The notes under the pieces were generated by a model that saw nothing but the letters and a program-made list of their open reading frames with translations, was not told the DNA's origin and did not search any database. Below are positions 1 through 64,000 of a stretch of DNA of 64,000 bases, piece by piece. The DNA is from Corynebacterium matruchotii (GTDB taxonomy: Bacteria > Actinomycetota > Actinomycetes > Mycobacteriales > Mycobacteriaceae): NCBI RefSeq assembly GCF_011612265.2, contig NZ_CP050134.2:2542001-2606000 (forward strand), in the 5' to 3' direction. How positions within the stretch are numbered: the stretch's first letter is position 1; each line of letters starts with the position of its first letter. Position numbers and translations under genes: made by a program.

Positions 1-854
1 GCGAAGAGTTCCTTGTCGGAAATCGTCACTTCCCAGCCGCCGGCCTTCACGGTTTCTTGCAGCGAGTTAATGGCCTGCGGATTAGCGAGATTGTCCTGGA
101 AAATGGTTTTGATCTGCTTTTCGGCAATGTATTCGCCCAATTCCTTGATTTCCGCTGGGGAAATTTGGGATTCCGAGGTGACAAAATCTGTAGCGCGAAT
201 CTCTAGCCCGAATTGTTTACCGAAATAGTTAAAGGCATCATGCCCGGTGATGAGGATGCGTTTGTCCTCCGGGATCGCATTGATTTTCTCCCGGACGTAG
301 GCCGCGGTTTCGTCCATGGACTGCTCGTATTTTTTGGCATTTTCCTGGTACTTGTCCTTATTGTCGGGGTCGGTAGCGGCGAGTTTGTCGGTGATGGCCT
401 GCACCACGTATTTCCAGTTTTCGGTGGAATTCCACACGTGCGGGTCATATAGTTTTTCCCCGTTTTCGCCCAAGTCGGGCCAGTCGAGCAGATCTTCCTT
501 GGGGATCGCCTCGGCGACCGCTACCTGCCTGTCACCCTGCGATTTGAGCTGGTCAATCATGTGGGCTTCCATGTGGAGGCCGGACCAGAAAACCAAGTCG
601 GAGCTGGAGATTTTTTCGGTGTCTTGGGTGGTGGGTTGGTAGGTGTGCGGGTCGCCGCCAGGCCCCACCATGACGGTCACGTCTGCGTCGGGGGCAATAT
701 TTTTCACTGTGTCGCCAATGTAACCAGTCGTGGCAAAAACGGTGAGCTTTTTATTCTCCCCTTGCTTATCGACGGCGCAAGCGGTCACAACCGCCACCAG
801 GGAAATCCCCAAAATCACGGCAAAAATGGAGCGCTTATTGATAGTAATGTTCAT
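1..854 (-). CDS. Mn/Zn-type ABC transporter substrate-binding lipoprotein (3' end outside window)
   Basis: The ATG is the complement of 852-854 and the frame stays open to the window edge, giving about 284 residues with the C-terminus missing. The N-terminus (MNITINKRSIFAVILGISLV) is a signal peptide ending in a VTAC lipobox, so the protein should be a lipoprotein on the outer face of the membrane. About 30 residues later comes GPGGDPHTYQPT, the metal-binding His loop of the ZnuA/MntA/TroA cluster 9 family, and DPHVW and ITGHDAF follow further on. The family delivers Mn(II) or Zn(II) to an ABC permease; its partners would lie left of position 1. The family call is firm; which metal is uncertain, although the operator upstream favours Mn or Fe control. 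Confidence 0.88.
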   Translation of the reverse strand, partial: MNITINKRSIFAVILGISLVAVVTACAVDKQGENKKLTVFATTGYIGDTVKNIAPDADVTVMVGPGGDPHTYQPTTQDTEKISSSDLVFWSGLHMEAHMIDQLKSQGDRQVAVAEAIPKEDLLDWPDLGENGEKLYDPHVWNSTENWKYVVQAITDKLAATDPDNKDKYQENAKKYEQSMDETAAYVREKINAIPEDKRILITGHDAFNYFGKQFGLEIRATDFVTSESQISPAEIKELGEYIAEKQIKTIFQDNLANPQAINSLQETVKAGGWEVTISDKELF

Positions 855-900
855 ATCAAATAAGCATACAAATAGGGGTACAAAACGCAAAATCCCAATA

Positions 901-917
901 TAAGGTAGCTTTACCTA
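901..917. promoter_or_regulatory. DtxR/MntR-like operator
   Basis: TAAGGTAGCTTTACCTA is an imperfect palindrome with GGTA/TACC arms. It lies about 47 bp upstream of the metal-binding lipoprotein start and 70 bp upstream of glfT1. It resembles the DtxR/IdeR/MntR box (TWAGGTTAG-CTAACCTWA) but is shorter. Regulation by a metal-dependent repressor is inferred from the match and from the neighbouring metal transporter. Confidence 0.45.
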
Positions 918-984
918 CCGCCCACGGAAAGGTGAAAGCCCCATGAGTCCCAACCTCTATCGCCCGATATGAAACAATAGAACC

Positions 985-1929
985 ATGATTCTTTCCGCCA
1001 CCGATAAAGTCGCCGCTGTTGTTGTCACCCATAACCGGGTAGAACTCTTGAGATCCTCCCTGGAAGTGGTAGCGCAACAAAGCCGACCAGTGCACTGGAT
1101 TATTGTGGTGGACAACGGCGCCGACCCGGCCGTCGAAAAGCTCCTTGCTGAGATCGCCGGCGACCGGGGCATATATCTGCCCAGCAAAACCAACCTTGGT
1201 GGCGCTGGCGGATTCGCATACGGATTCCTGGTTGCGCTCGCACAGGGCGCCGACGCCGTATGGTGCGCCGACGACGACGGCCGGCCCGAAGGCCCCGACG
1301 TGCTCGCCACCCTCCAGGACTGCGCGGTCCGACACAACCTGGCCGAGGTGTCGCCCGTAGTCTGTAACCTCGACAACCCCGACCGCCTTGCGTTCCCACT
1401 CCGCCGGGGGCTGGAATGGCGCCGCCTCCGCAGCGAACTCACCGACCCGCGCGGCACCGAAGTCGGCGACACTGCCAACAACCTGGGCGACGACCTCCTC
1501 CCCGGCATCGCCTCCCTCTTCAACGGGGCCCTCATCTCCACGCGAGCCATGGAGGTTATCGGCATCCCCGACTATCGACTGTTCATTAGGGGTGACGAGG
1601 TGGAATACCACCGACGATTACACCGATCCGGACTTCCCTTCGGCACCTGCCTCACCACTGCCTACCTGCACCCGGACGGGTCCGAAGAATTCCGGCCCAT
1701 CCTCGGCGGGAAAATGCACACCCAATACCCGGAGAATCCCGGAAAACGATTCTTCACCTACCGAAACCGTGGCTACCTCATGAACCAGCCCGGCATGCGC
1801 CGCCTCCTGCCGCAAGAATATGCCCGATTCGGCTGGTTTTTCCTGGTGCAGCAAAAAGACCCCAAAGGTTTCTGGGAATGGCTGAAACTCCACCGGTTAG
1901 GCCGCAAAGAGCGATTCTTCCGGCCATAA
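985..1929 (+). CDS. glfT1: GlfT1-like galactofuranosyltransferase (GT2)
   Basis: A 314-residue GT-A glycosyltransferase. It opens with VAAVVVTHNRVELLRSSL, continues with NLGGAGGFAYGF, and has the acidic CADDDGRP motif (about residues 93-100) that binds Mn and UDP-galactofuranose. Length and motifs match the Rv3782/GlfT1 family, which adds the first galactofuranose residues to the decaprenyl-linked linker of arabinogalactan at the cytoplasmic face. The rest of the arabinogalactan block lies downstream on the same strand, now separated by a repeat array and several genes. No good ribosome-binding site precedes ATG 985, so a leaderless mRNA is possible. The later HPDGSEEF segment and the family context support GlfT1 over a generic rhamnosyltransferase. 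Confidence 0.83.
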   Translation: MILSATDKVAAVVVTHNRVELLRSSLEVVAQQSRPVHWIIVVDNGADPAVEKLLAEIAGDRGIYLPSKTNLGGAGGFAYGFLVALAQGADAVWCADDDGRPEGPDVLATLQDCAVRHNLAEVSPVVCNLDNPDRLAFPLRRGLEWRRLRSELTDPRGTEVGDTANNLGDDLLPGIASLFNGALISTRAMEVIGIPDYRLFIRGDEVEYHRRLHRSGLPFGTCLTTAYLHPDGSEEFRPILGGKMHTQYPENPGKRFFTYRNRGYLMNQPGMRRLLPQEYARFGWFFLVQQKDPKGFWEWLKLHRLGRKERFFRP

Positions 1930-2096
1930 AGGCAAAGGTATAAATGTAAACAGCCTCGAACCCCACACCACAACCCCCGCGCTGTAATGCGCACTGTAAT
2001 GCGCCGACATGGTGCGGGGTTTATGGTTGATGATCTTGATTACGCTGCTGCAGAAACCCAGGACCCAAGGCCCTTGGCTGTAGGTAGCAGGTTAGA

Positions 2097-3390
2097 TAAG
2101 CATGGTTTCTGTCCTGAGGCCAAGTCGGCTCCTGCAGGTTTGAACTGCGACCAGTAGGAAACCATGCTTAGAACAAGTGCTGCTACTTGAGTTACCCACG
2201 AATCCTGGCTGCATAAGTTCTAAGCATGGTCTTTAATTCTGGGGCGTGTTGGCTCTTGGGGGTTTGATGTGGTGATTTTTGAAAACCATGCTTATCTAAT
2301 CTGCTACCCCCAAGATGCCGTATGCAGCACACCTGATAAGCATGGTTTCTGTTCCGATGGTGTATCGGCTGAGGCATTGTCGGTGGGAAACCATGCTTAG
2401 AACATGTCCTAGGGGCTGGTCCGCCATATACTTAGCTGCCGCACATGTTCTAAGCATGGTCTTTGCCTGGCGAGCGTATTGACTCCAGGGGACTTGATGG
2501 GCCAGATCTCAAACACCATGCTTATCAGATATGCTGCTCATGATTATTGGTACTGCCCTAATACTCTCGGCAATATAGCAAGTTAGATAAGCATGGTCTT
2601 TGATTGTGGTTGGATGCTTGTCCAGCAGGTTTGAGCTGGCCTGTTTTAAAGACCATGCTTATCAAGTGTGCAGCCCACAGCCCCTTGGGGGTAGCGGATT
2701 AGATAAGCATGGTTTTGTTCTGATTGGCGTATTGATCCCAGGGGATTGAACTGCCACCGATAGAAGTCCAAGTTTAGAACATGTGCTGGTGATGTCCCAC
2801 CCACCCACTTGGCTGCCGCACATGCTCTAAGCATGGTTTCCACTCTAGGGGTATGTTGGCCCTTGGGGGTTTAGGGTGGCAGATTTTGAAAACCATGCTT
2901 ATCAGACATGAAGCCCCAGTCATTCCGTCTGGTAGCACAAGCCCTGAGCTTGACTTCACACTCCCTCCCGCCTAACTCCCAGTAGGTAAGATCTTTGCTA
3001 CCCCAAACCCCAGCTCAACATCAGCACAGCACAACCCCTAAACCACAAAACCCCCTCCAGGTGCCCTGGAAGTTCACCCTTTTGAACGAAACCAAGCTTA
3101 GAGGAAATGCTACAGCAACCCAGAGCAGCGCTGCACATGCTCTAAGCATGGTTTCCATTCCGGGGGCGTACTGACTCCTGGAAGTTGAACTGTCATCAAT
3201 AGAAGTCCAAGCTTAGAACATATGCGGCAATCAGGTGTCTCGGCGACCAGCCCCTAGCACATGTTCTAAGCATGGTCTTTCCCTAGTAAGCACATTGGCT
3301 CCAGGGGATTCAGGCCGGCAGCCCTCAAACACCATGCTTATCAAGTGTGCTACGCGCGGGTGCAGCAGGAGCACGGTCGCTAAGCTTGAG
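2097..3390. repeat. Array 1 of alternating inverted repeats (TAAGCATGG / CCATGCTTA)
   Basis: No gene is supported between 1930 and 3410. The stretch holds about ten pairs of a 9-mer alternating between the two orientations. TAAGCATGG occurs at 2097, 2221, 2337, 2451, 2588, 2704, 2828, 3143 and 3267. CCATGCTTA occurs at 2162, 2286, 2391, 2516, 2653, 2893 and 3332, with variants at 2768, 3092 and 3207. Arms extend variably (TAAGCATGGTTTC with GAAACCATGCTTA; TTAGAACATGTGC with GCACATGTTCTAA), so each arm can pair with either neighbour. Segments within loops recur too, for example CCAGGGGA. A 42-bp stretch at 2703-2744 is identical, in reverse complement, to 16393-16434 in array 2. A unique spacer at about 2905-3090 also has an inverted counterpart in array 2. 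Confidence 0.9.
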
Positions 3391-3410
3391 GTCCACCCGA
3401 CATTCGGCCC

Positions 3411-4673
3411 TCAATCAATGCTGATGGCGCGCACACGCCGGTTCGTCAGGGCGCATACCACCATGGCGGCGTGCACTGCGACAATGATGAGCAGGATGGT
3501 TCGATATGGATCGATCCCTGTTGTGGGCTGGTGCCGAGCAAGCGTGTCGGCAACCACACCCCAGAGGGGAACGGCCAAGGCGCCCACCGCACCGACAACA
3601 CTGATGAACACCGACATTGCCTGGCCGACCTTTTCGGATGGAACAGCCTGGACGAAGATTGTTTGGAATGGTGGGTTGAGCACCCCTTGGCTCGTCGCAA
3701 AGCTAAAACCGACAACCACGGCAACCAGGGCGGAATCCGTCACCGAAATGATGGCTAGGAGGAGACTGACCGCAAGATTACTGAGCGCCAGGAGCTTGAA
3801 GAACCTCATGCGCTCCGACAACCACGGGGCGGCGAGGTAGCCTATCGCATAACCAGCGGCAACCAGGGCATTCCACACCCCATACCAGGTGGCCGAAACA
3901 TGCAGCGTGGCGGTGAAAAAATAAATGGCCACCATGCTCAACGCCGACGAACTGACAGCCTCCAGGATCGCAAAGGGCAGCATCACCCGGTAGCTTTCCG
4001 AACCGACCATGGCGCGGAGCCCGGCTTTCCACGCGAGCCAAAACCCCTCAGCGAGCCCGGCGGTTTGTCGGCTCATACTGTGGCGAATGGGCGCGAGAAT
4101 CAGCGCCGCCACGAGCAATGCCACGGTTTCCAGCGCCATGGTGCCGGCAAACCAACCCCGATCAGCACCAATACCAGCCAAAATTGGCCCCGCCATGGAC
4201 CCCAGCAAGGCGAAAAACCGCAACCAGCCGAGCAGCCGCACAAGCTCCTGGCCGTCCGCCAATCGGTGGGAAACCGACGCGGCGGCCGGCAAATAGGCTG
4301 TGTCACACATGGCCTCGATGACGGCAAGGGCAATGACCGCTAGAACGGCCGCCAAACCCCCGGTCGGGCAGAAGACCAGGATCGCAATAATCCCGGCGCT
4401 CGCAACCGCCCGCACCAGGCATGCCATGGTCATAGTGGCTATCGGGTCGTGGCGGTCCGACACCGCGCCCGTGAACAGCCCGGCGAGCAGCTGGGCAACC
4501 GCGATGACGGTCAGGAACCCGCTCACCCACGGCACGGAACGTTCCTCGCCAAACACCGCAAGAACGAACCACAGGCTAATGATCTTCGCCGCCAGCGATG
4601 TGGCCAGGTTAGACAGGAAGTCGCTGCAGAGGAGTCGCCACACCAGATGCTTTTTACCGCCAATTATGGTCAT
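3411..4673 (-). CDS. MFS transporter, probable drug or metabolite exporter
   Basis: A 420-residue protein that is almost entirely hydrophobic, with about 12 membrane segments. The loop GAVSDRHDP between TM2 and TM3 matches the MFS signature GxxxDRxxR. It belongs to the MFS_3-like group of 12-TM exporters. It starts at ATG 4673 (MTIIGGKKHLVW). The 3' end lies about 20 bp from repeat array 1, and it sits inside the block bracketed by the inverted arrays. The substrate cannot be told from sequence. A tiny + strand transcription unit lies just upstream, at 4781-4865. Confidence 0.8.
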   Translation of the reverse strand: MTIIGGKKHLVWRLLCSDFLSNLATSLAAKIISLWFVLAVFGEERSVPWVSGFLTVIAVAQLLAGLFTGAVSDRHDPIATMTMACLVRAVASAGIIAILVFCPTGGLAAVLAVIALAVIEAMCDTAYLPAAASVSHRLADGQELVRLLGWLRFFALLGSMAGPILAGIGADRGWFAGTMALETVALLVAALILAPIRHSMSRQTAGLAEGFWLAWKAGLRAMVGSESYRVMLPFAILEAVSSSALSMVAIYFFTATLHVSATWYGVWNALVAAGYAIGYLAAPWLSERMRFFKLLALSNLAVSLLLAIISVTDSALVAVVVGFSFATSQGVLNPPFQTIFVQAVPSEKVGQAMSVFISVVGAVGALAVPLWGVVADTLARHQPTTGIDPYRTILLIIVAVHAAMVVCALTNRRVRAISID

Positions 4674-4780
4674 TGCCGTCCTTCATGCTGAGTTTTTCGA
4701 CGCCAACCCGGCTCCCCTCCCACCCTATTGCACACAATGCGACTCGTACAAAAAACCATTCCATAAATGGAGTACTCGAC

Positions 4781-4819
4781 ATGACGAAAGGAGGTGGTCT
4801 ATACGACATCATGACCTAG
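4781..4819 (+). CDS. possible 12-residue leader-like peptide or small-RNA unit
   Basis: ATG 4781 opens a 12-codon frame (MTKGGGLYDIMT, stop TAG 4817-4819). A GGAG at 4769-4772 lies 8 nt upstream, and a perfect intrinsic terminator follows 15 nt after the stop. A second strong Shine-Dalgarno-like AAAGGAGGTGG lies inside the frame. The unit is divergent from the MFS gene. It could encode a peptide or simply be a small RNA; I do not recognise it, and coding is unproven. Confidence 0.3.
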   Translation: MTKGGGLYDIMT

Positions 4820-4834
4820 AACATTGATACCTTG

Positions 4835-4865
4835 CCTAAACAGCCAAAACGGCTGTTTAGGTTTT
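4835..4865 (+). terminator. intrinsic terminator
   Basis: Perfect 11-bp stem CCTAAACAGCC / GGCTGTTTAGG with loop AAAAC, followed by TTTT on the + strand. No T-run follows on the minus strand, so it should end a + transcript, the only candidate being the small unit at 4781. Confidence 0.88.
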
Positions 4866-4913
4866 CTCCGGCAACAGGGCATGATCCGACCGCGGGAAGC
4901 GTCGATAAGCGGG

Positions 4914-5435
4914 CTAGCGTTGTTTAAAAATAAATGCCCGCTGCATGACAAAGTTCGTCACGGTAGCCACGCCTTGGGCGATGACGAAGGAAATCGTGTC
5001 CACGACGAACTTGGGCAGCTCGAAGGAGTGCAGCGGCATCGGCACCACCTTGTACAGAATGTTTTGAACGGCAAACGTGGACAGGTACAGGATGGCCACG
5101 GCCACGGTTGCCTTCGCAGAAGTTTTCGAATTGAACGTCCATTTTGCATTCATAAAATAGGCCGATGTGGTGCCAGCAACCCACCCCACGGCTTTAGCCC
5201 ACCCCCGGGGCACCCCCAACACATAGTCCAGTAGCAAGGTTGTGCCGTAGTCGATAACGGCGCACACCACGCCCACCGCAATGAACCGGACAAGCTGGGT
5301 GCGCAGCGAACCATCGGACTGGGACTGCTGTGCCGGCTGCGGCGATGCCGACGATGCTGGTTGCGTAGGCTGTTCGGGCGATTCGGAAGGCATGGATGCT
5401 GAAGTGGTAGGAGTGCCTGGTGGGGTTGCTGTCAT
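4914..5435 (-). CDS. GtrA-family membrane protein (Rv3789-like)
   Basis: A 173-residue protein with an N-terminal Pro/Ser/Gln-rich tail of about 45 residues, then four membrane helices typical of GtrA (LVRFIAVGVVCAVIDYGTT, then AKAVGWVAGTTSAYFMNAKW, where the N-x-x-W-T-F element is the family signature). In mycobacteria the GtrA protein Rv3789 lies beside dprE1 and has been linked to arabinan synthesis, either in decaprenyl-phosphate-arabinose handling or as an anchor for AftA. The position here, near dprE1-dprE2-aftA, supports that role. Unlike in M. tuberculosis it is transcribed away from dprE1, with another gene between. Confidence 0.85.
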   Translation of the reverse strand: MTATPPGTPTTSASMPSESPEQPTQPASSASPQPAQQSQSDGSLRTQLVRFIAVGVVCAVIDYGTTLLLDYVLGVPRGWAKAVGWVAGTTSAYFMNAKWTFNSKTSAKATVAVAILYLSTFAVQNILYKVVPMPLHSFELPKFVVDTISFVIAQGVATVTNFVMQRAFIFKQR

Positions 5436-5446
5436 AAGCCACCAGG

Positions 5447-6538
5447 TTACAGGCGGAGCAGTTCCCGGTAAATCTCAATGCGCTCCACTGGGGACGATAA
5501 CCCCCCAATATCCCGCAAATGTTTCAGCGAGTTTGGGCACAGCGCACGCACCTCGTTCGCTGTTTTGTTCCAACCGAGGGCCTGCACAATGCTTTCAATA
5601 ATCGCATCGGTCACTTCCTCATCGCTCATGCAGCTGAGCCCCAGGACCACCGCCCAAAACGCATCCTGCTGCACCGGGTCTTCCTCCACCGGCAGCACCG
5701 CACACATCATGGCAACCTCCGGGTCGATGTCGGGGGTGCGGGAAAAATCAATGGCCTGCAGCAGCGGCACAAAGTCCAAAATGCCGGAGCGCCGAATCAG
5801 GTTAGCGGGCTCGGGTCGGGTGCGTCCCAGCACGGTTTCGATGGTTTCGGCGCCGGTGAGCCGGGTGTTGATCCTTGTGAGGTCGAAGCTGTCCTGGCAG
5901 GTGGCACATAACCGCATGCGATCTATGGCGCCGGAATTGCCGGCGGGGGCAGCGCTCGGGTTGCCGTGGGCGTCAACGGCGCCCACAAACCCAGAAGCAA
6001 CCGACGCGCCGGGGCCGCCGGGGGTGCCGGGGCCGCCAGGGGGACCGGAACCACCCGGACCACCAGGACTACCGCCCGGCCCGCCGGCGTCACCATCGTA
6101 GAAATCGTCGAAATCGTCGTGGTCATCGAAGTCGTCAAACAGGAGATCCGCCATGGACCCAAAACCGCCTACACATAATGCGGTGGGGGTACCATTATCA
6201 CGGGCGATAATTTCAATAAGTTGAATACGGATTTGCCATAAACCCACCACACAATGAAATTCATCACCATCGGCTTGTAAATGCTCCCATAATAAACTGT
6301 CGGGATCTAAGGTAGTACCCCCGAAGTTGCAACAATAACGGTCGAATTCTGGGTTATCGAGGTCGAAGCAAATCGTAATGATGTTATAGAATTCCGCCAC
6401 CGTTACGGCGCTATCAACACCGATATGGCGGATAATCTCGTGGTCGGTGGATACAACCTGAGCTTGGATTATCAGCGTTGACTGCGCATAGGTAGCTGCC
6501 GCAGTGCCGCTACGGCTACTACTTACTGGGGTGGACAT
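5447..6538 (-). CDS. pRiA4b ORF-3-like domain protein with collagen-like Gly-Pro linker
   Basis: Start chosen at ATG 6538 (MSTPVSSSRSGTAAATY), because the longer frame begins with 93 residues of implausible composition; this gives 363 residues. Residues about 20-135 read like the plasmid pRiA4b ORF-3 fold (AEFYNIITICFDLDNPEF, then a long loop, then LWQIRIQLIEI). An acidic stretch (DDFDDHDDFDDFYDGD) leads into a run of about 30 residues of GGPGGSPGG-type collagen-like triplets. A C-terminal helical domain of about 140 residues opens with a CATC pair that could bind metal. The last part resembles the helical tail sometimes fused to pRiA4b domains. Function unknown. It is separated by only 11 bp from the GtrA gene on the same strand and is probably co-transcribed with it. 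Confidence 0.65.
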   Translation of the reverse strand: MSTPVSSSRSGTAAATYAQSTLIIQAQVVSTDHEIIRHIGVDSAVTVAEFYNIITICFDLDNPEFDRYCCNFGGTTLDPDSLLWEHLQADGDEFHCVVGLWQIRIQLIEIIARDNGTPTALCVGGFGSMADLLFDDFDDHDDFDDFYDGDAGGPGGSPGGPGGSGPPGGPGTPGGPGASVASGFVGAVDAHGNPSAAPAGNSGAIDRMRLCATCQDSFDLTRINTRLTGAETIETVLGRTRPEPANLIRRSGILDFVPLLQAIDFSRTPDIDPEVAMMCAVLPVEEDPVQQDAFWAVVLGLSCMSDEEVTDAIIESIVQALGWNKTANEVRALCPNSLKHLRDIGGLSSPVERIEIYRELLRL

Positions 6539-6718
6539 GGTACCCACAGTAGTGGCGAAAAATGAAAATTGCCGAAACAGTCTGAGAATTACACAAAAGA
6601 AACATGTGTTATCACTCTTGCTTACGGGGTTAAATGGGGGCAATTTTATGGCGGCTTTCCGCCGAGCTTTTCGACGCTTTTTGCCCATGGTTTCCCACCA
6701 CCAGATAGCATATACATC

Positions 6719-6943
6719 ATGTTTGGCCTGTTTAAGAAGAATATTTCCCCTGACCATGCCGCCGCGGATCACACAAATCTGCCGCTCGACAATTTTATGA
6801 CAACCCTTATGGCACAAGAGCTACCATTCTTGGATTCCGCATCACGTATTCGGGTGTATGAGATTCTCAACACTTATGATGGACCAACCATCACTAGCCA
6901 GGAAGAATTACCCACAGAGATCCGTGAACTCATGGACCTATAG
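6719..6943 (+). CDS. small hypothetical protein
   Basis: Starting at ATG 6719 (MFGLFKKNISPDHAAADH) the frame gives 74 residues with a natural, non-repetitive composition and a charged C-terminus (PTEIRELMDL). AT-rich sequence TATACAT lies immediately upstream, so a leaderless transcript is possible. It is divergent from the pRiA4b-like gene and 220 bp upstream of dprE1. No family recognised. Confidence 0.5.
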   Translation: MFGLFKKNISPDHAAADHTNLPLDNFMTTLMAQELPFLDSASRIRVYEILNTYDGPTITSQEELPTEIRELMDL

Positions 6944-7163
6944 TCCCACTCATCCGCCCATTTATGAGTGATACGTCACGTTCTGCTGTGTGCTACCCCT
7001 CGAAACGGGGAGGAAATCCGAAATCAGACAGCAGGCGAGCTGAGGTGATCTCGCTTTCATGCTCCCGCTTACCCAGTAGTCAAACCCAAAAAATAGGTAG
7101 GGTTGAGCGTGAGAAAAATTTGAACTTAACCCAAGAAGCATAGAGAAGGTGGGCCAGACCCGA

Positions 7164-8591
7164 ATGACGCAACGTCCAAACCTTTCCACAACCACACAGA
7201 AACTCACCGGTTGGGGCCGGACCGCCCCCACCACCGCCCAGGTGCTTGCCACCCCGGACGTGGAAGAGATTGCTCGTGCGGTTGCCCTGGTGGCAGAATC
7301 CAACGCCGATAAACCCGACTACCTCAAGCGGGGTGTGATCGCCCGGGGCATGGGCCGCTCCTATGGCGACCCGACCCAAAACGCTGGCGGCCTGGTCATT
7401 GACATGCAGCCGGTGAATCACATTCACTCCATCGACCCGGAGACCGCCATTGTCGACGTGGATGGTGGTGTCACTCTCGACCAATTAATGAAGGCCGCCC
7501 TGCCGTATGGCCTGTGGGTTCCGGTGCTGCCGGGCACCCGCCAGGTCACCATTGGTGGCGCCATTGGTCCTGACATTCACGGTAAGAACCACCACTCTGC
7601 CGGCTCCTTCGGTGACCATGTGGTGTCGATGGAATTATTGGTTGCCGACGGTCGGATCCTGCATCTTGAGCCGGAAGGCACCCCCGATGATCCTAAGGGT
7701 GACCTGTTCTGGGCCACCGTTGGTGGCATGGGGTTGACCGGCATCATTCTGCGGGCCCGCATCAAGATGACCAAGACCGAGACCGCCTACTTCATTGCCG
7801 ACGGCGACCTCACCGCCAACCTGGATGAAACCGTGGCCTTCCACTCGGATGGTTCCGAGCATAACTACACCTATTCGTCTGCCTGGTTCGATGCGATTTC
7901 CCCGGAGCCGAAGCTGGGCCGGGCCGCTATTTCCCGTGGTTCGCTCGCCACCTTGGCCCAGTTGGAGGAGTTGGCACCGAAGCTGGCCAAGGAACCCCTG
8001 AAGTTCAATGCTCCCCAATTGGTGACGGTGCCGGATATTTTCCCCTCCTTCACCATGAATAAGCTCAGCATGATTGCCATTGGGGAATTGTGGTGGCTCA
8101 AGTCGGGCACCTATAAGAACAAGGTGCAAAACCTCACCCAGTTCTACCAGCCACTCGACCTCATTGGGGAGTGGAACCGTGGCTATGGCTCCAAGGGATT
8201 CTTGCAGTACCAGTTCGTGGTGCCCACCGATGCGGTGGAGCCGTTCAAGGAGATTGTGCGCGATATTCAGCGTTCCGGCCACTATTCGGCCCTGAACGTG
8301 TTCAAGCTGTTTGGTCCGGGTAACCGTGCCCCCTTGTCGTACCCGATGCCGGGCTGGAATGTGTGCGTGGACTTCCCGATCAAGAAGGGCCTGGGCGCAT
8401 TCTTGGATGATCTGGACCGTCGGGTCATGGAGTTTGGTGGCCGACTGTATTTGGCTAAGGAGTCCCGTACCTCCGCCGAGAACTTCCATAAGATGTATCC
8501 AGGTTTGAAGGATTGGTTGAAGTTGCGGCACGAGATCGACCCCACCGGGGTGTTCGCCTCCGATATGTCCCGTCGACTGGAACTGAACTAA
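7164..8591 (+). CDS. dprE1: decaprenylphosphoryl-beta-D-ribose 2'-oxidase DprE1
   Basis: A 475-residue FAD-dependent oxidoreductase of the VAO/PCMH fold that, with DprE2, epimerises decaprenylphosphoryl-ribose to decaprenylphosphoryl-arabinose, the only arabinose donor for arabinogalactan. The FAD-binding half has [16 protein letters not shown] and [19 protein letters not shown]. The C-terminal half holds the [11 protein letters not shown] segment, whose cysteine (residue 401 here) corresponds to the Cys attacked by benzothiazinones in mycobacteria. I chose ATG 7164 because GAGAAGG precedes it at a usable distance; a GTG at 7149 in the same frame is the alternative. It is followed after 23 bp by dprE2. 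Length agrees with the family (about 460). Confidence 0.96.
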
Positions 8592-8614
8592 CAAGAAAGG
8601 CATGTGAAGTAAAA

Positions 8615-9382
8615 ATGTTGAACGCTGTGGGTCAAGCCCAAAGTATTCTATTGCTCGGCGGCACCTCGGAGATCGGCCTAGCTATCGTCACGGAGTTTCT
8701 GTCGAAGGGCCCGGCCAAGGTGGTGTTGGCTGCTCGGAAGAATTCGCCCCGGCTTGACAACTCTGTCGCCTTGGTGAAGGCCGCCGGCGCCTCCGAGGTT
8801 GAGGTCATTGATTTCGACGCCACCGATTTCGCCAACCATCCGAAGGTCATTGACAAGGCGTTTGCCGGTGGCGACATCGACATCGCTATCGTGGCTTTCG
8901 GCACCCTGGGCGACCAGGAGGCCCTGTGGCACGACCAGAAGCTGGCCGTGGAGTCGGCGCAAACCAACTTCACCGGCCCGGTGTCGGTGGGTGTGCTGTT
9001 GGCGGAGAAGTTCCGGACTCAGGGCCACGGCAATATTATTGCGCTGAGTTCGGTGGCTGGCCAGCGGGTTCGCCGGTCGAATTTTGTGTATGGCGCCGCC
9101 AAAGCCGGCATGGATGGTTTCTATGTGAACCTGGGCGAAGCCCTGCGCGATGTCGGCGTGAATGTGTTGGTGGTTCGGCCGGGTCAGGTGCGCACCAAGA
9201 TGTCCACCGTTGCTGGTGAGCCCGAGGCCCCGTTGACCGTGAATAAGGAAGATGTGGCCAAGGCGGTTGTTGACGCCGTGGTGTCGCATAAGGAAGCAAT
9301 CTTCGTGCACCCGTTGTTCCAGCCGGTGTCGTTGGCGTTTAAGGTGATTCCGCAGAAGATTTTCCGTAAACTGCCGTTCTAA
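8615..9382 (+). CDS. dprE2: decaprenylphosphoryl-2-keto-beta-D-erythro-pentose reductase DprE2
   Basis: A 255-residue short-chain dehydrogenase that uses NADH to reduce the DprE1 product to decaprenylphosphoryl-arabinose. The nucleotide-binding motif is LLLGGTSEIG (about residues 12-21) and the catalytic YxxxK is YGAAK (Y159, K163), preceded by the SSVAG serine. Length equals that of mycobacterial DprE2. It starts at ATG 8615 after GAAAGG. It lies directly downstream of dprE1 and is certainly in the same transcript; a hairpin follows before aftA. Confidence 0.96.
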   Translation: MLNAVGQAQSILLLGGTSEIGLAIVTEFLSKGPAKVVLAARKNSPRLDNSVALVKAAGASEVEVIDFDATDFANHPKVIDKAFAGGDIDIAIVAFGTLGDQEALWHDQKLAVESAQTNFTGPVSVGVLLAEKFRTQGHGNIIALSSVAGQRVRRSNFVYGAAKAGMDGFYVNLGEALRDVGVNVLVVRPGQVRTKMSTVAGEPEAPLTVNKEDVAKAVVDAVVSHKEAIFVHPLFQPVSLAFKVIPQKIFRKLPF

Positions 9383-9421
9383 CCGGTTTTCACCGGTTTT
9401 AAGCCGTCTTAAAGGTTTTCC

Positions 9422-9473
9422 GCCCCCGTTTGAGGATATTCCTAGCGCAGCTAGGAATGTTCGAGGGGGCTTT
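9422..9473 (+). terminator. stem-loop between dprE2 and aftA
   Basis: Inner perfect stem ATTCCTAGC-GCA-GCTAGGAAT (9438-9458) is enclosed by GCCCCC / GGGGGC (9422-9427 and 9465-9470), then CTTTGTC. It is a likely terminator or attenuator ending the dprE1-dprE2 transcript, possibly partial because aftA follows within 30 bp. Confidence 0.6.
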
Positions 9474-9502
9474 GTCATGAGCAATGTGAAAGACTAGTGA
9501 GT

Positions 9503-11524
9503 ATGACTTTAACGGAATCAGGTCAACGGGACTTCGTTGATACCTCACGGTTACAGGAATATGGTCCCGATGTCTTGAGCACCCCCCGCACCGTCGTCGG
9601 CATTATTGCCGCAGCTCTAGGCGGTGCGGTCTTCACGCTGGGGTGCTGGTTTGCGTTGAAAACCACGCACCTGCCGGCCTTTGGGCCCTCCAATGTGACT
9701 AAGGCTGTTGGCACGTTTGGGACCGTGCTGGTCTTGCTCACGGTGGCCGGGCTCACCCTATTGTGGGTGTTGGATGAGAAGAAGCAACAACCGCACCCCC
9801 GGTGGCGCACCTGGATCACCTATGTGGTCAGCTACCTGTCCCCCGCCGCATTGATCGTCACCACTTTGGCCATTCACTTGGCGGCCACCCGGCTGTATTT
9901 GGATGGCATCACGGTGGACCAGGGATTCCGCACCCAGTTCATGACCCGCATGGCCGACGGTTGGGGCCTGTCGGACATGAACTATATTGACATGCCTACC
10001 TTCTACCCGGCCATGTGGTTTTGGTTCGGGGGCCGGCTGGCAAACCTCTTGGGCATACCGGGCTGGGAGGTGTTTCAGCCGTGGGCGTTGATATCCCTGG
10101 CCGCCGCCGGCTCCACCCTGGTGCCGGTGTGGCAACGGCTGGTGGGCAGCCTGCCGGTAGCCACCGCCATTGCCCTGGTCAGCACGTGCGTCACCCTGGT
10201 GATGAGCGCCGAGGAACCCTATGCCGCCATTATTTCCCTGGGCGTGCCGGCCGCCGTGGTGGCCGCCCGCCGGGCATTGGTGGGTCGGAACATGGCCATG
10301 GTGGGGTTGATTGTCTACCTGGGGTGTTCGGCGTCGTCCTATACCTTATATACAGCGGTGGTAGCGCTCAGCACCATGGTGATCGCCGCTCTGTTCTCGG
10401 GGGTGGTGTTGAAGTCGATAACCCCCATCATCCGATTGGTCATTATCGGGGTGGGGTCCATGGCGATCGCGGCCATTTGGTGGGCGCCCTACTTCCTGGC
10501 CATTCTTCAGGGGCGCCCGGTGTCGGGGGCGACCGCCTCGCATTATCTTCCCCTGGAGGGCACGCGGGTGCCACTGCCCATGTTGGCGCCGTCGGTGATT
10601 GGGCTGTTATGCCTGATCGGCCTGGTGTATTTGATTGTGCGGTCCAGTAATTATGATGTGCGCATGCTGGGGGTGGCGCTGTTGGTGTTCTACGGCTGGG
10701 TGGCGCTCTCTATGGTGTTTACCCTCATAGGGTCGACGCTGCTTGGGTTCCGCATGGATGTGGTGATTGCCACTACCTTGGCGACGGCCGGCGTGTTGGG
10801 CGTGGCCGAGCTGCGGATTTATGCGATCCACCAGTGGTTATTCCCCCAAGAGTTCGATGTGAAGACGTCGCGGATGATTACCTGCGTATTCCTGGCAATC
10901 CTCATGGTGGGCGGCCTCAGCTATGCGCAAAACATTCCGAACCAGAATGCGGACCCGATTGAGCGGGCATATTCGGACACGGATGGTTATGGGGAACGGG
11001 CCGACCGGTATCCGCCGGATTCTACCCAGTACTACAAGCAGGTGGCGGAGTTCATCGACAAGCACATGGGGTTACAACGCAATGAAACCGTGGTACTCAC
11101 GGACGAATTAAACTTCATGTCGTATTACCCATACCGGGGTTTCCAGGCGTTTACCAGCCACTATGCCAACCCACTGGGGGAATTTGATGTGCGCAACCAA
11201 ACGATTACGGAGTGGGCATTGGGCAGTTGGGAAAACGCCAACACACCCGAAAAATTCTTGGCAAAAATGCTGGAGGCAAAGTGGCGAGCCCCGCAGGCAT
11301 TCGTGTTCCGGGCGGACCTGGAATCCTATAAGCAGGACAAAGCCGCAGGTAAAGACAGCAGCGGGTGGGTGTATGACCTGGCCGAAGACATTTACCCGAA
11401 TAATCCCAATGTGCGGTTCCACGGGCTCCGGTTCAACCCGGAAGTGTTCGTGGGCGACGGCACGGAGTGGGAAGTCAAACAGATTGGCCCATTTGTGGTG
11501 GCAGTACGAAGCTTCGCGAGATAA
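9503..11524 (+). CDS. aftA: arabinofuranosyltransferase AftA (GT85)
   Basis: A 673-residue polytopic membrane protein with about 11-13 predicted segments and a soluble C-terminal domain of about 180 residues facing the periplasm (from about residue 490). It primes the galactan by transferring the first arabinofuranose from decaprenylphosphoryl-arabinose. The aromatic-rich DMNYIDMPTFYPAMWFW segment in an outer loop is characteristic of the GT-C fold of AftA. I chose ATG 9503, since GAAAGA is about 10 nt upstream; GTG 9497 in the same frame is closer than usual. It lies between dprE2 and emb, exactly as in mycobacteria. Confidence 0.93.
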   Translation: MTLTESGQRDFVDTSRLQEYGPDVLSTPRTVVGIIAAALGGAVFTLGCWFALKTTHLPAFGPSNVTKAVGTFGTVLVLLTVAGLTLLWVLDEKKQQPHPRWRTWITYVVSYLSPAALIVTTLAIHLAATRLYLDGITVDQGFRTQFMTRMADGWGLSDMNYIDMPTFYPAMWFWFGGRLANLLGIPGWEVFQPWALISLAAAGSTLVPVWQRLVGSLPVATAIALVSTCVTLVMSAEEPYAAIISLGVPAAVVAARRALVGRNMAMVGLIVYLGCSASSYTLYTAVVALSTMVIAALFSGVVLKSITPIIRLVIIGVGSMAIAAIWWAPYFLAILQGRPVSGATASHYLPLEGTRVPLPMLAPSVIGLLCLIGLVYLIVRSSNYDVRMLGVALLVFYGWVALSMVFTLIGSTLLGFRMDVVIATTLATAGVLGVAELRIYAIHQWLFPQEFDVKTSRMITCVFLAILMVGGLSYAQNIPNQNADPIERAYSDTDGYGERADRYPPDSTQYYKQVAEFIDKHMGLQRNETVVLTDELNFMSYYPYRGFQAFTSHYANPLGEFDVRNQTITEWALGSWENANTPEKFLAKMLEAKWRAPQAFVFRADLESYKQDKAAGKDSSGWVYDLAEDIYPNNPNVRFHGLRFNPEVFVGDGTEWEVKQIGPFVVAVRSFAR

Positions 11525-11537
11525 CGCAAGGTAGAAG

Positions 11538-14500
11538 ATGGATAACGTAGACGAGAAACAGAGCGATACCCCAATCGACCCGCAAGTCGCGCCCGAGGCA
11601 AGCGACGCTTTGCGACGCCAAGTGTGGCGGCAAAACGCCATGTTACGACGGGTGGCCGCCATCAGCGGTGTGGTGGGATTTGTGCTTTTCATGCTCACCC
11701 CATTCATGCCAGTGGACCAGGTGCAGTCCTCCCTGACCTGGCCGCAAAACGGGAACCTCAATAGCGTCAACGCACCCCTGGTGTCGTACGCACCGGAAAA
11801 CCTTGATATCACGGTGCCGATCTCCGCGCTGAAATCCCTGCGTGAGGACGAAACCACGGTGGTGAGCACCCTGCCGTCGACAAGCGAAAAAGCGACCGAA
11901 CGTGGCCTGTTCGTGCGCTCCGACAAGGGCGCGCTGGACGTAGTGCTGCGGGATAACGTGTTCTTCCAAATGGATGCCGAGGAAGTGGCCGCCCTGCCGC
12001 GGGATGCAGTGCTGAAAATCCACTCGGGGTTGAAGGAAACCTGGGTGGAAATTCCCGGCGCCACCGACGCCAACGGTCAGCCGCTGCGCAAGGCCAACGA
12101 CAAAAAGGACGATAAAGAAGATCTGCGCCCCCAAATTTCCGGCATTTACACCGAGCTGACTGGGGATGCGGAGCCGCTCATCCGGGCTGGGCTCAATGTG
12201 CAGGTGGAGATCAATTCCCGCTACACCTCCTCCCCCACCGTGCTGAAATATTTCACCATGATCGGCGGGGTGTTGTGCACCCTGGTGGCGTTGTGGGCGC
12301 TGTTCCGCATTGACCGGTTGGATGGTAAGGGCCGGTATCCGTTCTGGCCGAAGGGTTTTTTCCGGCCGCGCCCTTTGGATGGCCTGGTGGCCGGGGTGTT
12401 GGTGCTGTGGTATTTCTTCGGGGCGAACACGTCGGACGATGGGTTTATTTTGACCATGGCCCGGGTGTCGTTGGAGTCGGACTATATGGCCAACTATTAC
12501 CGGTGGTTTGGGGTTCCCGAATCCCCGTTCGGTGCGCCCTATTATGATTTCCTGGCGTTAATGACCCGGGTGTCGACCGCATCCACGTGGATGCGGCTGC
12601 CGTCGCTGGTGGCTGGCTTGTTGATCTGGCTGATTGTGTCCCGGGAGGTGCTGCCGCGCCTGGGTGCGGGGATTGCCGCCCGTAGGGCTGCGCATTGGAC
12701 GGCGGCGCTCATGTTTTTGGCGTTTTGGCTTCCCTATAATAATGGTTTGCGCCCGGAGCCGATCATTGCGTTGGGCACGTTGACCGCCTGGGTGTCGTTC
12801 GAACGTTCCATCGAGCAGAAGCGGTTGACGCCGGCGGCTATTGGCACGATCATTGCGGCGTTCACCTTGGCGTGTGGCCCGACCGGCCTGATGGCGGTGT
12901 CGGCGTTGCTAGTGACGTTGTCGAGCCTGATTCGGATCATGAACCGGTGGTTGGACTATTTTGGGGTGACGGAGGATTCCACCCGGTGGCAGCGGATCAG
13001 CGGGTGGACGGCCATGTTGGCGCCGTTTATGGCGGCCGGCACGTCAGTGTTCATTGCCGTGTTCGGGGATCAAACGTTGGCGAATGTGCGGGAGTCCACC
13101 TATGTGCGTGCGGATAAGGGCCCGTCGCTACAGTGGTTCCAGGAGTGGGTGCGCTACGAGGTGCTGTTCCAGCAGGAGGTGGATGGGTCGTTCTCCCGCC
13201 GGTTTGCGGTGTTGATTGCGTTCATGAGCATTGTGTTTGTGTTCGCGTCGATGCTGCGGAACGGTAAGGTGCCGGGGTCGAGCCGGGGCCCATCGCTGCG
13301 GCTGATGATGATTTTCATCGGCACCCTGTTCTTTATGAGTTTCACCCCGACGAAGTGGACCCACCACTTTGGGGTGTGGGCCGGTATCGCGGCGGCCCTG
13401 GGTGGCCTGGGGGCGATTGCTTTGAGCGAGTTCGCTAACCGGTCGCGGCACACCCGCACCCTGGTGTTGGGTGGGTTGTTGTTTATGTTTGCGTTCGCCC
13501 TGTCGGGCACGAACGGCTGGTGGTATGTGTCCAGTTACGGTATTCCGTGGTGGGATAAGTCCATCCAGTTCAAGGCGATTGAGGCGTCCACGGTGGTCAT
13601 GGTGATTTCCGTGATTGTGCTGCTGGTTGGTATTGTGCAATCGTTCCGGGTGGGGTTGGCCACGGAGTTGGATGATGCGTCGGCAGCCTATAAGAAGGCG
13701 GATCGGAAACCCAGCCGGTTTACGTTATTATTCTCCGCCCCGATTGCGGCGTTTTGCCTGGTGGCGATCCTGTTTTCCATGCTGTCGTTCGCAAAAGCGT
13801 TTATCACCCAGTATCCGGCGTATTCGGTGGGATTGGGGAATATGAACAGTGTTGTGGGGAAGACCTGTGGCCTGGCGGATTATGTGCTGGTGGAGACAAA
13901 CACGAACGAGTCGTTCTTGAAGCCGCTCACCAGTAAGTTGGGGGATTCCCTCCAGGTGGATAAGAAAACCCGGGGTTTTGAGCCGGATCGGATTCCCCAA
14001 TTGGGGAGCGACCAGCTGCCGGATCTGGTGAGTGCGGGGGATCGCCTAAATGTGGAGGGTGGCCGCAGCACCACGAAGGGTGTGAATGGTTCGAAGTGGG
14101 TGTTGCCGTTTAACCTGGATCCGGCGAAGGTGCCGGTGATGGGCTCGTATACGGTGGGCCGCCAATATTATGCGCAGATCACCACGGACTGGTATGACTT
14201 GCCGAAGTCTACGCCGGAGGCGCCACTGATTGTGGTGTCGGCGGCGGGCATTATTGAGGGTGTTGACGCTGATGGTGTCACCCAGGAGGGCCGGAAGTTG
14301 CTGTTGGAGTACGGCAAGAAGAATGCTTCCGGTGGGGTGGATAAGTTGGGTGAAACCCAGATGCTGGATATTGGCCCGAAAAAGAAGTGGCGTAACCTGC
14401 GGCTTCCCATTGATGATCTGCCGAAGGATGCGGATGCGGTGCGTATCTATGCTGAGGATGATTCGCTCGACCCGGAGCAGTGGCTGGTGGTGACGCCGCC

Positions 14501-14933
14501 GCGGGTGCCGAAGCTGGATTCGTTGAATTCGGTGGTTGGCAGCACGGAGCCGGGGTTGTTGGACTGGTCGGTGCCGTTGCAGTTCACGTGCCAGCGGCCG
14601 TTTAGCCACTATGCGGGTGTTGCGGAGATTCCCACGTTCCGTATCCTGCCGGACTATAAGGGGAAGCGTTCAGGCGCCAGCTTCGAGGATTATCATGGCG
14701 GTGGTGTGTTGGGCACCGCGGAGTCCGTGAATTATTCCTATGAGTTGCCGGGTTATGCCAAGGATGATTGGTTGCGTGACTGGGGTTCCCTGGAACTCTA
14801 TGCGTTGCGCCCGAATTCGCAGGGCCAGACGCCGGATGTGGCGCGCATTGACCGGACCACGAAGACCCGGTGGGGTTGGTGGTCGCCGGGGCACCAGAAT
14901 ATTGATACGGATAAGAAGGATTATTTGAATTAG
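11538..14933 (+). CDS. emb: arabinosyltransferase Emb (GT53), target class of ethambutol
   Basis: A 1131-residue GT-C glycosyltransferase extending arabinan with alpha-1,5-linked arabinose. It has an N-terminal TM, a periplasmic jelly-roll-like domain (about residues 50-220), a long multi-TM region, and a large C-terminal carbohydrate-binding region (about 770-1131). The catalytic Asp pair lies in ANTSDDGF (D300, D301), equivalent to D299 of M. tuberculosis EmbC. Corynebacteria carry one Emb, mycobacteria three. It starts at ATG 11538 behind AAGGTAG, 13 bp after aftA. A terminator follows the stop. Confidence 0.95.
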   Translation: MDNVDEKQSDTPIDPQVAPEASDALRRQVWRQNAMLRRVAAISGVVGFVLFMLTPFMPVDQVQSSLTWPQNGNLNSVNAPLVSYAPENLDITVPISALKSLREDETTVVSTLPSTSEKATERGLFVRSDKGALDVVLRDNVFFQMDAEEVAALPRDAVLKIHSGLKETWVEIPGATDANGQPLRKANDKKDDKEDLRPQISGIYTELTGDAEPLIRAGLNVQVEINSRYTSSPTVLKYFTMIGGVLCTLVALWALFRIDRLDGKGRYPFWPKGFFRPRPLDGLVAGVLVLWYFFGANTSDDGFILTMARVSLESDYMANYYRWFGVPESPFGAPYYDFLALMTRVSTASTWMRLPSLVAGLLIWLIVSREVLPRLGAGIAARRAAHWTAALMFLAFWLPYNNGLRPEPIIALGTLTAWVSFERSIEQKRLTPAAIGTIIAAFTLACGPTGLMAVSALLVTLSSLIRIMNRWLDYFGVTEDSTRWQRISGWTAMLAPFMAAGTSVFIAVFGDQTLANVRESTYVRADKGPSLQWFQEWVRYEVLFQQEVDGSFSRRFAVLIAFMSIVFVFASMLRNGKVPGSSRGPSLRLMMIFIGTLFFMSFTPTKWTHHFGVWAGIAAALGGLGAIALSEFANRSRHTRTLVLGGLLFMFAFALSGTNGWWYVSSYGIPWWDKSIQFKAIEASTVVMVISVIVLLVGIVQSFRVGLATELDDASAAYKKADRKPSRFTLLFSAPIAAFCLVAILFSMLSFAKAFITQYPAYSVGLGNMNSVVGKTCGLADYVLVETNTNESFLKPLTSKLGDSLQVDKKTRGFEPDRIPQLGSDQLPDLVSAGDRLNVEGGRSTTKGVNGSKWVLPFNLDPAKVPVMGSYTVGRQYYAQITTDWYDLPKSTPEAPLIVVSAAGIIEGVDADGVTQEGRKLLLEYGKKNASGGVDKLGETQMLDIGPKKKWRNLRLPIDDLPKDADAVRIYAEDDSLDPEQWLVVTPPRVPKLDSLNSVVGSTEPGLLDWSVPLQFTCQRPFSHYAGVAEIPTFRILPDYKGKRSGASFEDYHGGGVLGTAESVNYSYELPGYAKDDWLRDWGSLELYALRPNSQGQTPDVARIDRTTKTRWGWWSPGHQNIDTDKKDYLN

Positions 14934-14944
14934 TCCTTCGCTTG

Positions 14945-14972
14945 ACGACGCTCACCTCCCGGTGGGCGTCGT
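14945..14972 (+). terminator. intrinsic terminator after emb
   Basis: 12-bp stem ACGACGCTCACC / GGTGGGCGTCGT (one G-T pair) with a TCCC loop, 11 bp after the emb stop, followed by TCCGCTTC. It is the probable end of the cell-wall operon. Confidence 0.75.
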
Positions 14973-15076
14973 TCCGCTTCTCCCACCCCATCTGCCTGCC
15001 CGCGCCTGCCAGCCCACATCTGCCCCCCTCTGTGCGCCTACCCCCTGCCCCCCTGCCCCCGGCGCTGCACATGTTC

Positions 15077-16701
15077 TAAGCTTGGTTTCCCATTTCTATG
15101 TCCACCAGCTCCTGGGGGTTTGCCGCCTTTGCACAAAACACCATGCTTAGCAAACCTGCGACCCTCTTTGAAAACGGTAACGCCACAGCACCGCCTAGGG
15201 CTTCATACCTTCTAAGCATGGTTTTCAAAATCTGCTGCCCCAACCCCCCAGGAACCGACATGCCCGCCAAGGAAAGACCATGCTTAGAACATATGCAGCA
15301 GTTAGATAGGCGAGTGGACCAGCCCCTAGCACATGTTCTAAGCTTGGACTTCTATTGGTGGCAGTTCAACCTGGAGGAGTCAGTACACCCTCGGAACGGA
15401 AACCATGCTTATCTAATCTGCTGCCCCAAGGTACCGTATGCAGCATACATGCTAAGCATGGTGTTTGAGTCTTGCCGTCCCAAATCCCCTGGAACTGACA
15501 TGCCCTCAGGGTGGAAACCATGCTTAGAACATATGCAGCGCCGCCCTGGGTTGCCGTAGCATTTCCCCTAAGCCTGGTTTCGTTCAAAAGGGTGAACTTC
15601 CAGGGCACCCGGAGGGGGTTTTACAGCTTAGGGGTTGTGCTGCCAGGCGGGATGAATATGGCTTCATGTCTGATAAGCATGGTGTTTGAGGACTTCCAGC
15701 CTGAATCCCCTGGAGTCAATGTGCTCGCCAGGGAAAGACCATGCTTAGAACATGTGCAGCAGTCCGGTATGCGGGTGGGCCAGCCCCTAGCATATGTTCT
15801 AAGCTTGATCTTCCATTGGCGACAGTTCAAACTCTCAGGAGTCAGTACGCCCCCAGAACGGAAACCATGCTTATCTAATCTGCTGCCCCTAAGGCGTCTC
15901 GTGCAGCATACATGCTAAGCATGGTTTTTAAAATCTGCCGCCCTAAACTCCCAGGAACTAACACTCTCTCGGGATGGAAACCATGCTTAGAGCATGTGCA
16001 GCGCTACCCTGGGTTGTTGTAGCTTTTCCTCTAAGCTTGGTTTTTGTTTAAAAGAATGGATTTTCCGGGGTGCCTGGAGGGGGTTTTGCGGTTTAAGGGG
16101 TTATACTGCGCTGATGTTGAGCTGGGGTTTGGAGTAGCAAAGATCTTACCTACTAGGAGTTAGGCGGGAGGGAGTATGAAGTCAAGCTCAGGACTTGTGC
16201 TACCAGGCGGAATGACTAAGGCTGCATGTCTGATAAGCATGGTGTTTGAAATCCGCCACCCCAAATCCCCTGGGAACAACATGCCCCCGGAGCGGAAACC
16301 ATGCTTAGAACATTTGCAGTAATCAGGTGCACAGATCAGCCATCACCAGCACATGTTCTAAGCTTGGACTTCTATCAACGACAGTTCAAAATCCCCTGGG
16401 ATCAATACGCCAATCAGAACAAAACCATGCTTATCGAATCTACTACCCCCCAATAGCTGCGGCAGACCACCCAAGCAGCAAACCTTCTAAGCATGGTGTT
16501 TACTCTGGGAACGCGTCGACTCCTAGGGGTTCAAGGTGGCGGTTTCCAAACACCATGCTTAGAACATATGCAGCCCACAGCTGCATAAATGCACATCCAC
16601 CAGCACTCCTCCTAAGCTTGGGTTCTGGTTTTGGCGCATTGCCGTGCCCAGATCGGTGTCGCCGTATTGCCGTATTGCCGGTCTCCCGGAACCCAAGCTT
16701 A
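15077..16701. repeat. Array 2 of alternating inverted repeats, inverted copy of array 1
   Basis: No gene is supported from 14934 to 16719. The same alternating 9-mers occur, often with the HindIII-like variant TAAGCTTGG (15077, 15340, 16031, 16359, 16613), alongside TAAGCATGG (15211, 15452, 15673, 15917, 16489) and CCATGCTTA between them. Read on the opposite strand the array follows array 1: 16393-16434 is identical over 42 bp to the complement of 2703-2744, and 16060-16215 corresponds to about 2905-3075. Part of the array (about 15570-15670 versus 16030-16220) also looks internally duplicated. The last unit (16613-16701) has a perfect 13-bp arm pair, TAAGCTTGGGTTC / GAACCCAAGCTTA, and ends 18 bp from the next gene. 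Confidence 0.9.
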
Positions 16702-16719
16702 AGGGTGGGGTGCCGGAGG

Positions 16720-17652
16720 TTATTGCGTCGAAAAGCCTTCGGGGGGTTGGACACCGGGCATGACCTGCGTGGCGGGGGGCGCATCGGGCGCAGGCTCTTC
16801 CAGGGAGGCCAACGGCAAGTGGGGAACCGTGATGGGGCCGCTACCTTCGGTTTTGATTTGGCGGACGCAATGCACCCAGCACGACAGGAATGTGCCGTAG
16901 AGCACGATGGCAACACCAACCCACCACACGATCTGGAGGTTTCCGGCGGAAATGATGGTGTTCCAGGCGAAGTGGAGGAGAAAACTCGTCCCCAAGCCAC
17001 CGAACATGTATGCTAATCGCTTGCGCATGGGAATGTCGGCAAGGTAAATGGCATAGCCGATCGCTAGCCCGGAAATCGCCGTCAAACACATGTGCAGGCC
17101 AGGACCGGCAACCGTGCGATATCCCCACACGGATAGGGCACCATCCACATCCGAATTCGGGTCAATCATCGCCCCGAAGCTCCCATAGACTATGTTTTCG
17201 AAAGCTTCGAAACCCAGGCCCACCATGCCGCCGACCACGAACCCGTGCCATGGCCTGCTGAATCGCTGCGACACAATGAGAATAAGGGCGACACCTAAGA
17301 GTTTGGAAATTTCTTCCGGGTAGGCCCCGCCAAGGGCGGCCTCGAAAAACATCAGGTTGAGCCGCTTCAGCACCGTGCTAATGGGCGAGCCGATCACCGA
17401 CACCACCCCAACCGAGGCGCACCCACCCCAAAGTAGGCAGGTCAGGTACCATTTCCAGTTGAGTTCTTCCGGCCACATGGGCGATACCCGAAAAATTGCG
17501 GTGCCGACTATCAGGTAGGCGATGAATCCGGCCAGGTTGATAAGGCTTACCGGCGCGTCCACCAGGAAGGCGCTCATGCCGATGCTGAATAGTGAGACGA
17601 TCACCCCAAGGACCACGCTGACCAGCAGCACGGTTTTTCCGTAACGCAGCAT
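16720..17652 (-). CDS. PrsW-family intramembrane metalloprotease
   Basis: A 310-residue polytopic protein with about 8-9 membrane segments and the PrsW motifs in order: EEISKLLG (EExxK), FEAFEN (FExxEN) and H in GLHMCLTAISGL. These residues coordinate zinc in the membrane. In Bacillus, PrsW cuts the anti-sigma factor RsiW; in actinobacteria substrates are mostly unknown. The Pro-rich C-terminal tail is cytoplasmic and low complexity. The ATG at 17652 overlaps the TAA of the upstream gene (TAATG), implying translational coupling with the membrane protein encoded at 17652-18437. Confidence 0.87.
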   Translation of the reverse strand: MLRYGKTVLLVSVVLGVIVSLFSIGMSAFLVDAPVSLINLAGFIAYLIVGTAIFRVSPMWPEELNWKWYLTCLLWGGCASVGVVSVIGSPISTVLKRLNLMFFEAALGGAYPEEISKLLGVALILIVSQRFSRPWHGFVVGGMVGLGFEAFENIVYGSFGAMIDPNSDVDGALSVWGYRTVAGPGLHMCLTAISGLAIGYAIYLADIPMRKRLAYMFGGLGTSFLLHFAWNTIISAGNLQIVWWVGVAIVLYGTFLSCWVHCVRQIKTEGSGPITVPHLPLASLEEPAPDAPPATQVMPGVQPPEGFSTQ

Positions 17653-18437
17653 TAGAATCCCAACTCCTGTTCTCCCTGCATGGGTTTGATGAGCGGCTGA
17701 AGCATGTCACCGCCGTCACTGCTATCCCCCTCACCAGCACCACCAGGCTCGCCGCCAGAGCCGGATTTGCCGTCAGCATCAGGGTTGCCTGCCGCAATTT
17801 CCGCCGCCCCGGAGTCGGCGACGATTCGTGCCGCCGCCGCGTAATCCACATTGTCGCCCTGAAGGTGTCGGTCTTCCCGCACCAGGTTTGTCATCAGCAA
17901 TTCCGCCAATGATTGGCGTTGTATTGGGGCACCGGTCACGGTCACCAGGAGGCTTTTACCGTCTTTGTCGCCGGTGCCGGTGAGAATAAGGACCGTTTGG
18001 CTTTCGTCTTGCCCTTGCCGCGATAGCCGCTCCATTTGGCTGTACCGAATATTGCCGAGTTCTTTGATCTGGTAGTCAATGTCCATGATTTCCTGCAGGT
18101 GGCCGCGGATGGCCCGCCGGAAGGTGCGTTCCGGTTCCCGCCCGGATTCAATAATTTTCGAGGTGACGGCTATCCGGTTGACTCCGCAGGTCCAGGTGCC
18201 GGATTGTTCGAGTAGTGAGACGGTGCCGGGGCATTCCAGTGTCGTGTCGTGTTGGTCGGTGACGGGGACTGCCCAGTCGGCGCTCTCAAGCCCGAGGGTG
18301 ACGGGTATTGTTTCGCCGTCGTTGTCGGGGATTGTGAGGTAAAGTACCGCCGGCAACAGTAGCGCGCACAGTACGAGGCCGGTGAACCCCAGCCAGGTTT
18401 TTGTGGTCCCGATGGGGCTAACACGATAAAACGCCAT
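17652..18437 (-). CDS. single-pass membrane protein coupled to PrsW
   Basis: A 261-residue protein. One membrane segment (about residues 17-36, FTGLVLCALLLPAVLYLTI) is followed by an extracytoplasmic domain with two Cys residues about 15 apart (LECPGTV, TWTCGV) that may form a disulphide, then a helical region and an acidic Gly/Ser tail (SGSGGEPGGAGEGDSSDGGD). No family recognised. The stop/start overlap with the PrsW gene suggests it is a partner or substrate; that is inference. Confidence 0.7.
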   Translation of the reverse strand: MAFYRVSPIGTTKTWLGFTGLVLCALLLPAVLYLTIPDNDGETIPVTLGLESADWAVPVTDQHDTTLECPGTVSLLEQSGTWTCGVNRIAVTSKIIESGREPERTFRRAIRGHLQEIMDIDYQIKELGNIRYSQMERLSRQGQDESQTVLILTGTGDKDGKSLLVTVTGAPIQRQSLAELLMTNLVREDRHLQGDNVDYAAAARIVADSGAAEIAAGNPDADGKSGSGGEPGGAGEGDSSDGGDMLQPLIKPMQGEQELGF

Positions 18438-18514
18438 GACTCCAAATTTACAGTGTTTTAGTAGGCTTTATAGTTTTCGGTTTGTAGTTATCATTTTTGT
18501 CTAAGCTAGACACC

Positions 18515-20452
18515 ATGACAATTTTGATGACTGATTTGTTCCGGTTCGTCAACGAAGGTTGGCTTGCCACACACGCCATTCCCGATGATCGCCCGATTGA
18601 TGGCACATTCTACCAATTGAGTGAGCAGGCAGAGTTGGATGTTTATGAGATTGTGAAGAATTCTCCAGATTCTCGCGCCGGCAAGCTGTTTCATTCGTTC
18701 ATGGATACCGAGGCGATTGAGGCCGCCGGCATCGCACCGCTTGACCCCGACTTGCAGCTTATCGACGCCGTGACCAGCGTTGATGAGCTTGTTGCGGCTT
18801 TCGTGAAGCTGTGTCGCACTGGCGTGGACGTGCCGGTGGGCGCGTATGTGGCCAAGGATTCCGGCTCCGATGACGCCATCCCCTACCTGGCCCAGGCCGG
18901 CCTGGGCCTGCCCGACGAGGCCTACTACCGGGAGCCGATGCACCAGCAAACCCTGGCCGCCTACCAGCAGCATGTGGGCACCATGCTGGCGTTTTTGGGG
19001 CTAGATGCCACCGCAGCGGAGCGGGTCGTCGCCCTGGAGAAAGATATTGCGGCCGGCCACTGGGATGTGGTCTCCACCCGGGATGCGGTGAAAACCTATA
19101 ACCCCACCGCGCTTGCGGATCTTCCGGGACCAGTGCGGGACCTGATGGTGGGAATCCTCCAGGGCACCACGGACAAGGTCATTGCCAGGATGCCGTCTTT
19201 CCTGGATCATGTGGCGGGCCTGCTCACGGCGGACCGGTTGGATGATTGGAAGCTGTGGGCGAAATGGCATGTGTTGCGCGGCCGGGCCGGCCTGCTCACG
19301 GATGAGATTTCCCAGGCGAATTTCGCGTTCTACGGCACGGTACTCACCGGCACCCCGGTGCAGCGAGACCGGTGGAAGCGCGGCCTGGATCTCGCCGACA
19401 GTTATGTGGGGCAGGAGATTGGTCAACTGTTTGTGGCCAAGCATTTCCCGGAAAGTTCAAAAACCGAAATGGTGGAGTTGGTAGATTACCTGGTCAAGGC
19501 CTACCACGAACGGATCAGCCAGTTGCCGTGGATGACCCCAGCAACCCGAGAACGAGCCCTGGAGAAGCTGGCCAAGTTCCAGGCCAAGATCGGCTACCCG
19601 GATAAGTGGCGGGATTACACCGGCCTGGAGTTCGAGTCGGATGGGGCTGCCTTGGTGGAAAACGTGCGCCGGGGTTCCGCATTCCTGCACGACTATGAGT
19701 TGAACAAAGTTTCGAAGCCTTATGATCGTTCGGAGTGGTTTAGCACCCCGCAGACCGTGAATGCGTTCTATAATCCGACGGTCAACGATATTACGTTCCC
19801 CGCCGCTATTTTACGCCCACCGTTCTACTCCCCTGACGCCGATGCGGCGGAGAATTTCGGGGCGATTGGCGCGGTGATCGGCCACGAGATCGGCCACGGG
19901 TTTGACGACCAGGGTTCCCAATATGATGGTGACGGTAATCTGCATTCCTGGTGGTCTGATGAGGATCGGGCGGCGTTCACGGAACGCACCGCGAAGCTGG
20001 TGGACCAGTTCCAGGGTCTTGTTCCCACATCGGTCCGGGAGGCTGGTATTGAAACCACCGGGGTGAATGGCGAGTTCACTCTAGGCGAGAACATTGGTGA
20101 CCTGGGCGGTTTGGGCATTGCCATTGTGGCCTACCGCATGTATTTGGCCGATCGGGGTTTGACCTTGGCGGATGCCCCGGTCCGCCCGTTTGTTGCCGAG
20201 GGTGGTTCGCCGGAGTTAGCGAAGCACGAGTTTTCGGGGTTGCAGCGCCTGTTTTTGGCGTGGTCGCATGTGTGGCGGTCGAAGACCCGCCCGGAGTTGG
20301 ATGTGCAGTTGATGGCGTCAGATCCGCATTCGCCCTCGGAGTTCCGGTGCAATGTGATTGCGGGGAATGTGGCCGAGTTCTATGAGGCGTTTGAGGTGCC
20401 GGCGGATGCGCCCATGTTTATCGCCCCGGAGAACCGGGTGACCATCTGGTAA
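18515..20452 (+). CDS. M13-family zinc metallopeptidase (neprilysin-like, PepO/Zmp1 type)
   Basis: A 645-residue gluzincin. The catalytic helix is IGHEIGHGFDDQG (HEIGH at residues 457-461), with the third zinc ligand in GENIGDLGG and the conserved C-terminal tryptophan motif ENRVTIW. No signal peptide is visible, as in mycobacterial Zmp1 and most bacterial PepO proteins. It cleaves small peptides. I chose ATG 18515 over the upstream TTG 18497 because the family begins close to a DLFRFVNEGWL-like segment. It is divergent from the PrsW operon. Confidence 0.93.
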   Translation: MTILMTDLFRFVNEGWLATHAIPDDRPIDGTFYQLSEQAELDVYEIVKNSPDSRAGKLFHSFMDTEAIEAAGIAPLDPDLQLIDAVTSVDELVAAFVKLCRTGVDVPVGAYVAKDSGSDDAIPYLAQAGLGLPDEAYYREPMHQQTLAAYQQHVGTMLAFLGLDATAAERVVALEKDIAAGHWDVVSTRDAVKTYNPTALADLPGPVRDLMVGILQGTTDKVIARMPSFLDHVAGLLTADRLDDWKLWAKWHVLRGRAGLLTDEISQANFAFYGTVLTGTPVQRDRWKRGLDLADSYVGQEIGQLFVAKHFPESSKTEMVELVDYLVKAYHERISQLPWMTPATRERALEKLAKFQAKIGYPDKWRDYTGLEFESDGAALVENVRRGSAFLHDYELNKVSKPYDRSEWFSTPQTVNAFYNPTVNDITFPAAILRPPFYSPDADAAENFGAIGAVIGHEIGHGFDDQGSQYDGDGNLHSWWSDEDRAAFTERTAKLVDQFQGLVPTSVREAGIETTGVNGEFTLGENIGDLGGLGIAIVAYRMYLADRGLTLADAPVRPFVAEGGSPELAKHEFSGLQRLFLAWSHVWRSKTRPELDVQLMASDPHSPSEFRCNVIAGNVAEFYEAFEVPADAPMFIAPENRVTIW

Positions 20453-20508
20453 CCCGACCCCAGCAGGCCACCTAGCAACGGGCCCGGCCGACCAAGCTGG
20501 GCCGCCCG

Positions 20509-21132
20509 CTAGATAATGAGCTCGGCAAACACGTAGTGGTCGCCGGTTTCGGGATCAATTCCGATGAGTGCGGTTTCGGGCATCCCATTCTTGTCCGCGG
20601 CAGCCGCCGGGATGACCGGCACTTGGGTGGGCAGGCTGAGCGAGAAGGCTTTGTGGTTGCCGTTAACGTCGATGTGGCCGGTGACTACGGTGTCGGCGAT
20701 CTTTTTCAGGTGGATATTGCCCAAGGTGAGGGTGTCTACCCCGGCGGTGCCGGTGCCGCGGATTTCATAGGGTGAGGTTTTGCCGTCGGATCGTTGCACG
20801 TTGGTGTCACCTTCGAGAATGACGCGAATGATTTCGGTCACAGCCACGGGGTCGGCGACGATTTTCGTAATGTGCCGGGTGCCGAGGTGGCTGTGTTCGG
20901 TGGTGCCGACTTCGTGCGTGTCACTGATGCGTTGTTCCCGGTAAGTGACGGGAAACTGCAAAAGGGCACCATCGGTTTCCCGGACCAAGAGGGTTTCGAT
21001 GCCAACCTTGCCGTTAGGGTCGACGAACCGGAAGGCACCGATGTTGGTGACCGGCCCGAATTGTTGGTGCAGGATTTCGTCTTTGGTGGGGTTGAGAGTC
21101 GCCGTGGGGTGAATCTTCGCAATGCGTTCCAT
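20509..21132 (-). CDS. maltokinase N-terminal cap-like domain protein
   Basis: A 207-residue protein. The pattern IHPTATLNPTKDEIL, then GAFRFVDPNGKVGIETLLV, then PVTYREQRI and GTTEHSHLGTRHI, follows the N-terminal cap of actinobacterial maltokinases (Mak_N_cap), the domain that precedes the kinase in trehalose/glycogen metabolism. The kinase domain itself is absent, so this is a stand-alone cap-like protein, a form known in corynebacteria. The role is unknown. It is divergent from the hydrolase at 21180. Confidence 0.68.
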   Translation of the reverse strand: MERIAKIHPTATLNPTKDEILHQQFGPVTNIGAFRFVDPNGKVGIETLLVRETDGALLQFPVTYREQRISDTHEVGTTEHSHLGTRHITKIVADPVAVTEIIRVILEGDTNVQRSDGKTSPYEIRGTGTAGVDTLTLGNIHLKKIADTVVTGHIDVNGNHKAFSLSLPTQVPVIPAAAADKNGMPETALIGIDPETGDHYVFAELII

Positions 21133-21179
21133 AGTTGATTTCCTTTTCCCTGGGGTGGGTATTTAGCTACCATAATGCC

Positions 21180-22073
21180 ATGAACGAAAACGATAGGGTT
21201 TCTGCTTCGTGGGAGGAAGAGGATCGGGCGGCGTTCCAGGTGGGCGGCGTCGACCGGGAGTTATCCCCCGAGCAGCAATTAGAGCAGCTTGCCACGTATA
21301 TTCATGCCCATTATGAGGCGCCGGCGAAGAATCCGCCGTGGTCCGATGATCCGTCGGACCCGGTGGCGGCCGACACGTTTGATGCACGGTTGCCGGACCG
21401 GCTGACGCATTCGGCGATGCTGATGTTGGGGGCGGCGGTGGATCACAGCATGCCGGGTGTCGCGTTTGCGCAGGGTGTGACGGCCCAGTCGGTGCCGGAG
21501 ATCAATGCTCAGGTGTTCGTGCCGGAGTCACCGAATGGCCGGTATGCGGTGTCGCTGCATCCGGGCGGTTGGTGGAAGGGTTCGGGCGTGGCCTTGGAGA
21601 ATGCGTGGCGCCCGGAGGTCGCGGCGGTGGCCCAGCTGTCGGGCGTGACCATGGTGGATGTGGATTATCCGCTGGTGCCTGAGGCGTCGCTGCCGGAGGT
21701 GATGTCGGCGGTTGCGGACGCCGCGGCGTGGGCTCGTCGTCAAGCTGGCTGGGTGGGCGCGTGGGGTTATTCGTCGGGTGGCGCGTTGGCGGTCTTGTGT
21801 GCGCAGCTTTTCGACGCCCTGGCGTTGACGTTCCCCCACCTTGACCTGACCGTGCTGCCTGACGACGTGCGGGCCGGCGTCGACGAGTTCCCGACCACAT
21901 TGCCGCCGACGTTTATCCAGGTGGCCAGCAACGACACGATCGCGGGCCGCTATGAGTGGGCGGAGGCCCTGGCGGTCAAGGTGACGGAGTACGTGTCGGA
22001 GCATCGCGTGTCGACGCCCAAGGTTGCCCGGCAGCGAGTCATGGATGTGGCCGAATTCCTCAAGAGTGTTTAG
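21180..22073 (+). CDS. alpha/beta hydrolase
   Basis: A 297-residue protein. HPGGWWKG supplies the HGG-like oxyanion element of the hormone-sensitive-lipase/esterase group, and GYSSGG (GxSxG) holds the nucleophile Ser. DTIAGR and EHRVSTP near the end are candidate Asp and His positions. No signal peptide. I chose ATG 21180; upstream TACCATAAT overlaps it, which fits a leaderless transcript. The upstream part of the open frame (from 21135) has no start signals. Substrate unknown. Confidence 0.8.
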   Translation: MNENDRVSASWEEEDRAAFQVGGVDRELSPEQQLEQLATYIHAHYEAPAKNPPWSDDPSDPVAADTFDARLPDRLTHSAMLMLGAAVDHSMPGVAFAQGVTAQSVPEINAQVFVPESPNGRYAVSLHPGGWWKGSGVALENAWRPEVAAVAQLSGVTMVDVDYPLVPEASLPEVMSAVADAAAWARRQAGWVGAWGYSSGGALAVLCAQLFDALALTFPHLDLTVLPDDVRAGVDEFPTTLPPTFIQVASNDTIAGRYEWAEALAVKVTEYVSEHRVSTPKVARQRVMDVAEFLKSV

Positions 22074-22078
22074 CTTGG

Positions 22079-22105
22079 TGCCCCACCTTATATGGCGGTG
22101 GGGCA
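22079..22105. terminator. bidirectional hairpin between convergent genes
   Basis: TGCCCCACC / GGTGGGGCA arms around a 9-nt loop. It lies just after the hydrolase stop and overlaps the last codons of the convergent minus-strand gene. There is no long T-run, so efficiency is uncertain. Confidence 0.5.
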
Positions 22106-22747
22106 TTGAGGCTCCCGGTCGGGATCGTATGTGTACAACGATCGAGAGGAATTTGCTAGTGGGAATTTGATGGGATCAAGTATTTGATCTTCCATCACTA
22201 CATAGTCATCAGGATGAGTGGTACTGGGACTAAGCGTTATTTTGTGGGTGTCGGTGGCATTGCTGTAGGAGTCAGGCTGCTTGGACGAGTAGCATTTCAT
22301 AATCATGATGTTGACAATGGCGGTTATTGCCCCGTTTTGTTCCTGTTTGGTGCTATAGAGGCTGAAGCTACTCACAGGCACGCCGGTGGTGTCAGAAATG
22401 ATTTTTCCCCGAAGCTCCACGTTCGAACGCTCGTATTTGGTGAACATGGCTCGTTCTTGTGGCACACCAGGTAGTGATTTGCTGGAGTTGGGGCAATGTT
22501 TCAGGGAGCAGTCTTGATCAGACCATTCTGCGTCGAGGGTTTGTAGATAAGTTGTTATGGCCGTTCCTACCGACTCATCCACAGACGTACCCGCGGATTC
22601 TTGGGGAAGCGTGGGGCCAATGAGTGCCTGCTGTTTTTCATAACGATAGTCTTCATAAATATAGGTACTTATAAAGGCAATCATCATAATCATAGTTATC
22701 AAACCAATGGAAATCAACATTTGTTTTGATAATCTTAAGTTTTTCAT
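22088..22747 (-). CDS. membrane-anchored protein, short paralogue of the amidase-domain neighbour
   Basis: A 219-residue protein with an N-terminal anchor (LISIGLITMIMMIAFISTYIY, residues 11-31). The exported part has TYLQTLDAEWSDQDCSLKHC, matching TAYQDLLDSHWTDSNCSLSSC of the upstream amidase protein, then a shared beta-rich region (THKITLSP versus THTLTLSP). It lacks any amidase domain. It looks like a duplicate of the N-terminal domain with a membrane anchor replacing the signal peptide. A starting ATG at 22747 is clear. Function unknown; perhaps a cell-surface partner or decoy of the amidase protein. Confidence 0.7.
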   Translation of the reverse strand: MKNLRLSKQMLISIGLITMIMMIAFISTYIYEDYRYEKQQALIGPTLPQESAGTSVDESVGTAITTYLQTLDAEWSDQDCSLKHCPNSSKSLPGVPQERAMFTKYERSNVELRGKIISDTTGVPVSSFSLYSTKQEQNGAITAIVNIMIMKCYSSKQPDSYSNATDTHKITLSPSTTHPDDYVVMEDQILDPIKFPLANSSRSLYTYDPDREPQCPTAI

Positions 22748-22837
22748 TATTTACCACATGCTTCTAAAATTCCTCCAAATGATTAAAGGATATAGCGATG
22801 ATACTTTCATTGCTATATCCCATTATTCATGAGTGTA

Positions 22838-24220
22838 TCACCGTGTTGTGATTGCGTACCACCGAGCCTTTTCCAAATTTACACCCGCTTCACGAGCAAA
22901 TTTTTGAGATTCATAAAGCGTGATGTTATTGCGATTACTCGTCTTTTGAGAAATACGCGGAGTGGTAAAACGATTCTTTGGCGAATCAGTACCGGTAACA
23001 ATCATCGTGTGATCCAACTCCCCATCAGCTTTCTTACCTTCACGACTATCCCAATCAACAAAGATCAAATCACCTTTTACAGCAAACTCTTTCTGCGCCA
23101 GATCTCGGTAAGGACTATGCTGCTTCGCATATACGTATAGGTTTGCGGCAGCACCCCACGTGTGGCTGTGTTTTACCTGCCCATCAATATCTTTCATATG
23201 AGGGGTCCAAATATTCGGGTCCCTAGCCACATTTACAGGAGCTTCCATGAATTCCCATCCGCCTGCACGCAGCGCTTGAGAGGCAAAATTAGTACAATTA
23301 TTTTCCAAAATAGGATACGCAGGATTCATAACATCAACATCTGGATTTGGATTCACTTTTGGGCTTGTCCAGTGCAATGCATAAGCAACCATTTTTTGAA
23401 CATCTGGTTTCTTCTGCTGCGCATCCCAAGGTAATGATACTTGTTGCATAGTGGCCACTTCTTTATCCTTATGCACAGGCAACAATGCAAAATCAGCATC
23501 TACTGAATTTTTTACCGGACGATTGGTACCGGTACTTTCAGAACCTAAAATTTGATCGGAAGAAAGGCTCTTGAATTCTGCATCAGATGGAATACTTTCT
23601 GGATGTGATTCTTCTTGTGGTTCTGGATCAATTGTATCCTCAACCACTGCAAACAAATTCTCCGGATTCGGGGACAACGTCAACGTATGAGTATCAACCA
23701 TGTAGCTGGGTTCATCATTATCACTTTCATAAGTTTTAGTAGTACCCACAGCTACGGAGACTGTTACTTTCCCATCAGCATTCATCTTGGCATCTTTAAC
23801 GCTGATTGTGCTCTTCGCAGTCTTGATCGGCAAACCAAAGTCTTTCATCGCATCCCGCACCCGCAAGATTGTAGCTTCAGCTTTCGTGAATTTCGGGTTT
23901 TCGCCGGAATTCTTCCTCTCATCCCGGCCCTTCTTCGAGGAACCCCCAAAACTCGACCCCCGCTGAGACTTCTTATCCCCCGATGACGCGAACACCGAAC
24001 TACTAGCATTCACACAACTCGACAACGAACAATTCGAATCCGTCCAATGCGAATCCAACAAATCCTGATACGCAGTAACCACCTTCGTCACCACATCAAG
24101 ATCCACCTCAGCACCAGCAGCAGACACCACCGGGGCAGACCCCAGCGCAAGACCGGCCGCCAGAATCAGCGTCCCCCCCCACGCCACAAACGAAGTTTCG
24201 CCTTCATAACTTACTCCCAA
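22838..24220 (-). CDS. secreted protein with putative amidase (Amidase_6) domain; 5' end frame-disrupted at poly-G
   Basis: The open frame runs from a TTG at 24220 (460 residues). The C-terminal 180 residues contain NNCTNFASQALRAGGW and ELDHTMIVTGT, the Cys and His of the Amidase_6 family of NlpC/P60-like cell-wall hydrolases. The N-terminal exported domain (about 35-200) has a Cys pair, DSNCSLSSC. The likely true start is ATG 24207: GGGAG lies 8 nt upstream and the peptide MKAKLRLWR gives a proper basic n-region. It is out of frame by one base with the hydrophobic core TLILAAGLALGSA because of a run of eight G (24173-24180). Nine G (or six) would restore the frame. So the gene may be phase variable, a pseudogene, or affected by a sequencing error. 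Confidence 0.78.
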   Translation of the reverse strand: MGVSYEGETSFVAWGGTLILAAGLALGSAPVVSAAGAEVDLDVVTKVVTAYQDLLDSHWTDSNCSLSSCVNASSSVFASSGDKKSQRGSSFGGSSKKGRDERKNSGENPKFTKAEATILRVRDAMKDFGLPIKTAKSTISVKDAKMNADGKVTVSVAVGTTKTYESDNDEPSYMVDTHTLTLSPNPENLFAVVEDTIDPEPQEESHPESIPSDAEFKSLSSDQILGSESTGTNRPVKNSVDADFALLPVHKDKEVATMQQVSLPWDAQQKKPDVQKMVAYALHWTSPKVNPNPDVDVMNPAYPILENNCTNFASQALRAGGWEFMEAPVNVARDPNIWTPHMKDIDGQVKHSHTWGAAANLYVYAKQHSPYRDLAQKEFAVKGDLIFVDWDSREGKKADGELDHTMIVTGTDSPKNRFTTPRISQKTSNRNNITLYESQKFAREAGVNLEKARWYAITTR

Positions 24221-24974
24221 AAATAGAACTTACCTTGGATGTGCAATGCTGAGAACATCAACACATCTGCGACCCTACGACACGCATCATCACACCGTCC
24301 ACCCCTCACCAACAGCACGGGGGTACGAATCGAACACCTAATCGATATACACCAACCAGCAATTTTAAGGAAAACATATCACACTACCAGGACATCTTAC
24401 CTCATAATTAACCCTTGCTTATCCGAAAATACAATTAATAAGCTTTACCCCCGTTACAGCGTTCATACTGACCTATAAAAAATAATTTATATATCCCAAC
24501 GTTACATATTCACTACCACGCTCAAAAAACGATACAGATCATGTAAGCTGCGGAAATAAAAAATTCTAGCAATAGTAAGGCAGGCAATACTATTTGAAAA
24601 TAACTAACAGTAGAAAATATAGGCAGGACTTTACCGCCACGAGAGCCAAGTAAACTCATTACTAAAGTCAAAAATTAGAACATATATTCCCCATAATCAT
24701 ATACGGGAGACATAATCAATCATCACATACCCTAATCATAGATAATACTTAATATAGAATAATAATCCCCCTCTGCTATCAAGCTATTTTTTTCTGAATA
24801 TAAGAAAAATACCGCAATCAATCATCATTAAAATGTATTCCACACTAAAGAATCACTGCAAAGCATGTCGTTATTTAGCATATACTTTCGAATTCTCTCT
24901 AAAACCGCTGTCAGGTATCAGATTCTTGAATGCTGGGGTGGGATGGGCTCAACACTTCAGCAACCATTATCGAA

Positions 24975-25591
24975 GCTTATTCAGCGTCCCCAAACATGAC
25001 CAGTCTCTGGAAGTAAAGAAAAACAAGCCAGATGGCACCGATCCTCCACCTGTTGGTATAGAGAGTTTCCTTAGCGACTGGATAAGCTGCCTTCAAGTCT
25101 TCACGGGGAGATAATAGTAATGGATTTTCCTGAACTGGCCGATAAACTCGCCCCTAAACTCTATAAGAGATTCAATCCCACTACGAAATAGCTAACGGAT
25201 GTTTCAAGATAGTGCTAACGTAGCGAAGTCACGACAACTTCTCATCCAAGTTATTCAACGCACTCAACATCAGTGGTATTTTCCGCTTGCTTTGACCAAA
25301 AAAGTATAAGGTATGACAGCTATACCAAGTTGGTTAATGATCCACCTAGTCTAGTTGTTTCAATAGCGAGATAGATAGTACAGGCCAAGCTGGCAGGGAT
25401 GATCTAAAGTTCTATTTCACTTTAGTGTGCAGAGAAATATACCAACAAGTCCGGCAAACCCAACATGCTTGAAACTTATTCAGTTGCTGAATCTATTCAC
25501 ACCAGCAGATAGGAAATCAGAAAGAATATCCCTTCCAGCTTGGCTGTCCTTGTCTACAAAGACTATTCATGTGTGGGAACACTGAATAAGC
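24975..25591. mobile_element. decayed insertion element bounded by terminal inverted repeats
   Basis: Position 24975 begins GCTTATTCAGCGTCCCCAAA; the complement of 25591 leftwards begins GCTTATTCAGTGTTCCCACA. The two ends agree at about 30 of 38 positions and point inwards, as terminal repeats do. The roughly 620 bp between hold no intact transposase, only broken short frames. The ends loosely resemble ISL3-type termini. It is probably a MITE-like or heavily deleted insertion sequence. Confidence 0.5.
25120..25191 (+). other. short frame in AT-rich desert (24221-26119)
   Basis: The 1.9-kb stretch between the amidase gene and the alkyltransferase-like gene is AT-rich and holds no convincing gene. 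The one frame with a ribosome-binding site is ATG 25120 (23 codons, MDFPELADKLAPKLYKRF...), preceded by GGGAG. It lies inside the decayed element and may be the truncated start of a lost gene. A strong AGGAGGT at 26012-26018 is followed by no normal start codon. Confidence 0.25.
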
Positions 25592-26042
25592 CTCCTTCAA
25601 TTTATCCCCTCAGTACCGCTACAACGCCAGCATTTTCCATTCTCTCCACATAATGTGACCAGCATCATATTAGACCCCCCTGAAGATGGGCTTCATATTC
25701 GCCAAGCGGGCGTCGTCGATAAGCACATATTGCCGAACACTACCCCTTATTCGATCCTGAATAATACCCCCTCAGCTGCATGGGAGCCGCCGATCGGGCT
25801 TTTAAAAACTTAAAACTACATATGTGTCATTCATTTGCAGCAGGGTTAATACCGCCGGTATTCGCTATTTTGCTATCTGGTTAAGGTGGTGTTTTGTGTG
25901 AAAGTTGTCAACCTAAGTGATGATTTATTTTATAAAAGACAAACTTAAAATAGTTGCAAAATAACATTAAGTACCATATTATCGAATCCACAGGCACATA
26001 GGCATACATATCAGGAGGTAACACTGATTAGAGTTCACACGC

Positions 26043-26102
26043 CCAAGCCCACAAGATTTTTCATACACGATTGTTGGCGCAATACATGACTTGTGGGCTT
26101 GG
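26043..26102. repeat. perfect 13-bp inverted repeat
   Basis: CCAAGCCCACAAG (26043-26055) and CTTGTGGGCTTGG (26090-26102) flank a 34-nt loop, 18 bp from the 3' end of the alkyltransferase-like gene. No T-run follows on either strand, so a terminator is less likely than a structured RNA or mobile-element end. Confidence 0.7.
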
Positions 26103-26119
26103 TACGTGCCTGTTCTACC

Positions 26120-26410
26120 TTAGCATTTCAATTGCGCGCGGCACTCACGAATAGTAACCCGTAACCCCAGGTGGGGGATATTTTCCGCATCCCAATGGGC
26201 AACCGCCTGGTCAGCAACAGCACTCGTGCCATCGCTCCGCACCACCCGCCACCAGCAGGTGAGCTGCCCATGGGTGGCCATGATCCGCCCCACCACCCGG
26301 GGCGTGGTGCCGCAGGCCGCACCAACATCACCATAGCTCGCAACCTGGCCTTGAGGAATGCTGTCGCATAGGGCGAGCACCCGCTCGGTGAGGTCGTCAA
26401 GCTCGATCAT
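26120..26410 (-). CDS. alkyltransferase-like protein (ATL, MGMT family)
   Basis: A 96-residue MGMT DNA-binding domain with IPQGQVASYGDVGAACG and the RVVRSDG segment. At the active site, where methyltransferases have PCHRV, this protein reads CWWRV: tryptophan replaces the acceptor cysteine. It should therefore be an ATL, which binds O6-alkylguanine, flips it out and flags it for nucleotide excision repair without transferring the alkyl group. I chose ATG 26410 (MIELDDL); GTG 26419 is possible. It is the third gene of an S4-VOC-ATL run on the minus strand. Confidence 0.85.
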   Translation of the reverse strand: MIELDDLTERVLALCDSIPQGQVASYGDVGAACGTTPRVVGRIMATHGQLTCWWRVVRSDGTSAVADQAVAHWDAENIPHLGLRVTIRECRAQLKC

Positions 26411-26428
26411 TATGGCCACCCAAAATCA

Positions 26429-27223
26429 CTACAGGATGGAATCCGACTCCGACAGTTCCTCCTCCGGCACGGGCGGCGCCACCTCGCACAGCGTGACGGT
26501 CGCACCGGTGGAGTCAACAATGATGGACATCGTGCCGAAGCCCGAATCGAACGGCTCCCGAATCACATCGCCGCCCAACTCCCGGACCTGGGCGACCGCG
26601 GCCGTCACGTCCGAAACCCCCAGGAAGGTCTGCCAAAAGCTCGGCACGTGGGGCGGGAATTTGCCGGTGGCGTCGAAGATTCCGGCGAACGCGGCACCAT
26701 CGACCAGCGCGGTGGTGTAGTCCTGGGCATCGGTCGTGGCGGTCACCCATCCGAATAGTTGTTCGTAAAACTCCACCGCTTCAGCATACGAAACGGTGGC
26801 GGTCAGCTCATGCCACACCGGGGTGCCAGGCTCGCCCGCAGCAATGAAGGAGTCCTCCCCGGCCGGCTGGATCAGGCCAAACACGCTACCGGCGGTATCA
26901 ACCAGCACCGCCAGCTGCCCCAACCGTACTTCAACCGGCGCCACCAACACCCGACCCCCCAATTCGACCACACGTTCGCAATCATGGTCGATATTGTCGG
27001 ACTGGAAATACGTCACCCACGTGTCGGGCTGGTTCTCCGCCTCGGGGCGCTGCACCAACCCCGCAACCGGGAGCCCCTGCAGCCGGGCCATGCGGTAGCC
27101 CTCGGAGATTTCCTCAATCTCCCACCCCAACACCTGCGAATAAAAATGGGACGATTTCCGCACATCGGAGCTGGTCAGGTCGATCCAGTATGGCATGCCG
27201 GGTTCGGCTTGGAAAGCGGGCAT
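26429..27223 (-). CDS. two-domain VOC (glyoxalase/bleomycin-resistance fold) protein
   Basis: A 264-residue protein made of two tandem VOC modules (about residues 10-120 and 135-255), each with the beta-alpha-beta-beta-beta pattern: PYWIDLTSSDVRKSSHFYSQ starts the first and VWHELTATVSYAEAVEFYE the second. Members include glyoxalases and dioxygenases; this type resembles actinobacterial hydrolase-like VOC proteins of unknown substrate. It starts directly after the S4 gene stop (no gap), so they are co-translated. Confidence 0.83.
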   Translation of the reverse strand: MPAFQAEPGMPYWIDLTSSDVRKSSHFYSQVLGWEIEEISEGYRMARLQGLPVAGLVQRPEAENQPDTWVTYFQSDNIDHDCERVVELGGRVLVAPVEVRLGQLAVLVDTAGSVFGLIQPAGEDSFIAAGEPGTPVWHELTATVSYAEAVEFYEQLFGWVTATTDAQDYTTALVDGAAFAGIFDATGKFPPHVPSFWQTFLGVSDVTAAVAQVRELGGDVIREPFDSGFGTMSIIVDSTGATVTLCEVAPPVPEEELSESDSIL

Positions 27224-27514
27224 TTACATGTTCCTCCACTGCTCGGGGTCAAAATCATCGTTCGCGGTCGCCTCGTCGAAATAATCATCGTCGGCCGAAC
27301 CCACCTGCACCTGCGCGCACATGTCGTCGACGCACACCACATCCCCATCGCGTAGGGTTTTGCCGCGCCGGGTGTCGGTGGCGCCGTTGACGGTCACCCG
27401 CCCGTCGGCGATGACTTCCTTGGCGGCACCACCGGTTTCCACCAGGCTGGCTAGCTTAATGAACTGGCCGAGTTTGATGGTTTCGCTGGAAATTGTGACT
27501 GTTACGGGTTGCAT
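27224..27514 (-). CDS. S4-domain RNA-binding protein (YbcJ type)
   Basis: A 96-residue protein. IKLGQFIKLASLVETGGAAK and IADGRVTVNGATDTRRGKTL form the S4 RNA-binding motif, followed by an acidic tail (ADDDYFDEATANDDFDPE). It is the family of small stand-alone S4 proteins (YbcJ/YaaA-like) that probably bind ribosomal RNA. First gene of the S4-VOC-ATL run. Confidence 0.87.
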   Translation of the reverse strand: MQPVTVTISSETIKLGQFIKLASLVETGGAAKEVIADGRVTVNGATDTRRGKTLRDGDVVCVDDMCAQVQVGSADDDYFDEATANDDFDPEQWRNM

Positions 27515-27539
27515 AGACAGTTAGTCTACGCGATGCCCT

Positions 27540-27860
27540 CTAGCGAAAAGTCACGGCGGTGCCGGTTGCGGCAACCATGAGCATGCCGCCGTCCACGCCA
27601 ATGCTTTGGTAATCCAGTTTGACCCCGATGACGCCCTGCGCGCCCAGCTCCTGCGCCGCCTCAACCATTTCCGCCAACGCCCCCTCCCGCGCGGTGCGCA
27701 GCTCCCCTTCGTACGCCTGCGACCGGCCGCCCACAATGTTACGGAACCCCGCCGCAATGTCCTTGAAAAAATTCGCGCCCACGATCACTTCCCCGGACAC
27801 GACCCGAAGATACTGCGCCACCTGCTGCCCGTCAATATTATTTGTGGTGGTAACGATCAT
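27540..27860 (-). CDS. YbjQ/UPF0145 heavy-metal-binding domain family protein
   Basis: A 106-residue protein typical of YbjQ: VTTTNNIDGQQVAQYLRVVSGEVIVG at the start, then ARE-type central helix and ELGAQGVIGVKLDY, the most conserved part of the family. Members form pentameric rings; function unknown. A start at ATG 27860 fits the family exactly. Confidence 0.9.
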   Translation of the reverse strand: MIVTTTNNIDGQQVAQYLRVVSGEVIVGANFFKDIAAGFRNIVGGRSQAYEGELRTAREGALAEMVEAAQELGAQGVIGVKLDYQSIGVDGGMLMVAATGTAVTFR

Positions 27861-27958
27861 GATTCTGGTGCCTTTCTGCCGCTGAATTTTGTCTCCAGCA
27901 TAGCTTTACGACGCCCTCCCGGGGCCGGCGGGTAACCCCGGTAACATGCAGAACCCCC

Positions 27959-29287
27959 TTACCAAATCACCTGTTCCTGCGGAGTGACCACCACCTGGTC
28001 GATATTCACGTGGCTGGGCAGGCCGGCAACCCACCGAATGGTTTCGGCAATATCGTCGGCGACCAGGTTTTGGTGGCCGTCGTACACGGCGTTGGCGCGC
28101 TCGGCATCACCCTTGAACCGGACCAGGGAGAAGTCGGTTTGCACCCGGCCCGGGTTGATTTCGGTCACCCGCACCCCGGCGTCGACGAATTCCATGCGCA
28201 TCACATGGCTGAGCGAATGCACCCCGTGTTTGGCGGCATTATAGCCGGCCCCACCGCGGTAACTCCGCAACCCGGCAATCGAACCAATGTTCACTACGTG
28301 GCCGTGGGCTTCGGTAAGCCGCGGCAATAATGCCTTGGTCACCCGCATGGTGCCCATCACATTGGTGTCGTACATCCACTGCCAGTCGGCCACATCCGCC
28401 TCGGCGATGGGATCCAGCCCCTTGGCGCCGCCGGCATTATTGACCAAGAGATCACACCGGGACACCTGGGCGGCGAACTCGGCCACGGAATCGTCATCCG
28501 TCACGTCCAGCCGAATGGCGGTGCCGCCGATTTCCTTGGCGATGCGTTGCAGGTTCTCTAGCCGGCGGGCTGCCACAATGACGTGCCACCCGTCGGCGGC
28601 CAGCGCGCGGGCGGCGGCCTCCCCGATCCCTGACGACCCACCCGTGACTACTGCTGTTTTCTCACTCATATGTTCACCATAGCGAACCAGCGGCGCCGCG
28701 CCCACCACCCGGTCGTCGACAAGCCCGATGGCTTGCATTGTCGCATACACCGTCGTGGGGCCCACAAACTGGAAACCGTGCCGCTTGAGTTCTTTCGCTA
28801 ACGCCGTGGATTCCGGGCTTGTCGACGCGATCCCCGCCACCGTCGTGGGCCGCTCGTGGTGCGTGGGGCGAAACGACCACACCAAGTGGGACAGGCCGCC
28901 GGATTTCCGCAGCTCAATGGTGGCCTTCGCGTTCGCTATCACCGCCGCGATCTTGCGGCGATTCCGGATCATGCCCGAAACCTGCATGAGTCGCTCAATA
29001 TCCGCCTCGGTAAACTTGGCCACCTCATCCGGGTCGAAACCGTGGAATAGTTTCCGCAGCAGCGGCCGCTTGGCCAGGATCGTTTGCCAACTCAGGCCCG
29101 ACTGAAACCCCTCCAGGCAGATGCGCTCAAAAATATGGGCCTCGTCCGTCACCGGCGCACCCCACTCCGTGTCGTAGTAATGGCGCAGCTCATCGCTCAC
29201 CGCCGCCCACGGTGGCCGCAGCCCACCATCCTCACACCGGACAAGACCCGACTCAGTAAGCTCTGGATGATGTGTGGTAATCCGCAT
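27959..29287 (-). CDS. DNA-3-methyladenine glycosylase I (Tag) fused in frame to a short-chain dehydrogenase
   Basis: One uninterrupted frame of 442 residues from ATG 29287. Residues 1-206 are a Tag-type glycosylase (HYYDTEWGAPVTDE, then ICLEGFQSGLSW with the catalytic Glu, then FVGPTTVYATMQAIGLVDD). Residues 207-442 form a complete SDR: TGGSSGIGEAAA, LVNNAGG, S in NIGSIAG, and YNAAK for the YxxxK pair. The SDR has its own ATG (28669) preceded by GGTGA, so internal initiation of a separate SDR is possible. Relative to E. coli Tag, the zinc ligand His17 is Tyr and the C-terminal His and Cys are missing. The longer upstream frame to 29602 runs into the helicase gene and is not supported. Confidence 0.8.
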   Translation of the reverse strand: MRITTHHPELTESGLVRCEDGGLRPPWAAVSDELRHYYDTEWGAPVTDEAHIFERICLEGFQSGLSWQTILAKRPLLRKLFHGFDPDEVAKFTEADIERLMQVSGMIRNRRKIAAVIANAKATIELRKSGGLSHLVWSFRPTHHERPTTVAGIASTSPESTALAKELKRHGFQFVGPTTVYATMQAIGLVDDRVVGAAPLVRYGEHMSEKTAVVTGGSSGIGEAAARALAADGWHVIVAARRLENLQRIAKEIGGTAIRLDVTDDDSVAEFAAQVSRCDLLVNNAGGAKGLDPIAEADVADWQWMYDTNVMGTMRVTKALLPRLTEAHGHVVNIGSIAGLRSYRGGAGYNAAKHGVHSLSHVMRMEFVDAGVRVTEINPGRVQTDFSLVRFKGDAERANAVYDGHQNLVADDIAETIRWVAGLPSHVNIDQVVVTPQEQVIW

Positions 29288-29324
29288 GCGCCCCACCTTA
29301 CGCCGGTGCCTTACCCTGGTTGCT

Positions 29325-31679
29325 GTGACGAAGAACGCGACAAAATTTGATCTTGACACCATCGGCGCCGGCCTACCCGTGCACGCACAACTCGCCACCA
29401 TCCAGGCCGCCGGGTCGGTGGTGGTGCAGGCGCCGCCCGGCACCGGGAAAACCACCCTCATCCCACCACTGATATCGAACGAAGTTTCGGAAACCGTGGG
29501 CAAGGTTGTGGTGACCGCGCCCCGGCGCGTGGCGGTGCGGGCGGCCGCAAGCCGGTTGGCCTTACTGGATGGCAGCGTGGTTGGGGATCGGGTGGGGTAC
29601 ACGATTCGGGGCGACGCTCAGCCCGGCCGGCTGGTGGAGTTTGTGACGCCGAAGGTGCTGATTCGCCGGCTGTTGCGGGACCCGGAGCTTGCCGGGGTGG
29701 GGGCGGTCATCATAGACGAGGTGCATGAACGCCAGCTTGATGGCGATTTATTATTGGGCATGGTTGCGGAGCTTGCCGTGTTACGCCCGGAGCTTCGAGT
29801 GGTTGCTATGTCCGCTACCGCGGATGCCGAACGGTTTGCTGCGCTGTTGGGGGTGCCGGTGATCTCGACCCCGGCCGAGATGTTTCCGGTGGCGGAGCGG
29901 TATGAGCCGCTGCCCGGTAGGGCGGGGTGTGGGCCGGAGTTTGTGGCGGGCGTGGCCCGAATTGCCGCCGAGAACACGAACACGTATTCGACTTTGGTAT
30001 TTCTTCCTGGGGTGCGGGACATTACCGCGTGCTGCGCCGAGCTGGGCCGGATCACGGATGTGCCGGTGTTTCCTCTCCATGGCGGCCAGTCCCCTGCTGA
30101 GCAGGATCGGGCGCTGCGGCATGCTGGGCCCCGCATTATTGTGGCCACCAATGTGGCGGAGTCGTCGGTGACGGTGCCGGGTGTGCGCACCGTTGTTGAC
30201 GCAGGCCTGGCCCGGGTGCCCAAGCGCGACACCCTGCGCGGCATGAATGGCCTGGTCACGGTGAGTTGCAGCCAGTCGAGTGCGGTGCAGCGGGCGGGTC
30301 GTGCCGGCCGGGAGGGCCCGGGGATGGTGATCCGCTGCTATTCGCGGTCGGACTATGCGCATTTCGCACCGCATACCGAGCCGGAGATTCGGTCGGCCGA
30401 TCTGACGGAGTTTGCCCTCTTGTTGTCGTGTTGGGGTGCTGCGCCGGCCGAGTTTCCGTTGTTGGACCAGCCGCCGGCCGCCGCGTTTGCGCAGGCCACG
30501 GCCGCGTTGGCGGCGATTGGGGCGGCGGATCCGCAGGTGGCGGCCCGGCTGGCACAGTTGCCGGTGGATCCGCGGCTCGGGAAGGCGTTGCTGGATTTTG
30601 GCCCGGCAGCGGCCCCTACCGTGGCGCTGCTCAGCCTTGGCGAGACGGGCAATATTGCTTTGCGACGCCCTGACCAGCGGGAGGTTCGACGTCTTCAGCG
30701 GCTGGCCGGCCCAGGCGGATCCCGGCAGGTCGCCCCGGGTGAGGTCATTGGGCATGCGTTTCCGCATTTGGTGGCGCGCCGGGTGGCGGACGGGGAGTAT
30801 TTGTTGGCTCAGGGGACGCGGGTGGTGGTGCCGGCGGAGTTCGGGCTTATGGGTGAGGAATGGTTAGCGGTGGCGGATGTGCGGCTGGAGCGTTCGGGTC
30901 GGGCGCGGGTTGCGGCGGTGGCGCCGATCACGGAGTCGGTGGCGCTGGATGTTATTGGCGTGTCGGAGGAAACCGAATGTGTGTTTGAGGATGGTCGGGT
31001 GCGGGCGACGCGGGTGGTGACGGCTGGTGCGATCGTGTTGTCGCGCACCCCGGTGCGCCCGGATCCGGGTGTGGCCCGGGCGGCGGTGGCCGCGGTGGTG
31101 CGGGAGCGGGGTGTGGGGTTGTTTCCGATGAGTGGTCGGGCTGCGCAGTTGTGGAATCGGTTGCGGTTTTTGGCGCATCGGGTGGGTGATCCGTGGCCGG
31201 ATGTGGCGGCGCTGCCGGCGGATGAGTGGTTGGCCCCGGAGATTGATCTGGTTGCTTCGGGCACAAAGGTGGAGGATATTGACTTATATTCGGCTTTGCA
31301 GCGGGTGTTGCCGTGGCCGGCGGCGAGCCGGTTGGATGAATTGGCGCCGGCCGAGTTGGTGGTGCCGTCGGGTCGTGGTGTTTTGGTTGATTATGGTGGG
31401 GATCGACCGCGGGTGCGGGTGAAGTTGCAGGAGTGTTTTGGGTTGGCGGATTCGCCGGTGTTTGGGGGTGAGCGGGTGGTGTTTGAGTTGTTGTCGCCGG
31501 CGGGTCGGCCGGTGGCGATTACGGATGATTTGGCGAGTTTTTGGGTGGGGCCGTATCAGAATGTGCGTTCGGAGATGCGGGGGAAGTATCCCAAGCATCC
31601 ATGGCCGGTGGATCCGTTGACGGCGGTGGCGACGGCCCGAACGAAGCGGGGTGAACAAAACCACAACAAGTCAACATAG
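29325..31679 (+). CDS. hrpB: ATP-dependent helicase HrpB
   Basis: A 784-residue DEAH-family helicase starting at GTG 29325. It has motif I APPGTGKTTLIPP (about residues 35-47), motif II IDEVHER (about 130), motif III SATAD and motif VI QRAGRAGREGPG. After the RecA pair come the helical HA2 region and the HrpB C-terminal domain ending in PKHPWPVDPL, the tail signature of HrpB. It is a predicted RNA-dependent ATPase with poorly defined roles in bacteria. It is divergent from the Tag-SDR gene across a 37-bp gap. Its TAG stop lies inside the first palindromic operator of the next operon. Confidence 0.93.
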   Translation: MTKNATKFDLDTIGAGLPVHAQLATIQAAGSVVVQAPPGTGKTTLIPPLISNEVSETVGKVVVTAPRRVAVRAAASRLALLDGSVVGDRVGYTIRGDAQPGRLVEFVTPKVLIRRLLRDPELAGVGAVIIDEVHERQLDGDLLLGMVAELAVLRPELRVVAMSATADAERFAALLGVPVISTPAEMFPVAERYEPLPGRAGCGPEFVAGVARIAAENTNTYSTLVFLPGVRDITACCAELGRITDVPVFPLHGGQSPAEQDRALRHAGPRIIVATNVAESSVTVPGVRTVVDAGLARVPKRDTLRGMNGLVTVSCSQSSAVQRAGRAGREGPGMVIRCYSRSDYAHFAPHTEPEIRSADLTEFALLLSCWGAAPAEFPLLDQPPAAAFAQATAALAAIGAADPQVAARLAQLPVDPRLGKALLDFGPAAAPTVALLSLGETGNIALRRPDQREVRRLQRLAGPGGSRQVAPGEVIGHAFPHLVARRVADGEYLLAQGTRVVVPAEFGLMGEEWLAVADVRLERSGRARVAAVAPITESVALDVIGVSEETECVFEDGRVRATRVVTAGAIVLSRTPVRPDPGVARAAVAAVVRERGVGLFPMSGRAAQLWNRLRFLAHRVGDPWPDVAALPADEWLAPEIDLVASGTKVEDIDLYSALQRVLPWPAASRLDELAPAELVVPSGRGVLVDYGGDRPRVRVKLQECFGLADSPVFGGERVVFELLSPAGRPVAITDDLASFWVGPYQNVRSEMRGKYPKHPWPVDPLTAVATARTKRGEQNHNKST

Positions 31680-31714
31680 GTTGACAATCTCCAGGCTTGT
31701 CAACTATTGTTGAC
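31670..31714 (+). promoter_or_regulatory. promoter with two palindromic operators upstream of the clpN-like gene
   Basis: GTCAAC-ATAG-GTTGAC (31670-31685) and GTCAAC-TATT-GTTGAC (31699-31714), centres 29 bp apart. A near-consensus promoter TTGACA (31681-31686), 18-nt spacer, TATTGT (31705-31710) overlaps both: operator 1 covers the -35 and operator 2 the -10. The gene's ATG is at 31718, so the transcript should be leaderless and repressible. Confidence 0.75.
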
Positions 31715-31717
31715 GGC

Positions 31718-32089
31718 ATGAGTACCACACCACGCTTCACCAACGCCGCCAAACACACGCTGAAAACCTCCCGACTCGTCGCCCGCAACCGCGGCGTCCC
31801 CCAGGCCAACCACCTCGACATCCTCCTGGCCGCCCTGGCCATAGGCACCGAGCTTCACCCCACCATGCCCATCCCCACACCCCGACCCCTCTGGGACAGC
31901 CTGCGCCACCCCATAGGCTTCACACCCCATGCCCAATCCCTGGTGCGAACCGTCGCAACACAGGCCACCACCGACATCACTCCCCGAGACCTGGGGCTCG
32001 CCGTGTTACGGATCAAGGAACCGGAGGTCGTCGAAAAGCTTGACGACATGGGGCTCAGCGTGGACCAATGCACCGCAGCCTTCAACTAA
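31718..32089 (+). CDS. Clp N-terminal-domain-like protein
   Basis: A 123-residue protein. RFTNAAKHTLKTSRLVARNRG, then HLDILLAALAIG, and later GFTPHAQSLVRTVA, then ITPRDLGLAVLRI follow the two-repeat pattern of the ClpA/ClpC N-domain, without an ATPase. Stand-alone N-domains can act as adaptors or decoys for Clp chaperones. It starts at ATG 31718, 4 nt after an operator. The small HTH gene follows after 10 bp and the MoxR gene after that, forming a compact operon. Confidence 0.72.
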   Translation: MSTTPRFTNAAKHTLKTSRLVARNRGVPQANHLDILLAALAIGTELHPTMPIPTPRPLWDSLRHPIGFTPHAQSLVRTVATQATTDITPRDLGLAVLRIKEPEVVEKLDDMGLSVDQCTAAFN

Positions 32090-32096
32090 AGTTGAC
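32081..32096 (+). promoter_or_regulatory. third copy of the palindromic operator
   Basis: TTCAAC-TAAA-GTTGAC differs from the two upstream copies at one arm base. It ends 3 nt before GTG 32100, the same spacing as operator 2 to ATG 31718. It probably covers the -10 of a second leaderless promoter for the HTH gene. Confidence 0.6.
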
Positions 32097-32099
32097 GGT

Positions 32100-32336
32100 G
32101 TGGATTCCGAAAGCCTCATCAACCTCACCAAAGCAACCGGGGACATCAACCCGCTAACCAGCCTCGAAGCCACCCGACAGCTCCGCACCGAATTAGAGCG
32201 GCGTGAAACAATGCTCGTGCGCCGCGCCCGGAACCAGGGCGCCACCTGGGAGCAGATCGCCGCCGCGCTCGGGGTAACCAAGCAGGCGGTGCACAAAAAG
32301 TACGGTGGCCGCGGGCTGCTGTACCGAGAAAAATAA
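32100..32336 (+). CDS. small helix-turn-helix protein, candidate regulator of the operon
   Basis: A 78-residue protein starting at GTG 32100. The C-terminal half has ELERRETMLVRRARNQG then TWEQIAAALGVTKQAVHKKYG, a clear HTH in which the second helix is TKQAVHKKY. Such small proteins often sit next to ClpN-like genes in actinobacteria. It is a good candidate to bind the GTCAAC-N4-GTTGAC sites. Its TAA overlaps the ATG of the MoxR gene (TAATG), giving translational coupling. Confidence 0.75.
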   Translation: MDSESLINLTKATGDINPLTSLEATRQLRTELERRETMLVRRARNQGATWEQIAAALGVTKQAVHKKYGGRGLLYREK

Positions 32337-33463
32337 TGATCACTCTCCACTCTGCACTCACCATTGCTATCGCAGCGAAACTCCCCATTCTCCTGTGGGG
32401 CGCGCCGGGCAGCGGAAAGACTTCCATGATTACTGCCCTCGCCCACGATCTTGACCTCCCGTTAGAGGTCGTTGTTGGGTCCATTCATGAGCCCAGCGAC
32501 TTTACCGGCCTGCCCGTGGTGCGCGAGACCACTACCTGGTTTGCGCCGCCGCACTGGGCCGAACGCCTCGCCAAGCAGGGCCGGGGCATTCTCTTTCTTG
32601 ATGAGCTCACCACCGCCCCGCCCGCGGTGCAGGCCGCCATGTTGCGGATTGTGCTCGAAAAAACCGTTGGCCACCTCAGGCTTCCCCCGCATGTGCGGAT
32701 CATTGCCGCCGCTAACCCGCCCAGCGTGGCCGCCGACGGCTGGGACCTGGCAGCGCCGCTGGCCAACCGGTTCATTCATCTGCAATGGCAGCCCACCGCC
32801 ACCGATATCGCCACCGGGTTTATCAGTGGGTTTCCCCGGTTCACCAGCCTCAAAGCCGTCTCGCCAAATGCGGCGCAAATCGCCGTGGCGAAAACACATA
32901 TCGGCACGTTTCTGCGGGTTCGGCCCCAGCTCGTCTCGGTCATCCCCGACTCCCCGGATCGGGCGGGCCAGGCATGGCCCTCGCCCCGCACTTGGGAGAT
33001 GGCGGCCATTGCGGTGGCCACCAGCTGGGCTAATGGTGCCGGCGAGGATGTCATCGCTACTCTGCTCATCGGGGCGGTGGGGGAAGCCGCCGGGTTCGAA
33101 GCCTTGTCCTGGCTGAAGAATCTTGACCTGCCCGACCCGCAGACAATATTGCGGGACCCAGATGGGGTGGCATTACCCGTGGAGGTTGATCGGTTACACG
33201 CCCTGCTCAGCGCTGTTGTTGCTGTTGCGGTCACCGAGCTGGAGGAAGCCGAGTTGGCGGACACCGCCGCACACGATAGCGATGCTGCGCGGGAAACCTG
33301 GCAGCGGGCGTGGCGGGTGATCGCCCGGGTAGCCCGCACCACCCCGGACGTGGCGGCCACCGCCGCCCAGTCCCTGGCACAGCACCGTCCCGCGGGCGCG
33401 CCGCTGCCCGCCGAGCTGCTGGAGTTAGCGCCGATATTGCGGCGGGCCGGACTAATGCCATGA
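32336..33463 (+). CDS. MoxR-type AAA+ ATPase
   Basis: A 375-residue protein. Walker A is GAPGSGKTS (about residues 22-30), Walker B is ILFLDELTTA, and the sensor region is RIIAAANPP. The arrangement is that of MoxR/APE2220-like ATPases, which work with VWA proteins to remodel or insert cofactors into partner complexes. It overlaps the HTH gene by one base and the VWA gene by four (ATGA), so the ATPase and the VWA protein are made together. Confidence 0.88.
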   Translation: MITLHSALTIAIAAKLPILLWGAPGSGKTSMITALAHDLDLPLEVVVGSIHEPSDFTGLPVVRETTTWFAPPHWAERLAKQGRGILFLDELTTAPPAVQAAMLRIVLEKTVGHLRLPPHVRIIAAANPPSVAADGWDLAAPLANRFIHLQWQPTATDIATGFISGFPRFTSLKAVSPNAAQIAVAKTHIGTFLRVRPQLVSVIPDSPDRAGQAWPSPRTWEMAAIAVATSWANGAGEDVIATLLIGAVGEAAGFEALSWLKNLDLPDPQTILRDPDGVALPVEVDRLHALLSAVVAVAVTELEEAELADTAAHDSDAARETWQRAWRVIARVARTTPDVAATAAQSLAQHRPAGAPLPAELLELAPILRRAGLMP

Positions 33464-34848
33464 CCAATCCTGCGGAACCCGAGAAACCTTTGGGGGCTGA
33501 TGCCGCCGAAGCGTGGGCTGCCGAAACACGAAACCGGTTTCGCCAGGCACGCCTGTGGGCGGCGCATGCCGCCCCCTATCTGACCTCGGCGTTATTCGCC
33601 CTCCAACCGGTGATCTTGGAGCCCAACGTTTCAGCACCGCAGCCGGATAACCAGGCGGATCGGACGAGCGGCGTTCGGCAGCCGGTGCCGGACCCAGAGT
33701 TCCGGGCGTTTCCGGCGGACACCCACTGGCGCATCCACATTGACCCCGGTACGGCGCTTGTCACCCCCACCCCGGAGTTTGGCTGGTGGTTATTGCACCA
33801 CATTGGGCATCTGTGCCGCCACCATGCCGCACGCTCCCCGGTCGCCCACGATCATGATGCTGACCAGTCCCGCCACGCCGTCGGCGAGCAAACCGATGAC
33901 CTTGCCGCCCGCAGGTGGAACCAAGCCGCCGACGCGGAAGTCAACGACGACCTGGAGACCCTGGGCCTCGCCTCGCCGCCAGGAGTCGTATCCCCGCAGG
34001 CCCTGGGGCTGCCCGAGGGCCGACTCGCGGAAGAATATTTATCCCTCATCGAGGTCTTGGATGAGGCGCACCTGGCCGGCGGCAGCCATGTCGCGGACCT
34101 CATTGACTGTGGTCAGGCCGCCGACGGGATTGCCGATGGCGGCCTGGATACGGGCGACGCCGACGATGGGACCCACCCCATGTCCGATTTGGCGCGGAAC
34201 CTGCTAGAGTTGCGCATCGCCCACGACATTGAGCAGCAGGTGGCCAACCGCACCACTGTTCCCGGTGGGTGGCGGCGGTGGGCTCAGCAACAGCTCCGCC
34301 CAACGATAGATTGGCGGGCCACGCTACGCGCAACGATACGGCAAGGCTTGCGTGTTGGGGCCGGCCAGGTGGATTATTCTTATCGACGCCCGTCCCGCCG
34401 GCCCGCACCCGACGGGGTGATACTGCCCACCATGGTGGCGCCAAAACCGGAGATCGCCGTGGTGGTAGACACCTCCGGGAGTGTAAGTGGCCAGCAGCTC
34501 AACACGGTCATGACGGAGCTTATTGGAATCACCCAGTACGCTAACCTGCGGCAAATCCGGGTGATTTGTTGCGACCTGGTTGCCCATCCCCCGCAAACCA
34601 TCCGAGCCGGCCACATGCCGTTATTAACAGGCGGCGGCGGGACGGATATTCGGGCTGGCATCGCTGCAGCTAGTAAACTAAAACCGCAGCCTACCCTGAT
34701 TATTGTGCTCACGGATGGCGAAACCCCCTGGCCGGACCATCGACCACCGATACCGGTCATCATCGCGGTGATCCGAACCCCGCGTCGAGATCCCACCAGC
34801 ACATACCCCATCCCATGGTGGGCGCGCACCGTCAACATTGATGAATAG
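33460..34848 (+). CDS. VWA-like / DUF2201 metallopeptidase-fold protein
   Basis: A 462-residue protein starting at ATG 33460, in a 4-bp overlap with the ATPase gene. The N-terminal half matches the DUF2201 putative metallopeptidase domain (FGWWLLHHIGHLCRHH, then RRWNQAADAEVNDDLE). The expected HExxH reads HHIGH, so the catalytic Glu is replaced by His. The C-terminal half is a VWA-like domain with a MIDAS motif, VVVDTSGSVSGQQL, and GGGGTDIRAGI. Typical partner of a MoxR ATPase. Cytoplasmic. Confidence 0.85.
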   Translation: MTNPAEPEKPLGADAAEAWAAETRNRFRQARLWAAHAAPYLTSALFALQPVILEPNVSAPQPDNQADRTSGVRQPVPDPEFRAFPADTHWRIHIDPGTALVTPTPEFGWWLLHHIGHLCRHHAARSPVAHDHDADQSRHAVGEQTDDLAARRWNQAADAEVNDDLETLGLASPPGVVSPQALGLPEGRLAEEYLSLIEVLDEAHLAGGSHVADLIDCGQAADGIADGGLDTGDADDGTHPMSDLARNLLELRIAHDIEQQVANRTTVPGGWRRWAQQQLRPTIDWRATLRATIRQGLRVGAGQVDYSYRRPSRRPAPDGVILPTMVAPKPEIAVVVDTSGSVSGQQLNTVMTELIGITQYANLRQIRVICCDLVAHPPQTIRAGHMPLLTGGGGTDIRAGIAAASKLKPQPTLIIVLTDGETPWPDHRPPIPVIIAVIRTPRRDPTSTYPIPWWARTVNIDE

Positions 34849-34882
34849 CATCGAGAACCAACAACTGAAAAAGGAGCATTCC

Positions 34883-35707
34883 ATGGTCGCCTCAACCCCA
34901 CCTCCCCAGCAGCCCTCGTCACCCCAGCTACCGCCCGAACGCCTGCACCAGTGGACGACCCATGGTTTCAGCGTCGGCTTGGCCCGCCGGTGGATTGGCA
35001 AGGGTTTTCGAATCGCCGCCGCGGACCAGTGGCGTAACCACGGGGTTTACGCCCCAGAGGAGGCGGTCGCCTGGCAGGAGGCCGGTATATCTCCCTACGA
35101 GGTGGCGGATCTACTGCAGGCCGGTATGACGCCGAAGGATATAGTGCACTGGCGGGAGTTAGGATATTCGCCCCCGGAGGCGCTGGCACGGCACATCAAG
35201 GGGGAGAAACCCCAGCCACGAATCTGGTGGAAAGAACTGTTTGGCCGGCACGAAGCGGCACCCTCCCAATTGCCGCCGGCGGCTGCCGCCTCAATGCAGG
35301 TGTTATTGCAGGCCGGGGTGCCGGCCGCCGCCGCCCGCATGTTTATAGACACCGGCTGGCAGGGGGTGGACGCGGTGCCGTGGGCGAAGGCCAGCATTAA
35401 CCCCACCCAGGCGGCGGTGTATCGGGAGTTAGGCATTCAGCCTGGCGAGGCCACCCGATTAGCGAAGGCCGGCTATGATGCGCTCAGTATCCTGCGCACC
35501 TGGTGGGATGGTGGGATTCCCCGCACCGAGGTGGCGGCGTGGCTGGGGGCGGGTTTTACCCCCGCGGAGGCGGCGCAGGCACGCACCACGGGCACCAGCG
35601 TGGAGCAGGCTGCGGTGCTGCGGGCCTTGGGCGGCGTCGGCAAGCTCGGCGGCAAAAATCGCCGCGGCACTAACGTATCCGATAACCCCAATAAGCCGAA
35701 AAGCTAA
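34883..35707 (+). CDS. helical repeat protein of the MoxR-VWA operon
   Basis: A 274-residue protein with AAAGGAGC 7 nt before ATG 34883. After a Pro/Gln-rich start, it consists of short repeated modules of about 14-16 residues with the pattern W..AGI.P.EA..W...G (for example VAWQEAGISPYEVADLLQAG, AAVYRELGIQPGEATRLAKAG, VAAWLGAGFTPAEAAQA). Each looks like a helix-turn-helix pair, likely stacked into a solenoid. No catalytic motif. It is the last gene of the operon, and a scaffold or substrate-recognition role is inferred. Confidence 0.72.
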   Translation: MVASTPPPQQPSSPQLPPERLHQWTTHGFSVGLARRWIGKGFRIAAADQWRNHGVYAPEEAVAWQEAGISPYEVADLLQAGMTPKDIVHWRELGYSPPEALARHIKGEKPQPRIWWKELFGRHEAAPSQLPPAAAASMQVLLQAGVPAAAARMFIDTGWQGVDAVPWAKASINPTQAAVYRELGIQPGEATRLAKAGYDALSILRTWWDGGIPRTEVAAWLGAGFTPAEAAQARTTGTSVEQAAVLRALGGVGKLGGKNRRGTNVSDNPNKPKS

Positions 35708-35738
35708 GGTCGTCACATGCACATATAGGCGTCAGATA

Positions 35739-36173
35739 TTAGTCGGTGAATTTGCCATTTGGATTAATTTTCGCCATGACCGTGCCAATGGCCTTTAGGT
35801 CGGCATCGGTAAAGTTGAGCATTTTCACGATTTCCTGCTCCATGACGATGGCTTCTTCCTGCAGCTTTTGCCCCCGCTGGGTGAGGAAAAAGAGAACGCG
35901 TCGATAATCGGTTTTATCCGCTTGTCGACGCACGAAGCCGCCGTTTTCCATGCGCTTGAGCAGTGGCGACAAGGTTCCCGAATCAAGATCCAAGGGGATT
36001 GATAGGTCGGCAATGGTTTGACCATCCTCCTCCCATAAGCACTCCAATACCAAATATTGGGAGTACGTAATGCCCCATTCGTCGAGATAGGGCCGGTACA
36101 TTCGCTGCATCAACCGCGAACCGGTGTAGAACTGAAAACTAATTTGACTATTGAGCCGTTGTTGTGCGGACAT
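35739..36173 (-). CDS. MarR-family transcriptional regulator
   Basis: A 144-residue winged helix protein (GITYSQYLVLECLWEEDGQT, then GTLSPLLKRMENGGFVRR and the wing around TDYRRVLFFLTQRG). It is close to the OhrR/SarZ branch, but the peroxide-sensing Cys near residue 15-20 is absent (SFQFYTG), so peroxide sensing by that residue is not expected. No ohr gene is adjacent. Convergent with the helical repeat gene. Confidence 0.87.
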   Translation of the reverse strand: MSAQQRLNSQISFQFYTGSRLMQRMYRPYLDEWGITYSQYLVLECLWEEDGQTIADLSIPLDLDSGTLSPLLKRMENGGFVRRQADKTDYRRVLFFLTQRGQKLQEEAIVMEQEIVKMLNFTDADLKAIGTVMAKINPNGKFTD

Positions 36174-36273
36174 ACCTCAATCATATTGCACGCAACCTTA
36201 GGGGGCACGTACCATCCTAAGGTTTAACCCCATTAAGGGCAGTGGCAGGAGCGGTAACTGACGTTTTTCACAA

Positions 36274-36720
36274 TTATTGCCTCGGGGCGTAGAACTCCCG
36301 GTAGCTATTGAGCAGAATCGCAAACTCGTTCGTTTGATATCCGGGCGGGACACATAGACATTCCTCGGGGCGCGCCTCAGCACTCAAACCAATGCACGGC
36401 ACGCCACCATCGTCGACCACCACGAGTTCCCCAATGGTATCCCAGGGAATAATATCCACCTTTTTAGCGGGATAGCTCACCCGTAACCCCTGCTCATCTA
36501 GGGTAAGTCGGCGGGGCTGTCGGAAAAACGTCATCAAGAATATGCCAGCGGCCGCGCACCCCGCGACCAAGGACGCGAGCGCAAACACCATGTCTTTGCG
36601 ATACAGGGAAACCGCTTGATACACCCCCACCAACAAGAGGATGATTCCCACTATAATCTCAATCTTTGCAAATCTTTGTTCGAAAAGAAATTCTCGGGGC
36701 GGATAGTCTGTAGCATCCAT
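36274..36720 (-). CDS. membrane protein with PH-like domain
   Basis: A 148-residue protein with two membrane segments (about residues 22-40 and 45-66) followed by a beta-rich domain (RRLTLDEQGLRVSYPAKKVDIIPWDTIGE) that resembles a bacterial PH-like domain. It ends FAILLNSYREFYA, as does its upstream neighbour (AKLLNSYRSHY), so the two are paralogues. Unknown function. Confidence 0.65.
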   Translation of the reverse strand: MDATDYPPREFLFEQRFAKIEIIVGIILLLVGVYQAVSLYRKDMVFALASLVAGCAAAGIFLMTFFRQPRRLTLDEQGLRVSYPAKKVDIIPWDTIGELVVVDDGGVPCIGLSAEARPEECLCVPPGYQTNEFAILLNSYREFYAPRQ

Positions 36721-36748
36721 GAGCGCGCCTTTCTGCCATACAGCCTAC

Positions 36749-37315
36749 TTATAATGCTACATGCCCCACGGAGTAATGAGACCGATAGCTATTGAGCAGT
36801 TTTGCTAACTGTACTACCCGGAATTCCTGGGTGTGCGATAGTCGGCGAGTAAGGTATACCTGCGAAGTATCCCCAGGCATGACGGTTCGATAGTCAAATT
36901 CCACCATGCGTCCGGTCAGGGTCCACACGACCCGAAACTCTGATACTTCACCCCACTTAATAAAGAACCCCTCATTGGCTTTGGTCCGCACATTTACGCC
37001 CGTGTTGCCAATAATAAGCGAACCAGTGTTAGCAAATTTTGTTTTATACATGAGGACGATGACCACCCCCAGAAATGGCAGAAATACATAGGGAGTGCGC
37101 AGCACCGTCAAGGTGCGGCTCACCGAGTCAAGAATCAGCACCGACAACAGGCAAAGATAATAGGTGACAATGACCGAATTGGACTTATCAAAATAGCTCA
37201 ATCGCCGAACGGGAAACCGGGGATCCTCGGGTGGGGCAAAGGCCGACTGTATAGGCGTGAGCAGCGGCACATTATGCGTGTACCGGGAGTAACTATTGAC
37301 GTCCATTATCTTCAT
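36749..37315 (-). CDS. membrane protein with PH-like domain, paralogue of 36274
   Basis: A 188-residue protein with two central membrane segments and a C-terminal beta-rich domain (GNTGVNVRTKANEGFFIKWG, then EFRVVWTLTG) ending in LAKLLNSYRSHY. It is 28 bp upstream of its paralogue on the same strand, so they are probably co-transcribed. Unknown function. Confidence 0.65.
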   Translation of the reverse strand: MKIMDVNSYSRYTHNVPLLTPIQSAFAPPEDPRFPVRRLSYFDKSNSVIVTYYLCLLSVLILDSVSRTLTVLRTPYVFLPFLGVVIVLMYKTKFANTGSLIIGNTGVNVRTKANEGFFIKWGEVSEFRVVWTLTGRMVEFDYRTVMPGDTSQVYLTRRLSHTQEFRVVQLAKLLNSYRSHYSVGHVAL

Positions 37316-38054
37316 ATTTCCAACAACCTTTCGGTCATATTTTTCCGACGAGCCCGATAAAATTACACCTATTCTAGGGTGGAATATGGAGATAATTTTG
37401 TATTGTCTTTTATCCGGCGTGTTGCAATAACTGCAAATTTACTGGCCTATTTGGAATATTAACCCCATTAATTCCCCCTTAATCAAACAAATATCTATTT
37501 TATAAGTTTTGTTTTCGCTGAAGCATAATTACTTCATATTGCCCGTTAACGTAATGGCGGCAATGACGAGAAATCCGCCGCAAAATAAATTATTTTCCTC
37601 ACCTCACCATGATGCTGTGTGGCACGCTTCGCCACACTCCACCACATTGCGTAGGTGCTGCTGCCCGGCGCGCCTGTCACCAGCGCGAACGATTGGCCGG
37701 AGCGGTTTTCCGCATTAACCCCCGACTAGGCCATCATCAATCCGGGAGAAGCTTAAAGCTGTTCCATTGCTTCCCCGCTGAAAAAGTTATGGTAGTGCTG
37801 TTTATTTATAGAGACACCAGGTATTGCTCATTTTCATTGAGGTTCGCAGAAACATCAGTCCAGCCGGCTGGGGATTTGCCGGCGGAGGCATGAGCTTCTG
37901 CATCTGGGTATATGTTGCCGTTCCTTGCAAATCAAGAACACTCCTAATCCCAGTTAGAAACGCTTTACGCCGGTACGGGCTCATGAGCATCATGGATATA
38001 ATTTATCATTTTTTCTGAAATCTATTTTCTTGAAAATTAACGCGCTGAATTTTT
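37316..38054. other. intergenic stretch without a supported gene
   Basis: About 740 bp. The left part (37316-37600) is AT-rich and probably carries the promoter of the PH-like pair. I see only short unsupported frames, no repeat of note and no RNA gene. Confidence 0.5.
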
Positions 38055-39215
38055 TCAGTCCACCTGCTCCTCTGTTGCTGCCGGCGCCGCCGGGGTTTTG
38101 ATGGTGAAGGTAAGCAGGAGCGGGATGAGCAGCATGAGGGCTGAGGTCCAGGGGATGGTGCCCGCCCCCACGGCGTCGACGACGATTTTTCCCACAGCAC
38201 CAGCCAGGGCGAAGCCCGTATAGACCGCGGAGGACAGCAGTGCGATGAGCAGGGGCGCGTTGGCTGGGTTTTCGGCGACGATTCGGGCTTGTTGCGGCAC
38301 GGTGAGCATGCCACCGAAGAAGCCGTTGCAGGCAAGAACGATCAGCATGATACCGAGGTGGACGCCCAGGTTGAAGGTGGTTTGGCTCAGGGCCAGGCCA
38401 ATGATGCTGACAAGAACCGCGAGTTGCGGGGTGTAGGCGTCGGTGAGTTTGCCGGCGGCGAAGTTACCGATGATGGTGCAGACGCCGAACGTCGTCAAGC
38501 CGATGATGAGCATGGTTCCGGTGGCGCCGGTGATGAGCCCGGTGTACACGTAGATTTGCATATTGCTGCCCACGACGAGGATTGTGGTGGCGACGATGCC
38601 GAGAACCCGCAGATCTTTGAGGGGTTGGAGCCGGTTGCGGAGGGGGATGGCCGGCAGGGTGACTGGGGGAATCCACCGGAAGACCGCGATGAGGGATGCG
38701 ACGCCAAGTACGGTGAGTGCCCACATGGTGTGGCGCCAGTTGGTTTGCCCGATGATGAGGCCGAGGGAAACGCCGAGGGCGGTTGCGGACATGAGCCCGC
38801 CCATGACGATGGCGAGGGCGCGGCCGCGTTTGTCGGCGGGGGCGAGGGCGACGGTGATGGTAGAGGCGGAGGGGGTGAGTAGGCTGGCGCCGAGGGCGGT
38901 GAGTATGCGGGCGGCCAGGGCAAGGCCGAAGGTGGGGGCGAGTGCGGTGGCGGCATTGCCGATGATGAATCCGATGAGCCCGAGTTTGAGGGCGGTGTCG
39001 CGCCGGAGGCCACCGGTGATGGCACCCAGTATGGGGGCGGCCAGGGCAAAGGTGATGCTGAAGGCGGTGACAAGTTGCCCAGCGCTGGTGGGGGAAACGT
39101 GGAGTTCTTGGGAGATTGCCGGGAGGAGGCCGGCAATCACGAATGTGTCGGTGCCGACGGCGAAGGTCACGATGGTGAGCGGGAGAAGGATCCGCAACGG
39201 CATATTGTTTGACAT
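38055..39215 (-). CDS. MFS transporter, DHA1 (AraJ/YdhP-like) exporter
   Basis: A 386-residue protein with 12 membrane segments. It begins MPLRILLPLTIVTFAVGTDTFVIAGLLPAIS, and the GTDTFVIAG(L)LP start is typical of DHA1 sugar/drug exporters. I chose ATG 39215. It is divergent from an ArsR gene with a palindrome between, so ArsR very probably regulates it. The substrate could be a metal or drug. Confidence 0.87.
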   Translation of the reverse strand: MSNNMPLRILLPLTIVTFAVGTDTFVIAGLLPAISQELHVSPTSAGQLVTAFSITFALAAPILGAITGGLRRDTALKLGLIGFIIGNAATALAPTFGLALAARILTALGASLLTPSASTITVALAPADKRGRALAIVMGGLMSATALGVSLGLIIGQTNWRHTMWALTVLGVASLIAVFRWIPPVTLPAIPLRNRLQPLKDLRVLGIVATTILVVGSNMQIYVYTGLITGATGTMLIIGLTTFGVCTIIGNFAAGKLTDAYTPQLAVLVSIIGLALSQTTFNLGVHLGIMLIVLACNGFFGGMLTVPQQARIVAENPANAPLLIALLSSAVYTGFALAGAVGKIVVDAVGAGTIPWTSALMLLIPLLLTFTIKTPAAPAATEEQVD

Positions 39216-39256
39216 GTATCCAACCATATTATGACTATCAAACAGTTGCAAGATCA

Positions 39257-39275
39257 TCCAACTATTGAGGTTGGA
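39257..39275. promoter_or_regulatory. probable ArsR operator
   Basis: TCCAAC-N7-GTTGGA, a perfect 6-bp inverted repeat between the divergent MFS and ArsR genes. A second TCCAAC half-site lies at about 39220. Confidence 0.6.
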
Positions 39276-39318
39276 CCATAACCGGCAACGCCGCAGCGTG
39301 ACGTATTACACTTGCTGT

Positions 39319-39657
39319 GTGGAACCAGCGATTCTCCCCCAGCCCGACGCCAATGATGTGCTGCTCAGCCGAATCTTGTATGTGCTTGCCGAGCCGGCCC
39401 GCCTCTATATTTTCACCCGGCTCGTCACCAACGGCACCGTAAGCTGCCTTGATATTGCAGATGAGCTCAACCTGCACAAATCGACGGTTTCCCACCATTT
39501 GAAGATTTTCCGCGAGGCCGGCCTGACCACGACCACCGTTGTGGGCCGCGACCGCAAGGTGAGTTTCCGGCGCGCCGAGCTCGATGCCCGCTTCCCAGGG
39601 CTTGTCGACGCCCTCTACGCCGGCGCCCAGCTCGAATCTCTCCGGGAGCGCCCCTGA
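39319..39657 (+). CDS. ArsR-family transcriptional regulator
   Basis: A 112-residue winged helix protein starting at GTG 39319 (VEPAILPQPD); TACACT upstream suggests a leaderless start. Core: LYVLAEPARLYIFTRLV, then SCLDIADELNLHKSTVSHHLKIFREAGL, the ArsR recognition helix. Only one Cys (before LDIADEL) lies in the DNA-binding region, so a classical metal site such as CxC is not seen. Confidence 0.87.
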   Translation: MEPAILPQPDANDVLLSRILYVLAEPARLYIFTRLVTNGTVSCLDIADELNLHKSTVSHHLKIFREAGLTTTTVVGRDRKVSFRRAELDARFPGLVDALYAGAQLESLRERP

Positions 39658-39842
39658 ATCACGGCGCATCGCACCGGTTGGAACCGTCGAAAAGCCAGGA
39701 TAGTTAGCATTAACTACGCCAACTTAGGCGAGCTTTTCCTGATTTATGTAAGGTGAATAGTAAATAGCATTGCGTGCTACCCCACATGGTGTTATTGCTG
39801 CCATCGTGGGGGCGCACACCCCATGTCACGAAGGGAAAGCTC

Positions 39843-41105
39843 ATGGCTAAAGTCCAGCGTCAGCTGCCGCATCCAACCGAACTTTTTGATCTGATTAAGT
39901 TTAAAAAGCTCGACCTCAATCTCAAGCGGGCGCGCCTCAGCGACGCCCAAACCATTGATGACCTGCGCAAGATCGCCAAGCGTCGCACCCCGGCAGCTGC
40001 CTTTGACTACACGGATGGTGCCGCCGACGACGAAATCTCGATGAATCGGGCCCGCCAGGCATTCAAGGATGTGGAGTTCCACCCCTCCATCCTCAACGAT
40101 GTCAGCAATGTGGATACCAGCTGCGAGGTGTTCGGCGGCCCGTCCGCCCTCCCGTTCGGTATCGCCCCGACGGGTTTCACCCGGCTCATGCAGACCGAGG
40201 GCGAGCTGGCCGGCGCTTCCGCCGCCGGGAAGGCCGGCATCCCATTCTGCCTGTCCACCTTGGGTACCACCTCTATTGAGGATGTGAAGGCCGCGAACCC
40301 GCACGGCCGAAACTTCTTCCAGTTGTATGTCATGCGGCAGCGGGAAATCTCCTATGGGCTGGTGAAACGCGCCGCTGAGGCCGGTTTTGACACGTTGTTC
40401 TTCACGGTGGACACCCCGATTGCGGGCGCCCGGCTGCGGGATAAGCGCAATGGTTTCTCCATTCCGCCGCAGATTTCGTTGGGTACCGTGGCGAATGCGA
40501 TTCCGCGCCCCTGGTGGTGGGTTGACTTCCTCACCACCCCCACGCTGTCGTTTGCATCGTTAAGCAGCACGGGTGGCACCGTGGGTGAGCTGCTGAACTC
40601 TGCCATGGATCCCAGCATCCAGTTCTCGGATTTGGAGGAGATTCGCTCCATGTGGCCGGGCAAGCTGGTGGTCAAGGGTGTGCAGAATGTGGAGGATTCC
40701 AAGAAGCTCGCCGACCTGGGTGTGGATGGCATTATCCTGTCCAACCATGGTGGCCGCCAGTTGGACCGGGCGCCGGTGCCGTTCTGGCTGCTCCCCGAGG
40801 TGGTTCGTGAGGTCGGTAAGGACCTGGATGTCACCATGGATACGGGCATTATGCACGGCGCCGATATTGTGGCTGCCATGGCCATGGGGGCCAAGTTCAC
40901 TTTCATTGGCCGCGCCTACCTGTATGGGCTCATGGCTGGTGGGGAGGCCGGCGTGACCCGGGCGATCGAAATCCTGGCGGAGCAGGTTCGCCGCACCATG
41001 CAGTTGTTGCAGGTAGAGACCATCGACGAGCTGTCCCCCAAGCATGTGACGCAACTGACCCGCCTGGCGCCACGCACCCAGGTCCATAACCTGGAGCACA
41101 GCTAG
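39843..41105 (+). CDS. lldD: quinone-dependent L-lactate dehydrogenase
   Basis: A 420-residue FMN alpha-hydroxy-acid dehydrogenase, the same length as C. glutamicum LldD. It has the N-terminal [26 protein letters not shown], active-site His in [13 protein letters not shown], and the FMN phosphate loop [19 protein letters not shown]. It oxidises L-lactate to pyruvate and passes electrons to menaquinone. I chose ATG 39843 behind GAAGGGAAAG. The neighbouring permease LldP is not present in this window. Confidence 0.92.
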
Positions 41106-41118
41106 GCTTATCGACGCC

Positions 41119-41670
41119 CTACGCCCGATTCACCCCGGCTTCTTCTAGGGCTTCCCGCAGCCGGGTGCGGGCCCGATTCAGGCGGCTCTTCACCGTCTGC
41201 ACCCCCACCTGTTGGTGTTCTGCGATTTCCTGATAGTTCATTCCAGCGTATTCCCGCAGGATAATGGCCTCTTTGAATTCCGGGCTGAGGGTTTGGAGGG
41301 CTCTGCGGATGACGATGCTCGCGGTAACTTGGTCGTCGACAAGCGAATATTTGTCGGGCTCGGACATGCCGGCGTCGGCGTCGAGGGTGTCGCGGCGGGA
41401 ACGGATCACATGCAGGGCGGCGTTGGAGGCAATGCGGTACGCCCAGGTGGAGAATTTTGCGCGCGGCTCGAATTTGCCGATATTGCGCCAAATGCTCGTG
41501 AGGGCGTTTTGCAGGGCGTCCTCGGCATCATGCCGGTTCCCGGTGGTGGATAGGCACACCGCCCACATGCGCGAATGCGCCTCTTGTATGAGCTGCCTGA
41601 AGGCCCGCTGATCGCCCGCTTGTGCGAGTCGAATGAGCTCCAATTCCGTCTCACGGTCATTGGAAATCAT
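41119..41670 (-). CDS. ECF RNA polymerase sigma factor
   Basis: A 183-residue protein with region 2 (FRQLIQEAHSRMWAVCLSTT, DAEDALQNALTSIWRNIGKF) and region 4 (SPEFKEAIILREYAGMNYQE, VKSRLNRARTRLREALEE). I chose ATG 41670 (MISNDRETELEL), which lies 14 bp inside the end of the upstream acidic-protein gene, so the two are translationally coupled. No anti-sigma gene is recognisable nearby, and the acidic protein occupies the place one might expect for a regulator. It follows the Hsp70-dynamin genes on the same strand. Confidence 0.93.
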   Translation of the reverse strand: MISNDRETELELIRLAQAGDQRAFRQLIQEAHSRMWAVCLSTTGNRHDAEDALQNALTSIWRNIGKFEPRAKFSTWAYRIASNAALHVIRSRRDTLDADAGMSEPDKYSLVDDQVTASIVIRRALQTLSPEFKEAIILREYAGMNYQEIAEHQQVGVQTVKSRLNRARTRLREALEEAGVNRA

Positions 41671-42130
41671 GTCCCAGCCCTCCCAGCAAATCATCGCCCC
41701 CATCGTCAAGGTTGTCGAATGAGTGATCGAGATGGTCTAAATGGTCCAGGCCACCGAAATGGTCTGGATCGTCAAGATCATCAAGATCATGATGTAGATC
41801 ATGCGTATCGACCGCGAAGGGGTCATCGCCGTCGTGAACACTCTCCTGACCGCCATTATGTTCCTCACCTAGATTATCATCATCGTGGTCAATGGTCTGA
41901 TAAATATCCAGGTCATCATCCGATACCGCCCCCAGATCCCCAGCAGGGTTATCGAGCTCCCCTAAATCAACGTCATTGGTGGGAATATCAATGCCGGGGT
42001 CTAAAGTATTGAGGTCGAATGCCACATCAAGCATCGACCCCAACTCCGGTGGCGCTAACGCCACATCGCCGAATAAATTTTCTAATGGCGGCAGTATTGA
42101 ATCATTATTAGCATCGTTTAACTGTGTCAT
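41657..42130 (-). CDS. acidic Asp/His-rich low-complexity protein
   Basis: A 157-residue protein, preceded by the strong ribosome-binding site AAAGGAGGTGA. The N-terminal third is ordinary (SILPPLENLFGDVALAPPEL); the rest is Asp-rich and His-rich with few basic residues, ending in DHFGGLDHLDHLDH-type repeats. No signal peptide or membrane segment. It could bind divalent cations. Its 3' end overlaps the sigma factor start. No known family. A plausible role as sensor or modulator of the sigma factor is inference. Confidence 0.7.
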   Translation of the reverse strand: MTQLNDANNDSILPPLENLFGDVALAPPELGSMLDVAFDLNTLDPGIDIPTNDVDLGELDNPAGDLGAVSDDDLDIYQTIDHDDDNLGEEHNGGQESVHDGDDPFAVDTHDLHHDLDDLDDPDHFGGLDHLDHLDHSFDNLDDGGDDLLGGLGHDFQ

Positions 42131-42191
42131 GATGTCACCTCCTTTCACCGACCACGAGCCCGCGCTCGTCTACGGTGAAATGCCCTCACTC

Positions 42192-42254
42192 AAAAAAATG
42201 TTCCCGAAACTGCTACCGCTTGTGTTCTCCGCCGCAGCTTGCCGCAGTTTCGGG
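42192..42254 (-). terminator. intrinsic terminator after the Hsp70 gene
   Basis: On the minus strand, an 11-bp stem CCCGAAACTGC / GCAGTTTCGGG (42254-42244 and 42213-42203) with a 30-nt loop, followed by AACATTTTTTTG. It should end the dynamin-dynamin-Hsp70 transcript, giving the acidic protein and sigma factor their own promoter or read-through only. Confidence 0.7.
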
Positions 42255-42276
42255 AGGCTTCCCTATCAGGGTACTA

Positions 42277-44166
42277 CTAACTCATGACACCAAGGTATTT
42301 CAGATACTCGGTGATTTCGGTCTTGCTGGGCTGGCCATAGGCCTCAAAATACAGGGTGAATTTATCCTTGGGGTAGTACATGTACACGAACCCGCTGCCC
42401 GTCTTGGGGAAGGCCAAGCCCACCTCTGGTTTCGAACTGCTGGATTCCTGCAACTGTGACGTGTGGATGGTGGAATCGTCGTCAGCGCGCAGCACCTTGC
42501 CGGATTGCAGCTCGGTGTGGGCGGTTTCGGACTGGTCGCCGGGTACCCAATAAATATAGCTGGGTTTACTGTCGTCCATCTTGGGGGCATCATCATCGTT
42601 GCTGAGGCCGCACTGATAGACGGGCACGGTGAGGTGATCGTTGTATTCGTCAGCCTTGCCACCGCACCGCTGCATCACATTGAGTAGTTTTGCCGGCAAG
42701 AATTGGTTTGCAGTGCTATAGCGTTCTAGCAGCGGAATGTCCGAATCCTTCGCGGTAGTGTTCACCTGTGTGACGGTGGATTTCGTGCCCAGCATCCGGT
42801 ACGCCACCGCGCTCACGCCCAGCAGCGCTACGACCGCGACCACCGCAATGACAAGTTTTTTCTTGCCGCCCTTTTTGCTTTTCGACGGCGTGGCCGTCGA
42901 CGTTGCCGCCAGCGTTTGGGCGCCCTGCGTGGCCACCTCTCGTCCCGACGGGTCCGGCTGGGTGGGGAATTGGGTGGTGAGGTTCGGCGCCGCGGTAGCC
43001 GACGCAGTCACCGAGCTCAAGGTGCCAGGCCCCTCGCCGAAGGGATTATCTGGCCGGGTGGGTTTCGGCACCACAATGTTGCCGGTGCCCTCGGTGAACC
43101 CCAGCATTGTGGCCTCCAGGGCACCCCGAGCCACCACGGTCTTCGGGTCATCCAGGGTCATCACCACCGCGACCTCGCCCAACCGGTTTTGCACATAGGG
43201 TATCCTCGACGACCCACCGGTCATATAGATCGGGGTGCGACGATCCACCCCGGCCTGCTGCAACGCGGACTGAGTGAGCTCCACTGCCCGGTCCACCACC
43301 CCGGAAATCACCTCGTTGAACTCGTCCCGGGTGATGAGGAAATCCTGCTCCCCGTGCGGGGTGGACACTGTGATCGTCGCCGAGGACGTGTCCGACAGCA
43401 TTTCCTTGGCCTCCCTAATGGACTCGTCCAGGGAATGCATGATCGACACCTGGGAGGAGTGTAATTCATCGGCCAGGTCGGGGTCGTCCTTTTCCACCTG
43501 GTCGATCACCCACCGATACAGGAGGTTATCAATGGTGCGACCGCCCAGGCTGTTGTCGCCCTTGGCGGCAATCACCCTAAAGTCACCGGTGGGTTCCGCC
43601 CGCAGCACCGCAATGTCCAGGGTGCCGCCACCGAAGTCGAACACCGCCACATGCGACCCGGGCGGGATTTTCTGCTTGGCCGCATAGTGCATGGCTGCCG
43701 CCCGCGGCTCAGTGATGGTGCGCAACACATCCTTAGGCACCCCAATGCTGGTGGCCGCCCCCAGCAATGTGTCCACGTTATGCACAGACCAGGATTCTGG
43801 GTGGGTGATGGTGATGCTGGCCGGGGTCTGGCCGGCGTGCTGGGCGCAGCCCTTTTCTAGCACGCCCCGAAACAGGGCGGCCATGAGATCCTTCAACGGC
43901 ACATCCTTGCCGGCAAGCTGCACCAGTTCGTGGCCAATATAGCGTTTGGGGGACACCACCATGCGGGACGGGTTCCGGCGCCCCTGCGACAGGGCAGCCT
44001 CGCCATACAGCACGGAACCATCATCGTTCACATAGACCGCCGAGGGAACCAGGTTACTGCGGTGCGACAAGGGTAATGTTTCTACCGCAGCGGTCAGTGG
44101 CGCGGTGTGGGCGGCCGCCGAATTTGATGTCCCAAAATCAATGGCCAAGTGCCATGGATTATTCAT
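42277..44166 (-). CDS. membrane-bound Hsp70-family protein
   Basis: A 629-residue protein. The actin-fold ATPase spans residues 1-390 with IDFGTSNSAAAH (phosphate 1), VAVFDFGGGTLDIAVL (phosphate 2) and YMTGGSSRIPYV (adenosine). A Thr/Pro-rich linker leads to a single membrane segment (about 432-452, LVIAVVAVVALLGVSAVAYRM) and an extracytoplasmic domain of about 170 residues with a Cys pair (MQRCGG, YQCGLS). The canonical substrate-binding domain is missing, so it is not a DnaK chaperone. Such Hsp70 proteins sit beside dynamin-like genes in many actinobacteria. It lies 15 bp after the first dynamin gene. Confidence 0.9.
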   Translation of the reverse strand: MNNPWHLAIDFGTSNSAAAHTAPLTAAVETLPLSHRSNLVPSAVYVNDDGSVLYGEAALSQGRRNPSRMVVSPKRYIGHELVQLAGKDVPLKDLMAALFRGVLEKGCAQHAGQTPASITITHPESWSVHNVDTLLGAATSIGVPKDVLRTITEPRAAAMHYAAKQKIPPGSHVAVFDFGGGTLDIAVLRAEPTGDFRVIAAKGDNSLGGRTIDNLLYRWVIDQVEKDDPDLADELHSSQVSIMHSLDESIREAKEMLSDTSSATITVSTPHGEQDFLITRDEFNEVISGVVDRAVELTQSALQQAGVDRRTPIYMTGGSSRIPYVQNRLGEVAVVMTLDDPKTVVARGALEATMLGFTEGTGNIVVPKPTRPDNPFGEGPGTLSSVTASATAAPNLTTQFPTQPDPSGREVATQGAQTLAATSTATPSKSKKGGKKKLVIAVVAVVALLGVSAVAYRMLGTKSTVTQVNTTAKDSDIPLLERYSTANQFLPAKLLNVMQRCGGKADEYNDHLTVPVYQCGLSNDDDAPKMDDSKPSYIYWVPGDQSETAHTELQSGKVLRADDDSTIHTSQLQESSSSKPEVGLAFPKTGSGFVYMYYPKDKFTLYFEAYGQPSKTEITEYLKYLGVMS

Positions 44167-44181
44167 GATCTCCTCGCTCTA

Positions 44182-45627
44182 TTACCTTAATGACCGTAGC
44201 GCATGCTGGTGCGCCACAATCAACCGTTCCCGGGCCTCATCTTCAGCAGCAGATAACGGCGTCATAGCTAACATTTGCAGTTTACCGAGTTCTTCCTCAT
44301 GCTTAGCACGCACAACACCGGGATCGGCGCTGGACGTGAGGCCGGCCACCTCGGCGGGATTCGTGGCGGTGATCGCCCGTCGCAAAGCAGGTAGCAGCAC
44401 CGAATTAGGATTCGAAGCATACGTATTGCGGTAGCTACGGTACAGCAAGACGAAATGCATACCAGGCTGCGATAAAATCACTTCCTGCACCCACCGAACA
44501 TGGTTCCTCACATTGTAGTTATTGGATATATCTTCTAATGCATCCAGCATTCGCACCGCCCGCTGCAAAATCGCAAAATACACAATGTCACCCGTGAGTA
44601 GCTGGGTCAATGCCTCGATGCCGGAAACCTCCCGCATCCACTTCAATAACCCCGTTGCCCCCGACTGGTGGGCCACGCCCCGACCTGCCATAATGCCGTA
44701 CTCCCCCACTGCATCCAGCAGATCATCCCGCATCGCGGGGGTAAAACCACGCACAATCACCCCCGGATCATCGACCTCAATAAAGTCCAGCACCTGGTCC
44801 CGATCCAACATGACTAACGACCCCAGGTTCCGCGCCAGGGTTTCCGTGACCCGCCCCACCGACGCCGACTCCGCCAATAGCCCCGATAGGGGTAATACGG
44901 TTTCGACGACCGATTGCAATTGCTCCGCAATCTTATATGCGTGCTCCCCGGCAAAAATAATGGGGTCAACCTGACCAAACGCCCCGGCACCAAACGAGTC
45001 CGCGCGGGAGAGCACTCCCACCGTGGTGAGCGGGGTCATACCCAACTGGGATAGAAACGTGCGCTCATCGTCCCGCGGCGCCGAATCCGACAAGAACACC
45101 ACACAGTCCGCCCACGAGCTGGCCCGGCGCGTGTCTTGGCCGCCATCCACGAGCATGCGGCGGGTGCGTTCCTCGTTTTCGACGGTGAGGGTGGCGGTGC
45201 CGGGGGTGTCGATGAGGGAGAGTTGCCGCAGGCTCACATTGGGTAAATATTGGCGGACGTAATCAATTTCGTCGAGGGGTCGGGGGAGTTTTTGCAGCGG
45301 CCCATTGCCGAGGGGTTCCCTGATGGATTCCCCGTCGAGGCCGATGATTTCGGCGCGGGCGGGTGCCCCATCGAGGTACATGCTGACGACGAGCGTGCAT
45401 TCGAGGGAGTCGGTGGCAGCGATACGGTGTTGGGTGAGTGCGTTGACCAGGGTGGATTTCCCGGATTTGAGCCTGCCAACGATGGCGACCCGGGGTGGCC
45501 GGGTGACCATTTCCCTGAGTTCTTTGGCGGGTTCCACAAGCTCCGGTCCGCCTTGTTCCAGGGCGTCGATGGCTTGCCTGAGGAGGATTGTGAGGTCGCT
45601 GATTGCTTGTTTGTGATAAGGGTTCAT
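44182..45627 (-). CDS. dynamin-like GTPase (IniC-like)
   Basis: A 481-residue protein. G1 motif VGRLKSGKST (residues 50-59), G3 LIDTPGTATLT, and G4-like LSRADS. The C-terminal two thirds are helical. Length and motifs fit the smaller member (IniC) of the mycobacterial IniA/IniC dynamin-like pair, which act in membrane remodelling under cell-wall drug stress. It starts 20 bp after the larger dynamin gene, and the Hsp70 gene follows after 15 bp. Confidence 0.85.
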   Translation of the reverse strand: MNPYHKQAISDLTILLRQAIDALEQGGPELVEPAKELREMVTRPPRVAIVGRLKSGKSTLVNALTQHRIAATDSLECTLVVSMYLDGAPARAEIIGLDGESIREPLGNGPLQKLPRPLDEIDYVRQYLPNVSLRQLSLIDTPGTATLTVENEERTRRMLVDGGQDTRRASSWADCVVFLSDSAPRDDERTFLSQLGMTPLTTVGVLSRADSFGAGAFGQVDPIIFAGEHAYKIAEQLQSVVETVLPLSGLLAESASVGRVTETLARNLGSLVMLDRDQVLDFIEVDDPGVIVRGFTPAMRDDLLDAVGEYGIMAGRGVAHQSGATGLLKWMREVSGIEALTQLLTGDIVYFAILQRAVRMLDALEDISNNYNVRNHVRWVQEVILSQPGMHFVLLYRSYRNTYASNPNSVLLPALRRAITATNPAEVAGLTSSADPGVVRAKHEEELGKLQMLAMTPLSAAEDEARERLIVAHQHALRSLR

Positions 45628-45647
45628 GATGAATGTGGGGGTGCTGG

Positions 45648-47429
45648 CTAGGATCGGGCGAGGTGGGCGTCGAGTTCGGCGATGGTGCCGTCAATGATGG
45701 CGGCGTTGCGTTGGGAACGGGTGATGCGTTCGCGGCGCTCGGTTTCGGAGGTTTGGGCGATCTTGCGGGCCTCGTCGATGCGGGTTTGGAGTTCCTTGAT
45801 TTTGGTGCGCAGGTCCGCCCGGTAGCGGAGCATGAGTTCGGTGCGGGCGGAGGTGATGACGGTGTCGAGCATGCGGGCGGTGGCCATGCGGGTGGTGGCG
45901 GTGGTTTCCCGCAGCCACATGATGAGGTGTTGTTTCCCGTTGCGCATGGCACGGAACCCCAGGTTGACGCCCACCCATACGGCGCCAGCGAGCGGGGCAA
46001 AGGGCAGGATGGGCATGAGCATGCTGGAACCGATGGCACCCATGCTCACCAGGGTGGGGTCGAACAGGTCTTTGGTTTTCTTTTCGACGCTGTGACTAGA
46101 TATGTCGGCCGGCGCCAGGGAGGCAACAGCCGTGGCGAGGATTTCGTCGATGGTTTCGGGCTGGTCGGTAAATAGGGCGTTGGCGGTTTTCGCTATGGCC
46201 GCAACCATGTCGACCATGGTTTGCTCCATGAGGGCTTTGAGTTCGGTTTCGATCTGGCTGGTAAACACCTGTGGTTTGGAGCGCAGCACCCGGAATTGTT
46301 GCCGGTTGATTTGGTCCTGCCAGCTTTGTTTGATGTCGTCAAGGTTTTTGTCGAGCATGTCGGTGACTTCGTTGCGGGCCACCGCCAGATCGCGTTGGAA
46401 TCGTTGTTCGAATTCTGAGGATTCTTCGCGGAGCTTTTCCAGTTTGGTGCGTTCGGCTTCGAGCTCGGCCATGGTGTCGTTGGAACCCTCAAGCAGCGCA
46501 ATGTCTTGCTTCACACCCTTCACGATGCTAGTCAGGGCGGTTTTCATGGATTGCAGGGCTGCGCGTTCCCCAATGTTGGCGGGCTGCTTGAGCTGCCCAA
46601 AAATGGCTTCGCGGAGTTCGGTGATGCCGCTGCGCCGTTCGATTTCGGCCCTACGGGTGGGGTCGGGGATTTCCCCGGCGTCGGAGCCCCGCAGGCTGGA
46701 CACCCCGATGACCGGCAGGTCCAGGCCTAGGTGGTCGTTGATGAGCCGCCGGTTGTCGGCGATGATGGATTTCCATCTACGAATGTTTTTGTCGGTTTTC
46801 GTGACCGCAACGATGACCCCACCGACGGTTTCCTTGGCTTCGCGGAGAATGTCCATTTCCGGGGCGGTGATTGGGCTGGAGGCATCACACACCATGAGGA
46901 GAACACCCGCGTTTCGGGCCTCCAGGAGGGCGGATTTCACGGCCTGCTGGTCCAGGCCACCGACGCCGGGGGTGTCGACCAGGGTGATGCCGGCGAGACT
47001 GTCGCAGCGCAGGGTAATTTCGGCGGCGCTGGGCAGTTCGGCCTCCAGGTTTCCGCTGGCCTGGGTGCCGGCCTGGGTGACCCACTGGTAGAGGTCGTTG
47101 GGGTGCACGGTTTGGCGTTCCGTACCGCGGACCAGCGCCACCTGGGGGTATTCGGGGGCTTCGTCCCCACCCTGAATGTGCACCCGAATGGGGGCACTAG
47201 TGCAGGTGAGCACGTCGACAGGCAAGAGGTTGCGGTAGCCGATGAGCGCATTCACGAGCGATGATTTGCCGCGTTTCACCTCGCCAATGACGACGACGGT
47301 ACCGGCGCGGAATTTCGCGGTGAGGGTGGCGAGGGCGCGGTCAGCCGCAACGGTTTTGCCGTATCGACGAGCGATTTCGGCGGCGCGGGTGACGGATTCT
47401 ACGGGGGTGCGTTGGGTTTTCGTGACCAT
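45648..47429 (-). CDS. dynamin-like GTPase with membrane segment (IniA-like)
   Basis: A 593-residue protein. G1 VIGEVKRGKSSLVN (residues 48-60), G3 LVDTPGVGGLDQ, and G4 VTKTDK. A coiled-coil stretch follows (ELEAERTKLEKLREESSEFE), then a hydrophobic segment around residues 465-490 (MLMPILPFAPLAGAVWVG) and a charged C-terminal coil. This is the layout of IniA, the membrane-binding bacterial dynamin. First gene of the minus-strand operon; promoter in 47430-47624. Confidence 0.87.
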   Translation of the reverse strand: MVTKTQRTPVESVTRAAEIARRYGKTVAADRALATLTAKFRAGTVVVIGEVKRGKSSLVNALIGYRNLLPVDVLTCTSAPIRVHIQGGDEAPEYPQVALVRGTERQTVHPNDLYQWVTQAGTQASGNLEAELPSAAEITLRCDSLAGITLVDTPGVGGLDQQAVKSALLEARNAGVLLMVCDASSPITAPEMDILREAKETVGGVIVAVTKTDKNIRRWKSIIADNRRLINDHLGLDLPVIGVSSLRGSDAGEIPDPTRRAEIERRSGITELREAIFGQLKQPANIGERAALQSMKTALTSIVKGVKQDIALLEGSNDTMAELEAERTKLEKLREESSEFEQRFQRDLAVARNEVTDMLDKNLDDIKQSWQDQINRQQFRVLRSKPQVFTSQIETELKALMEQTMVDMVAAIAKTANALFTDQPETIDEILATAVASLAPADISSHSVEKKTKDLFDPTLVSMGAIGSSMLMPILPFAPLAGAVWVGVNLGFRAMRNGKQHLIMWLRETTATTRMATARMLDTVITSARTELMLRYRADLRTKIKELQTRIDEARKIAQTSETERRERITRSQRNAAIIDGTIAELDAHLARS

Positions 47430-47624
47430 AAACTTTTTGTTGGGATAGTGGTGATAAAACTACTTCCTACTTTAGTAACACAACCAACGATGACTGACCA
47501 CCGTCTCCCGTGATTATGCTGGTGATCGCGGTGATGGAAATTTTTTTGACCCCCTGGGAACAATTCCAGCAATCGCAGTATTCCATTCACGACAGAGCAA
47601 GAGAGAACGCCGAAAGGAAGCAAA

Positions 47625-48782
47625 ATGTCCGGCGAAAACACCAATAGCCACCTGACCGACAGCAGCATGATCGACCTGACCGATGTGGATGGGACCCACA
47701 CGACGGGAAGGGTGATGGGGTCCGTCGACAGCGACGCTGACGGTAAGACCGACACCTACTCCGTCGACACCGACGGCGATGGTTTCGCCGACGCCCAGGT
47801 GGTCGACAGCAACGAAGACGGCAAGATTGATTCCATCGACTACGACACCGACCATGATGGTGTCGTCAACGCCCACCTACAAGACAATGACAACGACGGC
47901 CGCATAGACGAGGCATCCTTCGACACGAACCACGACGGCAAGCTGGACACCACCATCGAAGACCAGGATCGTGACGGTGACATGGATGTGAAGCAGATCG
48001 ACACCGATGGCGACGGCCAACCCGATGTGGAAATCCGGGATACCAATAATGATGGCATCACCGACTCGGTGGCCTACGATACCGATGGTGATGGGGTTTC
48101 CGACTACCACGAATACGACAACGACCGGGATGGTGTAGTGGACTCCACCTCCGGCACCAACCATGTGTCCTCCGCCCAGGCCTCGGCGGTGGCCGCTAAC
48201 CATGGGGTCGACACCGTGAATGTGGACCTAGGTGGCGACACCCACCACACCTCGGCGCCCGCCCAGAGCGGCACCACCCAAAGCGGCGCCACCGGCACCC
48301 CCGCAGCCTTCGACATTGATCTCGACCACGACGGGTTCAACGACGCCGTGGCCGCCGATCACAATAACGATGGGCATATGGATGAAGTCAGCGTCGACCT
48401 CAACCACGATGGCATAACCGACGTCACCTACACGGACACCAACTTTGATGGGCACGCCGACCAGGTAGCCTACGACACCAATGGTGATGGCGTCGCCGAC
48501 CGGATCAACATTGATGACAACTTTGATGGTCGCGTCGACGTGCAACACCAAGACACCGATGGCGATGGCCACATCGACACCATCCTCGTCGACCAGGACC
48601 ATGACGGCTACGCCGATGGCATGTTCACCGACGCCGACGGGGACGGCATGATCGACGACTTCAGCGCCGGCCACTCCGATAATATCGCCCCCATGATCGA
48701 CGACTTCGGTGTCGAAGCTGACGACCTGCACCAGGTGGGCCACGACGACCTACACGACGGCGGCGACACGATCGGCGTGTAA
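47625..48782 (+). CDS. Asp-rich calcium-binding (TSP3-like / dockerin-like) repeat protein
   Basis: A 385-residue protein behind AAAGGAAG. It consists of about 25 repeats of the D-x-D-x-D-G-x-x-D loop spaced 10-12 residues apart (VDTDGDGFADAQVVDSNEDG is one pair), in two blocks separated by a Ser/Thr/Gly linker (about residues 180-225). Such loops bind calcium in EF-hand and thrombospondin type 3 proteins. Unlike most relatives there is no signal peptide: the start MSGENTNSHLTDSSM is polar. It is divergent from the dynamin operon and shares its 195-bp promoter region. Confidence 0.82.
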   Translation: MSGENTNSHLTDSSMIDLTDVDGTHTTGRVMGSVDSDADGKTDTYSVDTDGDGFADAQVVDSNEDGKIDSIDYDTDHDGVVNAHLQDNDNDGRIDEASFDTNHDGKLDTTIEDQDRDGDMDVKQIDTDGDGQPDVEIRDTNNDGITDSVAYDTDGDGVSDYHEYDNDRDGVVDSTSGTNHVSSAQASAVAANHGVDTVNVDLGGDTHHTSAPAQSGTTQSGATGTPAAFDIDLDHDGFNDAVAADHNNDGHMDEVSVDLNHDGITDVTYTDTNFDGHADQVAYDTNGDGVADRINIDDNFDGRVDVQHQDTDGDGHIDTILVDQDHDGYADGMFTDADGDGMIDDFSAGHSDNIAPMIDDFGVEADDLHQVGHDDLHDGGDTIGV

Positions 48783-48805
48783 CAACCCACAACCCGCAAC
48801 TGTTC

Positions 48806-49888
48806 TCAATGGTTACGGAGCCCACCCTTGCGCCACTTCAGGCCGGGGTTGGCCCACCGATTAAATCCATCGAACAACCCATCGAGGGAATCGGCCACCA
48901 CAATGGCGTCTAAATAACGTTCCCAAATAAAACCCTCTTCCTCCATGGCGCGCAGCGCCGTCAGGAAGGGGGTCCAATAGTCTTCCACATTATAAAGAGC
49001 CACCGGGCCGGTGTATGGCCCCAACTGTTGCCGCACCAACACCTCGGAAACCTCCTCCAAGGTGCCCATGCCCCCGGGCAGCGCCACAAACGCGTCGGCA
49101 AGCTCCTCCATGCGGGTTTTCCGCGCCAATATGTCGTCGGTAAGCTCAAGGCGACTCAAATGCGGGTGCACCAACTCTAAATCAGCAAGCCCCCGCGGCA
49201 TGACCCCAATAACCTCACCACCGGCGGCCAAACAGGCAGAAGCAGCCTCGCCCATGAGCCCCACGCTGGCACCCCCGTACACCATGGTGATGTTGCGGCG
49301 GGCCAGCTCCTCGCCCAGCTCCGCGGCGGCCTCCGCAAACTCGGGCCGCTCACCCATGACCGAGCCGCAATACACCGCGACCGCGGTAATGAGTGGGCTG
49401 AGTGTACGTAACATCACCCCCTCATCGCTTTGGGTCACAAACTCGTTGCGGGCGTAAAGGCGACGGGCCGGGCTTTCCGACTCCACACTCACCGAAATCC
49501 CCTGCCACCCGTGAGTCCGACCGTAATTCACCGCCTGCTTGATGAGCCAACCACCAATGCCCTTACCTCGCCAATTAGGCTCCACACTCAACACCATCTC
49601 CGGCACCGAATCGGCAATGAACCCTTTGGCGGTAATAAACGACACCCACATGCTCGCCACCGGCAGGCGCCGCTCGTCTTCTAAAATCAGGCCCATATCG
49701 CCCCGGCTCGGATCAAACGTGAGATATGGGGCGAACGGGGAATGATCCGTCACATCGGCCAAAGTATACCGCTCTGCAAGCCGGTTCAGGACTCGCAAAT
49801 AGGCGTGGGCCCGCACATTCGTGGCGGCCGGGGTCATGACGCGGGCACTCACGCCGGCAACCTCAGGCGCATCAAATTTAAAGGTCAT
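48806..49888 (-). CDS. GNAT acetyltransferase fused to LOG-family phosphoribohydrolase
   Basis: A 360-residue protein. Residues about 15-165 form a GNAT domain (VPEMVLSVEPNWRGKGIGGW is the acetyl-CoA loop). Residues about 170-345 form a LOG/TIGR00730 domain (AVYCGSVMGERPEF, VYGGASVGLMGE, LPGGMGTLEE). The PGGxGTxxE motif is the LOG signature for hydrolysis of cytokinin-type or other nucleoside 5'-monophosphates. The two domains are usually separate proteins. The reading frame is continuous with no stop. Convergent with the Asp-rich gene. Confidence 0.86.
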   Translation of the reverse strand: MTFKFDAPEVAGVSARVMTPAATNVRAHAYLRVLNRLAERYTLADVTDHSPFAPYLTFDPSRGDMGLILEDERRLPVASMWVSFITAKGFIADSVPEMVLSVEPNWRGKGIGGWLIKQAVNYGRTHGWQGISVSVESESPARRLYARNEFVTQSDEGVMLRTLSPLITAVAVYCGSVMGERPEFAEAAAELGEELARRNITMVYGGASVGLMGEAASACLAAGGEVIGVMPRGLADLELVHPHLSRLELTDDILARKTRMEELADAFVALPGGMGTLEEVSEVLVRQQLGPYTGPVALYNVEDYWTPFLTALRAMEEEGFIWERYLDAIVVADSLDGLFDGFNRWANPGLKWRKGGLRNH

Positions 49889-50087
49889 AGAAAATAATAC
49901 TAAGCCCTATAGCCAATAACCGCTCACCGTAGTCATAAAATTATGGTCTCGCCGCCACAATTCCGGAACTTATTCGCAGGCTTATCCGCGGGTTATCAAC
50001 GCCCACGCGCCAAGATGCCCCGCCACCGACTGCCGCAGCTCACCACAACTTGCCGCAGCCCCGACCTCGCCCCAACTTTGGCCCGGC

Positions 50088-50126
50088 CCTGGTTTTCGCC
50101 CCGGCCCCACCTGGGCGAAAACCAGG
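50088..50126. promoter_or_regulatory. 14-bp inverted repeat over the sirtuin promoter
   Basis: CCTGGTTTTCGCCC (50088-50101) and GGGCGAAAACCAGG (50113-50126), perfect arms around an 11-nt loop. TACAAT (50129-50134) then lies 6 nt before ATG 50141, so the repeat covers the -35 region of an apparent leaderless promoter and could be an operator. Confidence 0.6.
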
Positions 50127-50140
50127 CCTACAATGGAATC

Positions 50141-50923
50141 ATGACCGCCCGACCCACAACCATCGCCGATTTCCCACCCGCCATTATCGAAAATTTGAGC
50201 GAGGCGCGCCGGGTGCATGTGTTTACGGGGGCTGGCATGTCAGCGGAATCTGGGTTAGAAACCTACCGCAACGATAAAACCGGCTTGTGGGAGAATGTTG
50301 ACCCACAGGCCATGGCTAGTATTGATGCTTGGGCGAGAGATCCCGAACCCATGTGGGCGTGGTATCTGTGGCGCGCCCACGTGGCCGAGGAGGCGCAACC
50401 GAATGCCGGACATATCGCACTAGCCGAGTGGGAACAATTATGCGATAGCATGCTGGTGACCACCCAAAATATTGATAACCTGCACGAACGGGCTGGCTCC
50501 CAGCATATCGCCCACCTGCACGGCAGTTTATTTGCGTGGCGGTGCAGTATCTGCGGCCGCCCCTATAGGATTATGGAATTACCTACTCAGCCTGCGGCAC
50601 GGTTGACGCCGCCGGAGTGTCCGCTATGCCATAATCCGGTACGGCCGGGGGTGGTGTGGTTCGGGGAGTCGCTACCGCAACGGGAGTGGGAGTTAGCGGA
50701 ACAGTGGATGATGATCGCCGATGTGGTGGTGGTCGTGGGGACGTCCGGGGTGGTGTATCCGGCTGCGGCTTTACCCCGAATTGCATATGAATGCGGCACA
50801 CCAATCATAGAGATTTCGCCCGCGGCCACGGACCTCACCCCCTTAGCGACTGTGAGTTGGGCCACCACTGCGGCGCGGGGATTGCCGGAGTTAGTGGCAA
50901 AGGTGCAAGAGTCACGGGGGTAA
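50141..50923 (+). CDS. class III sirtuin (NAD-dependent protein deacylase)
   Basis: A 260-residue SIR2 protein starting at ATG 50141 (MTARPTTIADF). It has GAGMSAESGLETYRN, TQNIDNLHERAG, the catalytic His in HLHGSLFAW, the zinc Cys pairs CSIC and CPLC, and VVVGTSGVVYPAA. Tyr and Arg in AWYLWRAHV match the Y-x-x-R motif of class III sirtuins, which remove succinyl or malonyl groups. Upstream 66 codons of the open frame lack start signals and are left out. Confidence 0.93.
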   Translation: MTARPTTIADFPPAIIENLSEARRVHVFTGAGMSAESGLETYRNDKTGLWENVDPQAMASIDAWARDPEPMWAWYLWRAHVAEEAQPNAGHIALAEWEQLCDSMLVTTQNIDNLHERAGSQHIAHLHGSLFAWRCSICGRPYRIMELPTQPAARLTPPECPLCHNPVRPGVVWFGESLPQREWELAEQWMMIADVVVVVGTSGVVYPAAALPRIAYECGTPIIEISPAATDLTPLATVSWATTAARGLPELVAKVQESRG

Positions 50924-51690
50924 GGGGGAGGCAAAGGGGGTAGCTTTGCCCACAGATCCCGGAAAACTTAACCGAGACTTAGCTTTTCTTTATCTAACTG
51001 GTTATTACCGGTCAGGTATTGTTATTATTTCAGAATTATCTTACCGGTAATTGTCATTATCTGTGATACAAAGCTGCAAATCCACCACGGATTTTGAGTG
51101 TAACCTAACGTCATACTTTATTTCGTTCGTTCATTATTAATCTCATTAATAGTCGCTATATGGCTACAATATCTCTACTATTTATATTGCAGTCTTTTGA
51201 ATAAGTATTTTTCCCTCAACAGGCGTTGAACATTGGTTTTTCAAGGAAGCAATTATTTTAATCCCAGTTTTATTGTCGTAATTCTAAGCATTGAATCATT
51301 TGTTTTCCATACATCGGTAGGTACAATATGTCCCCTAACGCCAAAATGTATTAATCTACGCCGCCCTTATACACCCATCGTCGGCATTTGTCATAACAAC
51401 CGCGCATAAACATCATTTACCTGCATAGATTTTTATTCATAATAATTTAGCACAAACTCCATCTTGTAGGTTTCTTCTATAATTAGCACTTTGGCCAACG
51501 ATGGTGTCGAGAACGAAAACGCAAGTTCCCTACCCTAATACAGGAAATAATAACCACATTTTCCCCGAATAAAAGTGGAAAACCGGCAAGAATTACCCTC
51601 AAAAACGGTCAAACCCTCGATATATGATTTGAAATACTTTACCTATACATCTACTAGACAGAATTGTCTGTTAGCCGTAAAATTCTTTTC
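50924..51690. other. AT-rich intergenic region upstream of the ROK gene
   Basis: About 770 bp with no supported gene. It has the 10-bp palindrome TTACCGGTAA at 51041-51050 and a related ATTACCGGTCA at 51004-51014, possible regulator sites. The A+T content rises sharply in comparison with both neighbours. Confidence 0.5.
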
Positions 51691-52716
51691 ATGTGCCCCC
51701 CTTCAGCCATTAATATTTCGCCCGTATTTCGCGGCCCAACAACACCGGCCGCAGTGTGCTTCCAAGTCATTCGCCTGAAGCAACCGGTCACCCGCACTCA
51801 TCTTTTCCAACATTCCACCCACTCGCAACCCACTATTGCCCGTGCCGTGACCGCCCTTATAGATGCTCACCTGGTGCGAGAACGCCCAGATAAGATCGTT
51901 GCAGAAGGTCCAGGTCGGCCCAAGATCCCCCTAGAAATGACCCCGACTCCCTGGGTACATGTCGGAGTTGCACTAGGCACAAAATCCACCTACCTGGGCA
52001 TTTATGGCACACGAGGACAATTACTGCGAGAACAGTTCGTAGAAATCACCCCCGCCAAGCATCGCATGAGCGCATTTATTGCCGAAATCATTCCACATAT
52101 CAATGCCATGGTTGCCAGCACCCAACTCCCCCTGGCTAATATCGGCATATCTGCTTCTGGTGTTGTGCGTGAGCAAAAATTTATTACCGCCCCAAATCTT
52201 GGCTGGGATGGCGAAGACATAGTCACCCCCTTCGCACGGCTTTTCGACGTTCCCATCACCGTGGCCAGTGTGGTAGAAGCCATTGCCGGTGCTGAGCAGC
52301 AAACCCAAGAGCCGCCGCTGCGGCCCACTGGCTCCGAACCATTGGCGGATCATCGAGGCCTTATCTTCTATGTGGACGACACCACCGGGGCCGCCATCCA
52401 CACCCGCACCTCGGTGGAATCGATCGATCTGAATATTGGGAAATACCCGACTCTCGCTGCGGCGGCGCTGGACCTCACCGCGCGAACCGAACCGGATACT
52501 GTGGTGTTGGCGGGATCCGCCTTCGCCCACCGTGCCGACACCCAAGTGGTAGGTCGAGCCTTGCAGGAAATCGGCGGTGTCGAGGTGCGGGTCATCCCCA
52601 CCCACATTGATAATGCCCGAGCCGCAGCCCGGGCATTAGCGTTAAGTGGCCTCCTCACCAATCCGCTCACGTTTTCGAAACAATTATCACTCCTGATTGA
52701 TGAGTATGCCATTTAG
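51691..52716 (+). CDS. ROK-family transcriptional regulator
   Basis: A 341-residue protein with an N-terminal winged helix (VTRTHLFQHSTHSQPTIARA) and a C-terminal ROK/sugar-kinase-like fold (VGVALGTKSTYLGIYGTRGQ, NIGISASGVV, APNLGWDG). The canonical ROK zinc motif CxCGxxGC is not seen and the catalytic region is degenerate, so it is a regulator rather than a kinase. I chose ATG 51691; the short Shine-Dalgarno-less leader suggests a leaderless mRNA. Corynebacterial ROK regulators include CysR; the target here is unknown. Confidence 0.78.
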   Translation: MCPPSAINISPVFRGPTTPAAVCFQVIRLKQPVTRTHLFQHSTHSQPTIARAVTALIDAHLVRERPDKIVAEGPGRPKIPLEMTPTPWVHVGVALGTKSTYLGIYGTRGQLLREQFVEITPAKHRMSAFIAEIIPHINAMVASTQLPLANIGISASGVVREQKFITAPNLGWDGEDIVTPFARLFDVPITVASVVEAIAGAEQQTQEPPLRPTGSEPLADHRGLIFYVDDTTGAAIHTRTSVESIDLNIGKYPTLAAAALDLTARTEPDTVVLAGSAFAHRADTQVVGRALQEIGGVEVRVIPTHIDNARAAARALALSGLLTNPLTFSKQLSLLIDEYAI

Positions 52717-52742
52717 ATGCGTCGAAAAGCCCACGTCGGCGG

Positions 52743-53297
52743 CTATTCGAATTGCACCTCGGCGAGACTCAACGCCTCAGAAATGCTGGCCTGGCCGGCG
52801 GCGGTCTGCACATAGCGCGCCGCGTGGGGAATAAACCCGGCGGACTGCTCGTCGGACAACTGGCGGCGCACCTTGGCTGGCACCCCCGCGGCCAGCGACT
52901 TCGCCGGAATTTCCTGCCCTTCTAACACCACGGCACCGGCCGCAATCAGCGAACCAGCACCCACCACCGAGTGCGAAAGCAGGTTTGCTTTCATGCCGAC
53001 GAGAACACCATTACCAACGGTGGCACCATGTACCAGGGCGAGGTGCCCCACGGTCACGTCGTCGCCAAGGGTGCAGGGCGCATCCGCGTCCACGTGTAGC
53101 ACACAATTGTCTTGAATGTTTGTTCGATCACCAATGGTGATGCGGTTGAGATCGCCGCGCAGCACCACGTTATAGAACACCGAGGCGTGCTCCCCAATCA
53201 CCACGTCACCAATGATGGTGGCGTTTGGGGCAATGTAGGCGGTCTTATGGATGCGCGGCACCTTGCCGTTGAACGGCAGAATCAGTGGACCTGTCAT
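52743..53297 (-). CDS. gamma-class carbonic anhydrase family protein (left-handed beta-helix)
   Basis: A 184-residue hexapeptide-repeat protein (IIGDVVIGEHASVFYNVVLRG, then TIGDRTNIQDNCVLHV, then VTVGHLALVHGATVGNG). His residues in HVDAD and GHLALVH correspond to the zinc ligands of gamma carbonic anhydrases (CaiE/PaaY/YrdA group). I chose ATG 53297; TTG 53312 is an alternative directly after the upstream gene's stop. It is the second gene after a nitroreductase on the same strand. Confidence 0.85.
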   Translation of the reverse strand: MTGPLILPFNGKVPRIHKTAYIAPNATIIGDVVIGEHASVFYNVVLRGDLNRITIGDRTNIQDNCVLHVDADAPCTLGDDVTVGHLALVHGATVGNGVLVGMKANLLSHSVVGAGSLIAAGAVVLEGQEIPAKSLAAGVPAKVRRQLSDEQSAGFIPHAARYVQTAAGQASISEALSLAEVQFE

Positions 53298-53312
53298 GAT
53301 CGGCGCCCGCAA

Positions 53313-53891
53313 TTAGTAGGTGTCGTTGACGCGACGGTTCGCCTGGCGACCCGGGTGAGCTGGATGTTCCGCCGGATACCCGAGCGAAATCACCATGGCG
53401 ACACCATGGTCGGTGCTGCCCTCCAGGCCCACGGCCTTGAGTACCCCGGCCTCATCCCAGCCGGTGGTGGGCGACGTACCCAGCCCCTCGTTCTGCGCCG
53501 CCAACAGGGCAAATCCGGACACCAGCATGGCGTCTTTCAGCGCGGTCTCCCGCAGTTGGGCAGCATCTAAACCACCGAAAAACTTTTCGACATAGCCGGC
53601 CCGGTCGGGGCCCAGGATCTCGACCAGGTCGGTGGGCTTGCCGGTGCGGGCGATGGTGACCAATACCACTGGGGCGTCTCGGTGTTGTGCCTGGCCGGAG
53701 GCGGCGAAAATGGCGTCCTTGACCGCCTGGTCTCGCACTACCACCAGGTCGGCGCGCTGCACATTAAAGGCGCTGGGGGCCTCCAACGCAAGATTCACCA
53801 CCCGGTCCAGCACCTCATCGGTGACCTCTTGATCGGTGTATTTCCGGGTGGCCCGCCGGGTTTTAATGGCATCGTTCACATTAAGCGTCAT
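53313..53891 (-). CDS. nitroreductase family protein
   Basis: A 192-residue FMN-dependent oxidoreductase (DAIKTRRATRKYTDQEVTDE with the FMN-contacting RRATR, then LALEAPSAFNVQRADLVVV and GLGTSPTTGWDE). Substrates may be quinones or nitroaromatics. It is followed 15 bp later by the gamma carbonic anhydrase gene. Confidence 0.9.
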   Translation of the reverse strand: MTLNVNDAIKTRRATRKYTDQEVTDEVLDRVVNLALEAPSAFNVQRADLVVVRDQAVKDAIFAASGQAQHRDAPVVLVTIARTGKPTDLVEILGPDRAGYVEKFFGGLDAAQLRETALKDAMLVSGFALLAAQNEGLGTSPTTGWDEAGVLKAVGLEGSTDHGVAMVISLGYPAEHPAHPGRQANRRVNDTY

Positions 53892-54113
53892 ATACGTGCA
53901 CTTCCTTGAAGATATAGGTTTTACTGTTCTGGGCTGTGGTTGCCGGCAGGGTGGCCGCTATACAACATGTCACGGAAACGTATGGCCTGCCGGCCGGGGC
54001 CCTTACACACCCCTAACGCCAAACTTTACGCTTTTTATTCCCGAGGCTGTTGGGTTAATGGTGTCGGCCGCCGGTTTTCGCCCGCAGGAATCCCGCCCTA
54101 AAGTAATAAGGTG

Positions 54114-54686
54114 ATGATTGATTTCACGCAGCCGGCCGACATTGTTGCACCACAGCTGTTAGGGACAGCGCTCAGCCATGGCGATGTGACAATACGGATC
54201 ACCGAGGTTGAGGCCTATCTGGGTGCCACCGACCCGGCCGCCCACACCTACCGGGGTATGACGAACCAGAATAGAGCCATGTTTGGCCCGGCCGGGCGGC
54301 TTTATGTGTACCGATCCTATGGCATCCATTTGGCTTGTAATATTGTGTGCGCCCCGGAGGGGGATGGTCAGGGATGCTTGCTGCGGGCCGGCGAGGTCAT
54401 CCATGGCATTCCCCGGGCGCTGGACCGGCGCGGCCTACGGCCGCTGTACCGGCTGGCGCAGGGCCCCGGGAATTTTGGGGCCGCCCTGGGGGTGGACTTG
54501 GGCTTGAATGGGGTCAGTATTTTCAGTGCCCAATTGGGGTTTATTGATCGGGTGGCCGAGCCGGAGATTGTGGTTGGCCCCAGGATCGGCATCAGTAAGA
54601 ATGCCGACGCCCCGTTACGGTTTTGGATCCCTAACCATCCCACGGTTTCCGCCCGCAAGGGGTATCCACCCAGCTTAACAGCATGA
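54114..54686 (+). CDS. DNA-3-methyladenine glycosylase, AAG/MPG type
   Basis: A 190-residue protein of the AAG fold. ITEVEAYLGATDPAAH holds the catalytic Glu (EVEAYLG), then RAMFGPAGRLYVYRSYGIHL and the GPGNFGAALG loop. It excises 3-methyladenine, hypoxanthine and etheno-adenine. It is structurally unrelated to the Tag protein at 27959, so the window carries two 3-methyladenine glycosylase types. ATG 54114 chosen; a GTG lies directly before it. Confidence 0.92.
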   Translation: MIDFTQPADIVAPQLLGTALSHGDVTIRITEVEAYLGATDPAAHTYRGMTNQNRAMFGPAGRLYVYRSYGIHLACNIVCAPEGDGQGCLLRAGEVIHGIPRALDRRGLRPLYRLAQGPGNFGAALGVDLGLNGVSIFSAQLGFIDRVAEPEIVVGPRIGISKNADAPLRFWIPNHPTVSARKGYPPSLTA

Positions 54687-55091
54687 TTCCTGGCGCAGGG
54701 CTCTAGGCTTAGGGTTCCGGGCAGCACAATGCCAGCACGGCATGCCTACGTGATGGGCCCGCAAAATATGCAGTTTTTCATTCGAATGAGCAATCAGGCG
54801 TGGTAACGAAACGTCAAAGGTACCCCATGGTGGTCATGCCTGCGGTACCCTCGTATCACCCATAAGGTGGCGGGGATAAGTCCTCTTGGGAATTTTGGCG
54901 GATACCCGCGCCACGCAGCACGAACACCCGAAAAATAGGAAGTGTGCTGACCACGTGGTGGCCTCTTGGCAGCCCCCTGATGCCCCACTATCACCAGGGG
55001 GGATAAGTGCCACCTAGGAGGAAGTTAGGTACACTCTACAAGACTGGCAACCGATGCTACAGAATCTACTTTCTATATAAGGAACACGAAC
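54687..55091. other. intergenic stretch upstream of dedA
   Basis: 405 bp without a gene. A CCCCCTG / CAGGGGG hairpin lies around 54971-54998, and GGGGATAAGT occurs twice (about 54873 and 55000). I see no T-run or known riboswitch, but the structure suggests a long leader for the DedA gene. Confidence 0.4.
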
Positions 55092-55733
55092 ATGATGGAA
55101 GCCTTGGCGCAATATATCGTCCACCTCGGGATATTCGCCGTTATTGCTGTAATCTTCGCTGAATCCGGGCTGCTCGTCGGATTCTTCCTGCCTGGTGATA
55201 GCCTCCTGTTTCTCTCAGGCTTCTTAACGCAACAGGGCACCTTTGCTCTCAATATTCATCTTCTGGTGCTATTCCTGTTTCTTGCCGCGGTTTTGGGCGA
55301 TAACGTGGGCTACAGTTTTGGTGCCCGCGTGGGTAGGAAGCTGTTTGAGCGCCCGAATTCGAAGCTGTTTAAGCAGAAGTATCTCATTCAGGCGGAAGCG
55401 TTCTTTGAAAAACACGGTTCCAAGGCCATTGTGCTCGCCCGGTTTGTTCCTGTTGTGCGTACCTTCACCCCGATTGTTGCCGGGGTTTCCAAGATGCACT
55501 ACCACACGTTCTTTATCTATAACCTGCTGGGCGGGTTCTTGTGGACCGCTCTGTTCACCTATGCCGGCTACTATATCGGCCAAAAGCTTCATGACATGGG
55601 CTTTAGCATCGAGATCATTTCGGTCATCATCATTTTGATTTCCGTGGCCCCCATTGGCATCCACGCAATCTCTTCGAAAGAGCGTCGGGATGCGTTGCTG
55701 GCCAAGACCAAGAGCGTGTTTGTTCGCAAGTAG
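55092..55733 (+). CDS. DedA/VTT-domain membrane protein
   Basis: A 213-residue protein with about five hydrophobic segments. Motifs of the family are AESGLLVGFFLPGDSLLFLSG and GDNVGYSFGARVGRKLF, then ARFVPVVRTFTPIVAGVS. DedA proteins are putative phospholipid or undecaprenyl-phosphate flippases. ATG 55092 is preceded by AAGGAAC at 6 nt. Confidence 0.94.
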   Translation: MMEALAQYIVHLGIFAVIAVIFAESGLLVGFFLPGDSLLFLSGFLTQQGTFALNIHLLVLFLFLAAVLGDNVGYSFGARVGRKLFERPNSKLFKQKYLIQAEAFFEKHGSKAIVLARFVPVVRTFTPIVAGVSKMHYHTFFIYNLLGGFLWTALFTYAGYYIGQKLHDMGFSIEIISVIIILISVAPIGIHAISSKERRDALLAKTKSVFVRK

Positions 55734-55777
55734 ATTCGACTATTTTCGGTTTCCCGCACCGTGAACCATCCTGACCC

Positions 55778-55783
55778 TATACT
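55778..55783 (+). promoter_or_regulatory. -10 box of a leaderless lysR transcript
   Basis: TATACT lies 7 nt before ATG 55791, so the mRNA probably starts at or next to the start codon. Confidence 0.6.
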
Positions 55784-55790
55784 GGGCGTT

Positions 55791-56690
55791 ATGGATGTTC
55801 ACGTGCGGGATCTTCGCTATTTTATTGCGGTGGCCGAGGAGCTTCATTTCCGCAAGGCTGCCGAACGTTTATTCGTCAGTCAGCCGGTGTTGTCTCGGCA
55901 GATTGCCCGGCTGGAGACCATGGTGCAGGCGCGGTTATTGGAGCGCGACCACCGGTTGGTGCGGCTGACGCCCGCGGGGGAGTATTTGCTTGGGCGGGCC
56001 CGCATGCTGCTGGCGGAGTGGGACGAGACCGGTGTCGAGCTGGCCCGGCTGGGCAAGTTGCATGCATCGACGCTGATTGTGGGGTTGCAGACCGGTGTCG
56101 GTCGCGGGTTGACCGGCCGGTTGGCCGCCGGGTTGCGGGAGGTGGGGTGGCAGCTGGAGGCCCGGAATATTCCGTGGTCGGATCCACTGGCTGGGGTGGG
56201 CACGAAAGAGTGCGATGCGGGTTTCGCCTGGTTGGGGGCAACTACGGACCCGCAGTGCGCCCATGTGGTGGTGGCGGAGGAGCCGATCATGCTTGCGGTG
56301 AGCAGCGACCACCGGCTGGCCACACGCCCTGAGGTGGTGTTTGCGGATATTGCGCAGGAGGCCCTGGTGGCTCTGCCCGCCGAGGCTGGCGTGCTGCGTT
56401 CGTTTTGGTTGGCGGAGCACGCCCGCGACGATACCTGCCCGGCCACCGTTTCTTGCTTGTCGACGACCGCAGATGCCGCCCTGGAGAATGTCGCCGCCGG
56501 CCGTGGGTCGGTGTTGTTGGCGGCGGGGAATGCCCAGCTGTATGGCCGGGAGGGGTTGTGTTTTCTGCCGGTGGTGGATTTGCCGCCGGCCCGGCTGGCG
56601 TTTCTGTGGCGGGCGGCGGATGACCGCAGCATCATTGCCCACGCGGCCCGGATCATGGGCGACGCATCCGGTGATGCTTTTTCGCTATAG
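55791..56690 (+). CDS. LysR-family transcriptional regulator
   Basis: A 299-residue protein with a winged helix (RDLRYFIAVAEELHFRKAAE, then VSQPVLSRQIARLETMVQARL) and a periplasmic-binding-fold effector domain. I chose ATG 55791 (MDVHVRDLRYF) for its -10 box. It belongs to the BenM/CatM-like group. The next gene is a hydrolase on the same strand, which it may control. Confidence 0.92.
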   Translation: MDVHVRDLRYFIAVAEELHFRKAAERLFVSQPVLSRQIARLETMVQARLLERDHRLVRLTPAGEYLLGRARMLLAEWDETGVELARLGKLHASTLIVGLQTGVGRGLTGRLAAGLREVGWQLEARNIPWSDPLAGVGTKECDAGFAWLGATTDPQCAHVVVAEEPIMLAVSSDHRLATRPEVVFADIAQEALVALPAEAGVLRSFWLAEHARDDTCPATVSCLSTTADAALENVAAGRGSVLLAAGNAQLYGREGLCFLPVVDLPPARLAFLWRAADDRSIIAHAARIMGDASGDAFSL

Positions 56691-56735
56691 CAAAAAGTAT
56701 TAGACACCGCCTACCAGCCGCTTTAGGCTGGGGGC

Positions 56736-57623
56736 ATGATTTTTACTACCACCCGCGTTCGGTTTCCTAGTGGATCTGATGTTTTGGTTGGTGATCTGCA
56801 CCAACCGCAGGGCCAGGATACTGAGAGCGCTACCACAATCGTCATTGTCACCGGGTCGTGGACCACCGTGAAGGAGCAGCAGGCCGACTTTTATGCGCGT
56901 CGACTAGCCGCGGCGGGACTAACCACACTGGTGTTCGATTTCCGGGGTTTCGGGCAGAGCGAGGGTAACCCCCGGTGTTGGGAGAATCCCGCGCGGAAGG
57001 TCGAAGACATTCACGCCGCCGTCTCGTTCGCAGCTTCCCAAGGGTATACCCGGATTGGGGCGTTGGGGATTTGCGCATCCGCCGGCTACCAGGCGGTGAA
57101 TGCTGCCGATGATCAGCGGGTTTGTTCCCTCGCCCTGGTGGCGCCTTGGCTGCACAACCGGGAGCTTGTTGCCCCATATTATGGTGGGGAGGCCGGCGTT
57201 TCGGATCGCATCGACATGTCGCGTGCCGCGGCGGCCCGCTACGCGGAAACCGGGGAGGTGAGCTACATTCCTGCCATTTCCACCACCGACGAATCCGCAG
57301 CTATGTTCGGACCGTTTGATTATTACCTGGACCCGCAGCGAGGGGACATTCCCGAATGGGATAAGCAAATCGCTGTCATGTCGTGGGAGCCGTGGCTGAC
57401 GTTCAACCCCATCGACTCCGCCTCGAAGGTCACCGTCCCGGTGCACATGGTTCATTCCCGCGACGGCGCGGTACCCGATGGTGCGCAATTATTTTTCGAT
57501 GCGCTCCCCGGCCCGAAACATATTGACTGGCTGCCGGGAACCCAATTGGACTTTTATGACCAGCCGGCACAGGTCGACCCGGCGGTTGCCGCGGTTGTTG
57601 AGCACTTCCGGCACACACTATAG
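56736..57623 (+). CDS. alpha/beta hydrolase (YcjY/UilS-like)
   Basis: A 295-residue protein. FDFRGFGQSEG holds the oxyanion region, and LGICASAGYQ is the nucleophile elbow, which could use Cys or Ser as in the YcjY group. VHSRDGAVPD carries the acid residue and ALPGPKHIDW the His. Close relatives are often next to LysR and SnoaL-like genes, as here. Substrate unknown. Confidence 0.85.
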   Translation: MIFTTTRVRFPSGSDVLVGDLHQPQGQDTESATTIVIVTGSWTTVKEQQADFYARRLAAAGLTTLVFDFRGFGQSEGNPRCWENPARKVEDIHAAVSFAASQGYTRIGALGICASAGYQAVNAADDQRVCSLALVAPWLHNRELVAPYYGGEAGVSDRIDMSRAAAARYAETGEVSYIPAISTTDESAAMFGPFDYYLDPQRGDIPEWDKQIAVMSWEPWLTFNPIDSASKVTVPVHMVHSRDGAVPDGAQLFFDALPGPKHIDWLPGTQLDFYDQPAQVDPAVAAVVEHFRHTL

Positions 57624-57634
57624 GAGCAAAACCC

Positions 57635-58042
57635 ATGAGTAACGACATTATTCACGCCATCACCCGCCTGTTTTGGGCGGTCGACCACCACGATTGGGAC
57701 GCGCTCCCCAAGGTTTTGGGTAAGGAGGTGCTGCTTGATTATGGTGAGCCGGCAACGCTCACGCCCACCGATATTGTGTCCATGTGGCAGCCCCTGTTTA
57801 CGGCGTTGGACGCGCACCAGCATTTGGTGGGCAACCATCTGGTCACCGCCAGCGGGAATGCGGCGACCGTGACCGCGTCGTTTATTGCGACACACCAGTA
57901 TGCTGGTGAAACTTGGACACTGGGCGGCGATTATGAGTTTCGGCTGCTTAACGACGCCGGGTGGCGGATCACCGCCATGACCATGACCCCGGTGTGGCAG
58001 ACCGGCCCGGCGGACCTCATCCAGCGCGCCACCGGCAACTAG
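57635..58042 (+). CDS. SnoaL-like nuclear transport factor 2 (NTF2) family protein
   Basis: A 135-residue cone-shaped alpha+beta protein: AITRLFWAVDHHDWDALPKVLG, then GNHLVTASGNAATVTASFIATH and YEFRLLNDAGWRITAMTMTP. It starts at ATG 57635 behind TAGGAG, 12 bp after the hydrolase gene, so both belong to one transcript. Enzymatic isomerase/dehydratase or binding role unknown. Confidence 0.87.
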   Translation: MSNDIIHAITRLFWAVDHHDWDALPKVLGKEVLLDYGEPATLTPTDIVSMWQPLFTALDAHQHLVGNHLVTASGNAATVTASFIATHQYAGETWTLGGDYEFRLLNDAGWRITAMTMTPVWQTGPADLIQRATGN

Positions 58043-58225
58043 AAAGCGAAGCTTATTGGCCGCCGCAATATATGCTTGCTTTTGAGAACGGTATTCCGAT
58101 TCACCACCTGTCGGGGTAATGCACCGGGATAGGCTTCGGGAAGCATCGGAATGGTACGGGTAATTTTTCCACCGAGAAATAGAAAACAAGTTCGATACGA
58201 AAGGTTATATGGGATGAGGGACTGG

Positions 58226-58307
58226 TAGAAAAGGTCGTGTGCCTGCCCAATGCTTATGAGTAGTCACGGAAGCGACTAGAAGCACTACCACCGTACCCGA
58301 AAGGCTA
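58226..58307 (+). pseudogene. decayed C-terminus of the 58371-type protein family
   Basis: The frame around 58226-58307 reads EKVVCLPNAYE, a TAG stop, then SRKRLEALPPYPKG. This matches the end of the full-length neighbour (DKVLWHEWSRTMLETLPPYPG), with the tryptophan codon turned into a stop. Only the last third is recognisable. The rest of the 58043-58370 gap holds nothing else I can support. Confidence 0.6.
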
Positions 58308-58370
58308 GGTAGTCGGTTCAGTCTCTTATCAATAAGCCCAAATAATCTTCATGATAGAAAGCTGTCGACT

Positions 58371-59180
58371 ATGTATTCTGGTTTTTCTCCCGAGCTGAAC
58401 GCCGCTATCGAAGCCGGGGTGGCTAAGTATGGTCCGTTGGAGTTGTCGAAGCGGTTTTTGTTTCACTATATGCGGGAAAACGGCGTAACCTATGGTGATG
58501 CATGGCAGTGCGTGATGGAGTTGTCGGAATCTTCTTTTGAGGACCCTGTATATTTTCGCAAAGTTGAGCAGATTTATGCGAAGTACGCGAAAATCGTAGA
58601 CGAAGATTCAGCAGGCACTGAAGAGGAGAGCATCAGATGCTTTACGAAGAACGATGTGCTCATCAGTGTTTTATATAGTTCAGAATATCCCATATCACAA
58701 TTGCCTTATGATATTTGCGACAACGTGAAGGGGTTGTGTTGGGATGAGGAGCGGATACAAGACAGCTTCGCGGAATTAGATAACGAAACAGGGATACCTG
58801 ATTTTCACCCACCTGCTATTACATTTTCTACCCCTATTAAGTCGTTGGATGATGCCCGTAAGGCGGTGGCTGCCAGGAAGGATTTGGATCGCCCATTAAC
58901 ATTGCTTGATACGTGGGGGTTTGAGTCACCTACACAGTTTTTGGTGGTGGCGATTTTGTTTCAGGATTGGCCTATACCACCCTATAATTGTATTGTTGAT
59001 AAAACAGATGGCAAGGTATACACAACCGATATGAAAAACGCGGAAGTGTTTAAGCATTTCGGGGAAGACGGCATACGGGTTGTGAGTATGACGGGCAAAG
59101 ATAAGGTTTTATGGCATGAGTGGTCACGCACAATGCTGGAGACATTGCCACCATACCCGGGGGAAAACTGGCTCACATAG
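58371..59180 (+). CDS. uncharacterised two-domain protein (family also at 62405 and as a remnant at 58226)
   Basis: A 269-residue protein without signal or membrane segments. The N-terminal half (about 1-140; ELNAAIEAGVAKYGPLELSK, then MELSESSFEDPVYFRKVEQI) is homologous to the 136-residue protein at 62405. The C-terminal half (about 150-269) has FESPTQFLVVAILFQDWPIP and a final WSRTMLETLPPYPG. No known family. Lower GC than most of the window. Copies in different states around defence-like genes suggest a fast-turnover accessory family, perhaps a toxin or immunity type; unproven. Confidence 0.7.
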   Translation: MYSGFSPELNAAIEAGVAKYGPLELSKRFLFHYMRENGVTYGDAWQCVMELSESSFEDPVYFRKVEQIYAKYAKIVDEDSAGTEEESIRCFTKNDVLISVLYSSEYPISQLPYDICDNVKGLCWDEERIQDSFAELDNETGIPDFHPPAITFSTPIKSLDDARKAVAARKDLDRPLTLLDTWGFESPTQFLVVAILFQDWPIPPYNCIVDKTDGKVYTTDMKNAEVFKHFGEDGIRVVSMTGKDKVLWHEWSRTMLETLPPYPGENWLT

Positions 59181-59330
59181 ATGCCACTGTATTGAGTTGA
59201 CGGAAGACAATCGAAACTAGGATTTGGGCTGACCTTTTCCTGTATGATGCCTGGAACTGTGGCTTTAATTAATGCATTTAGCGGGCGGCCATTATCATCA
59301 GGTAGAGCAGAACTTTAGTCAATCTTGAGA

Positions 59331-60656
59331 ATGATACTATGGCGGTCTACTTTGGTAATAAATAGCAGTAAGAAATGGTCGTTGAGCCCCGTATTAGTGC
59401 TAGCTGGTGCTGAATTATGGGGCGCAATAGGAATGCAAGTTGCAGTATTCGCTGTTCCGCTGATTGCTCTCGAAATGTTCCAAGCCACACCAATGCAGGT
59501 TGCCTGTCTCAATCTGATGGAGTCTGCCGCGGCATTGGTCTTTGGTCTTGTGGTAGCGGGATCTATAGACCGTTTGCCGGGTGTTAGGGCAATAACAATC
59601 GCAAATTTTCTTCGGCTGATTGCCTGCATTTCGGTCGCTGTTTTTCTTTTTACGCGACCATCTTTCTCAATTCTGTTCGTTTGCCTATTTATCCTCGGCG
59701 TGTCAAGTTTGATGAATGAGGCCGGTGTCAACTCCACGGTGGTGGCTGTCGTCGGGCGCGGCACCAAATCCCTTAATAGGGTAAATTCGCTTCTTCGCAG
59801 TTCTGGAGTAATTTCTGAGCTAGGGGGAATTGCGCTAGGTGGTGTTGCATTAACTCTATTGACTTTCGCGGAGACGATGGCGATTGGTGCGTTAAGCTTC
59901 GGCCTCGCCCTGTTTCTTTCTTTTCGTCTTTGGCTTGTTCTGAGTCGTCAAAAAAAGGACAACGATGTTGTTTCATCCGACCGGGAAAGTGCTGTTGAAC
60001 CTGTCGGTTGGAAGGGGGAAGAATCAACTTTAAGTGGGCTCAAATATATATTCGGTAATAGCTTTTTAAAAAAGCTCACTCTTACCTCTTTCCACTTTAA
60101 TTTTTTTAGCTCGATTTTTCAGGCCGTGTTTGTCGTCTTTTGCGTGCAGATACTGGACTTCAAGCCCTGGGCGTTATCTATCGTCGGGATAGCCGGTGCG
60201 GTTGGGGGTCTTAGCGGAGCCGTGGCTGCAAGCACGTCGTTCTGTTCGAAGAATGCAAAGATTCTTTATGCGATCTCTATTGCTCTTCCGTCTCTGAGTA
60301 TCTCTTTAATGCTCTTTGCGCAATATAGCGGTTCAAACAACTTGCGAATTGGTTTAGTTGGGCTGGGTGAGTACATCTTCGGCTTCTGTATGGTGTTATG
60401 CATTGTGTTATTTAACACAGCAAGACAGCAATGTTCGCCTGATTCTATGGTGGGCAGTATAGCGGCTACAGAACGTACAGTTGCGCTTGGAGGTGAGGTT
60501 CCGGGATTTTTGCTCGGAGGAGTTCTTGCCACTGTCTTTTCCCTGGGGATAGCTATGTTAGTGGCGATTATAGGTATTCTTTTCGCTCCGGCTTGGCTTT
60601 GGCGGCTGAAGACATGGCCTTCTGGAGATGAATTCAGTGGTTCAGTGCAGACTTGA
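59331..60656 (+). CDS. MFS transporter (MFS_3/macrolide-efflux-like)
   Basis: A 441-residue protein with 12 membrane segments. VVAGSIDRLPGVRAI is the loop 2-3 signature, and ELGGIALGGVAL and VGSIAATERTVALGGEV are typical of the MefA-like group. It has lower GC than the main genome and sits among decayed genes, so it was probably acquired by transfer. I chose ATG 59331 over TTG 59325. Confidence 0.82.
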   Translation: MILWRSTLVINSSKKWSLSPVLVLAGAELWGAIGMQVAVFAVPLIALEMFQATPMQVACLNLMESAAALVFGLVVAGSIDRLPGVRAITIANFLRLIACISVAVFLFTRPSFSILFVCLFILGVSSLMNEAGVNSTVVAVVGRGTKSLNRVNSLLRSSGVISELGGIALGGVALTLLTFAETMAIGALSFGLALFLSFRLWLVLSRQKKDNDVVSSDRESAVEPVGWKGEESTLSGLKYIFGNSFLKKLTLTSFHFNFFSSIFQAVFVVFCVQILDFKPWALSIVGIAGAVGGLSGAVAASTSFCSKNAKILYAISIALPSLSISLMLFAQYSGSNNLRIGLVGLGEYIFGFCMVLCIVLFNTARQQCSPDSMVGSIAATERTVALGGEVPGFLLGGVLATVFSLGIAMLVAIIGILFAPAWLWRLKTWPSGDEFSGSVQT

Positions 60657-60983
60657 TTCAAAGAGCGGACTTTTTTACTGACTGTGTTGTCTCTCGTGTT
60701 GATTTTTCGCTTTGCGACGTCACTTAAAGTAGTAAACCTGTAACAGCGAAGGACGGCGCAAGTGCAACAACGATATTTCTCGCCACCGTCTTTGTTGAAA
60801 AGAGACATCCCTATACCAGGGGCCTGCTCTCGATTGATCAGAACTGCGGGATTCTCACCAATAATACCTGTAAAAAGCATATTTTTCATGCGTATCACCT
60901 ATAGGCACCTATGTGCATATGGAAAGACTTTTCCGTAAACTTCCGTATAACGGATATCAACGCAACGTGGAAGGAAACGCATC
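60657..60983. other. gap with a possible antisense Cys-rich small frame
   Basis: On the minus strand, ATG 60889 preceded by AGGTGA opens MKNMLFTGIIGENPAVLINR, then a Cys-containing stretch KYRCCTCAVLRCYRF. The frame then runs on into the antisense of the MFS gene. It might be a small peptide gene, but the extension makes coding doubtful. Nothing else is supported here. Confidence 0.25.
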
Positions 60984-62299
60984 ATGTTGGTCGAATATCA
61001 GGTTGCCAACTTTGGGCCCTACAAACAGCCCATTTCGCTCAACATGAAGTCCACAGAAGACGACAGCTTCTGTGGACGTATACCTCGATTTGAGTCCCCT
61101 TATCACATGTCAGTTAATCCTGTAGCCGCCATCTATGGGCCCAATTCTTCAGGTAAAAGCACTATTTTTGAGTCATTATCCCGATTAGCTTCTACAATCC
61201 TGGGAGACAAACCAACGATTTGGCAACGACGATGTACTTTTGCCCTCGATCCATCTATGCAAGATGAACCAACATTATTCAAGTTGGTTTTTATGCTTGA
61301 TGAAAAAATGTATTCATATTTTTTAGCTATTCGCAATGGCTATGTGATCGAAGAATATTTAGCATTACTGACCGCAGACCAAGAAAAACTCTATTTCGAA
61401 CGAACTGTAGATGGCACGGAATTCGGTAGTACATGGGACAACGACATCTTACTTACCGAAATAGCTAAAACATTATCTGAAAAAGACACCCTTACTGGTC
61501 GAATAGCTAAAATCCTCAGTAATAACGAAAAATACACAGAAATTAATTCTGTCTATCACTTTCTAGAAAGAACATTTTGGGTTTCATCCAATTCACTTGA
61601 AACCGGCATCTTCCCGGGTTTTACGATAATGACAGCCTTAACACCATCCTTAGCACTCTAGATACTGGTGTCACTGGTCTAGATTTCACGCCTCTTACCA
61701 TGGAGGAACAGCCATTTGATCAAGAGGAGTTGGATTTGAGTACTTCCATCGACATGCAGATGGGAGAGTTTCGCACCAAAAATGGAAAACTCTATGCCGT
61801 CTCTCATGGCGACCACAGTGGGAAAGGAAACCCTGAAGTTAAATATGTCCGTTTTCGCCACCGTGGTAGTCAAGATCATGAATACTTTCTCGATTGGCAT
61901 CAGGAATCACAGGGCACTCGAAAAATAATCATGTTGCTACCATTGTTATGGATAGCTGCAAGATCGCCCGGTGACCTCATATTATTAGTGGATGAATTGG
62001 ATAATAGCCTCCACACACAATTAGCCAAAGCTCTTATCCAAGGATTTCTGGATACCTGCACGAATCGTACACGTGCACAACTAATTTTCACCACACATGA
62101 TTTATTACTCATGGATTGCAACGAGCTTCTTCGTCGGGATGAAATCTGGATCACAGATAAATCGATTGATGGCGAATCCACCCTCATTGGACTACCAGAA
62201 TACCGTGGCATCATGCATGATGAGGATATTCGCAAAAGCTATCTTGAAGGACGTTTTGGCGGCATACCCCAATTAGATAGCTTTACATTGGAGAAATAA
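60984..62299 (+). pseudogene. AAA15/AbiLi (RloA-like) ATPase, frameshifted
   Basis: Two frames make one protein of about 438 residues. The first half (ATG 60984) has VANFGPYKQPISLN and the Walker A YGPNSSGKST (residues 51-60). The second half has LLVDELDNSLHTQLAKAL (Walker B, signature) and FTTHDLLLMD. The join lies at a four-T run, 61619-61622; one extra T would give FPGFYDNDSLNTIL and restore a continuous protein. It belongs to the OLD-like/AAA15 family found in AbiL (AbiLi/RloA) abortive-infection systems. An RloB remnant follows. Decayed defence gene or a sequencing error. Confidence 0.78.
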
Positions 62300-62303
62300 A
62301 ACG

Positions 62304-62400
62304 ATGTCAAAGAGTAAAAGTTATCGTGGAAAGTTGGATGGATCATATGCTCCCACCCGACTTCGAAAAGCATAAGCAGGTTATTGAGGCCCGCACTTGA
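62304..62400 (+). pseudogene. remnant of RloB/AbiLii-like gene
   Basis: ATG 62304 opens MSKSKSYRGKLDGSYAPTRL, stopping at 62375. A second frame closes with LPPDFEKHKQVIEART. RloB proteins begin with a similar basic segment; the TOPRIM-like core is missing. Its position right after the RloA-like ATPase supports a deleted partner gene. Confidence 0.5.
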
Positions 62401-62404
62401 TGGT

Positions 62405-62815
62405 TTATAATTTTTGAATACTTTCAGTTATCCTATCAAAATCCCAATCGTCATTTACCGCATCATAACAGGCATTATAGGGAAACTCTTCAATAGGTGA
62501 TTTTAACCCATCATAAATACCTTCCATAACGGAAATGTGTACTACCAGCGTAATCTCTGCTGGTTCGCGCCTTTCATCCGAGTACGCATCTTCACTATAT
62601 TTATCGGTTAGTTGCTCAACTTTCGCTATATATTGGGGATCACTATAGGATGATTCCGAAAGTTCTGCCAGGCAATCCCATACTTCACCATCATGCACAC
62701 CACTTTCAGTCATGAAGTAAAACAAAAATTTTTTAGCGCATTCTATGGGCCCAAACTTGGCGGTGGCAGCATCAATTGCATCTTGGAGCTCTTGCGGAAA
62801 ACCGTAACCAAACAT
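62405..62815 (-). CDS. uncharacterised short paralogue of the 58371 protein
   Basis: A 136-residue protein (FPQELQDAIDAATAKFGPIE, then AELSESSYSDPQYIAKVEQL) homologous along its length to the first half of the 269-residue protein at 58371, down to the DWDFDRITESIQKL end. It lacks the second domain. Convergent with the decayed AbiL-like genes. Function unknown. Confidence 0.68.
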   Translation of the reverse strand: MFGYGFPQELQDAIDAATAKFGPIECAKKFLFYFMTESGVHDGEVWDCLAELSESSYSDPQYIAKVEQLTDKYSEDAYSDERREPAEITLVVHISVMEGIYDGLKSPIEEFPYNACYDAVNDDWDFDRITESIQKL

Positions 62816-63134
62816 AAATATTCGCCTCGATATCGCCTATATTTTTCTGATGACATAGTTTCTCCAAAGGAGTTAGTACCTGGAAGTTTACCCATCTGCT
62901 GGGACAATTCACCTGCACCAACAAATAGCAAATCGGAAAGAGCATGTCATCCGCCTTGCTTTCTCTTGCTCAGGTTACCCACGGTTAGGATGTAACTATA
63001 ATTGGTATAGCCCGGAACTTTAGGCCTTGAAAGCACAAGGTATAGGTGTGGACAAGTTGGTCGGCTATGCCAGCTTGCAGTCGGCGCTCATCGCTTCAAC
63101 ACTGTTTCAGCAAAAGGAAATTGTAGTCCATAAA

Positions 63135-63356
63135 ATGAAATCACTCCGGTTTTTCCTGGTCCTGTTACTGATTTGGTTAGGAACCCAAATTGTTATCTGG
63201 GGCTGGTCAGAATTCATCTTGAAAGGCAGCCAGTTAGAGCGTGTGCTAGAACTCGAAGACGTAGAGCCCTACCTCAAAATCCCTTTCTATCTCCTTTTCC
63301 CAGTACCCTATGCTGTAGCAGTCACACATCGAATAGTGAAGAAGGACAACACATAA
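63135..63356 (+). CDS. small two-TM membrane protein
   Basis: From ATG 63135 (MKSLRFFLVLLLIWLGTQIV) the frame encodes 73 residues with two hydrophobic segments and a charged loop (ILKGSQLERVLELEDVEPYL), then a basic tail (THRIVKKDNT). The longer frame from 63027 lacks a good start. No family recognised. Confidence 0.5.
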   Translation: MKSLRFFLVLLLIWLGTQIVIWGWSEFILKGSQLERVLELEDVEPYLKIPFYLLFPVPYAVAVTHRIVKKDNT

Positions 63357-64000
63357 CTCGCACTACAATTGGGACACAGTCGCATTCATGCCTACTGTCT
63401 TCGTTCAATAAAGCCTGGGCGGCACCACCCACTCCAGGCTTCATACTTGATTATTTCGTCACTTTGACTAGAATCACTCTCAGAAGCAAGGGCGCTTGAT
63501 TGTTGCCAAGATGCATCAAGAGGGGGCCTGGCTTGTGACCGTGACTTTTGAGTCACAGGGCTGCGGCAGGCGCAAGCTGCTTCACATTCTTTAACTCCCC
63601 AAGATTCATCCCCTGGGGAGCTTTTATTCGTGTTGAGCAACCCAGTTCTAGAGCCATACTCCTGGAGAAGCTTGCTGGACCGACTATCGTTGTTAATGCG
63701 GCTATTGAAGCTTACTTAGATACTAAGGGTGAATAAGGAGAAGAGTATAACATTTGCTTGAAGAAAAAGGTATAGGGAGAATCTATAAAACCATTTACTG
63801 CTACTATAGACAGCCTTTAGCGTTGTGACGTTTTAGCGTGCCACTACTAGTGCTACCACACGATCGTTACGCGCTCGCCTGGTCTTTAAAAATTCGTCTC
63901 CCTTAGCCACCCACGATCAATGTTTGTAAAAGACCCCAAAAATTTCACGCGGTACAAAAGCAATAATGTGCTAGACATCTACTAGAAAGCTTATTCAACT
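63357..64000. other. window end without a supported gene
   Basis: About 640 bp. One frame (63548-63736, 62 residues) ends IRVEQPSSRAILLEKLAGPT and could be a truncated gene, but no start signal is visible. The final bases read GCTTATTCAACT, like the end of the decayed element at 24975, too short to call. Confidence 0.3.

Follow-up and report, generated by a model that had tools for sequence, protein, structure and literature searches.

Helically spaced arrays of a lineage-specific inverted-repeat family in the origin-proximal part of a Corynebacterium matruchotii chromosome

What are the two long arrays that bracket an arabinogalactan gene block in Corynebacterium matruchotii, and do they act on that block? 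An earlier note on this 64,000-nucleotide stretch of DNA (hereafter the window) had described them as reverse-complement copies that might form a genomic inversion switch or be the trace of an old duplication. Both arrays are present and related in that way, through a collinear inverted block (Table 1); the 42-bp identity reported at 2703-2744 and 16393-16434 is real and belongs to a longer exact match of 46 bp (2702-2747/16390-16435). The spacer said to be common to both arrays, which we take to be the pair listed in Table 1, scores under model R2 as an element of another subtype, its array 2 copy being part of the R2 training set and its array 1 copy lying outside that set. The named genes, enclosed or flanking, are borne out for GlfT1, DprE1, DprE2, MFS, GtrA, AftA, and Emb, while the pRiA4b-like assignment scores below the Pfam cut-off, at 16.6 bits against 26.6. 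At a threshold of 1e-8, tblastn of the MFS transporter found no counterpart in loci L051-L120.

Table 1. Arrays, shared segments, and neighboring genes (positions in the window)
Feature	Position	Strand	Remarks
Array 1	2087..3386	.	10 scored inverted-repeat elements with 22 half-sites; lies in the gap where glfT1 and the MFS gene converge
Array 2	15067..16713	.	12 scored elements with 26 half-sites; lies in the gap where emb and the PrsW gene converge; has higher-order repeats within it
Array 1 segment common to array 2, inverted	2647..3229	+	80% over 601 aligned bases
Array 2 segment common to array 1, inverted	15902..16502	-	partner of 2647..3229
Array 2 segment, inverted, 98% identical to G000:C1:2800422-2800644	15076..15299	.	
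Probable shared spacer, a divergent-subtype element	2935..3027	.	partner 16108-16200
glfT1, left neighbor of array 1	985..1929	+	NF050113, 517 bits
MFS transporter, right neighbor of array 1	3411..4673	-	PF07690
Emb arabinosyltransferase, left neighbor of array 2	11538..14933	+	PF04602, PF14896, PF17689
PrsW-family protease, right neighbor of array 2	16720..17652	-	PF13367

Are the two arrays a special pair? They are not; they are only 2 of 37 scored arrays in a far larger intergenic family. Its element consists of a 13-bp core (TNAGCNNNNNTTN), a middle, and an inverted core, mostly 62-75 bp in all, with outer flanks of the type GGCWGCANNTGTNC. Within the window, CTAAGCATGGT with at most one mismatch occurs 38 times (0.94 expected), and arrays 1 and 2 hold 36 of the 38. 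All of their scored elements reach E <=2.7e-5 with model R2 (4 of the 22 are R2 training sequences), and three further matches are weak (E 0.18-0.6). Across the family, all 150 scored candidates match R2, out of 986 candidates in total with both strands counted. Half-sites number 263 in 22 loci, as against none in window positions 20,001-64,000. Tandem Repeats Finder reported neither array. The layout is not that of a CRISPR array, because the half-sites alternate in orientation and vary, unlike direct near-identical repeats with unique spacers.

The half-sites are spatially ordered. Orientation alternates in 199 of 226 neighboring pairs (distance <=130 bp), and center spacings fall near whole multiples of ~10.5-10.75 bp: 21, 52, 63, 73, 84, 95, and 105. 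Phasing at 10.5 bp gives R = 0.84 (134 pairs), and R = 0.77 in the 66 pairs outside 61-65 bp. Among intervals less than 60% identical to one another it gives R = 0.64 (n = 28, p~9e-6), and R = 0.55 once the 50-54 and 61-65 classes are set aside (n = 17, p~0.006); these P values are approximate, because the intervals share ancestry. The best period for the 28 nonredundant intervals is 10.75, and a period of 11 does nearly as well as 10.5 (R 0.65 vs. 0.64), so B-DNA and A-form RNA cannot be told apart by the period. Phasing in G189, a second species with the element, was dropped as independent proof, since the 50-54-bp class alone carries it; the other 13 nonredundant intervals there are not significantly phased (R = 0.42, p~0.1).

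Is the unit the half-site or the pair? Core position 2 agrees between the two arms in 91 of 98 elements (73.8 in within-array shuffles, 0/5000 as high), whereas across linkers facing arms are not matched (50/81 vs. 58.3 shuffled). The two cores of one element thus match each other, which makes the element the unit of copying or retention. Arms also match in G189 (identity 0.803 vs. 0.731; 5/2000 as high). Standard pairs are formed by 86.9% of core cells, and the covariation score was reached by 0/500 shuffles for cores and 195/500 for flanks, in a tool with which related sequences can exceed shuffles; one of five covariation measures (further pair types) did not rise above shuffles (283/500). 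Pairing of the flanks as part of a longer hairpin was rejected, as they do not covary. Covarying arms would be equally expected from hairpins, a matched-end transposase, or quasi-palindrome correction. In addition, the motif CCWGG is present in 44 of 70 long elements (6.3 shuffled), lying within 0.5 bp of the dyad center in 40 of the 44, about three turns from each core.

Where on the chromosome is the family found? Scored elements span about -560 to +685 kb of dnaA (2,683,496-2,684,551), the origin-proximal ~43% of the chromosome. Sampled stretches gave R2 matches in 0/27 from the terminus half and 6/20 from the origin half, with the boundary set after hits were seen. One lone half-site (22.3 bits, at 975,024) lies in the terminus half. 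A paired-core pattern placed all 57 forward matches between -198 and +328 kb of dnaA (control, 0), but confinement to that interval proved too narrow: the patterns had a GG core, and arrays picked up by model R1 lie at 339 kb, 500 kb, and 2.217 Mb. Core variants are mostly zonal—GG around dnaA, for the most part AT on the left arm, and for the most part TG/TT on the right. When ORFs are scored by codon usage, two clusters overlap weak ORFs, one stray two-hit cluster lies inside an ORF, and the rest are intergenic. Placement between convergent genes holds for arrays 1 and 2 and was discarded as a rule, since array neighbors in general are not mainly convergent.

How widespread is the family? 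Among the matches listed and under stricter filters, convincing ones occur in 2 of 242 genus genomes, the present genome and a partial metagenome-assembled genome; with the other 240 lacking them, the family is no essential organizer of the genus. Single pattern matches in G038, G058, G149, and G164 are treated as chance, because the control pattern likewise gave one match each in three genomes; G089 gave a single R1 match (E 0.007) and none with R2. Array 1 had no blastn match in phages and plasmids, and a 16-base pattern met 43 viral-contig stretches once each, with no cluster. No description of such repeats was found in the Corynebacterium literature as covered by titles and abstract openings, subscription papers being mostly outside reach.

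Could recombination between arrays 1 and 2 flip the arabinogalactan block? Their inverted homology, including the 46-bp exact match, speaks for such a switch. That homology is imperfect, however, with 46 bp as its longest exact inverted match. A better-matched inverted partner for part of array 2 lies 243 kb off, across dnaA, in an array that resembles it more closely than array 1 does. The relative orientation of glfT1 and dprE1 agrees in 55 of the 56 other loci holding both genes (one genome per species). The nearest relative by DprE1 (L120, 97%) has the gene order of the window with neither array, its gaps between tblastn matches at the array positions being ~112 bp (glfT1-GtrA) and ~127 bp (emb-PrsW). 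This constancy, and a nearest relative with neither array, argue against a switch, which we regard as very improbable. The old duplication raised by the earlier note is supported, from the collinear inverted block and from repeats inside array 2 (157-604 vs. 618-1070 in array coordinates, 79%). Across the family, arrays include duplicates of elements and of higher-order blocks, in part inverted and in part separated by hundreds of kilobases, and from species to species they differ in whole blocks. We infer that arrays 1 and 2 came to resemble each other in inverted orientation as a side effect of copying.

What, then, might the arrays do? Our preferred reading, held tentatively, is that they are clusters of a lineage-specific inverted-repeat family that may serve as duplex-DNA platforms for a protein, with a topological or chromosome-organizing role around the origin. 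Near-whole-turn spacing would put the half-sites on one face of the helix, and the arrays would then most likely be platforms for side-by-side protein assembly. The DNA-protein platform near the origin is an inferred step and its binding protein hypothetical; candidates would be a topoisomerase, a nucleoid-associated protein, or a segregation protein. By analogy with Escherichia coli BIMEs, which bind gyrase and IHF, the bound arrays would then have a topological or organizing function around the origin. A bolder version, that they constitute a new class of chromosome-organizing element—helix-phased paired-site arrays marking the origin-proximal part, with zone-specific cores, a putative reader protein on one face, and near species specificity through fast evolution—seems to us unlikely.

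A quite plausible rival is that the family comprises selfish or neutral REPIN/MITE-like repeats, two-armed elements multiplied by a transposase or through errors of replication, spreading locally, and having no host function; near-whole-turn spacing would then reflect the copying machinery or shared descent. Arms that match only within elements, in G189 as well, and near lineage specificity fit this rival. So do the orthologous gaps: of five holding elements in the present genome or G189, four are occupied in one species only. A 79-bp stretch next to one G189 array is also found again next to a different element (L253:4542-4620). Arrays become less alike the farther apart they lie (rho -0.29; 2/500 permutations as low), although the mean is 0.55 at >400 kb against 0.52 at 150-400 kb. 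On the other side, a search for the Y1/RAYT transposase (PF01797) gave no match in the present genome and was positive in 5 of 14 control genomes. No target duplication was seen at three empty/occupied site pairs, where flanks are ~73-87% identical and junctions are not fixed, and plain selfishness predicts neither several near-whole-turn spacing classes nor a terminus half lacking scored elements. We consider it improbable that the elements work at the RNA level, as stem-loops at mRNA ends, terminators, or decoys: element folds average a z of about -3 for either strand, cores covary in the manner of stem pairs, and a period of 11 is nearly as good a fit as 10.5, but the middle gives no sign of folding (mean z about 0), the flanks do not covary, the two strands are near-equivalent, and Rfam gave no match at gathering scores. 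Order of this kind—alternation, near-whole-turn spacing, covarying arms, and confinement to one domain—without a Y1 transposase allows a clean decision between two views of bacterial interspersed repeats, as parasites or as architecture, and both readings can be tested on the several spacing classes and on orthologous sites that are empty in one of two species and occupied in the other.

How do the arrays compare with known systems? In the parS/ParB and matS/MatP systems the sites are short and the protein is known. Like them, the present sites are restricted to one chromosomal domain; unlike them, the arrays occur in 2 of 242 genomes (among the matches listed) and their partner protein is hypothetical. 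The 13-bp cores correspond to the terminal inverted repeats of MITEs. REP sequences are imperfect palindromes with a GTAG-type tag. REPINs, according to PMC3116915, are replicating units of two inverted conserved ends and an intervening spacer, associated with RAYTs; clusters occur, doublets are scattered at random through extragenic space, and inter-REP spacings in SBW25 are 71 and 110 bp. An inverted doublet with matched ends is likewise the unit in both the present genome and G189, but here there is no RAYT, arrays reach 26 half-sites, and placement is origin-proximal. In layout the family resembles BIME/REP sequences (PMC2817692), which are likewise intergenic, high in copy number, and built of inverted units that recur at regular distances and alternate in orientation; that paper reports that gyrase and IHF bind to BIMEs. 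The family differs in that this genome lacks a Y1 transposase, scored elements lie in the origin half only, and spacing was measured here at near-whole turns. Although no Y1 transposase was found, BIME/REPIN arrays are the closest known kind.

Do the two window arrays form a pair? As the earlier note had proposed, they are related in inverted orientation, having in common a collinear inverted block (80% over 601 aligned bases); the 42-bp identity it reported is exact, the full match being 46 bp. With at most one mismatch allowed, CTAAGCATGGT has 38 copies in the window (0.94 expected from shuffles), 36 of them inside arrays 1 and 2. The arrays are, however, not a pair and belong to a wider set: against its own genome (one contig of 2,866,540 bp, with the window at 2,542,001–2,606,000), array 2 gave 51 matches in many places, among them an inverted one of 98% identity on the opposite side of dnaA. 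The other matching regions hold units of like kind.

Coordinates of the arrays and associated features
Feature	Sequence	Position	Remark
Array 1	window	2087–3386	between glfT1 and MFS gene
MFS gene	window	3411–4673	beside array 1
Array 2	window	15067–16713	between emb and PrsW gene
CGTCGNNAAGC, example sites	window	1131, 14940, 16726, 21735	14940 and 16726 near array ends
dnaA	contig	2,683,496–2,684,551	
Match to array 2	contig	2,800,422–2,800,644	98% identity over 223 bp; 243 kb off
Stray half-site	contig	975,024	terminus half; by matrix
79-bp flank in G189	L253	4542–4620	repeats start of 1172–3495

The half-site is 28 bp long (GGCWGCANNTGTNC plus TNAGCNNNNNTTN). Iterated matrix scoring found 263 half-sites in 22 loci and none at window positions 20,001–64,000, and orientation alternates in 199 of 226 neighbour pairs. 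Two half-sites facing one another make up an element, which is mostly 62–75 bp long and has two inverted 13-bp cores around a middle. Its arms are paired: core position 2 is equal in both arms of 91 of 98 elements (12 loci), against 73.8 after arms were reshuffled within arrays (0 of 5,000 as high), and half-sites facing across the linker between elements match less often than expected (50 of 81; 58.3 expected). Among 43 aligned elements, 8 of the 13 pairs in the core have changed on both sides, a count equalled in 17 of 500 shuffles, and the core covariation score was reached by 0 of 500, though related sequences can exceed shuffles of this kind through relatedness by itself; further pair types in cores were not above shuffles (283 of 500), and the flanks showed no covariation (195 of 500 as high). 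CCWGG stands mid-element in 44 of 70 long elements (6.3 in shuffles), no more than 0.5 bp from the dyad in 40 of the 44, and in 5 of 33 short ones (2.2 in shuffles).

Where on the chromosome do the elements lie? A paired-core pattern with GG has 57 forward places, every one at −198 to +328 kb relative to dnaA, and its reversed control has none; other subtypes lie farther out. Sampling comprised a grid of 40 15-kb stretches and seven added ones picked in the origin half. With the boundary between halves set after the hits were known, R2, the model of the element family, matched 6 of 20 sampled stretches in the origin half (at 498 kb, where three elements were training sequences for R2, and at 2.122, 2.180, 2.238, 2.296 and 2.354 Mb, with none in training) and 0 of 27 at 0.556–2.079 Mb. 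In a whole-genome R2 search, all 150 scored of 986 candidates matched, at 0.041–0.501 or 2.487–2.801 Mb; a stretch at 170–190 kb, picked from this search, holds elements. Core variants are for the most part distinct between zones, with AT cores near 106, 144, 2,786 and 2,800 kb as exceptions. Likeness between arrays drops with distance, not monotonically (rho −0.29; 2 of 500 permutations as low; 66 long elements).

Among the matches listed, under stricter filters, convincing matches in 242 genus genomes came from this genome and one other only (G189, a second species represented by a MAG 53% complete); R2 at E up to 0.5 found nothing in 70 loci around dprE1. The two species differ: of five aligned intergenic gaps with elements in at least one, four have them in one species only, where the other shows alignment gaps of 24, 26, 71 and 216 bp, and one has them in both. 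In L120, the nearest relative by DprE1, the glfT1 and GtrA matches lie ~112 bp apart and those of emb and PrsW ~127 bp; neither position has an array, and there is no MFS match. For the MFS gene, tblastn at 1e-8 gave no match in the 70 loci, L120 included; this gene and array 1 may have come in during one and the same interval. In G189, 79 bp beside an array are repeated next to a second element 3.4 kb away, a sequence pattern consistent with an element copied along with its flank.

Gene order across species speaks against the inversion switch suggested in the earlier note. In 55 of the 56 loci with both genes, a few of them outside Corynebacterium, glfT1 and dprE1 share a strand and glfT1 is the upstream one; the sole exception is L070 (C. 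phoceense), where glfT1 is on the opposite side. The window's order is that of L120 and L052 on both sides. Downstream, the position and strand seen in the window are retained by PrsW in 9 of 16 loci and by M13 in 14 of 30; the flank is unlike the window's in 7 of 16 and 16 of 30, respectively. The variant loci, all free of elements, are L063, L067, L070, L072, L079–L090, L103 and L106. Because no R2 elements were found in the loci compared for PrsW and M13, this border shifts for other reasons.

A spaced 11-mer, CGTCGNNAAGC, has 34 sites in the window. Terminus-half samples totalling 405 kb hold 183 copies (3.2 expected; 97 plus, 86 minus, no clear bias), five of its single-substitution variants having 1–9 copies each. 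It exceeds expectation more than 20-fold in at least 30 of the 70 dprE1 loci. The accessible text of the literature searched yielded no description of it; judged from sequence, its dispersal looks like that of an uptake signal. Within 250 bp of the ends of 37 arrays in this genome, 20 of 21 copies point outward, as do 4 of 5 at 250–500 bp; farther out, orientation is mixed. Arrays may settle next to these motifs or their hairpins.

Neighbouring half-site centres fall into distance classes near 21, 52, 63, 73, 84, 95 and 105 bp. With 10.5 bp as the period, chosen for testing as the helical repeat, R = 0.84 (134 pairs), or 0.77 for 66 pairs outside the 61–65-bp class. Because arrays are related by copying, we used non-redundant intervals, less than 60% identical to one another; here phasing persists (n = 28, R = 0.64, p ~ 9e-6), also after removal of the two most frequent classes (n = 17, R = 0.55, p ~ 0.006). 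The best period in this set is 10.75 (R = 0.67), and 11 (R = 0.65) is as good as 10.5; thus, period alone cannot separate DNA from RNA. G189 by itself does not confirm phasing: R = 0.69 over all 28 non-redundant pairs, and 0.42 outside the 50–54-bp class (n = 13, p ~ 0.1).

What might the arrays do? The make-up of the element, the alternation and spacing of half-sites, the paired arms, the copying, the difference between the two species and the domain as sampled are all shown here; a role has to be inferred from them. Many different intervals at near-whole turns suggest a role for the face of the duplex and hence a bound protein, presumably on one face across the sites of an array; the chromosomal domain would point to a topological or organising role. 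That the arrays act as protein-binding duplex DNA near the origin we place a little short of even, slightly lower than the even standing it had before the period proved ambiguous between DNA and RNA. The same ambiguity slightly lowers the bolder proposal, a new class of chromosome-organising, helix-phased arrays, which we think unlikely. It slightly raises two alternatives. One, next in our estimation and a serious contender, is that the elements, like REPINs or MITEs, are nothing more than good copiers, their spacing then stemming from the copying machinery or from shared descent. The other, that they act as transcribed hairpins, gains from the equal fit at 11 and is nonetheless improbable.

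How does the family compare with known systems? BIMEs are regularly spaced, alternating REPs with reported gyrase and IHF binding (PMC2817692), and REPINs are inverted REP doublets, the proposed replicating unit (PMC3116915). The C. matruchotii family is alike in anatomy. BIMEs and REPINs are expected to come with a RAYT, whereas a search for PF01797 found no match in this genome (the control search was positive in 5 of 14 genomes). Because the anatomy is alike but the RAYT test failed, we treat the family not as a member but as BIME/REPIN-like.
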